Shown piece after piece: positions 1-64,000 of a DNA stretch of 64,000 nt. The notes under the pieces are model-generated. The model worked only from the letters and a program-made list of their open reading frames with translations. It ran no database searches and was not told the DNA's origin. A program made the position numbers and the translations under genes. Each line of letters starts with the position of its first letter. Positions within the stretch are counted from its first letter, which is position 1. Source of the stretch: Candidatus Sericytochromatia bacterium (GTDB taxonomy: Bacteria; Cyanobacteriota; Sericytochromatia; UBA7694; JACMQJ01); the NCBI GenBank assembly GCA_026004035.1, contig BPII01000010.1, positions 1 through 64,000 on the forward strand, in the 5' to 3' direction.

Positions 1-1
1 T

Positions 2-670
2 AATGAAAAAGAATTAAAATCTTTTTTAAGTAAGGTAGTTGGATATAATTATTTTGATTATGAAAATAATCTTGAAAGTGTAGAAATACATCAAATTAAA
101 TCTATTGAATTATTAGATAATGGGTATAAATTGATTTTTTATGATAATTTTGATGGAAGTAATTTAATTTATAAATGGAAATCTGGAACAGAATTATTTT
201 TTGTAGTGCCAACTATTATTGATGATTTTATAGATGAAAGTTATAAAATGCCTGCAATATCTATTACTTATAATTTTCCAGAGATTGATAAATTGAATAC
301 TACTAGAAATGATAAAGTTTTCAATATAATGGTTGATAGAGAAAATAATAAATTTAATTATGGTTTAATAAAAACGTTTAATTGCTTAAAAATTGAATTG
401 ACAATATCGGTATTTGCTAATAATATAGAATTATCAAACAAACTAGTAAATATTGTAAGAAATAAAATTGACGGACTAGGTTATATTAGTATATTTGATT
501 TATATTTCGATATGGAAGATATTGATGTCAGAACCATTTCAGTTTTTGATGAATACTCTCCGTCAGCAGAATTTTCATTAAGTATAAATTGTTTTGAGAA
601 ATTTAGTGATATTGATTATAATAAGTTATATGTTTTTAAAGAAATAGATTTAGAAGTAGATGTCTTATAG
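2..670 (+). CDS. hypothetical protein, 5' end cut by window, upstream of tail sheath
   Basis: The reading frame is open from base 2 to the stop at 668-670 with no in-frame stop, so the gene begins left of the window; a TTG at 131 is only an internal codon. The visible 222 residues are acidic and rich in Asp, Phe and Ile, with no motif I recognise. Its position two genes before the tail sheath suggests a neck or tail-completion protein, but that is inference from gene order only. Confidence 0.7.
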   Translation, partial: NEKELKSFLSKVVGYNYFDYENNLESVEIHQIKSIELLDNGYKLIFYDNFDGSNLIYKWKSGTELFFVVPTIIDDFIDESYKMPAISITYNFPEIDKLNTTRNDKVFNIMVDRENNKFNYGLIKTFNCLKIELTISVFANNIELSNKLVNIVRNKIDGLGYISIFDLYFDMEDIDVRTISVFDEYSPSAEFSLSINCFEKFSDIDYNKLYVFKEIDLEVDVL

Positions 671-727
671 ATAATATTTCATTTGAGAAGATATTTTAGT
701 TTATAGAATAGAAATTAGGAGGTAGTT

Positions 728-1042
728 ATGGCTAAGAGCTATTCATTTTTAGAAGGAGATAGTATTGAGAATATTGAAAGTGTTGAACAAAAACAGGATA
801 AATTGGAAGATAAAAAAATCTCTAATAAAGGAGATAAAGAAATGGGAAGTAAAAATGAAAAGACTGAGAATAAAATAAAGATTTTTAATAGAACAAATGA
901 GGATATAGAAGTTACATTAGGAAGTAAGAAATTAACTTTCAAGAAATTAGGATACACAGAAATTTCAGATAAAGATTATGAAAGTTTAATGAAAGAAGAG
1001 ATTTTTTCTTTTTATAGAGGTAGATTATTAATTAAAAATTAA
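728..1042 (+). CDS. hypothetical small charged protein before the sheath gene
   Basis: This 104-residue protein starts at an ATG behind a GGAGG ribosome site. Residues 10-50 are almost only Glu, Lys, Asp and Asn and are probably disordered. The C-terminal half (from about residue 50) could form a small beta-rich domain. It ends 13 bases before the sheath gene and is likely co-transcribed with it. I do not recognise a family; a structural or assembly role is only suggested by context. Confidence 0.75.
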   Translation: MAKSYSFLEGDSIENIESVEQKQDKLEDKKISNKGDKEMGSKNEKTENKIKIFNRTNEDIEVTLGSKKLTFKKLGYTEISDKDYESLMKEEIFSFYRGRLLIKN

Positions 1043-1055
1043 TAGGAGGTATTAA

Positions 1056-2843
1056 ATGGCTGATTTATATATAGGTGTTAATGTAAAAGATGCTCAAACT
1101 TTATCTTTAAGACGTCCTGGTTTAGACAATGCTCCGTTAAATACTGCTGGATTTTTAGTTTATAGTGTTAGAGGTATTGATGATGTTATGGTATTTAGCG
1201 ATTTTGATTCAGCTAAAAGGGCATTAGGCGGATTTGATAATAATTATTATGGAATGTATGCGATTAAAGGTTTTTTCGATAATGTAGGTTCAAATGGTAT
1301 TTTGTTTGTTAAAAGATTGATTGATTCTTCTAGTGCATTACCTTCAAGTGCTACATATCAAACAAGAGATACTTTAGGAACAGCTTTTGAAATTAAAGCT
1401 GGTTTTAGAGGGCAAGTTGATAGGGGTACTTGGGGTAATAATTTAAAAGTTAATGTAGTGGATGAAGTTATTGTATTATCTAATTTAGCGGCTAATGCAT
1501 CATCAGGTGCTAATCAAATTCAAGTAGATTCTATTGATGGATATGAAGTAAATGATATAGTTAAAATAGATAATGGTACAAATACAGAATATTTTTATAT
1601 AACATCTATTGATGAACAAAATTTACTTTTAACTTTAAATGGAAATTTAGTTAATTCTTATTCTTCACCAGGTACAACAATTTCAAGGGTTAGATATTCA
1701 ATATATGTATATTATGTAGATCCTTCCAACGGTATTCCTTCATTAGTTGAACAATTTGTAAGTTTATCTTCTAATCCTAATCATAGTAGATATGTAGGGG
1801 ATATTGTTAACAATACAGAAACAGGATCTTCTTTTATTGTTATTGAGAATATTGATATCACAGGAACTTATGATAAGATGCCATCTCCTAATATTGATTC
1901 TAGTTTTGCTAATTCAACTTCATTAACTGGTGGATCTAATGGTAATCCTATTATTACTGGAAATTTACCATCTTATTATGCGACATTAGATAAGTATCCT
2001 ATAAGATTTGTGGCAAATGTTGAAATGTTTGGTGAATCAGCTTATGAAAAAGGTAAAGAATATGCTGATTCTATGAAGGATCGTGTATTTGTATTCAATT
2101 TACCTGATTTAGGTATGTCGAGTGTTCCATCTTTTTCAAGTTTTGATGATATTATATCTTGGATAAAACCAAAAAGAAGATCTGTTAGATATTATAGTAT
2201 GATTGTTAAAGATTGGGTAAATGTTGATAATCCATTAGGAACAGCGTTAAATCCTTATAAAAAAGTTCCTATTGTTGGACATTTGATAGGTTATATGATA
2301 GATCAAATTCTTAAAAAAGGTGTTCATAGAGTTCCAGCTAATACTATTGAATCTATTAAAGGTATAGTAAATATATCTAATGAAGTAATAGACAGAGCTA
2401 AGTTAACAGAATTAGTTGAGAATGGTATAAATGTTGTAAGTACGATAAGCAATGGATTTTATTTAAGAAGTTCAAGAACTATATCTCTTTCAAGAATAGA
2501 AAGATATTTAAATACTATAATGACATTAATTTATGTAAAAGAATCTTTAAAAGGTATAATGATACCTTACGAGAATTATCCAACAGAAAGTTTACCTGCA
2601 TTAGCAGAACAAGTAATTAAAGATTGGGCTAAGAATTTTTATGAATCTAGTTCAAATGGTGGAGCAGAAGGTGGGTTTGGACAGGGTTCATTTGACGAGG
2701 TATTTAAGGTAATAGTAGATGAGTCTGTTAATCCTAAACCTCAATTAGCAGATGGTATAGTAAAGGCATTAGTTTATTTTGTACCACCATCTTCACCAGC
2801 TGAGAAAATATTATTAGAAGTAGGTTTAATTGATTTAATTTAA
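1056..2843 (+). CDS. contractile tail sheath protein
   Basis: The 595-residue product has the length and layout of myovirus tail sheath proteins, which polymerise around the tail tube and contract on infection. The N-terminal region starts with the sheath-like strand and an early Pro-Gly turn. The C-terminal region (about residues 450-595) shows the conserved sheath signature: a 'NGINV' segment, an 'RTIS' strand, then the helix 'IERYLNTIMTLIYVKESLKG'. A GGAGG site precedes the ATG. The tube gene follows 17 bases downstream, the usual sheath-tube order. Confidence 0.92.
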   Translation: MADLYIGVNVKDAQTLSLRRPGLDNAPLNTAGFLVYSVRGIDDVMVFSDFDSAKRALGGFDNNYYGMYAIKGFFDNVGSNGILFVKRLIDSSSALPSSATYQTRDTLGTAFEIKAGFRGQVDRGTWGNNLKVNVVDEVIVLSNLAANASSGANQIQVDSIDGYEVNDIVKIDNGTNTEYFYITSIDEQNLLLTLNGNLVNSYSSPGTTISRVRYSIYVYYVDPSNGIPSLVEQFVSLSSNPNHSRYVGDIVNNTETGSSFIVIENIDITGTYDKMPSPNIDSSFANSTSLTGGSNGNPIITGNLPSYYATLDKYPIRFVANVEMFGESAYEKGKEYADSMKDRVFVFNLPDLGMSSVPSFSSFDDIISWIKPKRRSVRYYSMIVKDWVNVDNPLGTALNPYKKVPIVGHLIGYMIDQILKKGVHRVPANTIESIKGIVNISNEVIDRAKLTELVENGINVVSTISNGFYLRSSRTISLSRIERYLNTIMTLIYVKESLKGIMIPYENYPTESLPALAEQVIKDWAKNFYESSSNGGAEGGFGQGSFDEVFKVIVDESVNPKPQLADGIVKALVYFVPPSSPAEKILLEVGLIDLI

Positions 2844-2860
2844 ATTAAAGGAGGATCAAA

Positions 2861-3487
2861 ATGGCTTGTAGTGCTAATAATATAATCAAATATGTAGTTT
2901 ATATAGAACCTGGTTGTATCTTTAAGGATGATGCTGGTAATCCAACATCAGAATTTACTAATATACAAAATGTTTATGTTATAAACGGGATTAATGCTTT
3001 CACGACAGTAAATCAAAGAGTACCAATTCATGATATAGTTTCTATTGGAAATGAGATGACTGCTGGTGAATTAAACTCACTTGAAGTACCAGTTGGGGAT
3101 AGAAAGGCAAAAACAACAGATGGTATTAGGAATTTACCAGATTTAGATATGGTACTTAAAATTGACAGATCTATAAATCCTGCTTCACCAACTAAAACAA
3201 CAATACATTTTTTTGCTGATTGGTGGAAAAATAGAAATTTATGGGATTTTAATTTCTATATAATGATAACAAATAAGGCTTATCAACATCTCTATGGATA
3301 TAAATACACTGGTGTAACTTTAGCTAAATTTGGAACTGAATCTATTTCAATAGAAGATGTAAAAAGAGGTCAAATTCAATTAAGATTTTATCCTGATAAT
3401 GCTCAATTAGTTGATTGTAATGGGGATGTTATTGATTCATCTTCTGGAAGCTCTTTACCAACAGCTTTTGGAGTTTGTGCCGTATAA
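2861..3487 (+). CDS. tail tube protein (probable)
   Basis: This 208-residue protein follows the sheath gene directly, has a strong AAAGGAGG site, and is followed at once by a terminator, as expected for an abundant structural gene. Length and position fit the inner tail tube of a contractile tail. The family assignment rests on synteny rather than on a clear motif. Its first residues (MAC, then Ala-Asn) resemble the start of the next gene, so the two may be distantly related tube-type proteins. Confidence 0.65.
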   Translation: MACSANNIIKYVVYIEPGCIFKDDAGNPTSEFTNIQNVYVINGINAFTTVNQRVPIHDIVSIGNEMTAGELNSLEVPVGDRKAKTTDGIRNLPDLDMVLKIDRSINPASPTKTTIHFFADWWKNRNLWDFNFYIMITNKAYQHLYGYKYTGVTLAKFGTESISIEDVKRGQIQLRFYPDNAQLVDCNGDVIDSSSGSSLPTAFGVCAV

Positions 3488-3493
3488 TTTATA

Positions 3494-3516
3494 GGGGCTT
3501 TATAGCCCCCGTTTTT
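3494..3516 (+). terminator. rho-independent terminator after the tube gene
   Basis: GGGGCT (3494-3499) pairs with AGCCCC (3504-3509) around a TTAT loop and is followed by a T run. It probably sets apart the highly expressed sheath and tube genes. Confidence 0.85.
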
Positions 3517-3524
3517 ATTTAATT

Positions 3525-4172
3525 ATGGCTTGTACTACAGCTAATAGTAAAAGATCTGGTGTAGTAACCCCACTTTTTAGGATAAGATCAAAAGGTGGTT
3601 TGTTTCAAGAACCTGGAGGAATAATACAAGGTATAAGTAATTTATTTAGGAAATCGTCAGATTTAATTTTTTTACCGATATCTAAAGAATTTTTAGATTT
3701 TTTTATTTTAAATGCTGTTGATATTAAAGAAATATTCAGGGCAATGGGATCAGGGAAATACATATTTTGTTCTATAAAAACACCAGCTAGTTTCAAGTTA
3801 TTAGAAAATGAAACATTTACTGTTAATGAGAAATTTAGAAAGGTAGAAGTTGTTACAAATGTAAAGAAGGTTTCTGATATTAATATTGAGATGCATTTTT
3901 TTCATTACAATAGAAGAAGTATTCTAGAATATTTATTTTTTGTAACGTTATATAGATATAGAGCCTATACAACTTTTGATGTTCTTATAGATTTTACTAA
4001 TAATTATTTTACTACTATATTTTCTTATGATTTTATAGATTGTTCAATAAAAAGTGCTGAAATATTTACAGAACAGGAATTTGACGAATTTGGTAATGTA
4101 ATATCAACAAAATCTAAACCTTTCAAGTTAAGATTAACGTTAATTCCTTATGATGTAAAAATTAGAATATAG
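3525..4172 (+). CDS. tail protein, possible second tube-like protein
   Basis: The 215-residue product lies between the tube gene and the tail assembly chaperone. It begins MACTTAN, close to the tube protein start MACSANN, and the DNA at both starts is nearly identical. The ATG sits only a few bases after the terminator T run and lacks a Shine-Dalgarno sequence, so expression may be low or leaderless. The C-terminal half has alternating beta-strand pattern. A tube-like or tail-terminator role is inferred from position; no motif proves it. Confidence 0.6.
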   Translation: MACTTANSKRSGVVTPLFRIRSKGGLFQEPGGIIQGISNLFRKSSDLIFLPISKEFLDFFILNAVDIKEIFRAMGSGKYIFCSIKTPASFKLLENETFTVNEKFRKVEVVTNVKKVSDINIEMHFFHYNRRSILEYLFFVTLYRYRAYTTFDVLIDFTNNYFTTIFSYDFIDCSIKSAEIFTEQEFDEFGNVISTKSKPFKLRLTLIPYDVKIRI

Positions 4173-4180
4173 ATTATTGA

Positions 4181-4210
4181 TTGACATTTTATTATTAATA
4201 AATTTATTGT
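4181..4210 (+). promoter_or_regulatory. sigma-70-like promoter, probably leaderless
   Basis: TTGACA at 4181-4186 is followed after 18 bases by TATTGT (4205-4210), six bases before the ATG at 4217. No Shine-Dalgarno sequence is present, so the transcript would start at or next to the start codon. Confidence 0.5.
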
Positions 4211-4216
4211 TATATT

Positions 4217-5266
4217 ATGGAAAATAAGAAAAATAGTTTAGATGATACTTTATTTACAAGTAAAAAAAATTCAGGGTCTTCTGATGAATTAAGTATAGAT
4301 AATTATGTTGAAAAATCTATAAACCAATATTCAAATTCTTTCTACGAAAATTTAAAAGATATTAATTTACTTGAAGATAGTGTAGCCATTAAATTGACTG
4401 TTCCTGTATACTTTCAAGATAAAAAATTGGTAGCTGTAAGAATAAAAAGACTATATGTAAAAGATATATCAATGTTAAAAAAAGATTTATCAAAATATGA
4501 TTTTTCAGAAGGAAGGAATATTCATTTGGTTTATAGGTTTTTTGAAACTATACTTTCTTATTCTCTTGAAAGTTTTATATCAGAAGACGGTGAAGATGTA
4601 GATAAAAAATTTAATAGTAGAATAATTTCTTTAATTCCAGTAAATAATGTAACTAAGTTATTAACTGCCATATTTTTGTTAAATCGTGAAAAACCCTATA
4701 TAAATGCTAATTATGAATGTAAATCTTGTAATGTTTTAAATATGTTTGATATAGATCCAGAAGATCCTGATAAAAGAACTTTTCCAGAGGGGGAATTTCA
4801 CGATTTTATGGAGAATATTTTTGATTTTATGGTGGAAGATTATGATATATTTGATGAGAACTTTCAAGAGGAATTTTGTAAAATAGAATTACAAAAACCA
4901 TTCATAATTGATTATAATGAAAAACAGATAAAAGTAGAAACTATATATTTAAAATATCCTTCGATAGGATTATATAATGAAGTGTTAAGTAATCCTAAAA
5001 AAAGAGAAACGTCTGAATTATGGGTAATATACCAGATTATATTTAGAATAAATGATTTAACAGAAGATGAGACATCCTACTTGAAAAGAGTTGTAGGTAT
5101 TAATAATCTCTTTTCAAAGTTTCATGTTAAAGATTTTAAATTGATAAATGATAATTTATTTAGAGATGGATTATCTTTTGAACATAGTTTTACTTGTATG
5201 AATTGTGGAGCTGTTAATAATGTCAGTATGGATCTTACAAATTTTTTCGGATACCTTTCGGATTAG
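4217..5266 (+). CDS. tail assembly chaperone, zero-frame product (gpG-like position)
   Basis: The 349-residue protein sits immediately upstream of the tape measure gene, where tail assembly chaperones are normally encoded, and ends in a slippery sequence that gives access to a second open frame. It has two CxxC pairs: 'CKSC' near residue 172 and 'CMNC' near residue 331, which could form a zinc-binding knuckle. It is longer than lambda gpG. T4-type baseplate hub chaperones also carry CxxC pairs, so a hub-chaperone role is the alternative. The start has no ribosome site and follows a promoter directly. Confidence 0.6.
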   Translation: MENKKNSLDDTLFTSKKNSGSSDELSIDNYVEKSINQYSNSFYENLKDINLLEDSVAIKLTVPVYFQDKKLVAVRIKRLYVKDISMLKKDLSKYDFSEGRNIHLVYRFFETILSYSLESFISEDGEDVDKKFNSRIISLIPVNNVTKLLTAIFLLNREKPYINANYECKSCNVLNMFDIDPEDPDKRTFPEGEFHDFMENIFDFMVEDYDIFDENFQEEFCKIELQKPFIIDYNEKQIKVETIYLKYPSIGLYNEVLSNPKKRETSELWVIYQIIFRINDLTEDETSYLKRVVGINNLFSKFHVKDFKLINDNLFRDGLSFEHSFTCMNCGAVNNVSMDLTNFFGYLSD

Positions 5267-5721
5267 ATAGTGACGTAGAAGTAGTATTAACTCAGGAAGC
5301 TAATGAAAAATTAACTATTTTCTTTGGTGATAAGAATATAAAAGTACTTCCTGAGGAATTATATTACAATTATATAGGATTTGAAATTTTTAAATTTATT
5401 GATAATAATTATCATATTTTTATTGACAAAATTCCATATTCTGTCTTTTCTAATTTAAAGAATCTTTATTTTTATAGTTTTTTTGTATTCAGTTATTATA
5501 TTGATCCTGATTATATATTTCAGGTTGACAGCTATTTAATGGTTTTATCTAAGGGCGGGTTGACTAAGAAAGATTTAGATAGAATGAGTCTTTTTGAAAA
5601 AAGGAAATATTTAGATTATCTAGTAGATATATTTAGGGCTATGAATGATCCAGATTATAAGAAATATTCAGATAATTCTGTAAAAGTGTTAGAGAATGAT
5701 GAAGAATTAAATGAAGGATAA
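5239..5721 (+). CDS. -1 frameshift extension of the tail assembly chaperone (gpGT-like)
   Basis: At 5239-5248 the bases A_AAT_TTT and T_TTT_TTC (in the zero frame) overlap, both fitting the X_XXY_YYZ slippery pattern. A -1 shift moves from the 349-residue frame into a frame open to 5721. That frame has no ATG, GTG or TTG between the shift site and 5539, so its first about 100 codons can be translated only by frameshifting. The fused protein would be about 500 residues. This is the lambda G/GT arrangement, found before tape measure genes in most long-tailed phages. Confidence 0.75.
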   Translation, partial: KFFRIPFGLDSDVEVVLTQEANEKLTIFFGDKNIKVLPEELYYNYIGFEIFKFIDNNYHIFIDKIPYSVFSNLKNLYFYSFFVFSYYIDPDYIFQVDSYLMVLSKGGLTKKDLDRMSLFEKRKYLDYLVDIFRAMNDPDYKKYSDNSVKVLENDEELNEG

Positions 5722-5726
5722 TAGGG

Positions 5727-8700
5727 ATGGCTTTTGAAGAGGATATAAGAGAGCTGGATCGTGTAAATAGAGAATTAAAAGAGATTTATAAGAGATTAAC
5801 ATCAATATATAAGGATATTGGTAATTTAAACAAAACTTATGATCAACCTGAACAGAAAGAATTAAAAAATAAAATAAGAAAAGAATCAATACAGATAAGG
5901 AACAGTTTAAATTTATTTGTATCTAATATTCAAAAATCGATAGGAAATATAAGTAATCAACTTTCAAGTTCAATGTCTGAAATACCTAACGAATCACTTG
6001 AAAAAATAAAAGATAGTGTTATTAAACTGCAATCAAATTTATCTTCATTACCAATTTATTTTAATAGTATAAATAGAGCATTGGGGGATTCTGTATTTTC
6101 TATAAAGAGGTTTTATGAAGATACGATTAGTTTTAGTGATTTAGCGAGTGAAATTATTAAGCAAAATCAACTTAGAGTAAGATCAGCTGTTGGTGGCTTT
6201 GGTGGTATTGGTGGTGGAGGGGGGCAGGAAACAGAGGGAGGTACTGGTGATGGAGGTTCACAATCATTTGTAAGTAGATTAGCATCTGCATCATTAACAG
6301 GTCTTATTATTTCGAGAAGTTTAATGAATGATTTTACTAAATATAAAGCTACTCAACAATCATTATTTCAAACAATATTTAGATTTTTATTTTCATCTAG
6401 TTTAACAGCTAAACCGAGGGAGACTGATTTTAAAGATTTTGCTAGAATAGTTTTTGGAGATGTAGATAGTTGGCGTAAGATAGATCCGTTAACTATTTTT
6501 CAATCTTTTGAATTAGCTGTAAATGAATTTAGAAGAGCTATTTTAAATTTTAATAATTTGAATAATTACCAAAGAAGACTTTTACTAAAAGAAGCTAGTG
6601 TTTCAAATTTTCCATCATTTTTAAAATCATCAAGAGCAATCGATAATATTAAAAAAATAGAAGATTTTTATGATGATTTTACTAAAAGATTAGAAGGTGA
6701 AGAGGTTTTAGATGTTAATTTATTGAAAAGATTTAATGTTTCTTTAAAAAATTTTACTGATAATATTAGTTATGAATCTTCATTTTTACCATCTATTTTT
6801 TCTGGTATAGAACAGAATATAAGAGAAAGTATCGGATTTTTAGGAGATAAAGAAGTTCCATTAAAACTATCAGATATAGTATATGAAGTTTTAAATAGAA
6901 ATTTATTTGGAGGAAAAGCTGGAATAAAACCTAATGCAAGTTTAGTTCTATTTAATAGAATAGAAGAAATCGTTGATAAGTTTTCAAGTGGTTTGGATTT
7001 AAATGATGAAGAAGTTAGAAATGAAATTGGAAATTTAAGAAAAAGTTTACTTTTAATGAATAAAAGTACCTATCGTTTTACTACTTTACTTAATGAAGTG
7101 GCTGGAAGATTTTTAGCATCATTTTTAAATATAGATATTGTTAAGTTTACAAAAAATTTTACTGATTTTTCTAATCTTTCTTTATCTAAAATAGTAGAAA
7201 GTTTTAAAAAAGGTGAAATAAGGACATTCAATCCTTTTATAAGAGTAAATATAGTCGGAGAAAAAACTGGTGAATATTTTAAAAGTTTATTAAAAAAGAG
7301 GACTTTACCGTCAGCTTTAGGTCTTGGAGCTTTAAAAGGTTTAACTTCGTTTTTAGGACTTGAAAGAGGTATTACAGAGATAGCATCTTTAAAAGCAAAA
7401 TTATTAGAGTTAGATGATTTAGGAAGTAGTATATTTTCTAAAACAATGGCTGTAATTTCAAGTGTATTTAGTGCAGGTTCAAAAACATTACTTGATGTTA
7501 TAAAAAAAGTAGCAAATGCTATAAAATATCCTTTATCAATAGCTTTAAAACAAGTACAAGCGTTATCTGTTGCTATATCAGGATTAGCAGTTGTTGCGGG
7601 ATTAGCTTTTGGATCTGTGTATTTTGGTTTAATAAGACCTTTAGTTGAGTCTGCAAAAGTAAGTGAACAAAGATTTGTAAGGTTAGAATCGGCTTTACAG
7701 AGTACAACACAAGCTGTTTATGAATATCAAAGAGCAATACAATTTGCTTCAAGAACACCATTTTTAATCTCACAGGTATCTGATGCTTCTGCAATGTTAA
7801 GAGCATTCCAATTTGATCCGTTTGAGAAGGTTGGTGAGAGTGGTAGAATGTTGATAGAGATTTTAGGGGACATGGCTGGTGCTATGGGAACTGATCTTGA
7901 AACAGCTACTTGGGCTTTGATTAGGGCACAAGTTGGCGAATGGGAAATTATGCAAAATAACTTTCAAATATCAGCTAGAATGATACCTCAATTAAAAGGA
8001 CTAGCAAGTGGAACAAAAGAATATGGACAAGCAATAGTTGAATTTTTAGATAAACAACAAAGATTTATGGGCGGCTTGTTTAAAATGAGCCAATCTATAC
8101 AAGGTATGCAGTCTAATATAAGAGATTTTCTAGGGGTTATATTAGAATATGCAATAGGTATAGTTGATGCTAATAGTATGTTAAGAGGTACTACGTTTGT
8201 TGATGAATATAAAGAATTTTTGAGGGGTACTTATTTTAGAGTTACAGCAAGGGATGTTGTAGAAAATATAAAGAATATTGAATTAATGAGTCAGTCTGCT
8301 TCTTATGGTATAAGAAAATTAGCAGATCAGTTTGATAAAGAGTTTAATAGAATGGGGGATGATGTAATAAATTTATATAATCTTTCAGAGCAGTTAAAAG
8401 AGAGTATATCTTTCAAGGATGTAAGAAATGAGATAAAACCGTTTATTTCAGAAATGGAAAAATTAAATGAAATAGAAAAAGAAAGATTTTTCTTTGCTTC
8501 TGTAATACCTACTTTATGGTCTAAATTAAAAGCACCAGAACAACCTCAAATAGCACCAGATTCTTTTAGATTGGCAATGGCTCAAACTTTATTATTTGGT
8601 AATGAATTAACTAAAACATTGGGTAGAATTTTAGGAATTGTACTTTCTATCATAATGAAATTGTTTTATCCTGTACAGAGATTATTTGAATTTATTATAG

Positions 8701-11648
8701 AGAAAATAAAAATGTTAACTTTGTCTATTCTCAATTTTTTTGCACCTCTTGAAAAAATGTTGCAAGTACCAGCTAGATTAGGAAGGGATTTTAATAAATC
8801 TTTTAATGAAGTAGCTTTAAGTGTAGTGCAAGGAATGGGAAAATCATTTTCAATAACAGCGGATCAATTTTCAAGATTTAGAGATAGGTTATTAGAATTT
8901 AATAGAGATTATGCATTTTCTTTAAGAGATTTATCTAAGCAAGGTTCTGATAGAATTTTAGCTTCTATGACTTTACTTGAAAGATGGATAATGGTTTTAG
9001 CAATTGTAGGAGAATTTGCTAAATTATATATAGAAGATTTATTCAAGGAGATTTGGAAAAATACAGAACAATTTAGAAAAGTAATAGGTGAAATTTATTC
9101 TATTATTGGAAGTTTTGTTTTTGATGTATTTAAGGATATATCGGTAGGATTTTTTGAAGGGTTAACTGCTGTTTTTGATCCTAGTATATTTTTAAAATTT
9201 CTTGAATCTATAAGAAATTTGGTTAAAGCAATAGATGATGCTTTTAGAGAAGTTTTAGGGTTAGGAAAAGAAGGTAGTGTTTTAAGAAATTTATCTCAAA
9301 TGATAGGTGGAACATTGATGTTTTTAGTTCAAGGTTTTGTTCAACTTATAACTTTATTTTTAGATGGATTAACTTGGGTTGTAAAAACATTTTTACCTAT
9401 TGCACTAGAAGGGATAAAAGGTTTAGTGAATTTTATAAAACCTATTATTTTAGGTATAGGTGATTTGTTTGCAAGTTTAGGTATAGGTATATCAAAAGAC
9501 AAGTGGGAAAAACTTAAAAAAGAACATTTTGGAATAGAACCTTTACCAGAAAAAGAATCTGATATAATGAAAATGAATTTAGCGACAGGTGTAACTCCTT
9601 TATTGGGGTTATCATTCATAATGACGGGGGGTTTCAAGAAATTTTTTGAAGGAATTATAGAAGAACTAAGGAAATTTATATATGGAAGTTTTATTATAAG
9701 AATAGAATCTTTCATTAAAGCATTTAAAGGAAAACTTATAAATCTAAAAAATTTATTTTCAGATCCTAAATTATTAGGTAAAAAGACTTTTGATATATTG
9801 TTAAATGCAGGTAAATTTTTAATAAGCTCGATTTTTAAAGCAATAGGTAAGATTGCAACTTTGTTATTATATCCATTTATTAAGTTAGGTAAGATATTAT
9901 TATCGCCTATTAGATATTTAATAAGATTATTAACAACTTCACCAGAACAAAGAAGGTTAGAGAGATTAAAGAGAAAATATGAAAAAATGTGTCCTTTTGC
10001 AGATCCTAATATGTTGAATTCTATCTGTTCTGAACAACTTTCAAGAAAAAGAAAAATATTTGGCGGTAAAGGATTAGAAATTCCTGAATATAGTAAACAA
10101 TCTAGTACAAAAGAAAGAAGAATTTTATCTAAATTGGGTAGTGGATTAGGTACAGTTTTTTCACCAGGTATGATGTTTTTATCAGATATATTAGATATGG
10201 TTTCTGCAAGTGAAGATTTAGATCAAGATAAAAAAGGTATTAACAAATCAAAATCAGAGAAAACTTTAAGCGGTATTTTAAAAGATACACTTCCTTCTTT
10301 AGGATTTTTATTTTCTATTCTTGAAACACTTGTTGAATTTTTAGGTCCGATTTTTAAAAAAGGTATTTTATTTTTGTTGAGAAGATTTGGACAGAAAACA
10401 ATTTTAAAAACTGGATTAAAGCTATTAGCTAGTGGTGCAGGATTTTTATCTGGTATCTTTTTAGGTCCTGTCGGTTGGATTATAGATATTTTAATGATAT
10501 TAGATTTAATAGATGACATATTTGGATTAGGTATTAAAGATAAAATAGCCGAGTGGTGGGATCAGCTGAAAGATTATTTTGATAGATTAGATTTAAAATC
10601 TGAAGCAATGCAAATTAAATCTTGGTTATCTTCTATGTGGGGTAGTTTTGTTAAAGGTATAAAAGATAAAATTTATGGTTTTACTAGTTGGTTTGTGAAT
10701 TTATTTTCGGGTAATAGTGATGTTAAGACAAATAAAAAGGTAAATAAATTAAAATTAGATGTTCAAGGAAATAAAGAAAGTATTTTATCTAGTTTTATAG
10801 ATTGGGTAAAAAATAGTATAGGTAAAATTTCTAAAGGAATAAAGGATTTATTTGGAATAACTGATGATAGAGGATTATTAGATATAATAACAGAAGGTTT
10901 TAATAGTTTTGTTGAAAGTATTGGTGATGTTTTAAGAAGTATATTTATTAAATTGCAAGTATATCTAAAATCGTTAATTCCAATGGGAGCTATAATTTTA
11001 GGTAAAGTTTTTAAAGCTCTCGGTTCTACTTTTTCTAGTATAGGATCAGATATTGAAAGTTTTGGTACTGCTGGAACTATAACGGAGTTTAATAAAATTG
11101 TAAACGAGTTAAAGAAAAATAAAATCATAACAGAAAAGGGCGAGAAAAAAACCTTTTTTGATATTTTGAGGAGTGGTTTAGATATAGATAAATTAAAAAT
11201 AGCTCCTAGTTCAGGAGATGAATCAGATATAAAAAATCAATTAAAATATTACAGAGAGTATTTAAAAGCGTTAGAGAATATAATAAGAAAAAATAATTTA
11301 ATAAATCAATTAGATAGTGATGCATTGGATTTAATTAATAATTCTGTTTCAAGAAATAGTTTTAATTTATTAAAAGATAGTAATTTCAAACCAGTAGCAT
11401 ATACATCTAGTCCAAATCAAACTCAGGTTTTAAATAATATAAATTTATTAAATAGAAATACTACACCTTCTATTGTTAATATTAATGTGAGTGTAAATTC
11501 AGGTACAAATGAACCTGAAAGATTGGGAAGTATTATAGCGACGGAAATAAAAAGACAATTTAACGATTATATATCAGAAAGTTTGTCTAAATCTAAATTA
11601 AATAGTATTTATAATTTTCATACACCTGCTGTTTCAAGAAGTATTTAA
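5727..11648 (+). CDS. tail tape measure protein
   Basis: At 1973 residues this is the longest gene in the window, and it lies just after the frameshifted chaperone. It begins with long amphipathic coiled coils (residues 1-130), then a Gly-rich linker near residues 155-180, a hydrophobic segment near 615-640 and many further hydrophobic helices. These are typical of proteins that set tail length and form a membrane channel. Using the usual rule of about 0.15 nm per residue, the tail would be near 300 nm; this is inference. The C-terminal 100 residues are polar and may be processed. Confidence 0.93.
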   Translation: MAFEEDIRELDRVNRELKEIYKRLTSIYKDIGNLNKTYDQPEQKELKNKIRKESIQIRNSLNLFVSNIQKSIGNISNQLSSSMSEIPNESLEKIKDSVIKLQSNLSSLPIYFNSINRALGDSVFSIKRFYEDTISFSDLASEIIKQNQLRVRSAVGGFGGIGGGGGQETEGGTGDGGSQSFVSRLASASLTGLIISRSLMNDFTKYKATQQSLFQTIFRFLFSSSLTAKPRETDFKDFARIVFGDVDSWRKIDPLTIFQSFELAVNEFRRAILNFNNLNNYQRRLLLKEASVSNFPSFLKSSRAIDNIKKIEDFYDDFTKRLEGEEVLDVNLLKRFNVSLKNFTDNISYESSFLPSIFSGIEQNIRESIGFLGDKEVPLKLSDIVYEVLNRNLFGGKAGIKPNASLVLFNRIEEIVDKFSSGLDLNDEEVRNEIGNLRKSLLLMNKSTYRFTTLLNEVAGRFLASFLNIDIVKFTKNFTDFSNLSLSKIVESFKKGEIRTFNPFIRVNIVGEKTGEYFKSLLKKRTLPSALGLGALKGLTSFLGLERGITEIASLKAKLLELDDLGSSIFSKTMAVISSVFSAGSKTLLDVIKKVANAIKYPLSIALKQVQALSVAISGLAVVAGLAFGSVYFGLIRPLVESAKVSEQRFVRLESALQSTTQAVYEYQRAIQFASRTPFLISQVSDASAMLRAFQFDPFEKVGESGRMLIEILGDMAGAMGTDLETATWALIRAQVGEWEIMQNNFQISARMIPQLKGLASGTKEYGQAIVEFLDKQQRFMGGLFKMSQSIQGMQSNIRDFLGVILEYAIGIVDANSMLRGTTFVDEYKEFLRGTYFRVTARDVVENIKNIELMSQSASYGIRKLADQFDKEFNRMGDDVINLYNLSEQLKESISFKDVRNEIKPFISEMEKLNEIEKERFFFASVIPTLWSKLKAPEQPQIAPDSFRLAMAQTLLFGNELTKTLGRILGIVLSIIMKLFYPVQRLFEFIIEKIKMLTLSILNFFAPLEKMLQVPARLGRDFNKSFNEVALSVVQGMGKSFSITADQFSRFRDRLLEFNRDYAFSLRDLSKQGSDRILASMTLLERWIMVLAIVGEFAKLYIEDLFKEIWKNTEQFRKVIGEIYSIIGSFVFDVFKDISVGFFEGLTAVFDPSIFLKFLESIRNLVKAIDDAFREVLGLGKEGSVLRNLSQMIGGTLMFLVQGFVQLITLFLDGLTWVVKTFLPIALEGIKGLVNFIKPIILGIGDLFASLGIGISKDKWEKLKKEHFGIEPLPEKESDIMKMNLATGVTPLLGLSFIMTGGFKKFFEGIIEELRKFIYGSFIIRIESFIKAFKGKLINLKNLFSDPKLLGKKTFDILLNAGKFLISSIFKAIGKIATLLLYPFIKLGKILLSPIRYLIRLLTTSPEQRRLERLKRKYEKMCPFADPNMLNSICSEQLSRKRKIFGGKGLEIPEYSKQSSTKERRILSKLGSGLGTVFSPGMMFLSDILDMVSASEDLDQDKKGINKSKSEKTLSGILKDTLPSLGFLFSILETLVEFLGPIFKKGILFLLRRFGQKTILKTGLKLLASGAGFLSGIFLGPVGWIIDILMILDLIDDIFGLGIKDKIAEWWDQLKDYFDRLDLKSEAMQIKSWLSSMWGSFVKGIKDKIYGFTSWFVNLFSGNSDVKTNKKVNKLKLDVQGNKESILSSFIDWVKNSIGKISKGIKDLFGITDDRGLLDIITEGFNSFVESIGDVLRSIFIKLQVYLKSLIPMGAIILGKVFKALGSTFSSIGSDIESFGTAGTITEFNKIVNELKKNKIITEKGEKKTFFDILRSGLDIDKLKIAPSSGDESDIKNQLKYYREYLKALENIIRKNNLINQLDSDALDLINNSVSRNSFNLLKDSNFKPVAYTSSPNQTQVLNNINLLNRNTTPSIVNINVSVNSGTNEPERLGSIIATEIKRQFNDYISESLSKSKLNSIYNFHTPAVSRSI

Positions 11649-11661
11649 TAGGAGATAAACT

Positions 11662-12573
11662 ATGTTAAAGTTTGTATCAGAAAAACTTAAATTTTTACAA
11701 AATGGTATACCTTTAATAATAGCTCAATATCATCCATTAGCTTTTTTAAATAGAAATATACCATTTTGGAAATCATTATTAACTATGAAGATTTTTGCAA
11801 CTAAAGTATTTCCAGAAGAAGTTAGTTATGAAAAGAAAATGAATTTTTTTAATATATCATCACCTGGAATGTATGAGCAAGTAGTTGGTTTTATTAAAGC
11901 AGAATCAGATAGGTACAAATTTAAACTAAATTTAGCTAGAATTAATGAATTTAATGGAGTAATGCCTGAAATAGAATTTTTTAGAGGGTTTTTGAAACCA
12001 CAAAAAGTAGAGAATGATTTTTTAAGTGTATTGGGAACTGGATTAGATCAATCTTTTAGAAAAAATAGTTTTATAGAACCTCCTAAGGCGTTGATTATAG
12101 GTATAGATGGATTTTTACCTTTATTATTTCATGTTGAGTCCGTCGATCTCAAGTTTAGGGATTATAACACATATAATTTTCCTACAATAGCAGAAGTTAA
12201 TATTAGTTTAGTTAAAATACCCAATAATTTATTTGATACAGCTAAAGAGAGTTTCGATAAGTTTTTTGAGATGGTATTTTCTGTATTTGTTTCTGATTTA
12301 AGAAATTGGACTGTTGATAGAAAGACATATCAAGGGAATGTTTTTGGATTATTAATAGAGTTTATGGATAGTTTTGAAAGAACTGGGATTTCATCGCAGG
12401 TTATCAATGTATTTAACGGTCTTTTTGGTGATTCGGATGTAAATAATGTAGATATAGATGAGGCATCTGTATTAACAAAAATTTATCAGTTGACAAATGA
12501 CGTATTTCTAGCTGATATGGTATCTAAGAAGTACAAAGATTTTGTTAAATATGGTGGTTTCAAGAACTTTTAA
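11662..12573 (+). CDS. tail tube-baseplate adaptor (LysM/Afp7-like position)
   Basis: This 303-residue protein follows the tape measure gene. Residues about 145-195 contain a Pro-Pro, a strand ending in Gly-Ile-Asp-Gly, and 'YNTYNFPTIAEVNISLVKI', which matches the pattern 'PP ... YT.FD..G.P..A.V.L.L' of the tube initiator/hub adaptor proteins of contractile injection systems and Mu/XkdP-like phages. I see no clear LysM domain. The likely role is joining the tube to the baseplate hub. Confidence 0.55.
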   Translation: MLKFVSEKLKFLQNGIPLIIAQYHPLAFLNRNIPFWKSLLTMKIFATKVFPEEVSYEKKMNFFNISSPGMYEQVVGFIKAESDRYKFKLNLARINEFNGVMPEIEFFRGFLKPQKVENDFLSVLGTGLDQSFRKNSFIEPPKALIIGIDGFLPLLFHVESVDLKFRDYNTYNFPTIAEVNISLVKIPNNLFDTAKESFDKFFEMVFSVFVSDLRNWTVDRKTYQGNVFGLLIEFMDSFERTGISSQVINVFNGLFGDSDVNNVDIDEASVLTKIYQLTNDVFLADMVSKKYKDFVKYGGFKNF

Positions 12574-12586
12574 TTAGGGAATTATT

Positions 12587-15500
12587 ATGGCAGAAGATTT
12601 TTTATTTTCAGAAGATAAATATTCTACTTATGAAATAGAAGGTGATCCTAATATAGGTAAAGATTTTTATTTAAAAGCTAATTTAAAGAAAGATGAGAAA
12701 CAAGGAATTGAAGCTGGAAATCAAGATTTATATCAATTTAATTTAAGTAGAGAAGATGTAGCTGAATTAATAAAACCTTATTATAGATTGGATTACATTT
12801 ATGGAAAAGTTTATGGTGATGATAAATTATTTTTTAGATCAAGTGAAAGTTTATTACCATTTGTAGATGTTTTTATAGGATATCATATAAATTATTTTAT
12901 ATCGGAAGCTAGAGATTTTTTGATTAATTTTATAGAAAATAATAAAATTTCAAATCAAGAATTAATTGATATAGGGTCATTACCGATAAGTGAAGATGTT
13001 GTATTTTTTGAGGAAAAGATTAATTTATCTATAAATGATAGAGATAAATTAAAAGGTTTTTATCTAGTAAATAGTGGTTATGTTTACTTTAAGATGCCTG
13101 ATTTTATGAGACAAACTTTAACTAGTATATCTGTTTCAAGAAAATTAGTTAAAAGTTCTTACAAGAAAAAGAAAAAAACACAAACTGTCGATGCAGGAGA
13201 AGATTTTGATATAGAGATAAGTAATTATCCTAATGAAATGAACTTAACTTTTTCTTATCCAATTAATATGTTTTATAGATTTTTTGATCAGTTTTCTGGT
13301 GATCAAAAAATAATATTTCCACCATATCCATTTTTAAGGTATACTTATGGAAAACCATCTAAGATAATTGTGGTATATGGTTATATGGGTTTTAATTTAT
13401 ATGATAAGATAGTACGTACAGTTTTTTTACATAAACATAAATTAAGTAAGGCTGATTTTCAAAATATAGAAGAAGCGTTTGTAAGAGAGCCTACTTCACA
13501 AACAGGTAATCAATTAGATCCTTGTAAAGATTTTTTTAGTGATAAGACACAAGATTTAGGGGGTATAGATTTAGGGGATTTCATAAGATTGGATTTATCT
13601 GGACGAGAAAATTTTTATTTAGTGGAAGATGAAGAGGAAACTATTCAAAATAGTTATGATAGTGGTAATAGTACGAATACTACTATTAAACAAGTTAATA
13701 AGAATAAGAAAGTTGTTGAGGATGTACAATCTGTTTGTGTAAAATTTGCTATACAACCATTTGTTGATTTTTTTGTACCTGATAAAAGATTTTATTTTTC
13801 GGTGTATCCTGTCTCAGTAGCATTTGCAGGATTTATAGATAAAGTATCTTTCAAGGGAAATGAAGAAGGATTTATAGAACTTACTTATAATTGTGTTGCA
13901 TTAAAAGACTTTTCTCATAAAGATAATCCAGTACGATCTGATATTTCATTTGGAATAGAACCAGTTGAAGAAGATACTAATGTTATAGAATCTCTTGAAA
14001 GTAATTTACATGAGGTTAAATATGAGGATTTAAAAAGAGGTGAAATTACGGAATCATTAGAAGAAGTTGGTGGTAAATTAAAAAGATTGTATAGTAGATA
14101 TTTAGAAAGAAAAAAACAAATTTATTTTATATATAGTAAAAAAGATAATGCTAATATAAATAAACCACAAAAAGAGAAAATTTCAGAAAGTAAAAGGTTG
14201 GTAAAATATAGAGATGAGACAATAGGTTCTTTTATAATAAGAAGTATTTTATTATTTTTTGGAGGTTTATCTAATTATGCGGTATATCCTGATAAACTAC
14301 AAAGAAATAAGTTATTAGAAAAAGAATCTAAAAATGGAAAAATTTCTGCAAGATTTTCTGATTTTTATAGGAGTTTATTTTCAGATTTTTCTGGAAGCAC
14401 TATACTTGACGATAATTTAAGTTTTTATAATAACTATTTTGTTTATACTTTTAGATCTTTTTATTCAGAAGATAGTATTTTGAATTATTTTAAAAAACCG
14501 CCTTTAATTCTTTTAGATGAATATAGATTTGATTATTATGTTTCTTTGTTTAAATATATTACGCAGATGCCTGCTGATTTTTTAAGAAATATAGTATTTA
14601 AATATAATGAAATATCTACAACAAATCAAACTATAAATTATTATCAAGATAAGAATTTATTTTTTAGAAATGGTTATTTAGGAAAAGAAATACAAATAGG
14701 ATCACAAAATGTCTTTCAAGAGATAGTAAAAGTAGAAAATAATGATTTATTTATAAAAGTCAAGATAGGAGGATCTGTATTTTATTTATCTGTTTTTGGT
14801 TTTCTAAGGGGATATCATTTTAGAACAGATCCAGTTGACGGATTTGATATTGTAAATAGTATTTCAGGTATTACTGATGTTTTTACTCTTAAAAAAATTC
14901 GAGATATAATACCTTATAATTTGCAAAGTGATTTCGATAAGATGCTAGATAGTTTTTATAAAGAGTTAATTTCTGATGGTTTTATATTTAGGGATACATC
15001 AAATAAAATATCTTATAAAGAAATGAATCCGACCTTTACTTTTAAATATAAGGATCAAAATGGACAAGACCAAGAGGATAGTTTAGAGTTGGGAGATATA
15101 AACCAACCTTATTTTGATATAAATAATCCTTTTAGTTTATATGTATTACAAAATTCAAGTGCATCTAAATCATTTAGTTTTCAAGGCACTAGTGTTTTTG
15201 ATGATAATGTTTTGAATTTATTGTACTTGTATCATAATATACATTTATCGTTTGGATTTATGGTTAATTTAGGGGATTTAGTGTACTTGAAACCTAGTAC
15301 AACGTCGGATGGATCTGTTTCTATAAATGAGAAGGTTATAAATCTAGGAACTCCTTATAATAAAGTTAATTATGGCGCATCTAGTTTGACAGAAGGTCAA
15401 AAATTAAGATTTTTATCTTCTATTTATCTAACAGATAGGAATTTTCAAGATTTGAGTTCAAGTAAAGGAATAATACCTTTATTATTTATAAATTATAAGA

Positions 15501-17083
15501 AACCAGTTAAAATGTTGTTTAATAATTTATCTAATAAAGAAGAAAAATCTATTTTTGAATATTTATTAAATAAATGGATTTTTAAAGGTATTAGAGATGA
15601 GAATAAGATAGGTATTATATTTTTATCATCTGTTAGTTTGGATAAGGATAGTCCAGATATAAATGAGTTGGTACCAAATGAACTTTATTTGGATTGTTTT
15701 ATAAGCATAGATGCTTTTAGGGGGATTTGTATAAGTAATTTCTTGAAATTAAAGAATTTTAGTTCTTCATTAGGGAAACATAATCAATATGTTTATAGTT
15801 ATAATGAAATAAACTATCCTAAATATAACAAAGATTCAGATGATTTTAGTGATAAAGTTGTTTTTGTTGATGAATATGGAGGTTTGGAAGGATTTTTTCA
15901 ATCTTTATTTAGATTAGATTCTATGATTTATTCTGAGTTAGAAGATGGTAATTCTGGATTAAATGTAGATTCATTAGGTAAATTTTTTAAATCTATACTT
16001 GAAAGTTCTTTTGGAATATTAGTAGATGAGAAAGAAATTGTTAAAAAGTATGAATATTTTTCTGGCGATATTAATAAAACAACTAGTAGTGATTATACTA
16101 TTTATTATGTGGATATAAATAATGTGTTAAAAGAAATAGAAGGAAGTCCTTTTACTGATTTTGATGAGTATATGTTAGATGTTAGTAATGAGGATTTTAC
16201 AAGTTTAAAGAAAGAAGGTATAGAATTTAACGAATTAGGTTTCAAGTATCCAATTAGAAAGTTATCAGATTTAAATTATAGTTTAATACCGACATTGGAT
16301 TCATATAAAGGTACTCCATTGATAAATGTAATGGTAGATGTTGTATTTAAAAATAGGAAAGATGAAAATGTGCCATCAGCTTTAAAAAAGTATTATGAAG
16401 TTTTACTGAAAGGTAAATATGATGAGAAGCTTGTAAAAGCACTTATAACTTCTAAGAAAATAAAGAAAGATAAAAATGGAAATTTAAAAGAATATGTACA
16501 ACCTATAAGATTTATAACGATACCCGTTAAAGAAGTACCAGCGGTTTATTTGGAGTATGGTGAAGAAGTTGTAGAATTTAGTTTTGAATTTAATGCAGGT
16601 GAATCTGGTAAAGGTGGAATGGTTAAAAATATAGAGTTAGCTAGATCTTTTTTTGCACAAGTAGAAATAGATAAAGAAGCTATACGAAGGACATTTGAGG
16701 AAGCTAAAGAAAAAGGTATTTCAAGAAATCAAATAATGGCAGATGTTATAAATGAAGCTAGAACTAATCCTACTGAATTGTTAAGAAAATATTCTAAACT
16801 AGTATTTAGGTATAATTATAAGGAAGGTCAAAAAATTGTAGAACCTCCAGAGCCAGGCGAAGCTAGAATTTTTAAATTAGAAATAAAGTTAAAATTTGCT
16901 ATACCAGGGCTTAAACCTGGTATTTATATTTGGTTTGATGAAAAACCTGTGATTTTTGGATCTGATAAATTTAGGATAAATGTACCTAATCAAATAAAGG
17001 GGGCATATTTAGTTTCGGAAGTAAGAGAAAATTTATTAACGGATAAAGGTATTATTGAACAAACTTTGGTATGTGTGAGGTAG
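12587..17083 (+). CDS. large baseplate hub protein
   Basis: The 1498-residue protein lies between the tube adaptor and the spike gene, the place of the hub (gp27/gpD-type). Its last 100 residues carry a small barrel pattern: 'AIPGLKPGIYIWF' followed by 'GAYLVSEVRENL' and a final 'EQTLVCVR' strand, as in hub domains that dock the spike. The protein is several times longer than usual hubs, with a Lys/Gln-rich linker near residue 200 and large unassigned middle regions, so extra domains or fused wedge functions are likely. Its stop lies 4 bases before the spike start. Confidence 0.6.
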   Translation: MAEDFLFSEDKYSTYEIEGDPNIGKDFYLKANLKKDEKQGIEAGNQDLYQFNLSREDVAELIKPYYRLDYIYGKVYGDDKLFFRSSESLLPFVDVFIGYHINYFISEARDFLINFIENNKISNQELIDIGSLPISEDVVFFEEKINLSINDRDKLKGFYLVNSGYVYFKMPDFMRQTLTSISVSRKLVKSSYKKKKKTQTVDAGEDFDIEISNYPNEMNLTFSYPINMFYRFFDQFSGDQKIIFPPYPFLRYTYGKPSKIIVVYGYMGFNLYDKIVRTVFLHKHKLSKADFQNIEEAFVREPTSQTGNQLDPCKDFFSDKTQDLGGIDLGDFIRLDLSGRENFYLVEDEEETIQNSYDSGNSTNTTIKQVNKNKKVVEDVQSVCVKFAIQPFVDFFVPDKRFYFSVYPVSVAFAGFIDKVSFKGNEEGFIELTYNCVALKDFSHKDNPVRSDISFGIEPVEEDTNVIESLESNLHEVKYEDLKRGEITESLEEVGGKLKRLYSRYLERKKQIYFIYSKKDNANINKPQKEKISESKRLVKYRDETIGSFIIRSILLFFGGLSNYAVYPDKLQRNKLLEKESKNGKISARFSDFYRSLFSDFSGSTILDDNLSFYNNYFVYTFRSFYSEDSILNYFKKPPLILLDEYRFDYYVSLFKYITQMPADFLRNIVFKYNEISTTNQTINYYQDKNLFFRNGYLGKEIQIGSQNVFQEIVKVENNDLFIKVKIGGSVFYLSVFGFLRGYHFRTDPVDGFDIVNSISGITDVFTLKKIRDIIPYNLQSDFDKMLDSFYKELISDGFIFRDTSNKISYKEMNPTFTFKYKDQNGQDQEDSLELGDINQPYFDINNPFSLYVLQNSSASKSFSFQGTSVFDDNVLNLLYLYHNIHLSFGFMVNLGDLVYLKPSTTSDGSVSINEKVINLGTPYNKVNYGASSLTEGQKLRFLSSIYLTDRNFQDLSSSKGIIPLLFINYKKPVKMLFNNLSNKEEKSIFEYLLNKWIFKGIRDENKIGIIFLSSVSLDKDSPDINELVPNELYLDCFISIDAFRGICISNFLKLKNFSSSLGKHNQYVYSYNEINYPKYNKDSDDFSDKVVFVDEYGGLEGFFQSLFRLDSMIYSELEDGNSGLNVDSLGKFFKSILESSFGILVDEKEIVKKYEYFSGDINKTTSSDYTIYYVDINNVLKEIEGSPFTDFDEYMLDVSNEDFTSLKKEGIEFNELGFKYPIRKLSDLNYSLIPTLDSYKGTPLINVMVDVVFKNRKDENVPSALKKYYEVLLKGKYDEKLVKALITSKKIKKDKNGNLKEYVQPIRFITIPVKEVPAVYLEYGEEVVEFSFEFNAGESGKGGMVKNIELARSFFAQVEIDKEAIRRTFEEAKEKGISRNQIMADVINEARTNPTELLRKYSKLVFRYNYKEGQKIVEPPEPGEARIFKLEIKLKFAIPGLKPGIYIWFDEKPVIFGSDKFRINVPNQIKGAYLVSEVRENLLTDKGIIEQTLVCVR

Positions 17084-17086
17084 TTT

Positions 17087-18481
17087 ATGAGTACTTTAAG
17101 AGATTTTTTTAATTCGCTTTATGATGAAATAGGAAGAATTGAGACAAGAGTTAAAAATTTAGAAATAAAAACAGATAGGTTTCAAGATTTGGTTAATAAT
17201 GTATTATATGAGAATATTTTTGTTGGTTATGTTTTAGGTTATTCTAATTCTGGTTTATTTGTTATAAATGTGGCTATACCTAGTTTAAATATACCTTTTA
17301 TTGAATGTTATCCTATTATAAATAAATCCATTTCATATCCTAAAGTTAATTCAAAAGTTATTGTTTTTAAAACAAGTGTAGGAGGTAGAGATATCTTTTA
17401 CTATTTTGGTAATATATATCAAGTTATTAGTTCTGATGAATTAAATAGTATTTTTGGTAAAAAAGTATTTGATGAAGATGGTAATTTTGTAGATCAACTT
17501 TTAGAGATTTTTGATACACAGGATTTGTTAAATAATATTATTAATGAAATATATTTACAGTTTTTGATTAATAGTGATAATTTTGTAAATGATATTTCTT
17601 TATTGGATGTAGAAGATGATTTTACTAGATTTTATGATTTTCAAAGAAATACTCTAAATTATTTTTTTAATAAAAAAGCAATTGTTAGTTATATTTTAAA
17701 TAAAGGTGGAAGGATTTTATACTCACCTTATACTGAAAAAGATAGGATTGATTTATTTAATAATTCATATAGAAGATTAGATTTTGACGTTGAAATAGAT
17801 AAAGGATATTTTCAGATATTAGGAAGGGATTTATCGTTTTATATAAATAACGATTTTGATGAAAGTGATATTCAAACATTTGATAATTTAGGATTAAAAT
17901 ATTTTGATAATAAAAAGTTTAATTATTTGAAATTATATAATAAAAATATTGAAATATATAAATATAATGATGAGAATGATAGTAGTAAAAAGCTGTATTT
18001 TGGAATTTATAAAGATTATGATATAGTAAATTCTGGAAAAATAGAAATATTGGTAAATAAAGGTGATTATCAAAAAGAAACAGGTATTATTATAAATGAA
18101 GATGAAAGTTTATTGGTTTTTAATAATAAGCAATCTATAAATTTTGATCTTTTGAATTCAAAATTAAAAATAGAATCTGAAAATAACAAGATTGAATTAG
18201 ACGATGTAAATTCAAAAATAGAAATTTCAAGTAGTAATAATAGTAAAATAACACTAGAACAAAATCTTATAAAGGTAGAAGTTGGTTCAGGAAGTTTAGT
18301 TTTAACTTTGGACACTAATCAGAATAAAATAATAATAGATGGTGATGTTGAAATTAATGGAGATTTGATAGTTAGTGGAGATGTTAAGGCAGGTGTTTCT
18401 AATATAAGTTTAACAACTCATACACATAATTATGTAGATACACCAGTTGGAGGTTCAGTTACAGCACCTCCTAACCCTTGA
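17087..18481 (+). CDS. baseplate central spike protein (gpV/gp45-type)
   Basis: The 464-residue product begins with a coiled coil (residues 10-40), then an OB-fold-like strand set (about 42-110), and ends in a Ser/Asn-rich repetitive beta region (about 340-440) typical of a triple-stranded beta helix. The extreme C-terminus has 'AGVSNISL', then THTH (His445, His447), and a Gly/Pro tail. The H-x-H tip binds an iron ion in known membrane-piercing spikes. It is placed between hub and gp25-like genes, as expected. Confidence 0.85.
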   Translation: MSTLRDFFNSLYDEIGRIETRVKNLEIKTDRFQDLVNNVLYENIFVGYVLGYSNSGLFVINVAIPSLNIPFIECYPIINKSISYPKVNSKVIVFKTSVGGRDIFYYFGNIYQVISSDELNSIFGKKVFDEDGNFVDQLLEIFDTQDLLNNIINEIYLQFLINSDNFVNDISLLDVEDDFTRFYDFQRNTLNYFFNKKAIVSYILNKGGRILYSPYTEKDRIDLFNNSYRRLDFDVEIDKGYFQILGRDLSFYINNDFDESDIQTFDNLGLKYFDNKKFNYLKLYNKNIEIYKYNDENDSSKKLYFGIYKDYDIVNSGKIEILVNKGDYQKETGIIINEDESLLVFNNKQSINFDLLNSKLKIESENNKIELDDVNSKIEISSSNNSKITLEQNLIKVEVGSGSLVLTLDTNQNKIIIDGDVEINGDLIVSGDVKAGVSNISLTTHTHNYVDTPVGGSVTAPPNP

Positions 18482-18488
18482 TTTTTTG

Positions 18489-18516
18489 TTGATTATTTAG
18501 AAAATATTTATAAAAT
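18489..18516 (+). promoter_or_regulatory. promoter-like site before the gp25-like gene
   Basis: TTGATT (18489-18494), a 16-base spacer and TAAAAT (18511-18516) lie 7 bases before the ATG at 18524. No Shine-Dalgarno sequence is seen, so a leaderless transcript is possible. Confidence 0.4.
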
Positions 18517-18523
18517 GTAGAAT

Positions 18524-18943
18524 ATGGCAAAGAGTTTTGATATAGATTATTTTTTTAATTCTGGAGGTAGGGATAAGAAGGTAGTATTAAATGAATTGTA
18601 TTTTGAGATTATTAATTTCTTGAAAACTATACCATTTCAGCAATTTTTAGATCCTAACTATGGTATAACGATTTATCAATTTGAAAATGAAAATATGACA
18701 AATGAAAAGCTTATTTTATTACAAACAGCTCTTATTATGTCTTTGATACAATTTAACGATACCTTACCTGATTATAAGCGATTTGTAGTTAATCCTTTTA
18801 CAGTTAGAGTGAAATTAGAAGATAACGAGTTAAAGATAGGGATTTTAGTTATATTAGAACAGGATTTTATAAGTAATACTACAACTAGTACTGGAATTTT
18901 AGATGATGATGTTTTGAGAATAGTAGAGACAATAAAATTATAG
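18524..18943 (+). CDS. gp25-like baseplate wedge protein
   Basis: The 139-residue protein has the size and fold pattern of the gp25/gpW lysozyme-like wedge family. The pattern 'LDPNYGITIYQF' is followed by two helices ('LLQTALIMSLIQFND'), 'RFVVNPFTVRV', then a paired strand 'LKIGILVIL'. In Mu- and P2-like baseplates this gene stands between spike and gpJ genes, as here. The start lacks a ribosome site but is fixed by the neighbouring promoter and the conserved N-terminal length. Confidence 0.82.
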   Translation: MAKSFDIDYFFNSGGRDKKVVLNELYFEIINFLKTIPFQQFLDPNYGITIYQFENENMTNEKLILLQTALIMSLIQFNDTLPDYKRFVVNPFTVRVKLEDNELKIGILVILEQDFISNTTTSTGILDDDVLRIVETIKL

Positions 18944-18955
18944 AGGGTACTAATT

Positions 18956-20467
18956 ATGGCTAATGTATTTAATTTCAAAAATAAAGACTTTCAAGATATA
19001 TATAACGAACTAGAACAAAAATATCCTAATCAACCAAAATGGTTTAAAGAATTAATAGCATCTCTTTTTGATATAATGTATTGGTATTTAGACATGGCTA
19101 TTCAAGATTTATTTCCATCTACAATGATTAGTACTAGAAATATGCAAAACTTAATAAAAATGTTTGGATATAATCTCAAATATATGTCATCAGCGTATAC
19201 AGTAGCTAAGTTAAACCTAACTAGTGTTTCAAGTGGTATTACAATACCAAAAGAAAAACTAGTATTTAGATTAAGAAGTGATACAGGGAAAAACTTAACT
19301 TTATCAGGATACCAAGATCTAATAATACCTAATGGTGTTTCAGAAATAAATGTAAATTTATTAGAGGGAGAGTTTAAATATAATGTAGAATTAGGATTTC
19401 ATGATGGTAGTCAAAATTTAGAATTTGTTTTACCTTATAGTAATATAGATGTTAATTTCTTGAAAGTTTATGTTGATGGTGTTGAATGGAGTAGAATAGA
19501 TGATCTTATAAATTCTACTCCGAGTGGAAAGCATTATCAATTTAATTTATTATCTGGAAATAGGGTATCTATACAATTTGGTGATGGGAATTTTGGCGAG
19601 ATACCTCCTGTAAATTCTTATATTACTTGTGATTTATTGCTAAGTAGCGGTGCTAGTGGTAATTTTAGAATTAATGTACCTTATACTTTAGAATTTTCAA
19701 ATTATGTTGAATATCCTATTATAGATAGGTATAACAATGTTTTATTACAAGATTTATCTGGTGGTTCTGATATAGAAAATATTATACAAGCAAAGGATTT
19801 AGCTATTTTAAACATAAGATCTTTCAATGGAGCTACAACAGAGGATTCTATAAAATCATTAGCTTTTAAATATTCTTCATCTATATATGATGTTTTAGTT
19901 TTACCAGCTTATTTTGGTCAATATTCTGTGGCGGTTGCAATAATTCCTTATGGTGGAGGATTGCCTAGTAATTCTCTTAAAGTTGCATTACAAAATTATC
20001 TTATAAGTAAATCTTTATTAGGTTTTAGTAATATTGTTGTTATAGATCCGTTTTATGTTCCTGTGAATATAAATTTACAAGTAAGTATGAGATCTGGATT
20101 TAGTTTTTCTACTTATTCTGATTGTATTAAGTTTGTATGTGCTTTGTCTGTTTGTGAAAATCAGGGAGAATATTTGCAATATTATAGATTAAGAGATTGG
20201 AATAGAATTTTTCAAGTAGCTAATACTCAATTCGGATTTAATTTAACAGATTTGTACTCTAACTATCTAATACCTGTATTTGATTATTTACTAAGGAAAG
20301 GTAGAAGAAATTTTGGTGATTCTTTTATTAAAAATGATTTGATAACAATGATATTGAATTTGAATTTTATTAATTCTGTTAATATTTTACAGCCTACTTC
20401 TGATATTTCTGGTTTAGGATTTAACGAAATAACTACATTAGGTAGTTTAAGTGTTGGTTCTATTTAA
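18956..20467 (+). CDS. baseplate protein J / gp6-like wedge
   Basis: The 503-residue product carries the gpJ signature: a strand-rich middle with 'FGDGNFGEIP', then 'GGSDIENI', followed by 'ATTEDSIKSLAFKYSS' and 'GLPSNSLKVALQNYL', corresponding to the conserved GGsD.E and A.T..Dy..lA blocks. It forms the ring of the baseplate with the gp25-like protein, encoded just upstream. The gene starts behind a GAGGG site 13 bases after the upstream stop. Confidence 0.87.
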   Translation: MANVFNFKNKDFQDIYNELEQKYPNQPKWFKELIASLFDIMYWYLDMAIQDLFPSTMISTRNMQNLIKMFGYNLKYMSSAYTVAKLNLTSVSSGITIPKEKLVFRLRSDTGKNLTLSGYQDLIIPNGVSEINVNLLEGEFKYNVELGFHDGSQNLEFVLPYSNIDVNFLKVYVDGVEWSRIDDLINSTPSGKHYQFNLLSGNRVSIQFGDGNFGEIPPVNSYITCDLLLSSGASGNFRINVPYTLEFSNYVEYPIIDRYNNVLLQDLSGGSDIENIIQAKDLAILNIRSFNGATTEDSIKSLAFKYSSSIYDVLVLPAYFGQYSVAVAIIPYGGGLPSNSLKVALQNYLISKSLLGFSNIVVIDPFYVPVNINLQVSMRSGFSFSTYSDCIKFVCALSVCENQGEYLQYYRLRDWNRIFQVANTQFGFNLTDLYSNYLIPVFDYLLRKGRRNFGDSFIKNDLITMILNLNFINSVNILQPTSDISGLGFNEITTLGSLSVGSI

Positions 20468-20496
20468 AATTTTTAATGAAAATTTCAAAAAAAGTA

Positions 20497-20529
20497 ACGA
20501 TTTTTTGTTGATTTTTGGTGTTAATAATA
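20497..20529 (+). promoter_or_regulatory. ACGATTTTTT-N11-GYGTTA promoter family, copy C
   Basis: An A run is followed by ACGATTTTTT (20497-20506), 11 bases, and GTGTTAATAATA (20518-20529). The same layout with identical spacing occurs at 32003 and 47409. The ATG at 20543 lies 13 bases further and has no Shine-Dalgarno sequence. Confidence 0.5.
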
Positions 20530-20542
20530 AAGAGTTTATTGT

Positions 20543-21295
20543 ATGTTAAAAATATTATACGATAATTTAATAGAATTTTTTCCTGTAATAATAAAAGAGT
20601 TGAAAGAAACAGATCCTGTATCATATCAGAAATGGAAAGAATTTTCTGATATTATAACAAATCTTAGGGATAGTGTGTTTCAAGATTGGAGAAACAGATC
20701 AGATATAGAAAATATTACAATATTAGACATACAAAACTTTTTTAATTTCAGAGAAGTTAATCGAACACTTTTAGATAGTTTGATAGAGATGTTTCAAGTG
20801 TATTTATATTGTAGTGAAGACGAAAATTATAAAAGAAAACAATTATTTTATAATATTATAGATAAAAAAAGGGAATGTACTTTAGAATACGTATATGAAC
20901 TTATAAATGAATGCTTAGGTAAGCCTGTTTTAATAGAAGATTATACAGATTCTTTTTTTGGCTGGGATGAAGATAACACAATAAATCCTTCCAATGGGTA
21001 TAATGTCGATTTTGAAGGTGGGAAATTTTTCAATGAGCTGGATCAATTAGCTGGTTTTAATTATTATGAATGGATAGTTGGTGCTTACGGTATTTTAGTT
21101 AACATATTAGACCCAAACAATTTCACTAACGACGAGTTAGAGATCTTATATAAAATAATTTCTGTTAATAAGGTGGCTTATATTTATGCGACAGTAGGTT
21201 ATTATGATATTTCAGGGGCTGTTTATTTAAAAATTATATATGGAAAGGATAAAAAATTATGGTTGAATCCAGGTGATCCATTGCCTTATGTATAA
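20543..21295 (+). CDS. tail protein I-like baseplate component
   Basis: This 250-residue protein follows gpJ directly, the standard position of gpI, which links the baseplate to fibres. A helical N-terminal half is followed by 'LEYVYELINECLGKPVLIEDYTDSFFGW', similar to the segment in gpI/YmfQ proteins in which a helix is followed by a short beta region. The assignment rests mostly on order and size. The start has no Shine-Dalgarno sequence, and a promoter-like element lies just upstream. Confidence 0.6.
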   Translation: MLKILYDNLIEFFPVIIKELKETDPVSYQKWKEFSDIITNLRDSVFQDWRNRSDIENITILDIQNFFNFREVNRTLLDSLIEMFQVYLYCSEDENYKRKQLFYNIIDKKRECTLEYVYELINECLGKPVLIEDYTDSFFGWDEDNTINPSNGYNVDFEGGKFFNELDQLAGFNYYEWIVGAYGILVNILDPNNFTNDELEILYKIISVNKVAYIYATVGYYDISGAVYLKIIYGKDKKLWLNPGDPLPYV

Positions 21296-21313
21296 TATTT
21301 TCAGGAGGATTTT

Positions 21314-22840
21314 ATGAATAATGTTGAGGTTTATGTTGAGGTATATAACACTTATTTTTTAATTGGAGTAGTACGTAAATTTTTTTATTTTGATATTTTA
21401 AATTACTTGAAAGAGAATTTAAGTTATTACAAACAGGGTTATCAATACACTCCTTCTTTCAAGAATGGTTCTTGGGATGGTAAAGTATATTTATTTAGTA
21501 CAATAACAACAAAGGATGAAAGATATTTTAATAAATCTTATTTTAAAATTGAAATAGGTTTTTTAGATAAGATTTTAAATTTTTTTAATGACAGAAAAAT
21601 ATTGTTTAAAGTAATAGATAAAACAAAAAAACACGAGAATATAATAAATAAAGAATTAAAGTGGGTAGGAAAAGAATTAAGGGATTATCAAAAAGAAGCT
21701 ATTAATAATTTACTGAATAACAGGATTGGGATAGTTTCTTTACCTACTGGTTCTGGAAAAATGTTGTTAGGTGCTTATTTAATTTATAGTTTAAAGTATA
21801 AAGTTGTTTTAGTTGTTAGAAATTTAGAATCTGTTATTCAAACAAAAAATGAAATAGAAGAGAGTATAGAAAATGTAAAAGTAGGGGTTTGGGTTACTAA
21901 TTATAAAGACGTAGAAAATTCTGATGTTATAATAACAACTTTTAACAGCTTAAATCAATCTATAAAATCTAAAAATGAATTATATAGAATAGTTTCTGAA
22001 TTTGATTGTATATTAGTGGATGAAGCTCATCATATATCAAATAACATTTTCAAGAAAATTATAAAGTATTTTAACTTTTATTATATTTATGGAATGACAG
22101 GTACAGCTTATAGAAATGACAAATCTGATTTAGAATTAAATGGTATTTTTGGTGATGTTGTATATAAGAAAAATGTTAAAGATTTACAGATAGATAATTT
22201 TCTTTCTGATTCAGAGATATTTTTTGTTAGGGTAGATAAATTCGAATTAGATAAAGAAAATTTTGTTAAAGATTTTCCTGGTGAAACTTATTTGACATTT
22301 TCAAGTGTTAATAAGTTAGATAGTAATAACTTGTATAAATTAGGGATAGTTTATAATAAATGTAGAAATAATATTATAAGTAATGCTTTATCTGTGTACA
22401 AAGGTAAAAAAATATTGATACTTGTAAAATATATTTATCACGGAAATCTTCTTTCTAGAATATTTAGAGTACCTTTTATATCAGGTGTTTCAAGCAAAAA
22501 GAAAAGAACAGAGATTCTAAATAAATTTAGATTTGAAAATTTAAATGTACTTATTGCAAGCACTATTTATGATGAATCTGTAAATATTCCTGAGTTAGAA
22601 GTTTTAATAAATGCAACTGGACACTCTTCTATAATTTCTCAAATACAAAGACACGGGAGGGTTATAAGAAAAACAAAAAATAAAGAAAAAGCTATTTTTA
22701 TTGATTTTTACGATGAGTTTGACAGAAGGGTTTTGAAACACACTAAGAAAAGGATTTCATCTATGGAAAAAGAAGGATTAGAGCCTATAATAATTAACAG
22801 ACTTGATAAACAAACAGATGAAATTTCTGTAATTTTTTGA
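21314..22840 (+). CDS. SF2 DNA helicase, UvsW-like
   Basis: The 508-residue protein has an N-terminal domain with 'WDGKVYLF', as in T4 UvsW, then 'LRDYQKEAI' (Q-motif region), a Walker A 'LPTGSGKM' (Lys149), DEAH near residue 236, the 'MTGTAYR' motif III, and 'QIQRHGRVIR' motif VI. UvsW-type helicases unwind R-loops and branched DNA and help recombination-dependent replication. The residue after the P-loop Lys is Met rather than Thr/Ser, which is unusual. It opens the replication block and has an AGGAGG site. Confidence 0.9.
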   Translation: MNNVEVYVEVYNTYFLIGVVRKFFYFDILNYLKENLSYYKQGYQYTPSFKNGSWDGKVYLFSTITTKDERYFNKSYFKIEIGFLDKILNFFNDRKILFKVIDKTKKHENIINKELKWVGKELRDYQKEAINNLLNNRIGIVSLPTGSGKMLLGAYLIYSLKYKVVLVVRNLESVIQTKNEIEESIENVKVGVWVTNYKDVENSDVIITTFNSLNQSIKSKNELYRIVSEFDCILVDEAHHISNNIFKKIIKYFNFYYIYGMTGTAYRNDKSDLELNGIFGDVVYKKNVKDLQIDNFLSDSEIFFVRVDKFELDKENFVKDFPGETYLTFSSVNKLDSNNLYKLGIVYNKCRNNIISNALSVYKGKKILILVKYIYHGNLLSRIFRVPFISGVSSKKKRTEILNKFRFENLNVLIASTIYDESVNIPELEVLINATGHSSIISQIQRHGRVIRKTKNKEKAIFIDFYDEFDRRVLKHTKKRISSMEKEGLEPIIINRLDKQTDEISVIF

Positions 22841-22870
22841 AAAAATCTGTCTTATTTATAGAAAAATTGT

Positions 22871-22898
22871 TTGACAATCGATTTATAGTTTATAATTT
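22871..22898 (+). promoter_or_regulatory. sigma-70-like promoter of the replication block
   Basis: TTGACA (22871-22876) is followed after 16 bases by TAATTT (22893-22898); an overlapping TATAAT (22891-22896) would give a 14-base spacer. An AGAGG site and the ATG at 22916 follow. Confidence 0.5.
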
Positions 22899-22915
22899 GT
22901 TTTTAGAGGTTGTTT

Positions 22916-23638
22916 ATGAAAGTTAAGGAAGTTAGGTTAGGCAGATCAGTTAATCAGAAAGATTTTGTTTTTTATATTTTAAATAAATTTTATTATGATT
23001 ATTTCAAAATGACTTTTAATCCTGAAAGATTGTATCCTCGAAAATTGCAAAAGAAAAATGGAAACGATTTTGATTTATCTTTTTTAGTTAAAGAAATTTT
23101 CAAGATTCTTAAAGAAAACAAAATAATTAAAGCAAAATCTCATAATGTTTACAGAATAGGTAGGTTATTTACAGATTTTTTATATTGGTGTTTTTTTAAG
23201 TTGGATATTTTTAGTAAATTTTCTATTGAAGAGAAATTAAGATTTATAGTGAAATCTGTTGTTTTATTGAATGATATAGTATACAGGTATGTTACAGCTA
23301 AGAATATCGAGTTTAAACCTAATAATCCCGTAATGTCTTATCCTAAATATTGGTTTGTTATAAATTTGAGGTTTATAAAAATTTATATTGATAGATTTAA
23401 AGATGAGTTAAGTAATGTAAATTCTATTGAGTTAAAGAGAATTATGAAAAACGAAATATCCTTTCAAGATAGTGATTTAGAAAAATTTAATAAAGTAATG
23501 GAATATCTAGTAGATAATTATTATGTAAATAAAGATTTTAATGCTTATGAGAATATAAATTCATGGTTTTTTGTTATATTTAATAATATGAATATTTTTG
23601 ATATAGAGGGTTTTAGAAAATTTAGAGGAAATATTTGA
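22916..23638 (+). CDS. hypothetical protein of the replication block
   Basis: I chose the ATG at 22916, which is 7 bases after AGAGG; an in-frame TTG two codons earlier is less likely. The 240-residue protein is basic and mostly helical, with no motif I recognise. Its stop overlaps the ribosome site of the next gene, so it is part of an operon leading into the helicase and primase genes. A replication-accessory role is inferred from context only. Confidence 0.75.
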   Translation: MKVKEVRLGRSVNQKDFVFYILNKFYYDYFKMTFNPERLYPRKLQKKNGNDFDLSFLVKEIFKILKENKIIKAKSHNVYRIGRLFTDFLYWCFFKLDIFSKFSIEEKLRFIVKSVVLLNDIVYRYVTAKNIEFKPNNPVMSYPKYWFVINLRFIKIYIDRFKDELSNVNSIELKRIMKNEISFQDSDLEKFNKVMEYLVDNYYVNKDFNAYENINSWFFVIFNNMNIFDIEGFRKFRGNI

Positions 23639-23649
23639 AGGAGTTTTTT

Positions 23650-23997
23650 ATGGGATTAGGGAATTTTATTAAACCAGAATATAATGATGGTGGTAAAAAA
23701 CAAAAAAGGAATGAGTCGGAAGAATTAAAAAAATTAAAAGATAAATGGGTAAGGGCTTATAGTTTAATAACAGGCAGGGTTACAATTTTGAGCAACGCTG
23801 AGATAAGTATCTTGAAGAGGTTATTAAGGATGTATACATATGAGGAAATTTCAAGAATGATGGAATACTATTTTAGAAATTACAGAAATTTACCTTTTAT
23901 AAAGAGTAAAGAAATTCCAAAGATTAGGCTTTTATATTATTATAGAGATGATTTTTATGAAAGACTAAAAAACGAAGGAGGTTTTTATGGAAAATAA
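23650..23997 (+). CDS. hypothetical basic protein, possible helicase-loader-type
   Basis: The start is the ATG at 23650, eight bases after AAGGAG. The 115-residue product is rich in Lys and Arg in its first third, then has a helix pair with 'SILKRLLRMYTYEEISRMM' and 'YRNLPFIKSKEIPKIRLLYY'. This resembles small phage replication adaptors, but I cannot assign a family. The end overlaps the next start, suggesting translational coupling. Confidence 0.7.
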   Translation: MGLGNFIKPEYNDGGKKQKRNESEELKKLKDKWVRAYSLITGRVTILSNAEISILKRLLRMYTYEEISRMMEYYFRNYRNLPFIKSKEIPKIRLLYYYRDDFYERLKNEGGFYGK

Positions 23998-24601
23998 TTT
24001 ATATGATTGGTATTTAGAGCAAATAAAAGATATAATGTATAATATTAGAGCTATTGATCTTGAAAATGTTTTAAATAAAAAATTTATTAGAAATTTATAT
24101 GAAAAACACAAAGTTATAGAAGAGAGAGAAAATCCTTATATTAAAGGAAAAGTAGATTATTATGAATATGCGGATGAGATGTTTTTTATTGAACCTCTTG
24201 AAGAGGTTTTTAGAATTAGCAAAAAGTATAAATTAGAAGTACTTTCTTTTTTAAAAGATTCTATAGAGAATGGAAAATCTTATTTTATTTATTGTGGTGT
24301 TAGTGATTTAAATGACATTATTGATTTAATAAATAATTTATCTGTTGTTTTATATGTTATAACTAAAAACGTATCTATTATAGATAGTTTAGATTATTCT
24401 AATAATATAAGAAATTATTGTATTACTACTTATAATATTTTAGAAAAATATTTACAGAATAAGTATATTACGATAGAGTATTTCAAGGAATCTTGTTTAC
24501 TAAAGGGTATAACTTGTATTGTGATAACTGATAGAGAGGGACATAAAGAATTAAGAAAGGAAAATGTAGATAGCGAATTAAGTAAAATATTTAGTGATTA
24601 G
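23987..24601 (+). CDS. hypothetical protein before the replicative helicase
   Basis: The 204-residue protein starts within the end of the previous gene and ends 14 bases before the helicase gene. It has a helical N-terminal half and a later alternating strand/helix pattern ('SYFIYCGVSD', 'VVLYVITKN', 'ITCIVITDREG') like a nucleotide-binding fold without a P-loop. Such a protein could be a degenerate ATPase helping the helicase; that is speculative. Confidence 0.7.
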   Translation: MENNLYDWYLEQIKDIMYNIRAIDLENVLNKKFIRNLYEKHKVIEERENPYIKGKVDYYEYADEMFFIEPLEEVFRISKKYKLEVLSFLKDSIENGKSYFIYCGVSDLNDIIDLINNLSVVLYVITKNVSIIDSLDYSNNIRNYCITTYNILEKYLQNKYITIEYFKESCLLKGITCIVITDREGHKELRKENVDSELSKIFSD

Positions 24602-24615
24602 TTAGGGAGGGTATT

Positions 24616-26673
24616 ATGATTTATGTTTTATTAGATTTATTTTTTAAGTTATCCTTAATGGATAAAGATATTTTTATAAAATATTATTCTATAATAAAAA
24701 ATCAAAATTTAGACAATTCCTGTAAATCTTTATTCAGAAAAATAGATAACTATATGTCTAAATATTTAAGAGTTCCAACTTATGATTTTTTTATTGATAT
24801 AGTAGAGGAGTTAAAAAGAAAGAATAATTCTTTTGAATATAATATTAAGAGATATGAAGAGCCATTACAATATTATTATGAGAAGTTTGTTCAAAAGTGC
24901 AAAATTTACTATAAAGAACAAATTTCAAGATTCTTATTAGAAGATAACAATGAAGATATAAACATTTTATTGAATAAGTATAATAGATTAATTAAGGATC
25001 TAGATTTTGAATCTACTGATATTTTTGTAAAAGGAGATATTGATAATTTTATAGAAGAGTTTAAAAAAATTAGGGATAGTGGAGATGAAGGTTTAATACC
25101 GACAGGATTTAATATAATAGATAGTTTTTCTGGTGGAATTCAACGTGGGGATTATATATTGTTTGTTTCTAGACCTCAGAGTTTCAAAACCTGGATAATG
25201 TGTCAATTAGCTATTAATTTTTCAAGAATCATAAGAGGAGGAAAGATATTATTCTTTTCTAAGGAAATGAGTAAGGTTCAAATATTGAAAAGGTTGATAG
25301 CGATAGCGGGGAATATAAATTATGAAAGTATAAAAAGGCATAGATTGAATGATAATAGATTAATAGAGTTAAAGGAAAGTATTATAAATACTTTAGATAG
25401 TGAAATTATAATTGTAGGTAAAGAGCAAGATATAGAGTATAATCCTTTATATGTTAGAAATAAAATTGTTGAGTATAATCCTGATGTTGTAATAATAGAT
25501 GGATTGTATTTATTTGCAAAATCTGACGAGTGGGAAAATCATAGTAAAATTTCAAGAGTGTTTAGAGATATAAGTTTAACTTATAATGTTCCAATAATAG
25601 GAACCTTACAATTTTCAAGAAGGGGATTAGGTAGAGGAAATGTAGCGTATTCTGATTCATATGAGCAGGATGCTAGTATGTTTATTGGTATGGAAAGACA
25701 GCAGGATGATAATGGTAATTTAACTAATGAAGTAAATTTAAGTATTTTAAAGATACGTGATGGTAAGGTTGATGTTAAATCAAAAATAGTTGCCGATTTT
25801 GAGAATACTATATTTAAAGAAATGGCAATAACTGACATCAGTAGTCCAGTTAAAATTAAAAAAGTCGATTCTATTTCAAGGAATAATTCTAGTGCAAAAA
25901 TAGAAATTTTGAAGGATTCTATAAAAAGATATTTTGCTAATAGGGTAGATTCTGATATTAAAAAAGATGAAATTAGAGATATAGTGTTAAGGGATTTAGG
26001 TAAAGATGTTCAAGTGATTACAGGAAAAGATGGATTGGTTGGTCATTTAAGTAGAAATAGAGATGATAAATTTTATTATTTTCAAGTTGGTAGTTATATG
26101 TTTAGAATTTATAGTTCAGATAAAATGTATGTGAATTTTTATAAAGTGGATTATAAATTAGAAGTTGATCCTTTATATGTTGATTTTGCTTTAGATTTTA
26201 CTAATTTTTCTGAATCTATGATAAATCAGTTCTTGAAATCTTGTACTAAATATTTTTATAGAGGTAGTGAAAGTTTAGATAAGGTAATGGATATATTAAA
26301 TAGGGATAAAAGATATTCGTTTAATGATTTATCTATTGAATTATTAGAGAATTACTTAAAGAAAGTTTTTGAGTTTCAAGATCCTATAACTAATATTTTG
26401 ATACTTATAAAAGGAAATATGAATCATATCTTGTTTCAAGATATAGAAAATTCTTATTTAAGAGAAACTTTACAAGACATGAGATATAATAGTATAATGA
26501 AGTATTATACTCTTAATATATTTTATGATTATAATTTTGAGACTAATACTTTTGAATTAAAGAACGAGTTCAAAGTAGAAATGAAAGGTCTTTATTTAGA
26601 TGAAACAGAAAAAGAATTGCTAAACCAATTAGAAGATTCTGATTTATTTAATCATTTAGTTTTTAAGAGATAG
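24616..26673 (+). CDS. replicative DNA helicase, DnaB/gp41-like
   Basis: The 685-residue protein has an N-terminal helical domain, then the RecA-type motor: 'IPTGFNIIDSFSGGIQRGD' leads into a Walker A region 'SRPQSFKTW' (Lys191, Thr192), with Walker B 'DVVIIDGLYLF' and 'PIIGTLQFSRRG' (motif H4 region). The Gly before the P-loop Lys is replaced by Phe, which is rare. About 280 residues follow the motor with no clear family, much longer than usual DnaB. It would unwind the fork with the primase encoded 4 bases downstream. Confidence 0.85.
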   Translation: MIYVLLDLFFKLSLMDKDIFIKYYSIIKNQNLDNSCKSLFRKIDNYMSKYLRVPTYDFFIDIVEELKRKNNSFEYNIKRYEEPLQYYYEKFVQKCKIYYKEQISRFLLEDNNEDINILLNKYNRLIKDLDFESTDIFVKGDIDNFIEEFKKIRDSGDEGLIPTGFNIIDSFSGGIQRGDYILFVSRPQSFKTWIMCQLAINFSRIIRGGKILFFSKEMSKVQILKRLIAIAGNINYESIKRHRLNDNRLIELKESIINTLDSEIIIVGKEQDIEYNPLYVRNKIVEYNPDVVIIDGLYLFAKSDEWENHSKISRVFRDISLTYNVPIIGTLQFSRRGLGRGNVAYSDSYEQDASMFIGMERQQDDNGNLTNEVNLSILKIRDGKVDVKSKIVADFENTIFKEMAITDISSPVKIKKVDSISRNNSSAKIEILKDSIKRYFANRVDSDIKKDEIRDIVLRDLGKDVQVITGKDGLVGHLSRNRDDKFYYFQVGSYMFRIYSSDKMYVNFYKVDYKLEVDPLYVDFALDFTNFSESMINQFLKSCTKYFYRGSESLDKVMDILNRDKRYSFNDLSIELLENYLKKVFEFQDPITNILILIKGNMNHILFQDIENSYLRETLQDMRYNSIMKYYTLNIFYDYNFETNTFELKNEFKVEMKGLYLDETEKELLNQLEDSDLFNHLVFKR

Positions 26674-26676
26674 TTT

Positions 26677-27627
26677 ATGATAAACATATATAGAGTTGCT
26701 GAGGATTTGGGTTTAAAAGCTAAAAATAATGGTAAAATATATATAAATTCTGATGGTACACAGGCTTTTTTCTTATGTCCGTTTCCTCATTATGATAAGC
26801 AAGGGAATATTTATTTTGAGAAGACTCCTTCTTTTACTATAAATCTTGAAAGTGGAAAGTTTTTTTGTTTTTCCTGTGGAGAGAAAGGAACTTCTATAAA
26901 AGAATTATACTATAAGTTAGATAAGAATTATAATGCGGAAGCAGTTGATTGTGGTATTAATTATAATAAGAATAGTAAAAATAATGACTTGTATTTCAAG
27001 ATATTAGAGAGTATGAAAAATAAAGATTATGATTTAATAATAGATTTTTTAAAATTTAGAGGTATAAATGTAGATAAAGGATTTATTGATTTTTATAAGA
27101 TAACTACAATAAAAACTGAGGATTTTTATTTTTTATGCATAACTTGTAATCCCAATGTCGAAAATGATGAATTGTTTTTATTTATTTGTAGAAAATTTAA
27201 ATATTATAATGGAAAATTTGAAACAAATGTCAGTCCTAAGTACTATAATATTAAATATAAAGGTGATTTTTTATTTCCTGCTAATTTAGATAATGTGAAG
27301 TATTTATATGGGGATTATATTTTTTTAGTTGAAAGTATATTTGATTCTTTAAAATTAAATTCTATGAGAATTAAAAATTTATGTACATTAGGGGCTAACG
27401 TGAAGGATAACTTTATAGATTTTTTTATTGGTTATAGATATTTTGTAAGGAAATACGTTTTAATACCACAAAATGATAAAGCTGGTCAGGAATGGCTTGA
27501 ACAGATTTCTAGTAGCTTTGATAAAAACAATATAAGATATTCTATTTTAAATTTACCTGATGGGTATAAAGATTTATGTGAAGTTAATAATGATAGTGTT
27601 TATAAATTATTAGAAGATTATTTATAA
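26677..27627 (+). CDS. DNA primase, DnaG-type (zinc finger plus TOPRIM)
   Basis: The 316-residue product has a CHC2 zinc finger: 'CPFPHYD' near residue 30, 'TPSFTIN', then 'FFCFSCGEKGT' near residue 65. The TOPRIM part shows 'FLVESIFDSLKL' (acidic motif) and 'LIPQNDKAGQ' near residue 270, where the usual D-x-D is N-D. It is shorter than DnaG and lacks the helicase-binding C-terminal domain. It follows the helicase gene closely, matching T4 gp41/gp61 and T7 gp4 logic. Confidence 0.88.
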   Translation: MINIYRVAEDLGLKAKNNGKIYINSDGTQAFFLCPFPHYDKQGNIYFEKTPSFTINLESGKFFCFSCGEKGTSIKELYYKLDKNYNAEAVDCGINYNKNSKNNDLYFKILESMKNKDYDLIIDFLKFRGINVDKGFIDFYKITTIKTEDFYFLCITCNPNVENDELFLFICRKFKYYNGKFETNVSPKYYNIKYKGDFLFPANLDNVKYLYGDYIFLVESIFDSLKLNSMRIKNLCTLGANVKDNFIDFFIGYRYFVRKYVLIPQNDKAGQEWLEQISSSFDKNNIRYSILNLPDGYKDLCEVNNDSVYKLLEDYL

Positions 27628-27646
27628 TTAGTAAAGAGGTTTATAT

Positions 27647-27955
27647 ATGGGAAATTTTAATTTAAAAAGCGACATTTCAATTTCTTATTGTGATAGTGGT
27701 GATAAAACGTTTATCTTAGTTAAGATAGGTAAGAATAATTTAAAATTTAAAGAGAATTTCAAGGAAAAAGTTGGATTAAAAGAAGGATATTATTACGTTA
27801 AAAAGGTTTCTAAGATTGGTCTTGAAAGTGATTATTATATAGAATTAGTTTCTTTATTTGAACAATCTAATATTATAAGCGTTAGATTATCTGATTTAAT
27901 TAAAGAATTTTTGGGATTATTTTATTTTGATTTAGAGATTGAAATTGAAAATTAA
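27647..27955 (+). CDS. hypothetical small protein between primase and polymerase
   Basis: This 102-residue protein has a GAGG ribosome site. Its predicted strands ('ISISYCDSG', 'TFILVKIG', 'YYYVKKVSKI', 'DYYIELVSL') suggest a small beta barrel, possibly OB- or SH3-like, followed by an acidic C-terminal end. A nucleic-acid-binding role would fit the neighbours, but I see no diagnostic motif. Confidence 0.65.
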   Translation: MGNFNLKSDISISYCDSGDKTFILVKIGKNNLKFKENFKEKVGLKEGYYYVKKVSKIGLESDYYIELVSLFEQSNIISVRLSDLIKEFLGLFYFDLEIEIEN

Positions 27956-27972
27956 ATTTTTAGGAGTTAATT

Positions 27973-29745
27973 ATGAGTTTAGAAACAAAGGAAAATTTTT
28001 TAGGTTATTTCAGTTTTTATAATTTAAACTCAAATTTAGAAGAAGTAAAAGAATATGTTTTAAAATATAAAAACTTTTCGTTTGATTTTGAAACAGCGGG
28101 ATTTAATGATCTTAGTCCTATAACAATTTCATTTACAATTAAATCTGATGACGATAAATACTATGGATTTGTTGTAGATCTGAGAGAATTAGAAAATTTT
28201 GACATCCTTTTTGAAATTTTTAACATTTCAAATTTAGTGATATGTCATAATTTATATTTCGATTTATTAGTCTTGAAACAAATAGGTTATGATATTTATA
28301 ATTTGAGATATAAAACTTATGATACGATGTTAGCTATTTATGTATCTAATACAGAATCAAAGAAGGGTTTGAAAAATTATATAGAAGATTCTATATCTTA
28401 TGAAGAATCTTTCAATTTAGAAAATTTTGATTTACAAAAATTTAAAATTTATAATCTTCAAGATTCATTTTATACTTTCAAGTTATATGAAAGTACTTTT
28501 CCAACCTTGAAAAGAAAAAATAATATACTAGCATTTTATTTAGAAATACAATCTGCTTTTATTTCTATTTATATGACTGATTATGGAGTTTATGTGGATA
28601 AAGAAGAGTTAGAAGTTATAATGAATGAGTACAAAAAAGAAATAGAAAATAAAGAAAAATTACTTAAAGAAATAGCTAAAAGTAAATATAATTTTGATTT
28701 AGATTTGAATAGTAGAATTAGTATTACTGATTTTTTTAAAAATTATATACTTATTGATATAGAAGATGATGAAGACTTAAAAACACCTAAAGGGGATGTG
28801 TCTGTTTCAATAACTGCTATTTCAAGTATTGATTTAGATGACGAAATTAAAAAGAAGTTTGTAGAAAATTATATAGAATATAAAGAAATTAGAAAAATAT
28901 ATGAAACCTACAATACAGATAGTTTATTAAAAAATTCTTATTTAAGTAGAGTAAAACCTAATATAAGATCAAGTGGAACTAAAACAGCAAGAATGATTAT
29001 AACAAATCCACCATTACAAACCATTCCTTCTAATGATGTTGGTAAAAGAATAAGGAGTGTTTTTAAAAGTAGAGATGAAAACAAATTTCTAGTAATAGAC
29101 TTATCACAACTAGAATTAAGATTATTAGTTCATTATTTAAATAAAAATGAGTTGAAAGATAAATATAATTCTGGTGAAGATTTGCATGATCAAACATCAA
29201 AACTTTTAGGTGTCGATAGAAAACATGCTAAAATTATAAACTTTATGATTGTTTATGGGGGTGGTGCAAAATCAGTCGCAAAAAAATTAGGGATAACAGA
29301 AGAATTAGCAAAAGAATATATAGATAAGTTTAGTAGCAAGTTATTAGGTTATTCAGAATTAAAATCTTTTATTACGGATTTTGTAATTAATAATGGGTAT
29401 ATTAGACTACCGTTAAATTATTACAGATGTTTAGAAGGTGATGATTATACTAAAATAAGAGTTGGATTTAATTCTTTAATTCAAATGACAGCTAGTATAT
29501 TTATGAAAATGGGAATGTATTTAATTTTTGAAACATTTTTTGAAAAATCTGGTTTATGTTTACAAGTTCATGATGAATTAATTTTTGAAAATAATAATGA
29601 TATATTAGAAAGGGTTTATCGGTTTTTAAAAATAATTTATGAAAACATGTTTATTTACAAAACTGATGAGTATTTATTAGGTCAAGATTTAAAATTTAAA
29701 ATAGAAGGAAAAATTGGAAATAATTGGTTAGATTGCAAAAATTAA
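27973..29745 (+). CDS. polA: DNA polymerase, family A (3'-5' exonuclease plus polymerase)
   Basis: The 590-residue enzyme has an exonuclease domain with 'FDFETAG' (Exo I), 'ICHNLYFDLLVL' (Exo II) and 'LQDSFYTFKLY' (Exo III region), then polymerase motifs: 'TARMIITNPPLQTIPS', motif A 'VIDLSQLELRLL', motif B 'KIINFMIVYGG' and motif C 'LQVHDELIFE'. The 5' nuclease domain of bacterial Pol I is absent, as in T7-type phage polymerases. Catalytic residues appear intact. It is the likely replicative polymerase of this phage, in one operon with helicase, primase and SSB. Confidence 0.95.
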   Translation: MSLETKENFLGYFSFYNLNSNLEEVKEYVLKYKNFSFDFETAGFNDLSPITISFTIKSDDDKYYGFVVDLRELENFDILFEIFNISNLVICHNLYFDLLVLKQIGYDIYNLRYKTYDTMLAIYVSNTESKKGLKNYIEDSISYEESFNLENFDLQKFKIYNLQDSFYTFKLYESTFPTLKRKNNILAFYLEIQSAFISIYMTDYGVYVDKEELEVIMNEYKKEIENKEKLLKEIAKSKYNFDLDLNSRISITDFFKNYILIDIEDDEDLKTPKGDVSVSITAISSIDLDDEIKKKFVENYIEYKEIRKIYETYNTDSLLKNSYLSRVKPNIRSSGTKTARMIITNPPLQTIPSNDVGKRIRSVFKSRDENKFLVIDLSQLELRLLVHYLNKNELKDKYNSGEDLHDQTSKLLGVDRKHAKIINFMIVYGGGAKSVAKKLGITEELAKEYIDKFSSKLLGYSELKSFITDFVINNGYIRLPLNYYRCLEGDDYTKIRVGFNSLIQMTASIFMKMGMYLIFETFFEKSGLCLQVHDELIFENNNDILERVYRFLKIIYENMFIYKTDEYLLGQDLKFKIEGKIGNNWLDCKN

Positions 29746-29767
29746 AATTTATAAAAAGGAGTATTAT

Positions 29768-30511
29768 ATGAAAAGGTATAAAATAATGGAAATTTCAGAC
29801 ATATCGAGTGTGGTATTGGATTTAGCAAGTGGAACATCAAATAGGGACTACATATTTTATCCCTTAACTAATTTAAAGAAAATTAGATCTATAAAAATAG
29901 AGTATGGTAAATTTAATAACAAGCTAGTATGTCCTTTCAAGGATGATATAAAATTTAATTACAATGAAAAAACTCTTAGAAACAGATATGGTATAATGGG
30001 TATAATAAAGTATATAAATAAAAATAATGTAGAAGTTATAAGACCAGCAGTATTGTTTTTATCTACTAAAGAATCTTATAATGTATTTAACGATAGTATT
30101 TTAAAGAATAATAGTTTAGGTAGATTTTTATTGTTTTTTTCTTTAAGTAAAGACAGTTTTGGTTCTAAAATTATTGTTAAGAAAATCAGTAGTTATAATG
30201 AAAATAGTTATATTTCTGATTTATTAAAAGAAATGGTAATATCTGTTGATGTAGATTGGATTGATTATGATGAATATACTTATAATTATTATAGTTATAA
30301 GAAGCTTAAACCGAATAGAGATTTTAATAAGAAAAAATTAAGTGATTGGAAAGAGTTACTAGATAATTATCTGTATTCAATAGGATTTCCAAAAAAGAAA
30401 AAAGGAAATTATTCAAATAAAGTTAAGTCTTACAGAAAATCAGATGAAAATAAAATGCAAGTTTCAAGAAAAGAGAATAGAACAAAAGATTTAGAGGATA
30501 TTCCATTTTAA
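29768..30511 (+). CDS. single-stranded DNA-binding protein (gp32/SSB-like)
   Basis: The 247-residue protein lies between polymerase and recombinase genes. It has a beta-rich N-terminal core, a Lys-rich linker (about 200-235), and ends in 'KDLEDIPF'. An acidic tail ending in D-I-P-F is the hallmark by which bacterial SSB proteins recruit partners. The core does not show an obvious standard SSB fold, so the assignment rests on this tail and on location. Confidence 0.7.
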   Translation: MKRYKIMEISDISSVVLDLASGTSNRDYIFYPLTNLKKIRSIKIEYGKFNNKLVCPFKDDIKFNYNEKTLRNRYGIMGIIKYINKNNVEVIRPAVLFLSTKESYNVFNDSILKNNSLGRFLLFFSLSKDSFGSKIIVKKISSYNENSYISDLLKEMVISVDVDWIDYDEYTYNYYSYKKLKPNRDFNKKKLSDWKELLDNYLYSIGFPKKKKGNYSNKVKSYRKSDENKMQVSRKENRTKDLEDIPF

Positions 30512-30533
30512 TATAATTTAGTGGAGATTAGTT

Positions 30534-31646
30534 ATGTCCAAAAAGAAAAAAGAAGAATTAAGTTCAGACATACATGTATCAAAAAAAGAGTTAGAAGAGT
30601 TTTTGTTTGGAAAGACTAGCGTTGATTTTGTAAGTTTGGATGATGATGTAGAATATTTTAGTACGGGAAATATAACGTTAGATATATTATTAGGTGGTGG
30701 TTGGAGTAGGGGAAGGATACACTTATTAAAAGGTAGAGAGTCAGTATCTAAATCAAGACTAATGGCTTCTGTTTGTTTTATTGAAACTATTTTTTATAAC
30801 AATATTGTTTTAGTAATTGATTATGAAGGTACTTGGACTAAGGATTGGCTGAGTAAAATTTTTGTTGATCTTGAAAAGGTTATAATAGTGAGACCTGAGA
30901 CAGCAGAGGAAAGTTTTAATATAGTAGATAAAGCTATAAAATCAGGTAGGGTTTCAAGTATAATAATAGACAGCATAGCTTCTATGACAACAATAGAAGA
31001 ATATAATAAAAGTCATGAAGAGAGTACTCAGGCTTCACTAGCTCGTCAATTATCTAAATTTTGTAGAAAGTCTACTGCAAGTTTAAATTCAATAAGAATT
31101 GAGAGGTTAAAAAATAAGGATTTAGTTTTACCGACAATATTTCTAGTGAATCAAATTAGAACGAATTTGCATGCAAGATTTAACAATGAAATGTTACCAG
31201 GTGGTCAGGCACAAAAAAATGCTTCTACTGTAATATTAGACCTTTTTAGGACAACAAATATAGAAGATTCAGAAGGAGATGTAATGGGATTTTTTATAAA
31301 TGCAAAAACAGAAAAAAATAAGTTGGGGGTACCATTTAGAACAGCTCAATTTGGATTAATAAATAACGAGTTAGGATATTTGGGACATCCTCGATTTTCT
31401 TTTTTTCATGGGTACGATTTATTCTTGTTAGGAAAGAATTTTGGTATCATAAAACAATCAGGTGCTTGGTATGAAGTTGATAAATTTGGAAAGTTTCAAG
31501 GTGAGGCTAATATTATAAAAAGTATAATAGAAAATGATGAAATATCTAAATTTTTATTGGAAAAAATAAAAGAAAAAGTATTAGAATATTCAGGTTCTGA
31601 AATTATGTTTAATCACGAAATATTTTTAAAATCATTAGGAAGGTAG
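30534..31646 (+). CDS. RecA/UvsX-like recombinase
   Basis: The 370-residue protein carries the RecA core: 'FSTGNITLDILLGGGWSRGRI', a Walker A region 'GRESVSKS' (Lys73, Ser74), the catalytic-type 'DYEGTW', Walker B 'SSIIIDSIASM' and the L2-type 'PTIFLVNQIRTN' with 'PGGQAQKNAS'. In normal RecA the P-loop ends in G-K-T/S; here Ser replaces the Gly. It would promote strand exchange for recombination-dependent replication with the UvsW-like helicase and SSB. Confidence 0.9.
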   Translation: MSKKKKEELSSDIHVSKKELEEFLFGKTSVDFVSLDDDVEYFSTGNITLDILLGGGWSRGRIHLLKGRESVSKSRLMASVCFIETIFYNNIVLVIDYEGTWTKDWLSKIFVDLEKVIIVRPETAEESFNIVDKAIKSGRVSSIIIDSIASMTTIEEYNKSHEESTQASLARQLSKFCRKSTASLNSIRIERLKNKDLVLPTIFLVNQIRTNLHARFNNEMLPGGQAQKNASTVILDLFRTTNIEDSEGDVMGFFINAKTEKNKLGVPFRTAQFGLINNELGYLGHPRFSFFHGYDLFLLGKNFGIIKQSGAWYEVDKFGKFQGEANIIKSIIENDEISKFLLEKIKEKVLEYSGSEIMFNHEIFLKSLGR

Positions 31647-31648
31647 TT

Positions 31649-31993
31649 ATGCAAAAATTTTTGAAAAATAATTTAAGTAATAAAAAAAAGGCTAATCTTC
31701 AAGAAAAAAAGACTTCAAAAAAATTAGGAATAAATCTAACAAAAAATTCAGGTGCTGGTAAAGTAAAAGCTGACTTAATATCTCATAAAAAGAAAGTAAT
31801 AGTTGAGTGTAAAAGGACAGATAAAAACTCTATTTCCTTGAAAAAGGAGTGGATAGAAAAACTTGAAAGCGAATCAAAATTAACTAATTTATTACCTTTA
31901 ATTGAAATTCAGTTTTGTGATAAATCTTACTATTTAATTGCTGATTCTGAATTTACCATTGAAAATTTTTTGAATTTTTTGAGAAATAGTTAA
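31649..31993 (+). CDS. PD-(D/E)XK nuclease, Holliday-junction-resolvase-like
   Basis: The 114-residue basic protein has 'NSGAGKVKADLIS' followed by 'VIVECKRTDKNSISL', giving the D...E-x-K active site and the Gly-rich start typical of Hjc-like and small phage PD-(D/E)XK nucleases. It starts 3 bases after the recombinase stop, so the two are co-translated. It may process recombination junctions; a VRR-NUC-type role is the alternative. A separate RuvC-like enzyme is encoded at 41.8 kb. Confidence 0.75.
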   Translation: MQKFLKNNLSNKKKANLQEKKTSKKLGINLTKNSGAGKVKADLISHKKKVIVECKRTDKNSISLKKEWIEKLESESKLTNLLPLIEIQFCDKSYYLIADSEFTIENFLNFLRNS

Positions 31994-32002
31994 AAAAAAT
32001 AG

Positions 32003-32034
32003 ACGATTTTTTAATAAAAAATTGCGTTATATAT
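32003..32034 (+). promoter_or_regulatory. ACGATTTTTT-N11-GYGTTA promoter family, copy A (anti-CRISPR gene)
   Basis: After an A run, ACGATTTTTT (32003-32012), 11 bases, and GCGTTATATAT (32024-32034) lie upstream of an AAAGGAGG site and the ATG at 32064. The element nearly equals that at 47409-47440 over more than 40 bases, although the genes downstream are unrelated, so it is probably a shared early promoter. Confidence 0.6.
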
Positions 32035-32063
32035 GAAGACTGTTAAAAATAAAAGGAGGTAGT

Positions 32064-32402
32064 ATGATTTATTTAAATAATGCATTCAGCTTAAATATGT
32101 TAAAAGATTTAGGTGTTGGTGGTAAGTATTTAATAGAAGTAGAAAATATTTCAAAGGATCAAGTAAAAGAATTACTTGAAAACAATGAATTTGAATCGGT
32201 AATAGGGCATGAAGGAACAGCAATTTTTCTTTCAAGATTGTTAGATTTAGAAGTAAAATATAACAGAAAACCTATAATTTTAAATGAATTTGATATTTTA
32301 ATTGTATTACAATTAAAGACGAGATTGCCAGAGGGAAAAGAATTAACCGATGATGATTTGAAAAATATTGATTTTTGTTTTTATAAAGTAGTAATAAAGT
32401 AA
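32064..32402 (+). CDS. AcrIII-1 family viral ring nuclease (DUF1874), anti-type III CRISPR
   Basis: The 112-residue protein matches the DUF1874/AcrIII-1 family (known from archaeal rod-shaped virus SIRV1 gp29) over its whole length: 'YLNNAFSLNML' at the start, 'VIGHEGTA' with the catalytic-type His49, 'LEVKYNRKPIIL', then 'VLQLKTRLPEGKELT' near residues 81-95. Characterised members degrade cyclic tetra-adenylate, the second messenger of type III CRISPR systems, and so switch off Csx1/Csm6-type effectors. Family identity is seen directly; activity is inferred. It has its own promoter and a strong AGGAGG site, suggesting early expression. Confidence 0.9.
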   Translation: MIYLNNAFSLNMLKDLGVGGKYLIEVENISKDQVKELLENNEFESVIGHEGTAIFLSRLLDLEVKYNRKPIILNEFDILIVLQLKTRLPEGKELTDDDLKNIDFCFYKVVIK

Positions 32403-32424
32403 TAATAAATTAAGGAGGAATATC

Positions 32425-33027
32425 ATGAAAATAAGTAATTACTATAAAGAAAAAATTAAAGAGTTAAATGAAAATTTAGGTAAGGCAGTTAAAAAAAGTG
32501 TTAAAAAATTGAAAAAAAGTGTAAATAACACTAATGAGAATATAGTTAAAGAAGAGAATAAAAAAGATGTTAACAATAAAAGTAGAAAAAAGTCTGTAAG
32601 TAAAAAAATTACTAAAAAAACAGGTAAAAAGGCATCTAAGAAGAGTAGTAAAAAATCAAGCAACAAAAATAATGTAGATTATAGCAACAAAGAAAAGTCT
32701 ATTTCAAGAATAAAAACTATAAATTGTTCAAAAAGTATAAAAATGAGTTTACCTAATTATAGTTCTGTTGGTTTAAGTTATTCAGTTTCTATGGATATTT
32801 CAGAAACAGATAATCCTGACGAGAAAAGGGCTGAATTATCTAATATTATAGATGGATATTTAGATAGTGAATTTGATAAGGTAATTGATTACTATAAAGA
32901 AAAGATTAAAAAAATAGATGAGATTATACAGGAATACAATGTTAAATTAAGTGAATTAGGAAGGGTAGAATCGGAAGTCAAGTTTTTAGAAAAACAAGAG
33001 TCTATACGTGAAGATGATGAAACATAA
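32425..33027 (+). CDS. Lys-rich DNA-binding-like protein with C-terminal coiled coil
   Basis: In the 200-residue product residues 20-95 are dominated by Lys, Ser and Asn with KKxxKK runs like histone tails. Residues 110-200 are acidic and helical, with a likely coiled coil. It lies between the ring nuclease and a Cas4-like nuclease, sharing their operon. It may bind DNA or RNA non-specifically. No known family is recognised. Confidence 0.7.
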   Translation: MKISNYYKEKIKELNENLGKAVKKSVKKLKKSVNNTNENIVKEENKKDVNNKSRKKSVSKKITKKTGKKASKKSSKKSSNKNNVDYSNKEKSISRIKTINCSKSIKMSLPNYSSVGLSYSVSMDISETDNPDEKRAELSNIIDGYLDSEFDKVIDYYKEKIKKIDEIIQEYNVKLSELGRVESEVKFLEKQESIREDDET

Positions 33028-33039
33028 TAGGAGTGTATT

Positions 33040-33984
33040 ATGAAAGTAGCTTTAGATAGAATAAATTCAGAGCGATTTTCAAATTTTAATAATTATAATA
33101 CTTCTTTAAGTAAAGATGATGTATTAAAATTAAGTTATTTTGTTCTTTCAAGATTTAATATAAATTATTTGTCAATGTCTAGCATAAATGCTTTTGAAAA
33201 TAGATTTTATGAGTGGGTAATAAAATATATTGTTGGTAAAAAGTTACCTTTTTCAATAAAAATGTTAAGAGGTAGTATCCTTGAAAAGTATTTATTAAAT
33301 AAAATAGTTGAGTATAATGATGTAGAAAAAATGAAAGAAGATGCTGTTATTGATTTTATGGATGAAGTGAAAAAAAATAATGAAGATGATAATTTATTAC
33401 CTTATGAAGAATCTGATCTTGAAAGTGTAAAAGATTTTATTGTTAATACGATACATTTAAATTTTGATTTTTTTAAACAGAAGGACTTTTTTGAACAAGG
33501 ATTAAACGTAAAGTATAGCTTAAATGGTTCGATTAATGTTTATGGGGTAGTTGATAGTTTAATTAAAATAAAAGATACTATTGGTTGTGTAGAGTTAAAA
33601 TCTACTGAAAGAATTCCGAAAGAACCTAATGAAAATCATATAAAACAACTAGCTTTTTATTTGTTAACTACTGATTTACCTGTTGGGTATATTTATTATA
33701 TAGGAAGTTCTAAATATATGAGAAAAGGAAGTACTTATTTAAGAATATTTGCTTTCAAGAGGGAAAATTTAGAAAATTATATAAAAGAATATCTAGAAAA
33801 AATTATATATAAAATGACAAAATTTTTAATGAAGTTTAATTCTCCTGATGAGATTATAGATATAACTATACCTCAATACACATCTTTTTTCCTTGATGAA
33901 CATTTAAGGGATGTTTATGGGAATACTTTTGATTTTAAATTTGATAAAATAGAGCCAGATTCTTCTTATGAATTATCTGTGTAA
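33040..33984 (+). CDS. Cas4/RecB-like PD-(D/E)XK exonuclease
   Basis: The 314-residue protein shows the RecB-family active site: 'LRGSILEKYL' (His-less helix region), 'VYGVVDSLI' (Asp), 'IGCVELKST' (E-x-K) and 'HIKQLAFYLL' (Q-x-x-x-Y). These are the motifs of AddB/Cas4-type nucleases. I do not see the four Cys of an Fe-S cluster. It ends the replication and recombination operon before a strong terminator. Likely roles are DNA end processing or host DNA breakdown. Confidence 0.82.
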   Translation: MKVALDRINSERFSNFNNYNTSLSKDDVLKLSYFVLSRFNINYLSMSSINAFENRFYEWVIKYIVGKKLPFSIKMLRGSILEKYLLNKIVEYNDVEKMKEDAVIDFMDEVKKNNEDDNLLPYEESDLESVKDFIVNTIHLNFDFFKQKDFFEQGLNVKYSLNGSINVYGVVDSLIKIKDTIGCVELKSTERIPKEPNENHIKQLAFYLLTTDLPVGYIYYIGSSKYMRKGSTYLRIFAFKRENLENYIKEYLEKIIYKMTKFLMKFNSPDEIIDITIPQYTSFFLDEHLRDVYGNTFDFKFDKIEPDSSYELSV

Positions 33985-34067
33985 TGATAATTTTTGGATT
34001 TAGTGCCAGGTTTCAGATTTATATTTCAGTTTTCGGAGAAATTTATGGAATTGGTCAGCGGTATTTG

Positions 34068-34102
34068 GGAGATCTGATTTAAAAATCAGATCTCCATTTT
34101 TT
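34068..34102 (+). terminator. strong terminator after the recombination operon
   Basis: GGAGATCTGATTT (34068-34080) is exactly complementary to AAATCAGATCTCC (34083-34095), giving 13 base pairs, followed by a T-rich tail. The 80 bases before it hold no gene. Confidence 0.9.
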
Positions 34103-34124
34103 ACTTATTATCAGGAGGGATTTT

Positions 34125-34421
34125 ATGATAATTGAATTAAAATATAATACAGCTAAAATAAAGTCATACGTAGAAAATGGTACAATGTGGTTTGTACATC
34201 CGTTAACTGGTGCTAGTTATGATGAGATTGAAAAAGTCTTTCAAGGATGGTCAGAGATAAATGAAGAGTATCAAAAAGACTGGGAATGTTTATTAAAGGA
34301 ATATAAAAAGAATTACTTTATAATAGATGAGTTTGTACAATTATTAGATAAGGATGAGAATGTTGGAATTGATTTTACTGATGGTATAAATGTTTATAAA
34401 ATTAGCAATGATGAGCATTAG
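34125..34421 (+). CDS. hypothetical protein
   Basis: The 98-residue acidic protein starts after an AGGAGGG site, just past the terminator. It has a Trp-containing pattern ('TMWFVHPLTG', 'VFQGWSEINEEY', 'KDWECLLKEYKKNY') and an acidic end. I recognise no family. Confidence 0.7.
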   Translation: MIIELKYNTAKIKSYVENGTMWFVHPLTGASYDEIEKVFQGWSEINEEYQKDWECLLKEYKKNYFIIDEFVQLLDKDENVGIDFTDGINVYKISNDEH

Positions 34422-34431
34422 GAGGATAGAT

Positions 34432-34920
34432 ATGGAATATATAGAATTGAATGAATTACAGAAAAATGCTATTAAGGAATTACAGAAAAAAGTATTTGAT
34501 TTTTTAGATAAAAATAGTTTACGTTTTGATAAGAACATAGTAAATACTAAAATTGAAATTAATTCTAATATAAATACATTGGATTTAAGTATTATTAGTA
34601 AATTGATGAGTGAAAATTTAATTGAAATTAACAAATTAACAGAACAATATTCTGTTTTAAATATAATTGTAGAATATTTGAAAGTTTTAAAAGATAATTT
34701 TATTGTTAATTTTAGAAAAAAGATTAAATCTGAAAAAGAAAAAATAACAAATGCTGAAATTGAAAGAATGATGGAAACAAATGAGTATTATTTTGCTATT
34801 AAATATCTAGTATTCTTATATCGAGATGTATATCTTTCAAGAATAAATTATTTATTAGAGATAGCTAAATCCTATAAAGAACTATTAAGTAGAGAAATTA
34901 CAATTAGATCGATAAAATAG
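34432..34920 (+). CDS. hypothetical helical protein
   Basis: I place the start at the ATG at 34432, six bases after AGGAGG; upstream in-frame starts overlap the previous gene. The 162-residue protein is almost wholly helical with heptad-like Leu/Ile spacing (about residues 40-130), suggesting a coiled-coil oligomer. The function is unknown. Confidence 0.7.
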   Translation: MEYIELNELQKNAIKELQKKVFDFLDKNSLRFDKNIVNTKIEINSNINTLDLSIISKLMSENLIEINKLTEQYSVLNIIVEYLKVLKDNFIVNFRKKIKSEKEKITNAEIERMMETNEYYFAIKYLVFLYRDVYLSRINYLLEIAKSYKELLSREITIRSIK

Positions 34921-34948
34921 TTGACTTGAAATTGTCATTTTATAAATT
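34921..34948 (+). promoter_or_regulatory. sigma-70-like promoter of the fibre region
   Basis: TTGACT (34921-34926), 16 bases, then TAAATT (34943-34948) lie 8 bases before the ATG at 34957, which has no Shine-Dalgarno sequence. The -35 overlaps a CTTGAAA word. Confidence 0.45.
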
Positions 34949-34956
34949 ATTATGTA

Positions 34957-35214
34957 ATGAGAAATTCTCCTAAAGATTTGATAGAGTTTGAAAGAAAATT
35001 TGTGATAAAAAATTTATATTTACCACGTGTTTTGAATTTTTATTTACAGGTTTCTGATAAGATATTGAAATTTAATCCTGATAATGATTTAATTCAATTT
35101 TCCCTAGTTCAAGGATACACTAAGGATAATTATTATAAATTTTTGGATAAGAATGCTGATTTTATTCTTGAAACAAAAGGAAAAATGAAATATGTTTACA
35201 ATTTAAGGGGGTAA
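34957..35214 (+). CDS. hypothetical small protein at the start of the fibre operon
   Basis: The 85-residue protein has no ribosome site and starts right after a promoter, so it is probably translated from a leaderless mRNA. It is basic, with a helix-strand pattern and no motif I recognise. The next gene (a fibre protein) starts 3 bases after its stop. Confidence 0.6.
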   Translation: MRNSPKDLIEFERKFVIKNLYLPRVLNFYLQVSDKILKFNPDNDLIQFSLVQGYTKDNYYKFLDKNADFILETKGKMKYVYNLRG

Positions 35215-35217
35215 ATA

Positions 35218-36384
35218 GTGAAAGACAAAAATACTTACCATATTACGATGGGATTTGTTGGGGGTATTCCTGAGATTCATGGGGACATTCATCGCCCGTC
35301 AGATTATATTCTAGATAAAATTTATCTTCTTTCAAGAATTTCTGATTTTATAGAGAAAGAAAGGGATTTTGGAATAATAGAAGGTTTTAAGTTAATAAAT
35401 CCGACAACATCTCCTACAAGTGGTAATGAAAAATATAATAATGTTGAATATTCTTTTTCTGGAAATTCTTTTCAATTAGATGATGGGTATGTTTTAGTGA
35501 GCAATAGATTTTTAAATCAAATTATTACACATGGTAATACTGGTGTTGCTTTAGAATATCCAGTTCCAATTACTCATTATTTTGGTATAATTTATTGTCC
35601 AAAAGAAAAGAATATTATAGATTTATCTAGTTATTCTAATGGTTCTTATTATTTATACGTTAAATACAAATATGATAAAACAAATAGCAAGTTATATTTG
35701 CAAAATATTTCAAGAGAAAGGACAAAAACGGCTGTTCCACAAAATTATGTATTTATAGCAGGGGATACTTATGAATGGATTATTTCTAATAGTTTAATTT
35801 CAAACGCTAACCCTGATTATTACAACTATGTTTTATTAGCTGAAATGACAAAAAGTTCGGGAAGTATAACTTTAAAATTAAAAGAATACAATTCTTTTAT
35901 TAAATTATCTGATAATGTTAAGGTGCAAAATAACTCTGATACAGAATCTACTTTATCTTTCAAGATAAAGAATTTAGTAAATAAACATTATGAATTTAAT
36001 TTTGAGAATATATATAATGCGTTAAATTCTTTACCAGAATATAGTATTATAAGACATAAATTTGATGGTGTAGATGGATTAGTTCTTTTAGATACACACT
36101 TTATAGGAAAAGATATTAATAATAATACAAAAGGAATTTTAACTAATAGTAATAGTATAACTATAAATTTTGTAAGTGGTGTAGAATTAATAATTTATAT
36201 GAATGGGGCTCCTGGATCTTTCAAGGCTAATATGTTTAATAATGATGTATTTATTGAATATAATACAATAGGAAACAACTTAAATTTAGTTGACAATGGA
36301 ACTAATATTCAATTTAATAACAATACGGGTAGTAATTTAGAATATTTTATTTTCAAGATAGATAAAAATAATTTTGCTAATTAG
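35218..36384 (+). CDS. tail fibre-associated structural protein
   Basis: The 388-residue protein starts with GTG behind an AAGGGGG site. It begins with a GGIPEIHGDIHRPSDYILDKIY segment, then long beta-rich Asn/Ser/Tyr-rich stretches typical of fibre shafts and lectin-like domains. It is followed within 8 bases by a clear fibre gene. It is likely a proximal fibre or baseplate-fibre connector. No catalytic motif is visible. Confidence 0.55.
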   Translation: MKDKNTYHITMGFVGGIPEIHGDIHRPSDYILDKIYLLSRISDFIEKERDFGIIEGFKLINPTTSPTSGNEKYNNVEYSFSGNSFQLDDGYVLVSNRFLNQIITHGNTGVALEYPVPITHYFGIIYCPKEKNIIDLSSYSNGSYYLYVKYKYDKTNSKLYLQNISRERTKTAVPQNYVFIAGDTYEWIISNSLISNANPDYYNYVLLAEMTKSSGSITLKLKEYNSFIKLSDNVKVQNNSDTESTLSFKIKNLVNKHYEFNFENIYNALNSLPEYSIIRHKFDGVDGLVLLDTHFIGKDINNNTKGILTNSNSITINFVSGVELIIYMNGAPGSFKANMFNNDVFIEYNTIGNNLNLVDNGTNIQFNNNTGSNLEYFIFKIDKNNFAN

Positions 36385-36391
36385 GTGGAAT

Positions 36392-37546
36392 ATGGCAATT
36401 TATAAAAATATAAATTTTACTGAATTAACTAATTTAGATATAGATAATTTTGATTTAATAGGTGTTTTCAAGTTAACTAGCAGTACAATAATAACTGGAA
36501 CTATACCTACTGGTTTAACATTTCCTTGTATTTTTGAGAATTATGAAGGATTTCAAATTCTACGAAATTATGATAAAGTTTATAATAGACAAAAATCAGG
36601 ATCTACTTGGAGTTCTTGGAAAAAATTAGATTTAAACGCTACTACTTTCTTATCTTTAACAGATACTCCTAACACCTATACAGGGTTTCAAGGAAAATTA
36701 TTGAGAGTAAATCCAAATGAAACAGGATTAGAGTTTGATAATTTCAGTTATTCAACATATTCTAAAATGACAGTAGGTAATTCTTTTCCTACTAGTCCTA
36801 ATCACTCTGATTTATTTTATAACCAGACAAATAACACATTATGGAAATATGATGCTATTTCAAGTAATTGGATTCCAATAGATTGGCAAACCATTATTAA
36901 GGCCAGCCCAGAATATCAGGCTAATAGATTAAGAGTTAATAGCATTACAGGCAAATTAGAGATAAGCCCTGATGGTTCTTCTTGGTATGAATGTATACCA
37001 GCAGTCGGAAATAAGGTTATAGAATTAGCTACTTTGGATAATGCGAATTTTAGTTATAAATATTGGATTGCGCCCTGGCAGATAGCTATTATTAGAAACG
37101 CGAATCATATACCTGTAGTTTGTTCCTGTGATATTAGTATGGTATTTAAAGGTTCATTTTTTTCAATATCCTTACCTAATAATGTAGTTGGTTTGAGACC
37201 AAGCAATACTTCTATTTCTAATGGTTCCTCTACAATGACTTATAACAATGGTTTTTCAATAAATCGACTTAGATATACAAATTTGTCCATTGTTCCTATT
37301 ACTATTGGTTCCTATATGGCTATGTATATTGGTGATTGGAAAGATTTTTCAATAAGAGTATCTAAGGAAGCCTCCATCAATTTTTTTAGGACTATTTTTA
37401 TTGGAACTGGTTATATGGTAGAATCTTTAAATACAGGTATAGGATTAGGTGAAGTACCTTCTAGTTGTTATTGGCTTGGCACTTGGTATGCAAATACTGG
37501 AACCAACCTTCAAATGAATGTTCTAACATTGACGAGAATAGCATAA
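36392..37546 (+). CDS. tail fibre protein (receptor-binding candidate)
   Basis: The ATG at 36392 follows a TAGGTGGA site. The 384-residue protein contains 'SLTDTPNTYTGFQGKLLRVN', a motif widely found in fibre shafts. The C-terminal 170 residues are Ser/Thr/Asn-rich with aromatic residues, and have higher GC than the surroundings, consistent with a receptor-binding head. A fibre-assembly gene follows directly. Confidence 0.7.
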   Translation: MAIYKNINFTELTNLDIDNFDLIGVFKLTSSTIITGTIPTGLTFPCIFENYEGFQILRNYDKVYNRQKSGSTWSSWKKLDLNATTFLSLTDTPNTYTGFQGKLLRVNPNETGLEFDNFSYSTYSKMTVGNSFPTSPNHSDLFYNQTNNTLWKYDAISSNWIPIDWQTIIKASPEYQANRLRVNSITGKLEISPDGSSWYECIPAVGNKVIELATLDNANFSYKYWIAPWQIAIIRNANHIPVVCSCDISMVFKGSFFSISLPNNVVGLRPSNTSISNGSSTMTYNNGFSINRLRYTNLSIVPITIGSYMAMYIGDWKDFSIRVSKEASINFFRTIFIGTGYMVESLNTGIGLGEVPSSCYWLGTWYANTGTNLQMNVLTLTRIA

Positions 37547-37557
37547 GGAGTTATACA

Positions 37558-38106
37558 ATGTTGAAAGCATGGGTCGAAAATAATAATATTTTTTTAAGCG
37601 AAGACGAAACTATTGCTCCAAGCGACGCGATAGAAGTCCCTGATGGTACTCAAATATCAGATTTAAAAATCGAGAATGGGCAAATTGTATTAAAAACACA
37701 ACAAGAGAAAGAGCAAGAACAAATCATTATTGAAAAAGAAAATCTATTAAGAGAAATATTTGAATTATCCAACAAATTTTTATCAAAATATCCAGAAGCT
37801 GAATCTAAAGGATGGCAAAATAAAGTAGAAGAATGTAAAGATATTATATCTACCAATTCAATAGACCAAAATTTACATTCAATTATATATTCAGAAATTG
37901 AAGCTTTATACGGTAGCATTCCAACAGATTTTCAAATCGTAATAGATTATTGTAATTCAATTCTAGAAAAAGAACAGTCTTTCAAGATATTTAGCGGTAA
38001 AATAGCAGGATTAAGAAAAAGAATAGAAAATAGCAATGATTTAAATGAATTACAAAATATAATCCCGCAGTTATTAACGGATTTAAAAGATCGATATGGA
38101 TTATAA
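37558..38106 (+). CDS. tail fibre assembly protein with DUF4376-like domain
   Basis: The start is the ATG at 37558 after AAGGAG. The 182-residue protein has an N-terminal strand region, then an acidic coiled coil (residues 55-75) and a helical domain containing 'YPEAESKGWQNKVEECKDII' and 'FSGKIAGLRKRIE'. The same domain occurs in the gene at 40201 ('GKISGLRQIYE'). This matches DUF4376-type fibre assembly chaperones, typically placed after a fibre gene, as here. Confidence 0.7.
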   Translation: MLKAWVENNNIFLSEDETIAPSDAIEVPDGTQISDLKIENGQIVLKTQQEKEQEQIIIEKENLLREIFELSNKFLSKYPEAESKGWQNKVEECKDIISTNSIDQNLHSIIYSEIEALYGSIPTDFQIVIDYCNSILEKEQSFKIFSGKIAGLRKRIENSNDLNELQNIIPQLLTDLKDRYGL

Positions 38107-38123
38107 TTAAAAAGGAGGTTTAG

Positions 38124-38873
38124 ATGATAAATTTAATAGATTACAAAAAAAATTGGAATCCTTTATCTTATAAAGGAAACAAAAAAACTATAATTTTTTT
38201 ACATCATACAGCTGGATATGATATTTATTCAGCTCATGATTGGTTGTATAAATTATCCTTGAAACATTATAGGGAGGGAAATTACTTGACTGGTGTTAAT
38301 TATTTTATAGGGAAAGATGGTACTATTTTACAAGCGATTGAAGAGGACAGGTGGGCGTGGCATTCAGGAACAGGGGATAAAAAATTTGAAGCTAAGACAA
38401 TTTCTATTGAACTTGATAATTTAGGATTCATGTGGTTTTTAGATAAGAATACGTTGGTAGATTTATACAATAATAAATGGGAAATAGTTAGTAGAAAAGA
38501 TAATGAAATAAAAGCAAAGTTGGGACGTTTGACTTTTGATTTTGTTTATTTAGAAAAACCTTGGCGTGGATTTCAAGTATACCATAAATATTCAAAAAAA
38601 CAAATAGATTCTCTTGTAAATTTATTGGACGATATTATAAAGAGAAATGGTATTTCAAGACAAATACATAAAAATTTCTTACCTGAAAAGAAAACATTAA
38701 ATACAAGTGATTTATATGATTTTTCTGGAATAGTAAATCATGTTCAATTTATGGGTAATATTTCAAGAAGTGATCATTACATAGATAAAATAAAAAGTTA
38801 TAAAAAATGGGATTTATCGATAGTCTTTCCTGTTGAAGAATTGATTTCAAGATTAAATTTAGAAGTAATATAA
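38124..38873 (+). CDS. N-acetylmuramoyl-L-alanine amidase (endolysin)
   Basis: The 249-residue protein is an Amidase_2/PGRP-type enzyme: 'IIFLHHTAGYD' (zinc ligand His), 'GVNYFIGKDGTI', 'RWAWHSGTGD' and 'TISIELDNLG', with a later His in 'GIVNHVQFMG'. These enzymes cut the bond between muramic acid and the peptide stem. No signal peptide is visible, so a holin is needed for release; a holin-like gene lies at 41.5 kb. An AAGGAGG site precedes the ATG. Confidence 0.9.
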   Translation: MINLIDYKKNWNPLSYKGNKKTIIFLHHTAGYDIYSAHDWLYKLSLKHYREGNYLTGVNYFIGKDGTILQAIEEDRWAWHSGTGDKKFEAKTISIELDNLGFMWFLDKNTLVDLYNNKWEIVSRKDNEIKAKLGRLTFDFVYLEKPWRGFQVYHKYSKKQIDSLVNLLDDIIKRNGISRQIHKNFLPEKKTLNTSDLYDFSGIVNHVQFMGNISRSDHYIDKIKSYKKWDLSIVFPVEELISRLNLEVI

Positions 38874-38878
38874 TTTTA

Positions 38879-38906
38879 TTGACATAATAAGATTTTAGTT
38901 TATTAT
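38879..38906 (+). promoter_or_regulatory. sigma-70-like promoter, probably leaderless, before second fibre
   Basis: TTGACA (38879-38884), 16 bases, then TATTAT (38901-38906); the ATG at 38913 follows after 6 bases with no Shine-Dalgarno sequence. Confidence 0.6.
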
Positions 38907-38912
38907 GAATTT

Positions 38913-40190
38913 ATGATTTATTATGAGGTTTATGATCTTGAAGATATTCGTTTTTATTATTTTGAAGACCAATTAGAGTTTAGTGATCACAATCTTGAAA
39001 AACTAAATGTATCTTTTAAGATAATTCTTGATTTATTAAAAAGCAAAGGTATAACGTTTTTTTCTTTAAATGAACCTGTAATTTTAGGAGATAGTATAGT
39101 ATTTCCATCAGGATATTTGAGTTTAGGGGATATTTTAGTTTATTTTAAGGGTGAAGTATTTAAATTACCTTATGGTTTCAAGAAAGGTGTATTTCAAATA
39201 AGAACATCTAAAATAATCAACACTACAAAAGTTAATAAAAATATTATTAAGATAGAGCTAAAATATACAGACGATGAAAATGAAAATGTTGAATTTGATT
39301 ATGATGCTTTACCATTTATAAAAATTAATAGTAATTATAATATAACTAAACAATATTCAGAAGAAGACAGATTACTTCTAGAAGTTCCAATTCATACACA
39401 TATAATTTCGGAAATATCTGGATTACAAAATGCATTAGATGGGAAAGCTAATGTTTCTCATACTCATAATATTTCTGATGTTAACAATTTACAGGATCAA
39501 TTAAATTCTAAATCTAACATAGGTCATATTCACAACATATCTGATATAAATAATCTACAAACTGAACTTGATAATAAAGCTAACATTTCTCATATTCATC
39601 AAATTTATGATATACAAAATTTACAGGTAGAATTAGATGGAAAAGCTAATACTATTCATAGTCATGAAATATCTGATATAAATAATCTACAACTAAACTT
39701 AGATAGTAAAGTAAATTTATCACAGGTTATCAGAATAGACGCAAATCAGATAACAAACGATTTAGAAAAAAGGACATTTTTATCTAATTTAAATGCATAT
39801 GTTCAATTATCAAATTTACCTACTACTAGTATTAACACAAATGGTAATGTAGTAGTTTTAGGTGTTAATCCACAAATTCCTTATTCTGGAAGATTTTTAA
39901 TAGAAATCAATTTAGTGTTTCAAGTAGTTTTTAAAAAAGACAGACGAAATAAACTTTATATAGAATTTTCACTACAAAGTAGCGAACTAAATAGTACTAA
40001 ATTTATAGATAACTTTTATGATTACTATTCATATAACATAAATCAAGTATTATCTTTTGAGAGAAAGTTTTTATTTATGCATAATTTTACTGGAAGTGAT
40101 GTGTTAACTTTATCTTTAAGAAATATTACGGCAAATAATATTCAAAGTATAGATTTATTAGAAGGATATGTATTAATAATAAATTATTAG
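38913..40190 (+). CDS. tail fibre protein with H-x-H repeat shaft
   Basis: In the 425-residue protein residues about 155-270 form five repeats of about 22 residues, each with an H-x-H pair (HTH, HTH, HIH, HIH, HSH), an 'ISDINNLQ' helix start and 'LDxKAN'. Such H-x-H repeats bind metal ions inside trimeric fibres. The C-terminal 150 residues are beta-rich and probably the tip. The start is fixed by the close promoter. A second copy of the fibre-assembly gene follows at 40201. Confidence 0.78.
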   Translation: MIYYEVYDLEDIRFYYFEDQLEFSDHNLEKLNVSFKIILDLLKSKGITFFSLNEPVILGDSIVFPSGYLSLGDILVYFKGEVFKLPYGFKKGVFQIRTSKIINTTKVNKNIIKIELKYTDDENENVEFDYDALPFIKINSNYNITKQYSEEDRLLLEVPIHTHIISEISGLQNALDGKANVSHTHNISDVNNLQDQLNSKSNIGHIHNISDINNLQTELDNKANISHIHQIYDIQNLQVELDGKANTIHSHEISDINNLQLNLDSKVNLSQVIRIDANQITNDLEKRTFLSNLNAYVQLSNLPTTSINTNGNVVVLGVNPQIPYSGRFLIEINLVFQVVFKKDRRNKLYIEFSLQSSELNSTKFIDNFYDYYSYNINQVLSFERKFLFMHNFTGSDVLTLSLRNITANNIQSIDLLEGYVLIINY

Positions 40191-40200
40191 AGGTATTTAT

Positions 40201-40569
40201 ATGGAACTTTATGAATTAGAAAATGATTTTTTTGGAAAGGTTGCAGAAGTTGAAAGTTATTATTTAGGAAAATACCTAGAAGTAGAAAAAAAAAGTTTTG
40301 ATGCAAAGGTACAAGAAGCTAAAACTTTTCTTAATACTTTGGATAATAATGATTGTCCGATTATTTTAGAAGAGTTGAGGGTATTTTATGGAAGAGAACC
40401 AACTCAACAAGAAATTATTGATAGATGTAATATAATTCTTTATAAAAAAGATATTTTAGCAAAAGTTTCTGGTAAAATTTCAGGGTTAAGACAGATATAT
40501 GAGAGTAATCCTTATAATTTTGATTTTAGTTTGTTTAATACTTATTTTCCAGAAGTTTTTTCTGAGTAA
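40201..40569 (+). CDS. second tail fibre assembly protein (DUF4376-like)
   Basis: The 122-residue protein aligns by eye with the C-terminal domain of the product at 37558: 'YLEVEKKSFDAKVQEAKTFL', 'ELRVFYGREPTQQEIIDRCNIIL' and 'KVSGKISGLRQ'. It lacks the N-terminal strand region of its paralogue. Each copy follows a fibre gene, so the fibre-chaperone pair seems duplicated. An AGAGG site precedes the start. Confidence 0.68.
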   Translation: MELYELENDFFGKVAEVESYYLGKYLEVEKKSFDAKVQEAKTFLNTLDNNDCPIILEELRVFYGREPTQQEIIDRCNIILYKKDILAKVSGKISGLRQIYESNPYNFDFSLFNTYFPEVFSE

Positions 40570-40657
40570 ATAATTACTTGAAAGGATTTAGTATTTTGTT
40601 TATTTGATTTGATTAAAAAATCTGATTTTTAAACTTAAAACTAAAAAGGAGGGATTT

Positions 40658-40852
40658 ATGGCAAAGAAAAAATCAGATGGTAGTTGGATACAGAAAGCTA
40701 TCAAAAAAGAAGGATCTTTTAGAGATTATTGTGGTGGTAAAGTAACAAAAGCTTGCATAGAAAAAGGTAAAAAGTCAAAAGATCCTAAAACTAGAAGAAG
40801 AGCTGTATTAGCCGAAACTTTATTGAAATTAAATAGGAAAAGAAAAAAATGA
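40658..40852 (+). CDS. small basic phage protein
   Basis: This 64-residue Lys/Arg-rich protein has an AGGAGGG site. Its pattern ('WIQKAIKKEGSFRDYC', 'KDPKTRRRAVLAETLLKL') resembles short basic proteins found near structural genes in many large phages. The role is unknown; nucleic acid binding is possible. Its stop overlaps the next start in an ATGA. Confidence 0.7.
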   Translation: MAKKKSDGSWIQKAIKKEGSFRDYCGGKVTKACIEKGKKSKDPKTRRRAVLAETLLKLNRKRKK

Positions 40853-40983
40853 TTAAGAAAGTTGGAAATAAATATTGTGTTTATTCAAAAAAAGGTAATA
40901 AAAAATTTGGATGTTATAAAAATTTAAAAGAAGCTGGAAAAAGATTAGGGCAAATAGAATTTTTTAAGAACAAAAATAAATAA
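40849..40983 (+). CDS. tiny basic protein, 44 residues
   Basis: The ATG overlaps the previous stop (ATGA at 40849-40852), typical of translational coupling. The 44-residue product has the pattern 'KVGNKYCVYSKKGNKKFGCYKNLKEAGKRLGQIEFFK': a strand pair followed by a helix ending in an A...L..I-E-F-F-K signature, as in small phage proteins that accompany the preceding family. The function is unknown. Confidence 0.6.
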   Translation: MIKKVGNKYCVYSKKGNKKFGCYKNLKEAGKRLGQIEFFKNKNK

Positions 40984-40996
40984 TTAGGAGTTTATA

Positions 40997-41491
40997 ATGA
41001 TGCTTAAATTTTTTATTTTTGTGATAATATTTTTGTTTATTTCGGACAATGTAAATCCTTATTTTGATGATTTTTATGGTCATGAAATTTCTTATCTTAG
41101 AAATAAGTATAATTGGTATTCAGACAGAATTTATTTTTTAGTTAGAAAATATTGTGAAGTTAATCATAGAATAGTATTTAGTTTAATACATGTAGAAAGT
41201 AGTGGTAGGCAATTTGCTGTTTCAAGATATGTCAAAGTATACGTTATAAGAAATAACAAGAAAATTCTTGAAAAGCATAGAGCTATTGGTTTGATGCAGG
41301 TGGTTAGTTTTTATTATAAAGAAAAAGATCTTTTTGATCTAGAAAAAAATATATTTTTTGGTTGTAAGGTTTTAAATGATTGTTTCAAGAAATATAAAAG
41401 TTTTGTTAAATCTATTAGCTGTTATAATATGGGAATTAATAGTAGAAAGGTGAATTATAGATACGTTAGTAAAATATTGGATAATATTTAG
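40997..41491 (+). CDS. lytic transglycosylase, SLT-like, membrane-anchored or exported
   Basis: The 164-residue protein starts with a hydrophobic signal or anchor (residues 3-17). The SLT motifs follow: 'SLIHVESSGRQFAVS' with the catalytic Glu, 'AIGLMQV', 'DLFDLEKNIFFGCKVL' and 'SISCYNMG'. These enzymes cut the glycan strand of peptidoglycan. It may act in lysis beside the amidase, or in DNA entry. The export signal would let it act outside the membrane without a holin. Confidence 0.82.
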   Translation: MMLKFFIFVIIFLFISDNVNPYFDDFYGHEISYLRNKYNWYSDRIYFLVRKYCEVNHRIVFSLIHVESSGRQFAVSRYVKVYVIRNNKKILEKHRAIGLMQVVSFYYKEKDLFDLEKNIFFGCKVLNDCFKKYKSFVKSISCYNMGINSRKVNYRYVSKILDNI

Positions 41492-41499
41492 ATAATACT

Positions 41500-41805
41500 A
41501 TGAAAGATGATAAGAATCAAATAGATGATACGATAAAATTATTACAATCTATATGGGATAATTTATTACCTTCAAGAGAATTTATTAATAAAATGAAAGG
41601 AAGTTTAGAAAAAATAGAAGCAAAATTAGAGGATTCAAATAAAGAAAGTAATAAAATATTGATGGAAATAAGAGACGATATTAAATCAATGAAGAAGGAT
41701 ATGGAAGATTTTTCTAAAACGGCAAAAAAGTTTGAGTATTTTGTATACTTTGTTTCTGGCTTAGGTATTATATTAGCATTGATATTAAAATTTGGTATAA
41801 AGTGA
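41500..41805 (+). CDS. holin-like membrane protein (XhlA-type layout)
   Basis: In the 101-residue protein residues 1-75 form a charged helix or coiled coil, followed by one hydrophobic segment ('YFVYFVSGLGIILALILKFG') at the C-terminus. This is the layout of XhlA/BhlA-like holin partners. Its place just after the transglycosylase gene supports a lysis role. Its stop overlaps the GTG start of the next gene. Confidence 0.6.
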   Translation: MKDDKNQIDDTIKLLQSIWDNLLPSREFINKMKGSLEKIEAKLEDSNKESNKILMEIRDDIKSMKKDMEDFSKTAKKFEYFVYFVSGLGIILALILKFGIK

Positions 41806-42287
41806 ATTTTTTATCAATTGATTTTGGAAATTATACAGGTTTATCGTATTTTAGAGATTTTGAAATAAATGAAGTATGTTCTTTTAAAATTTTATCAGAT
41901 CAATCAACGTTTCCTATTGTTGTTGTGGATAAATTGTTTGAAATAATTAGGGATAAAGGCTGGGAGATAGATTTTTTTGTTGTAGAGGATTATTCTTATG
42001 GAAAAGGATTTTTTAACACAAATCAATCAGAGATTATAGGTGCTTTCAAGTATAAAGTTTTTAATGAACACAAAAAGTCGATATATTTTATAAATTCAAC
42101 TTTTATAAGGAAAATTTTAATTGGTAATGGGAAAGCATCAAAATCGGAAATAAAAAAATACGTAAAAAATGTATATAGAGAATTAAAAAATCAGCATGAA
42201 TATGATGCTGTTTTTACAGGTTTAGGTTTCAAGGAAACTTATAATAAATTAAGTGAAGCTACTTTAAGAAGATCGATAATTTTTTAA
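41802..42287 (+). CDS. RuvC-like Holliday junction resolvase
   Basis: The 161-residue protein starts at GTG (GTGA overlap with the upstream stop). It has 'LSIDFGNYTGL' (Asp7 in the first RNase H-fold strand), 'FFVVEDYSYGKG' (Glu near residue 61), 'NSTFIRKILIGNGKASKSEIK' and 'HEYDAVFTGLG' (final Asp), in the order of RuvC/phage resolvases. It would cleave branched DNA before packaging. It is the second resolvase-like enzyme in the window. Confidence 0.78.
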   Translation: MNFLSIDFGNYTGLSYFRDFEINEVCSFKILSDQSTFPIVVVDKLFEIIRDKGWEIDFFVVEDYSYGKGFFNTNQSEIIGAFKYKVFNEHKKSIYFINSTFIRKILIGNGKASKSEIKKYVKNVYRELKNQHEYDAVFTGLGFKETYNKLSEATLRRSIIF

Positions 42288-42315
42288 TTGACATTTTATT
42301 CTAGAATATTAAATT
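42288..42315 (+). promoter_or_regulatory. sigma-70-like promoter, probably leaderless
   Basis: TTGACA (42288-42293), 16 bases, then TAAATT (42310-42315), 6 bases before the ATG at 42322, with no Shine-Dalgarno sequence. Confidence 0.55.
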
Positions 42316-42321
42316 TACATT

Positions 42322-42660
42322 ATGAATTTAGAAGTCAGTATTGAAACAGATAATAATTTATTAGATAGTGGTTTAAAGATAAAGGAAATGTATATTAAAA
42401 AGGATACCGATGATAAGAAATTTATTATAGCTTTTATAAAGACATTAGAAAATAATGAAATTCCTATTGTTAAGGTATCTGGAAATGAAGCTATTGCTAA
42501 GTTATCTAAGATTCTAGCGAGTGTAGATTCTATCTTGAAAGACAAGTATATCATTACGTGGTCGATTAAGTGGGATAAAGATGTTGGAAAGAAAGATGGT
42601 GAAATAATTACTATTTTGAAATATATTTGTATTTTCAAGGAGATTAGAAAAGGAGGTTAA
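42322..42660 (+). CDS. hypothetical protein
   Basis: The 112-residue protein starts 6 bases after the promoter -10 and lacks a ribosome site. A strand-helix-strand pattern ('FIIAFIKTL', 'VDSILKDKYIITWSIKWD', 'ILKYICIFKEI') suggests a small alpha/beta fold. It ends in an AGGAGG site used by the next gene. The function is unknown. Confidence 0.68.
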   Translation: MNLEVSIETDNNLLDSGLKIKEMYIKKDTDDKKFIIAFIKTLENNEIPIVKVSGNEAIAKLSKILASVDSILKDKYIITWSIKWDKDVGKKDGEIITILKYICIFKEIRKGG

Positions 42661-42662
42661 AA

Positions 42663-42866
42663 GTGGAAAATAAAGAACAATTATGTTTCAGTAGCAAGGT
42701 ACAAGTTTATGAATTATGTAAAGGCGGTACCTGTTGTCCTGTTTTAGTTAGAGATGGAGATAAAGTAATTCTGAAAGATGGAGAAATTGAAATAGAATTA
42801 AATGAAGAACATATTAAAAATTTATATAGAATTTTTAAAGAACAAGTTGAAAATTTAGAGGAATAG
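42663..42866 (+). CDS. small Cys-containing phage protein
   Basis: The 67-residue protein starts at GTG behind AGGAGG. It contains 'CKGGTCCPVLVRDGDKVIL' and a helix 'LNEEHIKNLYRIFKEQ'. The CxxxxCCPV-x-x-DGD pattern recurs in small phage proteins of unknown function. The three close Cys residues could bind a metal. Confidence 0.65.
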   Translation: MENKEQLCFSSKVQVYELCKGGTCCPVLVRDGDKVILKDGEIEIELNEEHIKNLYRIFKEQVENLEE

Positions 42867-42880
42867 TTCAGGAGATTATT

Positions 42881-43141
42881 ATGTTGTTAAGCTTAGTTTT
42901 ATTTTTAGTGCTTTCAAGTTTATTACTATTTTTAGTATTAGAATTTTCAGATAAATCAAAGAATACAATTTTTTATTATATAATTTTCTATTTAATGAGT
43001 ATTATTTGGTTTTTTGTAATTAGTTTAATTTTAAAAATTAGATATATTTATGTTTTTATTATACTTTCAGTATTTTTTGTAATAACAATTATTTTCAGTT
43101 TAGTACTAATTTTTTTAAGGAGGATCAATTATGAATTTTAG
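42881..43141 (+). CDS. small membrane protein, three hydrophobic segments
   Basis: In the 86-residue product three segments (about 1-20, 28-45 and 55-78) are almost wholly hydrophobic, so it is an inner membrane protein. It overlaps the next membrane gene by 11 bases. A holin role is possible, given that the size and topology fit, but lysis genes lie 1 kb upstream. Confidence 0.6.
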   Translation: MLLSLVLFLVLSSLLLFLVLEFSDKSKNTIFYYIIFYLMSIIWFFVISLILKIRYIYVFIILSVFFVITIIFSLVLIFLRRINYEF

Positions 43142-43628
43142 TTTAACAGAGGTTTTTGCTTTATCAAATCCAGATTCGGTATTAAGGGTGTACACAATAT
43201 TCTTTTACATAGTGCACTTTGGTGGTATTTTTTTAGGGACTATTTTATTACTGAGTGATAAGTTTCAAGGTATAAGGGAAAAAATTATTAAATCTAAAAT
43301 TTTAAATAGTAAAATCAAGTATAATGTAAGTAAAAGTAAAATAAAAAATCGGATTTATATTTATTTTAATGAATATATCTTGAAACACTTAATTGATTTT
43401 AGTAATAAGTTTTTATGGTTTGTGAGAAATTCTTTAGAGTGTAATATATGTTTTGTGTTTTGGATTAATTTTTTATGGTATTGTTTAATTTTTGAAATTT
43501 ATATGAAAACGATAGATTTTATACTAGTCATATCTTTGTCTTTTTTTGGAGCTGTATGTTCTATATCTTTGTATTTACTCTTGAAACTTATAGAAGTTTT
43601 TATATTAAAAGGGAAAAATGGAAAATAA
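43131..43628 (+). CDS. membrane protein, hypothetical
   Basis: The 165-residue product has hydrophobic segments near residues 20-40, 108-128 and 130-160 with a basic loop between (about 45-75). Two Cys (in 'ECNICFVFW') lie before the second segment. It is translated from an AGGAGG site inside the previous gene. The function is unknown. Confidence 0.62.
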   Translation: MNFSLTEVFALSNPDSVLRVYTIFFYIVHFGGIFLGTILLLSDKFQGIREKIIKSKILNSKIKYNVSKSKIKNRIYIYFNEYILKHLIDFSNKFLWFVRNSLECNICFVFWINFLWYCLIFEIYMKTIDFILVISLSFFGAVCSISLYLLLKLIEVFILKGKNGK

Positions 43629-43917
43629 GGATATATTTAAAGAGTTAGGGTTAGATGAATCTGTTTTAAAGGATGATAGAAAATTTATTGAGATTTTGAA
43701 AGAGATGCAAAAAGAAAGAATTTTATATATTAGATTTTTGGAAAAGAAAGATGGAGAATATTTCAAGGAATTTTCTAAAGAAGCTGAGTTATTTCTAAAA
43801 TTAAATGAAAAAGCAAATTTTACAGAAGATGATAAAGATTTACTTTTAAGTAAATTAAAAGAAATTGAAAATATAAGAAAGAAAAAAATTAGAAATATTC
43901 AGATAAATGATAAGTGA
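43618..43917 (+). CDS. hypothetical acidic helical protein
   Basis: The 99-residue protein overlaps the previous gene by 11 bases. It is charged (Glu/Lys) and helical throughout, with no recognised motif. It closes this small operon; a fresh AGGAGG follows for the gene at 43970. Confidence 0.65.
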   Translation: MENKDIFKELGLDESVLKDDRKFIEILKEMQKERILYIRFLEKKDGEYFKEFSKEAELFLKLNEKANFTEDDKDLLLSKLKEIENIRKKKIRNIQINDK

Positions 43918-43969
43918 ATTTAGGATACTGATATTTAGTATAAATCTATTCGATAATAGGAGGTAAAAT

Positions 43970-44152
43970 ATGTATAATGAGAATATGAAAAAAGCATTTG
44001 ATTATTTAAAGTCTAAGGATAGAATAGATTCTTTGAGTAATAATCCAAAAAAATTAAATTATCAGGCAATTGGTGATTTTAATAAATATGAAAATTATAA
44101 AAGAAGTAAATTTGAGTTTGTACAATATAAATCACCAGAAAAAGGAAAATAA
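43970..44152 (+). CDS. hypothetical 60-residue protein
   Basis: This small, basic, Asn/Lys-rich protein has a TAGGAGG site and is followed at once by a terminator. No family is recognised. Confidence 0.6.
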   Translation: MYNENMKKAFDYLKSKDRIDSLSNNPKKLNYQAIGDFNKYENYKRSKFEFVQYKSPEKGK

Positions 44153-44160
44153 TTAGTACA

Positions 44161-44185
44161 GGACGGATTCTCCGTCCTTCTATCA
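44161..44185 (+). terminator. rho-independent terminator
   Basis: GGACGGA (44161-44167) pairs with TCCGTCC (44171-44177) around a TTC loop, followed by a T-rich stretch. Confidence 0.8.
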
Positions 44186-44223
44186 TTTTATTTTTTATGT
44201 ATTTTAAATAGAACATAGTTGTT

Positions 44224-44559
44224 ATGGATATAGATTTAAAAGATATTCCAGTTCCTGAAAGTGTTTCTTTTTTAAGAATATACGGGAAAGATCAAATAGA
44301 AGATTTGAAAAGAGATATTTTAAATTATAATTTAGACAATATTGATATTTCAAGAATTTATGTTTTTTTAAATAGATCAATTTATATTCCAAATAATGTT
44401 TATTTAGAATATATTTTATTTATTGAAAACAGAAATGATTTATCTTATTATAAAACTATAAAAAACATAAAAAATAAGAGAAAAGATAATGATTTATTAA
44501 TTATAAATTTAGATGAAAATAGTTGTTTATTTATAGTAAGAAATATTTATGTTATTTGA
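44224..44559 (+). CDS. hypothetical protein upstream of HTH protein
   Basis: The 111-residue protein begins at an ATG without a Shine-Dalgarno sequence, soon after a terminator. It has strand-helix alternation and an acidic middle. It overlaps the next gene by 11 bases, so the two are coupled. The function is unknown. Confidence 0.6.
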   Translation: MDIDLKDIPVPESVSFLRIYGKDQIEDLKRDILNYNLDNIDISRIYVFLNRSIYIPNNVYLEYILFIENRNDLSYYKTIKNIKNKRKDNDLLIINLDENSCLFIVRNIYVI

Positions 44560-45478
44560 TTTAAAAATTAAGGGAAATCCAGTAATAAAAAACGACTTGT
44601 TAGGTACAAGATATAAGTCTTTCAAGAATAAGTATGAAAGGTTAATATTCGAGCAGTTTGTTATTGATGATTTTTTATTAATTGGAGATTTACAAGAAGT
44701 TTGTAAAAAATATAATATTACAGAAAAAAGTTTGATGAGAATTCTATATAAGTATGGTATAGATTTAAGAAGTTATAATTTACCTACTCCATCTTCTCAT
44801 TCTTTTAATGTTTTGTATACTTATTTATTTTTACAGAATTTTCCTGAATTATCCTTGAAAGAGATATCTAAAATAATAGGTGTTAGTGAAAAAGTAATTC
44901 TCGCTATTGTTAAGGCGCTAAAAGAGAAAGGATTTTTAAGAAATGAATACTTCAAAAGCATTGAAAGAAAAAAACAGACGATTAAATATAAGAAAATAGA
45001 TTATATTAATAGTAGAATAAAAATTTTGAATTATAAAGGATTAGAAATTCCTGTATTTTCTAAAACAGAATTTCTTAAAATTGTCGGTTTATCTCAAAGC
45101 TATTATAGTCATTTATTAAAAGATGGAACATTAAAAGGTGGCTTCATTGAGATAGATGGAAAATATTATTATACAATCTACGAACTGATATTATATCTTT
45201 ATGTAATATGGAATTATGCTCCTCTTTCAAGAAGATTAAAATTAAGAAACCAAAAAGTAAAAAACTTAGTAGAAAAAGGTTATAATTATATTAAATCTTG
45301 TATAGAGCAAGGAAAATATCCATTAGAAATACCTATTATATCTTATTTTAAGAATATTTCAGATTTGAGAAATAAGTTGAGTTATATTTTAAAAAGTTAT
45401 AATATTGTTAATAATAATCTTTTATTTGATCTTGAAAATTTGATTTTGACTAATACTTTACTTCAAAAAAAATCTTGA
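44549..45478 (+). CDS. DNA-binding protein with several helix-turn-helix units
   Basis: In the 309-residue product three HTH-like segments can be seen: 'LQEVCKKYNITEKSLMRILYK' (about 48-70), 'LKEISKIIGVSEKVILAIVK' (about 105-126) and 'KTEFLKIVGLSQSYYSHLLKDG' (about 172-195), the last followed by a beta wing. Such repeated HTH proteins are found as regulators or small terminase subunits. With no large terminase nearby, I favour a regulator, at low certainty. Confidence 0.6.
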   Translation: MLFDLKIKGNPVIKNDLLGTRYKSFKNKYERLIFEQFVIDDFLLIGDLQEVCKKYNITEKSLMRILYKYGIDLRSYNLPTPSSHSFNVLYTYLFLQNFPELSLKEISKIIGVSEKVILAIVKALKEKGFLRNEYFKSIERKKQTIKYKKIDYINSRIKILNYKGLEIPVFSKTEFLKIVGLSQSYYSHLLKDGTLKGGFIEIDGKYYYTIYELILYLYVIWNYAPLSRRLKLRNQKVKNLVEKGYNYIKSCIEQGKYPLEIPIISYFKNISDLRNKLSYILKSYNIVNNNLLFDLENLILTNTLLQKKS

Positions 45479-45508
45479 AAAAATAATCGTTTATATTTTT
45501 GTTAAAGT

Positions 45509-45745
45509 ATGAACATAAAAGAAAAAATATCATCGAGAAAACTTTGGATTACTTTAGTTTTAATTATTTTATCTACTATAATGAAGTATTTAGATAAACT
45601 AGATGATTTATATTATGCGATTATAGTGTTAAGTTCAGCTATAATTTATATTTTTGTTGAAGGGACAATTGATGTTAATAAGTTAAAAATTAAGACAGAA
45701 ATTATTGAGTTAGGGAAAGAAGATGCCAGTAAAGAAAAAATTTAA
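45509..45745 (+). CDS. small membrane protein
   Basis: The 78-residue product has two hydrophobic segments (about 12-25 and 36-52) and a charged C-terminal tail. The start lacks a Shine-Dalgarno sequence; AT-rich promoter-like sequence lies just before it. It overlaps the next gene by 23 bases. The layout fits a holin-like protein as well as other small membrane proteins. Confidence 0.58.
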   Translation: MNIKEKISSRKLWITLVLIILSTIMKYLDKLDDLYYAIIVLSSAIIYIFVEGTIDVNKLKIKTEIIELGKEDASKEKI

Positions 45746-46211
45746 TTATAAGGTTTTAGATGTTGATGAATTTATAAAAGCTTTAAATGGATATCCATAT
45801 CAAGAAGTTTTAGTAAAGTCGTTAGAATTAAAGGAACTGGTATATTTAATGTTCGAAAATCCTGAAAAGTTTAATATCTTAAAGAAATTAGAAAATTTTA
45901 GTGATTTAGAAAAATTAGAAGAGAATTCAAATATAAAAGAATATCTATTAACTATAATAGATTATGATCTAGTTGAGATATTAAAAGAATTGTCTGAAAG
46001 GTACAAGATACTCTTTTATGATTTTTATTTACCAGGATTAGTAAATTTTCTATTAAAAGAGTTTATAGAGAACATACTAGAAAACGATGAAAGGTTTGTT
46101 GTTGTTAAAAACAAATATTTCAAGAAATTAAATAAGAAAAATTATCCTGTATTTATTCAAAAAAACAAATCAACAATAGGAGACAAAAATGGAAAATACA
46201 ACGAAAAATAA
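45723..46211 (+). CDS. hypothetical protein
   Basis: The 162-residue protein is charged and helical, with Leu-rich segments and no motif I recognise. Its start lies inside the previous gene and its end overlaps the next by 23 bases, so the three genes from 45509 to 47169 form a coupled set. Confidence 0.65.
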   Translation: MPVKKKFNYKVLDVDEFIKALNGYPYQEVLVKSLELKELVYLMFENPEKFNILKKLENFSDLEKLEENSNIKEYLLTIIDYDLVEILKELSERYKILFYDFYLPGLVNFLLKEFIENILENDERFVVVKNKYFKKLNKKNYPVFIQKNKSTIGDKNGKYNEK

Positions 46212-47169
46212 ATTCAATAAAATAGCGTTTGATAAAGAAAAGTTATTAAATTTGGATAAAATAGAAATGGAAAAGGTTTACAATGAAGTTATTAACATAG
46301 TATCGGAAGATATAGTAGAAAAATTAGTTAAGGTAGAAAATTTATTGGATTTTGTTATAAAAAATTTTTATATTTTATCTAATTTTAGTTTAAATTTTTC
46401 TGAATATACAGGATCTACTAAAACTTTATTGTTAAGAGAGGTATATTTTCAAGATAATGAAAATAGAGACTTGTATTTAGAAAGATATAATGAATGTTTT
46501 AATTCTGTAAAATCTGATTATGATTTTGTTAATTTATTATCTGATTTACAAAGTTTATTTAATGGGTTTATAAACGGATTTGTTGAAAAGGGAGACATTT
46601 ATTTTTTAATTTTAGCTTTTACATCTTTGTTAAATTCAGTAATTACTGGTTTGCATAAGATTATAAATAACAAATTAACGGAACTTTCTCAGGAATATAA
46701 TTTAAGTAGTTTAGGTAAGATATTAAGTATTATTGATTTTGATTTAGGAATTACTACGAAATTTTTAAGTAGAGTAAATCAATACGGGTTTCCTTTATTG
46801 CAATTAGAAGTTTCAAGTAATAATGATTATTATGAATATTTAAGATTATCTAAGGAAATAGAATTTGTTGTTGTTGTAAATTATCCTTACTTGAAAGATG
46901 ATTTTGTTGTTGTAGAAAATAATTTAAGAGGTACAGATAGATTATTGAATGATATAATAAAATATAACACATCTCAAAAAGAAATTGAAAATGAAAATGA
47001 TCTTCCTGATATTATAAGAGTTTCTACCGACTCAATAGAAAAATCTTTATTTGTAAGTATTAAAGGTTTTAATTATGTCAATATAGAAAATAAAAATCAA
47101 TTTATAGCCCTCTTTCAAGATGTACTATCAAAAAAAGAAAAACTAATCGAAATAAAATTGTTGTTGTAA
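46189..47169 (+). CDS. hypothetical protein at the left edge of the island
   Basis: The 326-residue protein starts after AATAGGAG. It is mostly helical with alternating acidic regions and no known domain. The last codons (Leu-Leu-Leu stop) are made of the repeated TTGTTGTTGTAA that is also found at 53646, so the gene end coincides with a direct repeat bordering the unusual 47-53.6 kb region. Confidence 0.65.
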   Translation: MENTTKNKFNKIAFDKEKLLNLDKIEMEKVYNEVINIVSEDIVEKLVKVENLLDFVIKNFYILSNFSLNFSEYTGSTKTLLLREVYFQDNENRDLYLERYNECFNSVKSDYDFVNLLSDLQSLFNGFINGFVEKGDIYFLILAFTSLLNSVITGLHKIINNKLTELSQEYNLSSLGKILSIIDFDLGITTKFLSRVNQYGFPLLQLEVSSNNDYYEYLRLSKEIEFVVVVNYPYLKDDFVVVENNLRGTDRLLNDIIKYNTSQKEIENENDLPDIIRVSTDSIEKSLFVSIKGFNYVNIENKNQFIALFQDVLSKKEKLIEIKLLL

Positions 47170-47171
47170 TT
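47157..47171 (+). repeat. left copy of 15-bp direct repeat ATTGTTGTTGTAATT
   Basis: The same 15 bases occur at 53646-53660 in the same orientation. The two copies bracket the E1/E2/JAB island. A second partial unit follows at once here. It could mark recombination ends, or be chance expansion of a GTT repeat. Confidence 0.55.
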
Positions 47172-47404
47172 GTTGTTGTAAAAAATAACATCATAAACCA
47201 GTAGTACAAGTATAGTTTAAAAAATTTATAAATTTTTATAAGTTATGGTCGATTTATTTATATTATAAAACATTTTTCTATTAAATAAAAGTAAAAAATT
47301 AAATTCAATAAAAATTATAAAAAAATTTTGGTTTTTGAATAATTTTCTTCCTTTATATATATAAAATTGCGGTTGAGAAAAAAAATTTCAAAAATTCAAA
47401 AAAA
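47172..47404. other. AT-rich non-coding gap before the island promoter
   Basis: This stretch holds no gene. It contains A/T runs and a TATATATATA tract near 47355. No clear hairpin or known regulatory element is visible; it may be a spacer, an upstream activating region or an origin-like AT-rich zone. Confidence 0.4.
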
Positions 47405-47408
47405 ATGA

Positions 47409-47440
47409 ACGATTTTTTAAAGGAAAAAAGCGTTATATAT
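47409..47440 (+). promoter_or_regulatory. ACGATTTTTT-N11-GYGTTA promoter family, copy B (island)
   Basis: ACGATTTTTT (47409-47418), 11 bases, GCGTTATATAT (47430-47440), preceded by an A run, match the element before the AcrIII-1 gene base for base outside the spacer. An AAAGGAGG site and the ATG at 47465 follow. The in-frame ATG at 47405 lies inside the promoter and is not the true start. Confidence 0.6.
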
Positions 47441-47464
47441 AGAAATCAAAAAAAAGGAGGTTGT

Positions 47465-47674
47465 ATGAAATTGAACAAAGATGAAATTTTAAATATTTTA
47501 AAAAGGAAAAAAAAAGTAATTATAAAAGTTAGAAGTTTAGATGATGATTTGGAATTTTACATAACAAATTTTTATTTAAAAGTTATTAGAGAATTAGATA
47601 AAGATTTTTTTAAAAGATTTTTAGAATGTAATGAATTTTTTATTGATTCTAATTATCCAGCCAGAGCCGTTTAG
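47465..47674 (+). CDS. hypothetical 69-residue protein, first gene of the island
   Basis: The start at 47465 follows AAAAGGAGG. The basic N-terminal half ('LKRKKKVIIKVRSLDDDLEFYI') has a beta-hairpin pattern followed by a helix. A small modifier or ubiquitin-like protein would be expected near E1/E2 genes, but this one ends in Arg-Ala-Val, not Gly-Gly, so I do not claim it. A hairpin overlaps its 3' end. Confidence 0.6.
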   Translation: MKLNKDEILNILKRKKKVIIKVRSLDDDLEFYITNFYLKVIRELDKDFFKRFLECNEFFIDSNYPARAV

Positions 47675-47681
47675 TGGCTGG
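47657..47681 (+). other. hairpin across the end of the first island gene
   Basis: CCAGCCA (47657-47663) pairs with TGGCTGG (47675-47681) with the stop codon in the loop. No T run follows, so it is more likely an mRNA stability or processing element than a terminator. Confidence 0.5.
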
Positions 47682-47717
47682 AACGCACTATTTAAAATAA
47701 TTAAAAGGAGGAAGTAC

Positions 47718-47876
47718 ATGGATGATAAAGTAAAAAATTTACTTAAAGATTTACTAAAAGAGATAGTATTTGAAAATTTAGATTCTAATGAAAATAATGA
47801 AAATAATGAAAATGTAGAGCTAGAAATTAGCGAAATTGACTCTGAGAATATTAAACAAAATGCTAAGTCTGGTTAG
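47718..47876 (+). CDS. hypothetical acidic 52-residue protein
   Basis: The ATG at 47718 follows AAAGGAGG. The peptide has an amphipathic helix (residues 1-20) and an Asn/Glu-rich linker with ENNENNEN, ending Ala-Lys-Ser-Gly. Its stop lies inside a hairpin. It could be a partner or modifier peptide of the downstream enzymes, but there is no evidence beyond location. Confidence 0.55.
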   Translation: MDDKVKNLLKDLLKEIVFENLDSNENNENNENVELEISEIDSENIKQNAKSG

Positions 47877-47946
47877 AAAGCCAGCTTAGCGATTTAAGCC
47901 GTGTTCGGCTTGGATAAATTCCAGGTCGGGCACGGCTTTTTTTTTG
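47862..47946 (+). terminator. two consecutive structured elements, the second a terminator
   Basis: GCTAAGTCTGG (47862-47872) pairs with CCAGCTTAGC (47881-47890) with one bulge. Next, AAGCCGTG (47896-47903) pairs with CACGGCTT (47931-47938) followed by a T run. Inside this stem sit a symmetric 5x5 loop (TTCGG/TCGGG) and a second stem CTTGGA/TCCAGG capped by TAAAT. The long interrupted hairpin is unlike the simple terminators elsewhere in the window and might be a structured RNA. Confidence 0.7.
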
Positions 47947-47969
47947 GACTTTTTAAATTGGAGATTTTT

Positions 47970-48242
47970 ATGGAATTTAGAATAAAATTAGAAAAAAAAG
48001 AAAAAAAGTATGTAGCAAGTTGCTACATACTTACTAGTGATGGGGAAATAATCCCATTAGAAAAAGTAATGGGATTATTTCAAGGTAGAAACTTGGAAGA
48101 AATAGAAATGAAAATCAGAAGAAAATTAGAAAAATCAAATTCTCTACTATTAGAAAGCATATATAGACATGTGGCTATGAATAAAGAAAAAATTACTTCT
48201 AAAATTGAAAATAAAAACTTTTATGATTCAATTTTAGTTTAG
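47970..48242 (+). CDS. hypothetical 90-residue protein preceding the E1 gene
   Basis: The ATG at 47970 follows TTGGAG. The product has two strands ('EFRIKLEKK', 'KYVASCYILT'), a helix (50-70) and a polar tail. A beta-hairpin plus helix could fit a beta-grasp fold, but there is no Gly-Gly end. Two perfect 13-bp inverted repeats lie inside the coding sequence. It is a candidate accessory of the conjugation cassette, on context only. Confidence 0.55.
   Translation: MEFRIKLEKKEKKYVASCYILTSDGEIIPLEKVMGLFQGRNLEEIEMKIRRKLEKSNSLLLESIYRHVAMNKEKITSKIENKNFYDSILV
48006..48079. repeat. two adjacent perfect 13-bp inverted repeats inside a gene
   Basis: AAGTATGTAGCAA (48006-48018) and its exact complement at 48020-48032 are separated by one base. 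AATAATCCCATTA (48047-48059) and its exact complement at 48067-48079 are separated by seven bases. Both lie within coding sequence and would form strong hairpins in the mRNA or cruciforms in DNA. Confidence 0.85.
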
Positions 48243-48257
48243 ATTTAGGAGGTAGTT

Positions 48258-49874
48258 ATGGAAAAAGAAATTTTCGAAGTTTTAGAAGAGTTAGATATAG
48301 AAAAATTAGAAAAAAATGTTGTGTTTGAGATTGGATATAAAAAAGGAAAAGAAAATGGATATGATGCTGGATATGAGGATGGATATGAAAAAGGGAAAGA
48401 AGTTGGATACGAAGAAGGATATGGTTCTGGATATGAAGAAGGAAAAGAAGATGGATATAGAGAGGGGTATAGGGAAGGGAAAGAGGTTGGATACGAAGAA
48501 GGATATGAAGCTGGCATCGAAAATAGCGATACTTATGATGAAGGATATAATTCTGGTTATGAACTAGGAAAAAAAGAAGGTTTCAAGCTAGGACTAAAAT
48601 CAGCTTTTTCAAACCAAATAGAAGAATTAGAATTAGAAGGATCAGATAAAATTCTACTGGCAGAGTATGAGAAGTTTAAAATCCAAATTTTTAAAAAATT
48701 AGAAAGTCTTTCTAGAAAAGACTACATAAATAATTTAGAATTTGATGATCTTTTTAATATTCTTATAGAAATTCTAAGAACTATTAAATCTAAATATTCT
48801 GGATTAATTTCTTATGATTTACTGATAAAAGATCCAGCGATATTTTTAAACTTATACAGTCAAATCAGCTCTATTATTAATAGAAACTTTTCAGTGAATA
48901 TTGAATCTAAGCTAATTGATCATTTATCTACTAGATATTCGCTAAATCCTTCTTACATGAAAAACATAATAAACATAGAAACTGATCTTTATAAAATAAT
49001 AAAAGTTATATGTAAAGAAAATAAATCGTTTTGTTTTAGAAATTATATTCTAAGTGAAAATATATTTAAATTTATTTATAGGAATGAAACAAGTATTTCT
49101 AAAATAGATTATGAGAAGTTTTTCAAATTTTTATTTTCTAAAAGTGTTGAATTAATTAATACCAAATTTGAAATAATTTCTAGATTAAGAAAATTAGAAA
49201 ATAAATTAAGAATAAACTTCCTAGGAGCAGGAGGAGTTAATTCAAATCTAATTTATCTGTGGGTATTATCATGGAAATATTTTCATGAAATTTTCTATTT
49301 TGATGGTATTCAAATTTGGGATCTTGTTACTTTAAGGATTTACGATCCAGACAAGTTTCAGTTATCCAATATTTTTAGGATTATTCCTAGTATAAATATT
49401 GGAGCTAGAAAGCCTTGTGAAATAACAAATGTCATAAAGCGCGCCTATTATAAAGCTAATTGTTTCTATAAAAATGCTTTTATAAAACACGATGTAAAAG
49501 ATTTAGACCCAACTTCTAATATTTGTGTTGGATTAGTTTCTACAAACGAAAGAAAGGAAATATATAATGGTTTGGCTGAAAGAAAAATTAACTTTTTAGA
49601 AGTAACTTCTCTTAATAACTATGTATATTTTAGAGAGAATCCTCTAATAGACGAAGATTTGTTTTTAGCAAATGAGACGTATGGTCAACTAGATCCATTT
49701 TCTTTTATGAGTGATTTTTTCTTTAACTGGAAGGAATTGGATAAATTTATTTTAAGAGTATTAGAAAATGGTTATGTAGAAAGGAACAAAAGAGAAAAAT
49801 TAAGAAATACAAAAAGATCTATAATTATGTTAGATAATATTTTACAAAAAATCAACCAAGGAGGGGTTATATGA
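48258..49874 (+). CDS. E1-like (ThiF/UBA) adenylyltransferase with GYxxG-repeat N-terminus
   Basis: In this 538-residue protein residues 25-105 are a run of Gly-Tyr-x-x-Gly tetrads rich in Glu and Lys. A helical middle follows, then an E1 fold from about residue 317: 'INFLGAGGVNSNL' (nucleotide loop, Gly323-Ser329), 'IYDPDKFQLSNIFRI' (D.D.....N..R, with Asp363/365, Asn371, Arg374), 'NIGARKP' (Lys385) and 'VGLVSTNERKEI' (the usual Dn...R segment). Family members adenylate the C-terminus of ubiquitin-like proteins. Block order and spacing resemble PRTRC-type ThiF proteins. The stop overlaps the next start (ATGA). Confidence 0.8.
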   Translation: MEKEIFEVLEELDIEKLEKNVVFEIGYKKGKENGYDAGYEDGYEKGKEVGYEEGYGSGYEEGKEDGYREGYREGKEVGYEEGYEAGIENSDTYDEGYNSGYELGKKEGFKLGLKSAFSNQIEELELEGSDKILLAEYEKFKIQIFKKLESLSRKDYINNLEFDDLFNILIEILRTIKSKYSGLISYDLLIKDPAIFLNLYSQISSIINRNFSVNIESKLIDHLSTRYSLNPSYMKNIINIETDLYKIIKVICKENKSFCFRNYILSENIFKFIYRNETSISKIDYEKFFKFLFSKSVELINTKFEIISRLRKLENKLRINFLGAGGVNSNLIYLWVLSWKYFHEIFYFDGIQIWDLVTLRIYDPDKFQLSNIFRIIPSINIGARKPCEITNVIKRAYYKANCFYKNAFIKHDVKDLDPTSNICVGLVSTNERKEIYNGLAERKINFLEVTSLNNYVYFRENPLIDEDLFLANETYGQLDPFSFMSDFFFNWKELDKFILRVLENGYVERNKREKLRNTKRSIIMLDNILQKINQGGVI

Positions 49875-50809
49875 ATATAAAAGATTTAATTTTAGAAGAA
49901 ATAAAAAGCGAAAAAAAAGTAGGAAGTTTATTCATAAAAGAAGTTAGAATTGATGAGGTAATAGAAATTCCAGAAATATTACTAGAAAGAGAAGATTTTT
50001 TTAATTATCAGGATTTTATAGTTAAAAAAGTAAGTTTAAATCTAATTGACGGGCTAAAACTATTGGAAAAATTATATGGAAATAAACTATTTTATGGGTG
50101 TTTATTAGATATTTATGAATTTGATTTTAAATATTGGTTTGGTGATAGAAAACTAATAAATTTTAGCGAAGTTTTAATGATTAATAATAGAAAAGAATTT
50201 GTAAAAAATCATCTAGACAATGTTTATGGAAAATTCAATTTTTATCTTTATTTTTATAAAAAAGAGCCAGTTCTAAAAAAACTTAATAAAGATGAAGAAA
50301 AATTACTGGAATTTGAAGTAGATCTATATCTAAGAAGTTTCTGCGATATTGATCTAGTGTTAGGTCTGAAAATGGATGAGCTAATGGAAATTATTGAAGC
50401 TTCTAGCTTAGCTCAAAAATTTATTAATAATAGTTTTATAGATTTACAGAAAATTATCCCAAAAAAGAAAGAAAATTCGTTATTTTCTATTCCAGTAACA
50501 GTATTAGCTAGTGAATTATCTTATCCGTATTATGGCAATATAGTTTTTAATTTTGGAAGTAAAATAGAAGTTATCTATGAAGGAATATTTGGAAGTCCTA
50601 ACATAAAACCAAATAGTATCTGTCTTGGGAATTTTAGCAATGATAATATTCTAAATTATTTTGTCTTGAAAGACGGGAATTTAAATAGCCCGTATAAAAC
50701 CAAGATTGTTTTAGATGACGTTGGACTATTAGATACTTATATTTATTTACTAAAAAACATTATAAAAAATTTAATAAAAGAATTGCTAAAACAATTAGAG
50801 GAGGTTTAG
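49871..50809 (+). CDS. probable E2-like conjugating protein (PRTRC-B-like)
   Basis: The 312-residue protein is translationally coupled to the E1 gene. Its C-terminal part has strands 'NIVFNFG' and 'KIEVIYEG', then 'GSPNIKPNSICLGNF' with Cys251, and a final helix pair. This closely follows the E2 active-site pattern H-P-N-(V/I)...G-x-I-C-L, where the Cys carries the modifier as a thioester. The first 200 residues are not recognised. The motif is seen directly; E2 function is inference, helped by the E1 and JAB neighbours. Confidence 0.6.
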   Translation: MNIKDLILEEIKSEKKVGSLFIKEVRIDEVIEIPEILLEREDFFNYQDFIVKKVSLNLIDGLKLLEKLYGNKLFYGCLLDIYEFDFKYWFGDRKLINFSEVLMINNRKEFVKNHLDNVYGKFNFYLYFYKKEPVLKKLNKDEEKLLEFEVDLYLRSFCDIDLVLGLKMDELMEIIEASSLAQKFINNSFIDLQKIIPKKKENSLFSIPVTVLASELSYPYYGNIVFNFGSKIEVIYEGIFGSPNIKPNSICLGNFSNDNILNYFVLKDGNLNSPYKTKIVLDDVGLLDTYIYLLKNIIKNLIKELLKQLEEV

Positions 50810-50810
50810 T

Positions 50811-51818
50811 ATGAAATTCAAAAAAAATAAAAAGGAAGATGTATTAGCATCTTCCTTAGTTTCAACAGAAGATAAGAAAAATCCAGAAATATTGGAGACA
50901 GATAGAATTTGTACAATATTATACTTTCAAGAAAAATGGATGTATAATTCTTTAGTAAAAAAATGTAGAAAAATTGCTAAAGGGAATGAATTTCAATTTA
51001 ATTTCAATGTCCTAGAAGTTCTTCTTGAAAGTAAAGATAAAAAAGCAAAAATATTTTTAGTGTTTCCTTTAGGGATATTTAACTATCCTCAGAAGGTGAC
51101 TGGAGCTAGTATCTTTTTTAATTTGATTGATGTTAATAATATTTCTAAGGAAATTGATGAAGAATCAAAAAAAATTATGAATAAAATTATTCCTAAATTA
51201 AACTCTCTAAAGAAATTAGAGAGTTTATTTAATATTAAGTATCTTTATGTTAGAGATGGGATGTCAATTCATAGGCATCCTGGAAGATTTGGCTTTAGTA
51301 GTACTGATCTAGATATGAATAAGAATAATCCTGGTGTTGTTTACAGGAAGTCATCAGGAAAGGGATTTGTTCAGGTAGATAATGTTATGTATTGGGAAGA
51401 TCAGTTTGAATTGATTACCAGTGAATCTAGATATATAGTCTTAAAAGATTTTAGGGGGGCTTACGTTATTAATGATTGCGTAGCTATTGTTAAAAAATAT
51501 AGCAAATTATATGAAAAATATCTTGGAATAGAGGATAGTGAATTTTATACAATTGGTGTTTCAAGGATTTTAGAAACGCCGTTAGGAGATGTATTTAAAG
51601 AATTACTGTCTAAAATAGATTATGATATTTTCTATAAAGTAGATCCTTCTAATATAGAAGAGTATATACCAATTTATAAAACTAGTTTTTATTACGACAA
51701 CTATAAAAATAAAAAAGATAATTTGAAAGAAAAAGAATATTTATATTATGGTAAAGAGGATTTAGAAAAAGGTTTATATTTTTTTGATGATGAAGATTGG
51801 GAACTCTACTGGAAATAA
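50811..51818 (+). CDS. JAB/JAMM-like metalloprotease candidate (PRTRC-A-like)
   Basis: The 335-residue protein contains 'SIHRHPGRFGFSSTD': His154-x-His156, then S-x-x-D at 163-166, the JAMM zinc motif with six rather than seven intervening residues. A possible catalytic Glu is Glu69 in a strand about 85 residues upstream. JAB proteases of such cassettes trim or remove ubiquitin-like proteins. It starts one base after the E2-like stop and has an AGGAGG site. Two perfect inverted repeats lie in its coding sequence. Confidence 0.65.
   Translation: MKFKKNKKEDVLASSLVSTEDKKNPEILETDRICTILYFQEKWMYNSLVKKCRKIAKGNEFQFNFNVLEVLLESKDKKAKIFLVFPLGIFNYPQKVTGASIFFNLIDVNNISKEIDEESKKIMNKIIPKLNSLKKLESLFNIKYLYVRDGMSIHRHPGRFGFSSTDLDMNKNNPGVVYRKSSGKGFVQVDNVMYWEDQFELITSESRYIVLKDFRGAYVINDCVAIVKKYSKLYEKYLGIEDSEFYTIGVSRILETPLGDVFKELLSKIDYDIFYKVDPSNIEEYIPIYKTSFYYDNYKNKKDNLKEKEYLYYGKEDLEKGLYFFDDEDWELYWK
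50832..50857. repeat. perfect 10-bp inverted repeat in the JAB-like gene
   Basis: AAGGAAGATG (50832-50841) and its complement at 50848-50857 are separated by six bases, close to the start codon, where a hairpin could affect translation. Confidence 0.8.
51199..51227. repeat. perfect 12-bp inverted repeat in the JAB-like gene
   Basis: TAAACTCTCTAA (51199-51210) and its exact complement (51216-51227) are separated by five bases, inside coding sequence. Confidence 0.8.
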
Positions 51819-51833
51819 TTTCAGGAGGTTTTT

Positions 51834-52655
51834 ATGTATAAGTTTGGAAACAAGTTTCAAGAGTATTTTAGAAAAAATAAGAGAAGGTTTCTAAAAAACG
51901 ATTGGATAAGAGATACTCTTGAATTGGTAGATCCGTTCTATAATTTTCATAAAAAAATTTTTGAAAAGAAGTTTAATGTAGAGATTTATAAATTTGAACA
52001 TCAATTAATTAGAATGTTATATTTATATCTCATAGCTGATAATTTAGAAGAAATTAAGAATGTAGATAATGTAGATTTGGTAAAAAAGTTATTTTTTAAA
52101 GAGGGATTATATCTAGTAGGGGTTTATGATAAACTTAGTATTCCTACTAGAAGATTTGTATCGTCGAATAGTCATATTCTTCTAAAAACAAAAAGCAATA
52201 TTGATCTAAATATTTTATCTAAGGATAAATTTGATCTTAGAAGGTATTTACTAAACGATATTATTTTCTATTTTTTTAATCTTTATTTAGATACTGATTT
52301 AGATTTATATCTTTTTAATGAAAATTTATTTTTTGAAAAAAAACACCAATACGGAATTGGTGCTATGTTGTTAAAAAGCAAGTACAGATCAAACATTTTG
52401 ATCCATAGAAAAAAGGTCTTTGATTCTGGGAATGTACAAAATTTTATCTTAATAGGATATGCTGGCGAAAGATTTATAAATGAAGATCTAAAATTTGACA
52501 TTTTCAAGTATGTAGAAAGTTATTCTAGAATAGATTTAATAAAATGGCAGTATAATCTGTTCCAGGAAATTGATCCTGTAAAGAGCTACATAATAAAAGC
52601 ATTACATAGGGGGTATTTTACTCCCAGAATTGGAAAAGTTAAAAGAAAAAAATAA
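51834..52655 (+). CDS. hypothetical protein, last gene of the conjugation cassette
   Basis: The 273-residue basic protein starts behind TCAGGAGG and ends before a terminator. It is mostly helical with Phe/Tyr-rich segments, and has no motif I recognise. It shares operon, codon habits (more CTA Leu and TCT Ser) and spacing with the E1, E2-like and JAB-like genes, so it is probably a fourth component, for example substrate or adaptor. Confidence 0.65.
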   Translation: MYKFGNKFQEYFRKNKRRFLKNDWIRDTLELVDPFYNFHKKIFEKKFNVEIYKFEHQLIRMLYLYLIADNLEEIKNVDNVDLVKKLFFKEGLYLVGVYDKLSIPTRRFVSSNSHILLKTKSNIDLNILSKDKFDLRRYLLNDIIFYFFNLYLDTDLDLYLFNENLFFEKKHQYGIGAMLLKSKYRSNILIHRKKVFDSGNVQNFILIGYAGERFINEDLKFDIFKYVESYSRIDLIKWQYNLFQEIDPVKSYIIKALHRGYFTPRIGKVKRKK

Positions 52656-52669
52656 CTATTAACACTTCC

Positions 52670-52700
52670 AGGGGATTTTAGAAATCCCCTTCTAATTTTT
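52670..52700 (+). terminator. rho-independent terminator of the cassette
   Basis: AGGGGATTT (52670-52678) pairs with AAATCCCCT (52682-52690) around a TAG loop, followed by a T-rich tail. Confidence 0.85.
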
Positions 52701-52762
52701 ACCTTTCTATTGAGATTGAGTCTTAATCTCAACTAAAAAATATAATAACAATTTTTTTTTGA

Positions 52763-52790
52763 TTGACTTAAAATCAAAAAATAATAATAT
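52763..52790 (+). promoter_or_regulatory. sigma-70-like promoter
   Basis: TTGACT (52763-52768), 16 bases, TAATAT (52785-52790), then an AAGGAG site and the ATG at 52826. An 8-bp hairpin (TTGAGATT/AATCTCAA) lies shortly upstream near 52711-52733. Confidence 0.5.
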
Positions 52791-52825
52791 AAAATAATAA
52801 AACAATAAAATAAGGAGTATTATAT

Positions 52826-53461
52826 ATGAAGTTAAAAATTGTTGAGAAAAAAGAAAAACCAAAAAATAAAAAAATTAAGAAAATAAAGAAAGAAAAAACT
52901 AAACAATATAACATTAATAAAATGCTAGAAGATGGAAATGGAAAAATAAAAAATCTAATAGACATGTTTGACAAAATGGCTTCCAAAATGGAAGCCAGAA
53001 GGTTCGGACATCTTTGTTGGTATCAAGATGTCCGACAAGATGCTATTTTATTCTTACTTGAATCAAAATCGCTAGGAATTGTTCCTAGCGATAGCGATGT
53101 ATTTAATGTTATGAGTACCTCGCTGAAAAAATATTGGCAAAACTCTGGATATGATCTTCAAGATCATATACAGAAATTAACAAAAGAATATATAATAAAA
53201 AAAGAAAATAAATTCGATTATAAAAAATTTCTAAAAATGCTTCCAGATAAGGAGTTAAAATGGTTTCTAGGATGGCTTATTAAACTATCTATTGAAAAAG
53301 GGAAAAAGGTTAAGTTGATAGATATTTCTAGATTTTTATGCAAAAATTTCCCAAACAACACTAGAAGTTCAGACCCAGTGTTGTATAGCAAAAAAATAAA
53401 TAAAAAAATACAAAAAAATAAAAGATTCTTTTATTTTTACATGAATTTGATCAAGGGTTAG
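52826..53461 (+). CDS. hypothetical basic protein with weak sigma-factor-like segment
   Basis: In the 211-residue protein residues 1-40 are Lys-rich. Residues about 60-80 ('FGHLCWYQDVRQDAILFLLES') weakly resemble sigma region 2 (D-x-x-Q-x-x-x-x-x-L), and a later helical region could contact DNA. A phage transcription factor is possible but unproven. The gene has its own promoter and terminator. At least four perfect hairpins (8-11 bp) plus an 8-bp long-loop repeat lie within its coding sequence. Confidence 0.55.
   Translation: MKLKIVEKKEKPKNKKIKKIKKEKTKQYNINKMLEDGNGKIKNLIDMFDKMASKMEARRFGHLCWYQDVRQDAILFLLESKSLGIVPSDSDVFNVMSTSLKKYWQNSGYDLQDHIQKLTKEYIIKKENKFDYKKFLKMLPDKELKWFLGWLIKLSIEKGKKVKLIDISRFLCKNFPNNTRSSDPVLYSKKINKKIQKNKRFFYFYMNLIKG
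52977..53384. repeat. five perfect inverted repeats within one 636-base gene
   Basis: TGGCTTCC (52977-52984/52990-52997), TCGGACATCTT (53004-53014/53025-53035), ATCGCTAGGAA (53068-53078/53082-53092), ATATGATCTT (53149-53158/53160-53169) and ACAACACT (53355-53362/53377-53384). Each pair is exact. This density in coding sequence is well above what I see in the tail or replication genes. Confidence 0.85.
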
Positions 53462-53478
53462 CCTTGATCTTTTTTTTA
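53449..53478 (+). terminator. terminator overlapping a stop codon
   Basis: GATCAAGG (53449-53456) pairs with CCTTGATC (53462-53469), with the TAG stop in the loop region, followed by a run of eight Ts. Confidence 0.9.
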
Positions 53479-53515
53479 TTTTTTTATTGAATTAGTGTTC
53501 AGATTACAAATTAAT

Positions 53516-53551
53516 CTTGAAAGGGATATTCCATGGCGGTATCCTTTCAAG
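53516..53551. repeat. hairpin built from both orientations of the CTTGAAA word
   Basis: CTTGAAAGG (53516-53524) with GATA, and TATC with CTTTCAAG ending at 53551, form a stem with one bulged G around a loop containing CCATGG. It lies just right of the rightward transcription end. Confidence 0.75.
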
Positions 53552-53645
53552 GAAATTAAAATCAATATCATAACAAATCCAAACACAAATAGTAGATATA
53601 TTTAGTAGTATTATCAAAAAGATTTAGATATCATTTTCAAAAATT

Positions 53646-53660
53646 ATTGTTGTTGTAATT
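53646..53660 (+). repeat. right copy of 15-bp direct repeat ATTGTTGTTGTAATT
   Basis: It is identical to 47157-47171. Further GTTGTT-rich units follow near 53674, 53700 and 53730. Confidence 0.55.
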
Positions 53661-53908
53661 ATAAAATAATTTAGTTGTTGTCGTTATAAAAGAATTTGGT
53701 TGTTATTGTTGTTGTTTTTTGCAAAAATTTTTGTTGTTGTTTTCAGGGAAATAATTACCAGCAAATAATGAATATGTAAATTCAAATTTGCTTAGCATTA
53801 GTTTTGTAAAATGAAATGTAATTTATAAATGCGGGCGGTTTCAAGTAAAAAACATATAATATATATAACACAAATAATAATAGTAGTATATTTATTTTTC
53901 TAAATAGT

Positions 53909-53979
53909 TTTATAACGGTCTTTATAACGGTCTTTATTAATAGCTTTAAAATAATCTTTTAATAATCTTTAGAATGGTC
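53909..53979. repeat. 12-base tandem repeat array, six units
   Basis: Units begin TTTATAACGGTC (two exact copies), then diverge (TTTATTAATAGC, TTTAAAATAATC, an 11-base unit, TTTAGAATGGTC). The periodicity is clear by eye. Confidence 0.75.
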
Positions 53980-54085
53980 TTTATATTTTTATTAAACTTT
54001 TACGTTTTTAATTTTTTATTTATGTTTATGTTTATGTTTTTATTATTTTTGAACCATTCAAAAATTAAACAAAATTTATGAATCT

Positions 54086-54262
54086 TTTAAATGTAAAAGG
54101 TAAATGTAAATGTAAATATAAAATGTAAATATAAAAGAATATAAAAGTAAATATAAAATGTAAATATAAAAGGTAAATGTAAATGTAAATGTAAAGGTCA
54201 AGGTCAAGGTAAATATAAAATGTAAATGTAAATGTAAAAGGTAAAGGTAAATGTAAAGGTCT
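54086..54262. repeat. GTAAAT/GTAAAG hexamer tandem repeat region
   Basis: Multiples of GTAAAT, GTAAAG and TATAAAA fill about 175 bases. They encode a Thr-Phe alternating frame on the reverse strand, which I treat as an artefact. Confidence 0.8.
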
Positions 54263-54321
54263 ATAAATATCAATTATTTTAAGGTTTAATACTCTTTTAT
54301 CTTAAATAAAGACAAAAAAAA

Positions 54322-54339
54322 TGCCAGCCGAAGCTGGCA
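54322..54339 (-). terminator. leftward terminator with UUCG tetraloop
   Basis: On the reverse strand TGCCAGC and GCTGGCA enclose TTCG, closed by C-G, the extra-stable C(UUCG)G loop, and a run of eight Ts follows (54313-54321 as As on the top strand). It ends the leftward operon. Confidence 0.9.
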
Positions 54340-54349
54340 CATATAGAAT

Positions 54350-54691
54350 TTATTTTTTTTGGTTTTTTTTAGTTTCTTTCTTTTCAACCGATTCTTTTTC
54401 TGGCTCGAAAGTGAGATCTTGAACGAGGAAGATCAACCTATCCTCCTCCTCTTTGAAAGAGGAAGATATGGTAAAAATCTTTTTTCTGTTTTTGTTTAAC
54501 AATCTTAGCTCGACCACGTTTCCTGAACCTGGTCGAAACTCATAAAAACAATCAGAGAATTTTTCAACAATTTCACAAAAACCAAATTGCCCGTTTTTTT
54601 GGGCAACCCAATTTTTTACATCTGAAACAGATGTTCCTTTTTGAACATCTGTTTTTTCAGCAGTTTGTCTTTCAACTATTTTAATTTTCAT
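54350..54691 (-). CDS. hypothetical protein, 113 residues
   Basis: The ATG follows an AAAGGAGG site. The N-terminus MKIKIVE resembles the start of the convergent gene at 52826 (MKLKIVE). The middle has beta pattern ('FGFCEIVEKFSDCFYEF', 'VVELRLL'), and the last 25 residues are Lys/Glu-rich. No CTTGAAA word occurs here, and a perfect 12-bp inverted repeat (54625-54636/54643-54654) lies inside. The function is unknown. Confidence 0.7.
   Translation of the reverse strand: MKIKIVERQTAEKTDVQKGTSVSDVKNWVAQKNGQFGFCEIVEKFSDCFYEFRPGSGNVVELRLLNKNRKKIFTISSSFKEEEDRLIFLVQDLTFEPEKESVEKKETKKNQKK
54625..54654. repeat. perfect 12-bp inverted repeat in a leftward gene
   Basis: AAACAGATGTTC (54625-54636) and its complement (54643-54654) are separated by six bases; a third partial copy (ACATCTG) lies at 54618-54624. 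Confidence 0.8.
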
Positions 54692-54723
54692 ATTTCCTCC
54701 TTTAATTTTGTTATACTTCTGTG

Positions 54724-55242
54724 TTATACTTCTGTAGGTTCTTCGAGCCCGATAATTTTTTTTATATTTTCTATTTCTTCTTCGCTAAGCTCACTATTAT
54801 TACTTCTTATGCCCGATTCGTCTCCAAAATTTATCCATCCCCTTTCTGGATGCAGATAGAAATATATGGGTGGGTTTCTGTGTTTGTATGTGTATTTTTT
54901 GATCACAGTTCCCACCATGTATATCCCAAACTGGCTGCAAGAGTTCCCGTATCCACCGACAGAATAATCCTCAAAAACTACTTTTTCTTCTGGAAATGCA
55001 GAATGCCCATAGTCGGAATTTAGAAAAATCCCCATGATTCTATCATCCTTTTTTGGTGGATTAATAAAAATAAAACTTTGATTTTTTTTCTTAAGATAGC
55101 TCAAGCTTCCTTCAATAAAAGGAAGTTCTTCTTTTAATTCTAAATGGTTAGAAATTAAAAGAAGTTCCGTGCGTGTTGCTCCATTTTTTGCTGACCATAC
55201 TATTCCCTTGCCGGAAATTTTTTTACTTATAAAAATTTTCAT
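54724..55242 (-). CDS. hypothetical protein, 172 residues, higher GC than neighbours
   Basis: The ATG follows AAAAAGGAG. The product is beta-rich ('GIVWSAKNGATRTELLLIS', 'SFIFINPPKKDDRIMGIFLN', 'NSCSQFGIYMVGTVIKKYTY') with an acidic C-terminal helix. Codon use is visibly less AT-biased than in the phage core genes and it contains no CTTGAAA word, suggesting foreign origin. No family is recognised. Confidence 0.7.
   Translation of the reverse strand: MKIFISKKISGKGIVWSAKNGATRTELLLISNHLELKEELPFIEGSLSYLKKKNQSFIFINPPKKDDRIMGIFLNSDYGHSAFPEEKVVFEDYSVGGYGNSCSQFGIYMVGTVIKKYTYKHRNPPIYFYLHPERGWINFGDESGIRSNNSELSEEEIENIKKIIGLEEPTEV
55128..55164. repeat. perfect 12-bp inverted repeat in a leftward gene
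   Basis: CTTCTTTTAATT (55128-55139) and its complement (55153-55164) enclose a loop that can itself pair (CTAA/TTAG). Confidence 0.8.
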
Positions 55243-55275
55243 ATTTTTCTCCTTTTTTAATTTTGTTATATTTAT

Positions 55276-55303
55276 AATTTACTTCTTTTCATTTTTTTGT
55301 CAA
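55276..55303 (-). promoter_or_regulatory. leftward sigma-70-like promoter
   Basis: On the reverse strand TTGACA (55303-55298), 16 bases, TAAATT (55281-55276), then the ribosome site and ATG at 55242. The spacing equals that of the rightward promoters at 34921 and 42288. Confidence 0.55.
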
Positions 55304-55520
55304 CTCAAAAAAATTCGTCATAACATTTTTTTGTCGATATTGAGTCTCAATCTCATATATAGTTATTTTAAAAAATCTTTTTTACTGAAAATTTTTTCTT
55401 TTTCGCGTTAAGTTCTATTTATAAAAATCCTTTATCAATCGTATTATATAAAATTTATAAAATTTCGAAAGTACCATACACTTCCGTTCGGTGTTTCTGG
55501 TGGGTATTATTATCAACACT

Positions 55521-55620
55521 CACACCATATAAAAAAATATTACACTCACACTATATAAAAAATATTATACCCGCACCATATAAAAAAATATCATTTTGGT
55601 ACCATATAAAAAAATGCATT
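55521..55620. repeat. four iteron-like repeats at 25-26 bp spacing
   Basis: Units CCATATAAAAAAATATTA-like start at 55525, 55551 (CTATATAAA), 55576 and 55602. The interval is 26, 25 and 26 bases. The array lies in a 459-base gap between two leftward operons that otherwise holds AT-rich sequence, a promoter at 55276-55303, and no gene. It may be an operator array or a replication origin. Confidence 0.8.
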
Positions 55621-55701
55621 ATACTTTATAGATTGGTTTTGTGTAGGGGATTTATCTTGAAACGGCGGGGGATAGACATTTATATAGTATCTTTCAAGAA
55701 A

Positions 55702-56007
55702 TCAAAGATATTTTTCCCAATTGAGGATATGTTTAGTGGTAGAAGGATTTAGGATATAGATAGTATCTGACCCGTCGTGGATGTATGTTTGGTTATTTAT
55801 AAATTCTATTTTTAACGGCCTTTTTATTAAATTTCCGTTTAGAATGGTATTGTAGATATATTTAGATAAGTAATATTTGACTAGATCTTTATTTTCTTGA
55901 AACACATTAGGGTATTTTATCTTTATATTTCTCAATCCTTCTTTTATAATGATATCTATATTTTTAGAAATAGATATTTTTATGTGGATTTTGTCTATTA
56001 GTTCCAT
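55702..56007 (-). CDS. hypothetical protein following the methyltransferase half
   Basis: I start at the ATG at 56007, which lies just inside the 3' end of the preceding gene behind a GGGG-type site. The 101-residue protein is basic and alpha/beta, with no recognised motif. It could be a restriction or specificity partner of the methyltransferase, but this rests on position only. Confidence 0.6.
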   Translation of the reverse strand: MELIDKIHIKISISKNIDIIIKEGLRNIKIKYPNVFQENKDLVKYYLSKYIYNTILNGNLIKRPLKIEFINNQTYIHDGSDTIYILNPSTTKHILNWEKYL

Positions 56008-56014
56008 ATACAAT

Positions 56015-57353
56015 TTAATCCCCGCTTTCAAGAATTTTTACTTCATCATCTTTTAAATTATACATTTGATAAACTATTTCATTAATTTGTTTCTCTATAA
56101 TATCTATATTGCAACCATTTTTTGATTTTATTAATATAACTTCATTTACTAATTTTTCTATTTTTCCAATAGTATCTGTTTCTCCTATTTTTAATGGTAA
56201 ATTCAATAAAGGTTCTTTGTCAATTTGAAATATATTTCCCTTCATTTTTCCTTTATTCTTTAACCAAAATTTTATTAAATTAGAATTTAAAATACCAACT
56301 AAATATTTTAAACTTACTCTGTCAGTTTGAATTATAATATAAACATTAGAAACAAAACATTCAAAATCTATATAAGTAAAAATAGGTTCAGTACATCTCC
56401 TTAAAGATAATATCTTTTCATTTGTATAAGATTTTATATTTCCAGCTCTATGTAATCCATAAGGCTTGAAATCTGATGTTATTATACTACTAAATTTATC
56501 TAAATGTTTTTTTATATTAGGATAATTTTCCATTAATTTTGTATTTTTAAATTTTGATTGTGTAAATATAATCCAATATTTATTTTTATTGATAGTATAA
56601 TATTTTTCTATTTCTTTTGGAGTATAAAAAGGTTTTATTAAACTCATTTCATCTTTACTTAAATTTAATGACACTAATTCTTTTTCATTTAAGACAAATA
56701 TACCATCTCCTACATTTATATTTTCATCTAAAAAAGGAATATGTTTCTTTTTGACAAAATCCTGTGGAATTATTATACCTATAGTAACTTCATTCTTATT
56801 CAAATTAAAATTTGCCTGATCTTGTATCTTTTCTAATAAATCTTCATATTTATTAAATGTTAAAATCTTATTTATATGTTTATGTTTTATTATTTCTGGA
56901 TAAAAAATTTCAATATTTTTTTCATTTTCTACATCTTTATGTATATTATTTAAGTTAGTATTTTCTGAAAGAAATCTAATATACTCAAATTTATACCCCT
57001 CATTGTTTTTATTTTTTTGAAGGATCATAATCATAGTGTATATACCTGCATTTTTGAAAATTTTTGATTTATTAAAATCTATAAGTTTCAAAATTTTAGC
57101 ATCTTCTATTACTTTATTTCTCATTTTGAAAGCACCAAAATTATTAATCCAATTGTTAGTTGCTATAAAAACCAATAAGCCATCATCTTTTAAAATATCT
57201 AATCCTAAACAAGCAAAAAAAATACCAAATATCCATTTTTGTATGATAGTAATTCAAATGTTTCAAATCATCTAATACTTTTTGATTTATATATTCTTTT
57301 ATATAAGGGGGATTACCTATAATAATATCGAATCCGATTTTTATATAATCCAT
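56015..57353 (-). pseudogene. Eco57I/TaqI-type N6-adenine methyltransferase, C-terminal half, frameshifted
   Basis: From the ATG at 57353 the frame encodes 'GFDIIIGNPPYIKEYI' (the NPPY motif of N6-adenine methyltransferases). At a run of eight As (57215-57222; Ts on the coding strand) the frame must change by one base to continue into 386 residues with 'LLVFIATNNWINNFGAF' and a TaqI-like specificity region ('GLHRAGNIKSYTNEKILSLRR', 'YLVGILNSNLIKFWLK', 'IFQIDKEPLLNLPL'). Seven Ts would restore one frame. The SAM-binding motif I is missing here but is encoded at 61.5 kb. It is a decayed gene, a slippage-dependent gene, or a sequence error. Confidence 0.8.
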
Positions 57354-57382
57354 ATATAATTATTTTTCTAACATTAATCTTT

Positions 57383-58147
57383 TTAAAATAGAGATTTTTG
57401 TTTTATAAAATTTTCTATTAGTTTATTGGCTGTTTCACAATAATTCCTTGAAAGTTCTATACCTATAAACCTTCTTTTTAACTTTAAACACGCCAATGCT
57501 GTCGTACCTGTACCTATGAAAGGATCTAAAATAATATCATCTGGATAAGTAAAAAGTTTTATCAATCTTTCAGGTATTTCAAGCGGAAATTTAGCAGGAT
57601 GTTTTAATTTTTTCATTTCAGTATCTGGATTTATATTCCAAAAAGTAGTAGTTATCTTAGCATACTCAAATTCCGACATTTCAAGAATATCTATATCCTT
57701 AATATACTTATCATCCCCCTTTGTAAATACTAAAATATATTCTATATTAGATTTTATGTACGGACTTTTATGTTTCTGAGATCCTAAAAATGGAACACAT
57801 TTATAATTATTTTTATACCATATTATTTCGGTATAAAATTGCAATCCTTTTTTTAAGAGATAATTAGATATTATATGATGTGTTGGAATTTTTTTACTTA
57901 TTACAGGTTGTATATTTATAATCAATCTTCTATTTTGATTTAATACTCTTACTAGTTCATCTAGTACTTGAAACAACCAGTTGAAATACTCATCAAAATC
58001 CCTATTATCATTATAAACATCATAATCCCGCCCCATATTATAGGGCGGTGATGTTATAACTGCATCAATAGAACAATCAGGAATAGCTTTCAAGACTTCT
58101 AAACAATCCCCATTAATTATCTTGTTTATAAACTTTTCTAACTCCAT
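57383..58147 (-). CDS. DNA methyltransferase, beta class (SPPY), ends in clamp-binding-like motif
   Basis: In the 254-residue protein 'DAVITSPPYNMGRDY' (motif IV, about residue 33) comes before 'DPFIGTGTTALAC' (motif I, about 212) and 'RFIGIELSRNYC', the order of beta-class enzymes. SPPY is common in N4-cytosine enzymes, but N6-adenine activity is possible. The last residues are QKSLF, which fits the QxxLF sliding-clamp motif, and the clamp gene lies 1 base upstream in the same operon. Confidence 0.88.
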   Translation of the reverse strand: MELEKFINKIINGDCLEVLKAIPDCSIDAVITSPPYNMGRDYDVYNDNRDFDEYFNWLFQVLDELVRVLNQNRRLIINIQPVISKKIPTHHIISNYLLKKGLQFYTEIIWYKNNYKCVPFLGSQKHKSPYIKSNIEYILVFTKGDDKYIKDIDILEMSEFEYAKITTTFWNINPDTEMKKLKHPAKFPLEIPERLIKLFTYPDDIILDPFIGTGTTALACLKLKRRFIGIELSRNYCETANKLIENFIKQKSLF

Positions 58148-58148
58148 A

Positions 58149-59207
58149 CTACATCGATAAACACATTATTAAACAATTTCTACTAGATTCATCCTTTATA
58201 AATACAGGACTTTTAGAAGGATTAGAAGGATTATAAAAAATATTAACACTATCATTGTCTAAAAACTCTAATATAGAATAAAGCTTTCTAGGATTCATTT
58301 TAATATTAATATCTACACCATTTTTTTGTAATAATTCTATCCTATTTTCTATCTCTATTCTATTATCCTCTACATAATATATAACTAAATCATTATTTTC
58401 TGTTTTTAATCCAACCCACATCATACTATCTATTTCTTTAATAATATCCCTGAAAATATTCCTGTTAATAGTAATAGAATTGTATTCTTTTATATCAGGA
58501 AAAACACTTTTATAATTAGGAAATGAATCTTCCATTTGAGGAGTAAAATAATAAATATTACCAGATTCAAAAATATTCCAATTATCTACTTTATATATGT
58601 TTATGTTATCATTAATATCTTGAAATACTTTCAAGATTTTAGGTAGATCGGAAACATTTAGATTGATAGAAGATTCAAATTGTATAGGAAATATTAACAT
58701 AAAAGCGCCATCAGTTGCAACACAATCTCCTTTATCAAATCTTACCCTATCGCTCAACGACCTGTCTTTTGATTTTCCATAATTAAAATTCCTACAAATA
58801 GATAAAATACCGTCAATATCTTCCAATCTTATAGTACCTGCATATTCTTTTCTATCTAATAAATCATCTATGTCTGAAAAATCGTATTCCTCTTTTTTAG
58901 ATAACTTTATTTTATTTTTTTCTGTTTTTATCAATATTGTATTTTTGCTATCTTTTATTTCAATGTTGTCGTAAATAATACTCATTTCAAGAAACTTTAT
59001 AAAATCAAATAAATCTAAACTAGCTTTTATTCCTAAATCTTCTTTTAATGTATACTTGAAAACCATTGGATTAGAAATGGATCTAATTAAAATATTATTA
59101 TTTTCTATCTTAAAAAAAGTATAGTCCCTTTGAGTATTTGCCGATACTTTTTTTAGTATTTCAAGTAAATCTGATATACTACTCTTATTTATAGTTAAAC
59201 TACTCAT
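58149..59207 (-). CDS. DnaN-like sliding clamp (DNA polymerase III beta type)
   Basis: The 352-residue protein has the three-domain clamp layout: an N-terminal 'ISDLLEILKKVSANTQRD', middle-domain 'DRVRFDKGDCVATDGAFMLIFP' (the ..aTDGhRLa.. block), 'EDSFPNYKSVFP' (the conserved FPdY..v.P block) and a C-terminal 'INIKMNPRKLYSILEFLDND' ending in a short CLSM. A bacterial-type beta clamp is unusual beside a phage family A polymerase; no clamp loader is visible. An AGGAGG site precedes the ATG. Confidence 0.85.
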   Translation of the reverse strand: MSSLTINKSSISDLLEILKKVSANTQRDYTFFKIENNNILIRSISNPMVFKYTLKEDLGIKASLDLFDFIKFLEMSIIYDNIEIKDSKNTILIKTEKNKIKLSKKEEYDFSDIDDLLDRKEYAGTIRLEDIDGILSICRNFNYGKSKDRSLSDRVRFDKGDCVATDGAFMLIFPIQFESSINLNVSDLPKILKVFQDINDNINIYKVDNWNIFESGNIYYFTPQMEDSFPNYKSVFPDIKEYNSITINRNIFRDIIKEIDSMMWVGLKTENNDLVIYYVEDNRIEIENRIELLQKNGVDINIKMNPRKLYSILEFLDNDSVNIFYNPSNPSKSPVFIKDESSRNCLIMCLSM

Positions 59208-59262
59208 AAAACCTCCTTATTTTTACATTTAATTTTAATTTAATATTCTGTCTAATATTTTT

Positions 59263-60393
59263 TTAAATTTTGTTATACATAAAGTAAGCTTGTAATAAAT
59301 CTTCATTACAATAATACAGATCAGATACTTTTTCTGTTTTCATATAAGCGCTTTTTTCCCATCTATTGTAAACAGATCTGTATTTTAGATCTACAACAAA
59401 ATTAAACTTGAAAGATGAAGACATTCCTTCAACAATATAATAATCTAAATCATAAGAAACAAGTCCTGGGTCATAATCCAAATTAAACCTGTTTGCAATT
59501 TTTAGAAAAAATAAATTTTGTTCACCTTTTGCCTCTTTCAAGATATTTCTAATAGCACATTTGTAATCTATATATTTAATATTATTATCCTCAATATAAT
59601 CCTGCAAGGCATTTAATATCATCATAAACATGTATCCATTATAAGTAAAACGATCTTTCTTATCTTTATATAAGCCAGTAACGTATGTTCTAATATTATT
59701 TAGAATAAATTCCATAATTATGTTTCTCTTAATAGGATGACCTATTAGTATACTTATCATTTGATTAGATAAATATCCTAATGGAATAAATGTGGGATGA
59801 TGGTTTCCAAATCTACAAGGTTTTCCTGTTTCAATATCCTTTACGAAAAAGTTATTTTTTTGATAATATTTATACATATTATATGTTATTTCATAAATTT
59901 TCCTTCTGTATAATGGAATATTTTTATATACGAAATAAAATCCTGCAAGTAAAGAACTTATAGCATCAAGAGATATGTCATATCTTATCATAAACCCATT
60001 TTTTTCAGTCCATTTATTACAAATCCCGCTGTCTAATCCTAAAAATGTTCCTTTTGTACAATGTTTTTGATGAGGTAGTATTCTTTCATATTCTTCTTTA
60101 TATAAAATTTCCCTACCATAAAAACCATTAACAAATACCTTTTCAAGATAAACGTTCAAAATTAAATATAATATTTCACCAGATATAAACTTATATTCAG
60201 GAAAATTATAAGAAAAAGCTAATATCTGTAATAATATCCCTATATGATAAGTCATATCACCAGATTCTTCTAATAGAAACTTGAAATTTATATCTTTTTC
60301 AAAATTTCCTTTATAATTATATCTGCCTAAACTATCTACCTGCTTTTCTAAAATTGAAAATAGGTAATCTAATTTATTTTTATTAAAATTCAT
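59263..60393 (-). CDS. hypothetical protein, possible alpha/alpha-toroid fold
   Basis: The 376-residue protein consists of regularly spaced amphipathic helices with aromatic residues and short conserved-looking loops ('LDSGICNKWTEKNGF', 'YDISLDAISSLLAGFYFVYK', 'GKPCRFGNHHPTF'). This periodicity recalls (alpha/alpha)6-barrel glycoside-active enzymes, but I cannot name a family. A GGAG site precedes the ATG. Confidence 0.65.
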   Translation of the reverse strand: MNFNKNKLDYLFSILEKQVDSLGRYNYKGNFEKDINFKFLLEESGDMTYHIGILLQILAFSYNFPEYKFISGEILYLILNVYLEKVFVNGFYGREILYKEEYERILPHQKHCTKGTFLGLDSGICNKWTEKNGFMIRYDISLDAISSLLAGFYFVYKNIPLYRRKIYEITYNMYKYYQKNNFFVKDIETGKPCRFGNHHPTFIPLGYLSNQMISILIGHPIKRNIIMEFILNNIRTYVTGLYKDKKDRFTYNGYMFMMILNALQDYIEDNNIKYIDYKCAIRNILKEAKGEQNLFFLKIANRFNLDYDPGLVSYDLDYYIVEGMSSSFKFNFVVDLKYRSVYNRWEKSAYMKTEKVSDLYYCNEDLLQAYFMYNKI

Positions 60394-60435
60394 AAAACTC
60401 TCCTATTTTAAAAAAGACTATTTATTTGATTAGGA

Positions 60436-60534
60436 TTATAATTCAACAATAATAATTCCGTAGTATATTAATATAGACACTATCTCTTTTCTCATGTAAA
60501 ATTTTCCACCAATATATGCTAATGGAGATCTCAT
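60436..60534 (-). pseudogene. remnant of a D12-class (Dam-like) adenine methyltransferase
   Basis: A good AAGGAG site leads into a 32-residue frame starting MRSPLAYIGGKFYMRKEIV, which is the conserved N-terminal SAM-binding start of D12-class Dam enzymes (SPL.Y.GGK). It stops after 32 codons, and no continuation is seen downstream in any frame. It is most likely what is left of a deleted gene; a functional short peptide is less likely. Confidence 0.65.
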
Positions 60535-60549
60535 ATATAACTCCTTGTT

Positions 60550-61074
60550 TTAAGTTGTATTATCAGTACTACCAAAACCACCTCTACTATTACTAGTATC
60601 AAAATCCTTTTCTACTATATCAACATCAACAACTGGCACTACTACCAATTGACAAATTTTAGTATTTTCTTTTATAAATACTTCATTTCTTGAAGTGTTT
60701 ATGAGGTTTATATAGATCTCTTTCAAGTAATTATAATCAATCACGCAAGCTCCCAAAATCAATCCTAATTTGCTAGCAACAGATGATCTATTGTATGCAA
60801 TTAGCCCATATCCTTCTGGTATTTTTACTATTAACCCCGATGGTATTATAACATTTCCATATTTAGGTATGTATAATTCTTTATTTTTAATATAAGCATC
60901 CCTTATTGCAATTCCAGTAGATTTATTGTAAAAACCATTTATTTTTGAGTATTCATTTATATAACTCAAATCTAATTCTGGAAGGTATACATCTATACCT
61001 AGATCAGTTGAATAACTCTTTTTGGGAATCTGTACTTTTTTTATTCTTTTTATTTCTATTGTTAATTTGTTCAT
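60550..61074 (-). CDS. dut: dUTPase (dUTP diphosphatase)
   Basis: The 174-residue protein has all five trimeric dUTPase motifs: 'STDLGIDVYLP' (I), 'NRSSVASKLGL' (II), 'GACVIDYNYLKEI' (III), 'ENTKICQLVVVPV' (IV) and the C-terminal 'RGGFGSTD' (V). It converts dUTP to dUMP, keeping uracil out of DNA and feeding thymidylate synthesis by ThyX, encoded in the same operon. Its start overlaps the end of the upstream gene by 71 bases. Confidence 0.93.
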   Translation of the reverse strand: MNKLTIEIKRIKKVQIPKKSYSTDLGIDVYLPELDLSYINEYSKINGFYNKSTGIAIRDAYIKNKELYIPKYGNVIIPSGLIVKIPEGYGLIAYNRSSVASKLGLILGACVIDYNYLKEIYINLINTSRNEVFIKENTKICQLVVVPVVDVDIVEKDFDTSNSRGGFGSTDNTT

Positions 61075-61822
61075 TTAAACCTCCTTTTTTATATGATTCT
61101 ACCAAAAAATTATAAAATTTTTCTGATTTAATTAAATAACCATCACTTATAGTATAATAATCTCTAAAATCACCCAATAAAGTATTACCAAAGACTACTG
61201 TATGGAAAATCTTTTTATCTGACAATGTAAAAGGATATATTTTAGAAAAAATAAGAGATTGAATAATGTTTATAGCAAACATTGATAGATCTATGTCTAT
61301 TGAATAAAATAAAATATTTTTCTTGAAAGGATTTATTTTATCAAATGATTCCTTTATTTCTTTTTCTAATTCATCAGAGTTTTCACTTTTTATCTCTATA
61401 TTTTCTAATGTTTTCAAATAATTATTAAATTGTTTTTTATAAAAACTAATAAAAAACCTACCAGTTCCACAAGCAGGGTCTAATATTGCAATAAAGTCTT
61501 TACCATCATCCTCATAGCTTTCAAGACTTAAATCCCACATAAAATCAACTATATTATCTGGTGTAAAAAACTGTTCTAAATTAGAATTTAATTCCCGATT
61601 ATTTTCTATATATTTTCCTATAAAATCTTCAATATAAACTTCTTTATGTTTAATAAATAATTGTAATATCAATTCCAGTAATTCCGTATAAATATGACTT
61701 TTATTAAATTTTGATAGTTCATCTAATATAGATAGACTATAATTTCTTATACTTGAAAACTCTAAGACTTTTTGATCTAAAAAATTAAATATTTCGTTTC
61801 TTATTAAATCTATCTTACTCAT
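61004..61822 (-). CDS. N6-adenine methyltransferase, N-terminal SAM-binding half
   Basis: The 272-residue protein has a helical start, 'LEQFFTPDNIVDFM' (the FTP motif before motif I), 'AILDPACGTGRFFISF' (motif I, about residues 114-126) and 'FYSIDIDLSMFAINI' (motif II). It stops before any NPPY motif. The missing half, beginning with NPPY, is encoded at 57353-56015. The C-terminus is SQKELFN, containing the QxxLF-type clamp motif. It starts behind AGGAGG and overlaps dUTPase. Confidence 0.82.
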   Translation of the reverse strand: MSKIDLIRNEIFNFLDQKVLEFSSIRNYSLSILDELSKFNKSHIYTELLELILQLFIKHKEVYIEDFIGKYIENNRELNSNLEQFFTPDNIVDFMWDLSLESYEDDGKDFIAILDPACGTGRFFISFYKKQFNNYLKTLENIEIKSENSDELEKEIKESFDKINPFKKNILFYSIDIDLSMFAINIIQSLIFSKIYPFTLSDKKIFHTVVFGNTLLGDFRDYYTISDGYLIKSEKFYNFLVESYKKGGLNEQINNRNKKNKKSTDSQKELFN

Positions 61823-61830
61823 AAATCCTC

Positions 61831-63003
61831 CTAATTAATTTGTTTAAAATAAATTTCAGCATCTTTAATACTTGAAAAAACATTGTAATCTTTCAAGTTC
61901 AATGTTTTACTTAAAAATACACAAATATCAAATAACATATATACAAAGAAATATCTGTCAAATTTAACAGAATCTTTATTACCAAATTCTATTTTATATT
62001 TTTGTTTAATATAAGATTTTATTTTATATTTATGTATTTGAAATAATATATATAACTTATCACCTCCATAGTAATTATTAAGATCTATTTTTTCGTTTAT
62101 AATCTCTTGAAAGTAATCTTTAATGAACTTGTGTCTATTATAAAAAACATTCCAAATATTAATTGTATCTAATATATTATTAATACTTAATTTAATACAC
62201 TCACTAATCAAAATATTTTCATTAGATTTTTTATGTCTTATATGTAAATCAACACAAGATTCTTGTTTTATATTTTTTATTATATAATTGTTAAACTTAA
62301 AATCATTTACAAACAACAAATCTGTTTTCAAAACTTTGAATGAATTAAACCAAAAAGATAGTTCACTTAAAGATTGTAATTTTTCTATAAACTGGTCAAA
62401 TATATAATTAAATTGAAGTATGTTAAAGAAAATATAATTAATAAAATAGAATAAATTATTAATCTTGAAAGTGTAAGTACCTATACTATTAAGTTTCAAG
62501 GAAGAATATTCGAATATAAAATTTTCAAAATATATATTATCTAAAAATTTAATCTTATATCCATTATTATCCAACTCATATTCAAATTTATTTTCTGATA
62601 CCTTCTCTAAAATATCTTTATTTATATCTTCATAGTATTTTTCTATATCATCTTTGTATTTAAGATAACAATCTATTTCAGGATTATCGTAAAATATAGG
62701 ATAATTTATAGATACTATGTCATTGTAAAGTTCCTTATAAGATGTTATACACATTCCCCTTAAAGTTATATTAGTAAAATACAGATTAGAAAATAAATTT
62801 ATCAATAATTTTAAATTTTCAGGCTTAAATATAGATAAATTATCTGGATTTATACCTTCATTGTCATAATCATCAAAATTAGCGCCTATTTCTATACTAA
62901 TATAATCCTTTAATATTTTTAATGAATTTGAAATATTATTGTCGAATTGTACATTAAATTTTTTATAGTTATTTAATTTATCTTTATTTAAAATTAAACT
63001 CAT
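61831..63003 (-). CDS. hypothetical protein, 390 residues
   Basis: The ATG at 63003 follows AAGGAG; a GTG two codons earlier lies in the ribosome site. The protein is Asn/Ile/Tyr-rich with mixed helices and strands, and no motif I recognise. It sits between ThyX and the methyltransferase half within 10 bases of each, so it belongs to the same leftward operon. Confidence 0.7.
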   Translation of the reverse strand: MSLILNKDKLNNYKKFNVQFDNNISNSLKILKDYISIEIGANFDDYDNEGINPDNLSIFKPENLKLLINLFSNLYFTNITLRGMCITSYKELYNDIVSINYPIFYDNPEIDCYLKYKDDIEKYYEDINKDILEKVSENKFEYELDNNGYKIKFLDNIYFENFIFEYSSLKLNSIGTYTFKINNLFYFINYIFFNILQFNYIFDQFIEKLQSLSELSFWFNSFKVLKTDLLFVNDFKFNNYIIKNIKQESCVDLHIRHKKSNENILISECIKLSINNILDTINIWNVFYNRHKFIKDYFQEIINEKIDLNNYYGGDKLYILFQIHKYKIKSYIKQKYKIEFGNKDSVKFDRYFFVYMLFDICVFLSKTLNLKDYNVFSSIKDAEIYFKQIN

Positions 63004-63012
63004 AAACACTCC

Positions 63013-63999
63013 TTAATTTGAATTTATTAAGCTTTTTATTTTTACAGCTAAGTCTTTCATTAAAGGATCAGCATGTTCCGATATTCTTTGTTCAAAAATC
63101 TTTTCAAGTTGCCATTTTGTAAAAGAAATAACTAATCTAGTCTTTAATCCTAACGGAAGTAAATCTGCTGAATATCCTCTTATATATTTTTTATTCATAT
63201 TTGGGTATAGATTACATAAATTATCAAAAACTTGTTTATATGTAGAAAGACTATTTATATAAGATTTGTATTCCAATATATTTAAGTCTTTCAAGGTTTC
63301 TAAATCATTCGAAGAATTATAAATTTTATATCTAATCATAGGATAATCCCTAACATCCACATACCTTGTACTTTCCTGAGAAACAGCATATTCTGTGTTA
63401 TGCCTTATTAACTCATTTGCAATACGTCTTGAAGTTTCTATTTCAAATGTGTACCATTCAAAATAATCATAATCTAGTACTTTTATTTTATGAGATAAAT
63501 CATGTGAAAAATAAAAATTAACTTCTTGTACTATATTATCTATTTCCTGCTCAAAGAAGATATTAACAAAATCTATCTTATCACCATATTTCTCTAGTAT
63601 ATTTTTTACAATTAATGACATAAATAAAGGTTTAGTCTGTTTACTAGATAAAAATTCTATTACATGTCTTAATGATATATTCAAATACAAAAAATAATCT
63701 TCTTTTCTAACATAAATTCTTGGAAAATGAGATAAAAGATCAAAAATTAATAAATAAAATAATGTATTAGTTTCATTTATTAGATTTATTCTCACAGAGA
63801 AATTTATATGCCCATAAATAGAATAATGTTTAGACTCTATTATATGTTTATGATATTCAAATGAATCTCTATTATTTTTCCCTGATAATCCTGAATTATA
63901 ACAAATTCTACCAGCGTATTCACATACTAGTAAAAATTCTCCTAAACTTTCAATAAAACAATTTTTATCATAAAAATCTGATTTAAGTTTATCCTTAAA
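63013..63999 (-). CDS. thyX: flavin-dependent thymidylate synthase ThyX, 5' end cut by window
   Basis: The frame is open to the window end, so the start lies outside; the GTG at 63795 is internal. Near the edge 'CEYAGRICYNSG' and 'HKHIIESKHYSIYGHINFSV' match the ThyX N-terminal region. The signature follows in 'RRIANELIRHNTEYAVSQESTRYVD' (RHRx7S motif with Asn in place of the second Arg), and the C-terminus has 'LPLGLKTRLVISF' and 'LEKIFEQRISEHADPLMKDLA'. It makes dTMP from dUMP with folate and FAD. Confidence 0.9.
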   Translation of the reverse strand, partial: FKDKLKSDFYDKNCFIESLGEFLLVCEYAGRICYNSGLSGKNNRDSFEYHKHIIESKHYSIYGHINFSVRINLINETNTLFYLLIFDLLSHFPRIYVRKEDYFLYLNISLRHVIEFLSSKQTKPLFMSLIVKNILEKYGDKIDFVNIFFEQEIDNIVQEVNFYFSHDLSHKIKVLDYDYFEWYTFEIETSRRIANELIRHNTEYAVSQESTRYVDVRDYPMIRYKIYNSSNDLETLKDLNILEYKSYINSLSTYKQVFDNLCNLYPNMNKKYIRGYSADLLPLGLKTRLVISFTKWQLEKIFEQRISEHADPLMKDLAVKIKSLINSN

Positions 64000-64000
64000 A

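Follow-up and report, generated by a model that had tools for sequence, protein, structure and literature searches.

Three adjacent genes in the window (the whole stretch of DNA analysed, bases 1-64000 of the 83,083-base contig C10) encoded an E1-like adenylating enzyme, an E2-like protein and a JAB-like metallopeptidase, and the same order of genes, E1>E2>JAB, was found in six other viral contigs. We hold with moderate confidence that these genes form a phage-specific module for reversible protein conjugation of the E1-E2-JAB type, in a new phage variant. Prokaryotic conjugation operons are marked by this combination of adenylating enzyme, cysteine protein and JAMM peptidase (PMC1779556), and no report of such a cassette in a phage was found in the searched open-access literature, the coverage of which was incomplete.

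Gene layout and phage setting

The cassette and its immediate surroundings comprised the following features:

47901..48242, + strand: small gene and weak candidate partner, separated by 15 nt from the E1 gene that follows it; with a start at the ATG at 47970 its product has 90 aa
48258..49874, + strand: E1-like (ThiF-superfamily) adenylating enzyme; 538 aa, with the conserved E1 domain at about residues 217-538 after a phage-specific N-terminal extension
48315..48600, + strand: GxxxG-type repeats (GYEEGYEEGKEDGY...) within the E1 N-terminal extension; Yae1_N / FliH-like matches
49871..50809, + strand: E2-like protein; 312 aa, with a single invariant Cys251 in a SICLG motif
50811..51818, + strand: JAMM/JAB (MPN+) metallopeptidase-like protein; 335 aa, with predicted Zn ligands H154, H156 and D166, accompanied by E60 and S163
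51834..52655, + strand: fourth gene; 273 aa, 15 nt 3' of the JAB gene and outside the conserved set

By the ORF calls, the E1-like and E2-like genes overlapped by 4 nt and the E2-like and JAB-like genes were separated by 1 nt. These coordinates agreed with the first-pass annotation, which had described three adjacent, coupled genes over a range that also spans the fourth gene. The motif residues lay where that annotation had placed them (GAGGVNS, the D/N/R set and K385 in the E1-like protein, C251 in the E2-like protein, and H154/H156 and S163/D166 in the JAB-like protein). The fourth gene is probably co-transcribed with the cassette; it matched no family and had no convincing relative at the other phage cassette loci. 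Searches of Pfam, PHROGs, NCBIfam and PADLOC left the E2-like and JAB-like proteins unrecognised, and the significant matches of the E1-like protein were to its N-terminal repeats.

Contig C10 was part of a bin of 2.64 Mb that was 75% complete and divided into 46 contigs, and this bin was placed in the cyanobacterial phylum. The GC content of the window (24.7%) was similar to that of the other bin contigs (23-26%), and bin membership alone does not assign the phage to a host. The contig carried genes of a contractile-tailed phage (myovirus), matching tail sheath (phrog_23, 1.2e-9) and baseplate wedge (phrog_219, 1.2e-26), together with DnaB, PolA and UvsW-type helicase families. The cassette was distant from the sheath and baseplate genes, and these matches upheld its earlier placement inside a phage and away from tail genes. 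No terminal repeat of at least 20 bases was present in the outer 3 kb of the contig. By reading, dUTPase-like, ThyX-like and ribonucleotide-reductase-like genes were noticed at positions 550-5992 of locus L002 (contig C10 60550-65992).

Conservation of the cassette among phages

Relatives were sought with a DNA pattern for the JAB motif, followed by profile-guided scans of viral contigs. The hand-made pattern HxHPGxxxFSxTD gave seven matches, three of them true homologues (L038, L039 and L044); at L040-L042 the motif fell in other, unrelated-looking ORFs, and L043 had no ORF match. Homologues were present on nine other viral contigs: L045 (272 kb), L046 (114 kb), L047 (281 kb), L048 (137 kb), L049 (42 kb), L050 (66 kb), L051 (122 kb), L054 (167 kb) and L056 (17 kb). 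The order E1>E2>JAB was found on L045, L047, L048, L049, L051 and L056, which range from 17 to 281 kb, the last of these contigs stopping inside the JAB gene. Neighbouring genes at the loci with this order, the window included, were spaced by -11 to +20 nt; the exception was L045, with a DUF6884 gene between E2 and JAB. Parts of the cassette also occurred separately, on contigs that may be fragments: L054 carried an E1-E2 pair (9965-12271) and no JAB was found on it, while L046 and L050 carried a JAB and no E2.

HMMs built without the window proteins placed the window E1, E2 and JAB each far above unrelated ORFs. As the cassette motifs are kept at matching positions in independent phage genomes, they are more than a chance resemblance, and the reading of the three genes as a cassette was strengthened by a gene order kept in seven phage contigs. 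The absence of Cys251 or of the HxH pair from homologues had been named in advance as one of two findings that would count against the cassette; both proved invariant, and the claim survived this half of the test.

When six phage contigs were compared gene by gene, the JAB was the only family common to all of them at E<1e-4; E1 and E2 were common to the other five at that threshold, and the window joined them by profile. Apart from the cassette, what the window phage had in common with the others at E<1e-4 was limited to a helicase (1.7e-9) and one protein of tail-fibre type (4.6e-6). Since the JAB was the sole common family, these sequence comparisons suggest that the cassette either moves between otherwise unrelated phages or is retained by them under unusually strong constraint.

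Several neighbouring genes were noticed by reading. In four phages an SbcD-like nuclease gene came next 3' of the JAB or next but one, and in two a QueC-like gene did so (neighbourhoods at L046 11828-14591, L050 11796-14554, L047 11718-12755 and L048 12176-13231); sequence comparison also showed homology among these loci. A FolE-like gene (6873-7625) and a prohibitin/SPFH-like gene (11618-12559) flanked the cassette of L051. Two small genes upstream of E1 were alike in L049 (4858-5744) and L056 (8945-9804), so the cassettes of these two contigs may share a neighbourhood.

Other searches gave no relatives. Viral contigs scanned with single window proteins or terminase-like queries gave no match, probably because the peptides chosen were not conserved ones. 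No real relative was obtained by tblastn against phage and plasmid records, in which the match to MT836088.1 (E=0.3) was an unrelated, bacterial-looking sequence. The 292 genomes of the phylum, a reference set that includes cyanobacteria (for example locus L019, the Nostoc sp. UHCC 0926 plasmid NZ_CP117771), gave short chance matches only. A pattern scan of GTDB species genomes with the JAB alignment found no relative, and an HMM search of 17 other genomes of the class found none, the phage's own contig being the sole match.

The three proteins

The window E1 contained GAGGVNS at 323, DPDKFQLSNIFR from 363 (D363, D365, N371, R374), K385 and ETYG at 473. Among the eight aligned phage E1s, GxGG, N, D, N, R, a second R and the last motif, as E[TS]YG, were invariant; the DxD pair began with D in the window protein but with E in those of the other phages, and the Lys following the D/N/R set was seen by eye in seven of the eight. 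An HMM of the other phage E1s matched the window protein over residues 217-480 (E=1.5e-7, in a small database). Profile comparison of the phage E1s with ThiF and PRTRC-ThiF by hhalign gave a probability of 92% and E-values of 4.6e-7 to 7e-7. The score was 54.7, whereas 60 column shuffles reached 17.6 at most and FtsZ gave 23. The earlier assignment to the ThiF/E1 fold is thus supported, in that the nucleotide loop, the D..N..R set and the ThiF profile all point to membership of the E1/ThiF superfamily. An FtsZ reading of the GxGG loop, raised by a PDB sequence match (E=0.059), was ruled out by the direct profile comparison. The Yae1/FliH-resembling N-terminal repeats were confined to the window E1 and absent from the other aligned phage E1s.

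In the alignment of the eight phage E1s, Cys stayed below 30% in every column, so that a conserved catalytic cysteine of the kind expected in a transthiolating E1 was lacking. PRTRC E1s have one Cys column, invariant in 9/9, that is absent from every phage E1; in the matching region the phage proteins carry E[TS]YG and then a helix-like stretch that resembles the one after the PRTRC Cys, a correspondence made by eye. The usual GAPD stretch had its Asp replaced by Ser in the window E1.

In the JAB-like protein, E60, H154, H156, S163 and D166 were invariant in all eight aligned members, E60 being the invariant JAMM glutamate that is here added to the residues named earlier. Homologues of this protein occurred on seven other viral contigs (best 3.8e-40), and an HMM built without the window protein matched it at 2.5e-48 in a small database. 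The AF2 model had a pLDDT of 56 and a pTM of 0.59 overall, and most blocks of its core (55-155) had a pLDDT of 75-93. Of the best 50 PDB matches listed in a fold search, 49 were JAB/MPN-domain entries, including AMSH, Sst2, Npl4, Rpn11, Prp8-Jab1 and BubCD (9ea4). The matches were individually modest (best E 1.5e-3) yet consistent, and the model thus supports an MPN fold. Together with the full invariant JAMM set, they substantiated the earlier JAB/JAMM identification. Among the entries of a viral structure library that matched the model were a Podoviridae protein without a name (E 1.8e-7) and one labelled 'MPN family protein', so that by these model-based matches the family may be wider than found here. 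The phages concerned included Podoviridae sp. ctiuS14 and ctQyH19; crAss-like viruses gave weaker matches, labelled 'Ubiquitin-like protein' and '26S proteasome regulatory subunit'.

The E2 assignment was weaker than those of E1 and JAB. Cys251 and Gly253 were invariant in the eight aligned phage E2-like proteins, and the single conserved Cys in these had its parallel in 12/12 PRTRC-B proteins. An HMM from the other phage E2-like proteins matched the window protein (E=7e-7, in a small database). Compared with the 12 PRTRC-B proteins, the E2-like profile scored 21.2 against a maximum of 17.2 in 60 shuffles (profile E=0.05), and the weak alignment spanned conserved Pro, Asn and CxG positions; kinship to PRTRC-B is suggestive only at this level of sequence similarity. 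PRTRC-type E2 proteins have a conserved His downstream of the Cys (PMC1779556), and the phage E2-like alignment had no such column. The AF2 model was of low confidence (pLDDT 47.7, pTM 0.48) and gave no fold match below E 0.4. The earlier E2 claim therefore stood as to the conserved Cys251, and the low-confidence model was uninformative as to a UBC-type fold. Given the invariant Cys, the gene slot and the marginal PRTRC-B match, an E2 identity of the protein encoded at 49871-50809 is plausible.

Search for the modifier

No ubiquitin-like gene with a C-terminal Gly was recognised near any cassette, and no small protein family was common to all phage contigs compared. The small genes at 47465, 47718 and 47970, which the first-pass annotation had put forward as candidates for the modifier, gained no support: none was conserved near other cassettes and none was convincingly ubiquitin-like. 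The small gene 47901-48242 had no homologue at other loci and was weakly similar to 42322-42660 (E=0.044). The latter, on the + strand, encodes a 112-aa protein ending in RKGG and was found while seeking small proteins with a C-terminal Gly; it had no relatives in the other phages compared. Its Gly-Gly end is the one feature that makes it a possible modifier, and by our own estimate chance would give about 0.1 such ends in the set of small genes. A very divergent ubiquitin-like protein may be shared by the phages.

Proposed mechanism and alternative explanations

In the mechanism that we propose, the C-terminus of a modifier would be adenylated by the E1-like enzyme at the expense of ATP. Cys251 of the E2-like protein would next accept the acyl group, probably from the adenylate itself; this direct transfer is inferred from the lack of a conserved Cys in the phage E1s. 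The E2-like protein would then join the modifier to an amino group of a target, and the JAB metallopeptidase would remove the modifier from the target or trim it. By analogy with CBASS, in which Cap2 conjugates the C-terminus of cGAS and needs no separate ubiquitin-like gene (PMC10097602), the modifier could be a phage protein from elsewhere in the genome, or it could be a host protein. A tentative extension of this proposal, to which we assign less than an even chance, is that the phages carry a conjugation lineage of their own, with a Cys-less E1 feeding the E2 Cys directly and no dedicated ubiquitin-like protein, shared as an infection tool among otherwise unrelated, mostly large phages. 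Counting against a conjugation module were the separability of its parts (L054; L046 and L050), the lack of a ubiquitin-like gene near any cassette, the E2 model of low confidence with no fold match, the loss from the phage E1s of the Cys invariant in PRTRC E1s, and the Ser in place of the GAPD Asp of the window E1.

The closest known relative in outline is PRTRC (ThiF, PRTRC-B, PRTRC-A and PRTRC-C; type 6d of Iyer et al.), in which separate E1, E2 and JAB genes also adjoin on mobile DNA, a plasmid or ICE there and a phage here. It is unlikely, in our view, that the cassette is a diverged system of this type with an unrecognised canonical small ubiquitin-like protein. The three enzyme classes are the same, the E1 profile match was significant (among NCBIfam models the L051 E1 matched PRTRC_ThiF best, E=0.021), and the E2-like protein, also with one invariant Cys, resembled PRTRC-B weakly. 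However, plasmid loci run B, A, ThiF, the PRTRC E1 Cys and E2 His are missing in the phages, and no PRTRC-C-like gene was seen beside the cassette. The JAB comparison with PRTRC-A scored 15.0, below the shuffle maximum of 18.1, and all phage members have the spacing HxH-x6-SxxD, with one residue fewer than PRTRC-A, in which it is x7. The kinship to PRTRC suggested earlier thus stood for E1 at the superfamily level, was marginal for PRTRC-B and was not significant for PRTRC-A. Bil, Bub and type II CBASS likewise offer partial parallels. CBASS provides a precedent for E1, E2 and JAB without a separate ubiquitin-like gene, but Cap2 is one fused E1+E2 protein with its own catalytic cysteines, and no CD-NTase or effector was recognised beside the phage cassette. 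Bil (BilABCD) and Bub share the E1, E2 and JAB set, and BubCD was among the JAB fold matches, but no BilA/BubA-like modifier was found here and it is the phage itself that encodes the cassette. No relevant PADLOC match to the Bil or type II CBASS models was obtained for the window, L047 or L051 proteins. The phage-encoded JAB domain also recalls lambda/T1 gpK/gpI (JAB plus ubiquitin-like TAPI), which differ in that the present cassette lies outside the tail genes, has no recognised NlpC/P60 and includes E1-like and E2-like genes. Since no ubiquitin-like gene was found with it, and since it lacks the PRTRC E1 Cys and E2 His and shows no PRTRC-A similarity above shuffles, the cassette is not a member of PRTRC, Bil or CBASS.

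The ThiF family includes many enzymes that are, strictly speaking, no E1s. The E1-like enzyme could thus activate a carboxylate for sulfur transfer or for the building of a small peptide or cofactor, in the manner of MoeB, ThiF or MccB, with the cysteine protein as acceptor and the JAB as processing peptidase. The Cys-less E1s, the lack of a ubiquitin-like gene and the unconfirmed E2 fold would fit such a role; the coupling of E1, E2 and JAB in seven contigs argues against it, as does the fact that no rhodanese, ThiS/MoaD or other cofactor genes were noticed beside any cassette, and we give it a low probability. A counter-defence role, in which the module, mainly its JAB, would strip or block host conjugates of the Bil or CBASS type or the E1 and E2 would serve as decoys, appears improbable to us. 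It would accord with the JAB as the most conserved part, present without E2 on two contigs, and with Cap3, also a JAB, which reverses conjugation in CBASS (PMC10097602). Against it, the key residues of E1 and E2 are kept, though a pure deconjugase needs neither enzyme to be active, and none of the three proteins was matched by a relevant PADLOC model. Modification of host proteins or defence against other phages, which the first-pass annotation had named beside counter-defence, may also be the role of the module. We retain a reversible conjugation module as the preferred reading.

Implications

Bacterial ubiquitin-like conjugation has been noticed mainly as an anti-phage defence. A complete, phage-conserved set of E1, E2 and JAB would invert this theme, with viruses possessing their own protein-tagging machinery. 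The family makes it testable whether an E1 without a catalytic Cys can feed an E2, with several independent versions at hand, and the recurrence of the cassette suggests that some bacterial viruses carry machinery that attaches one protein to another.
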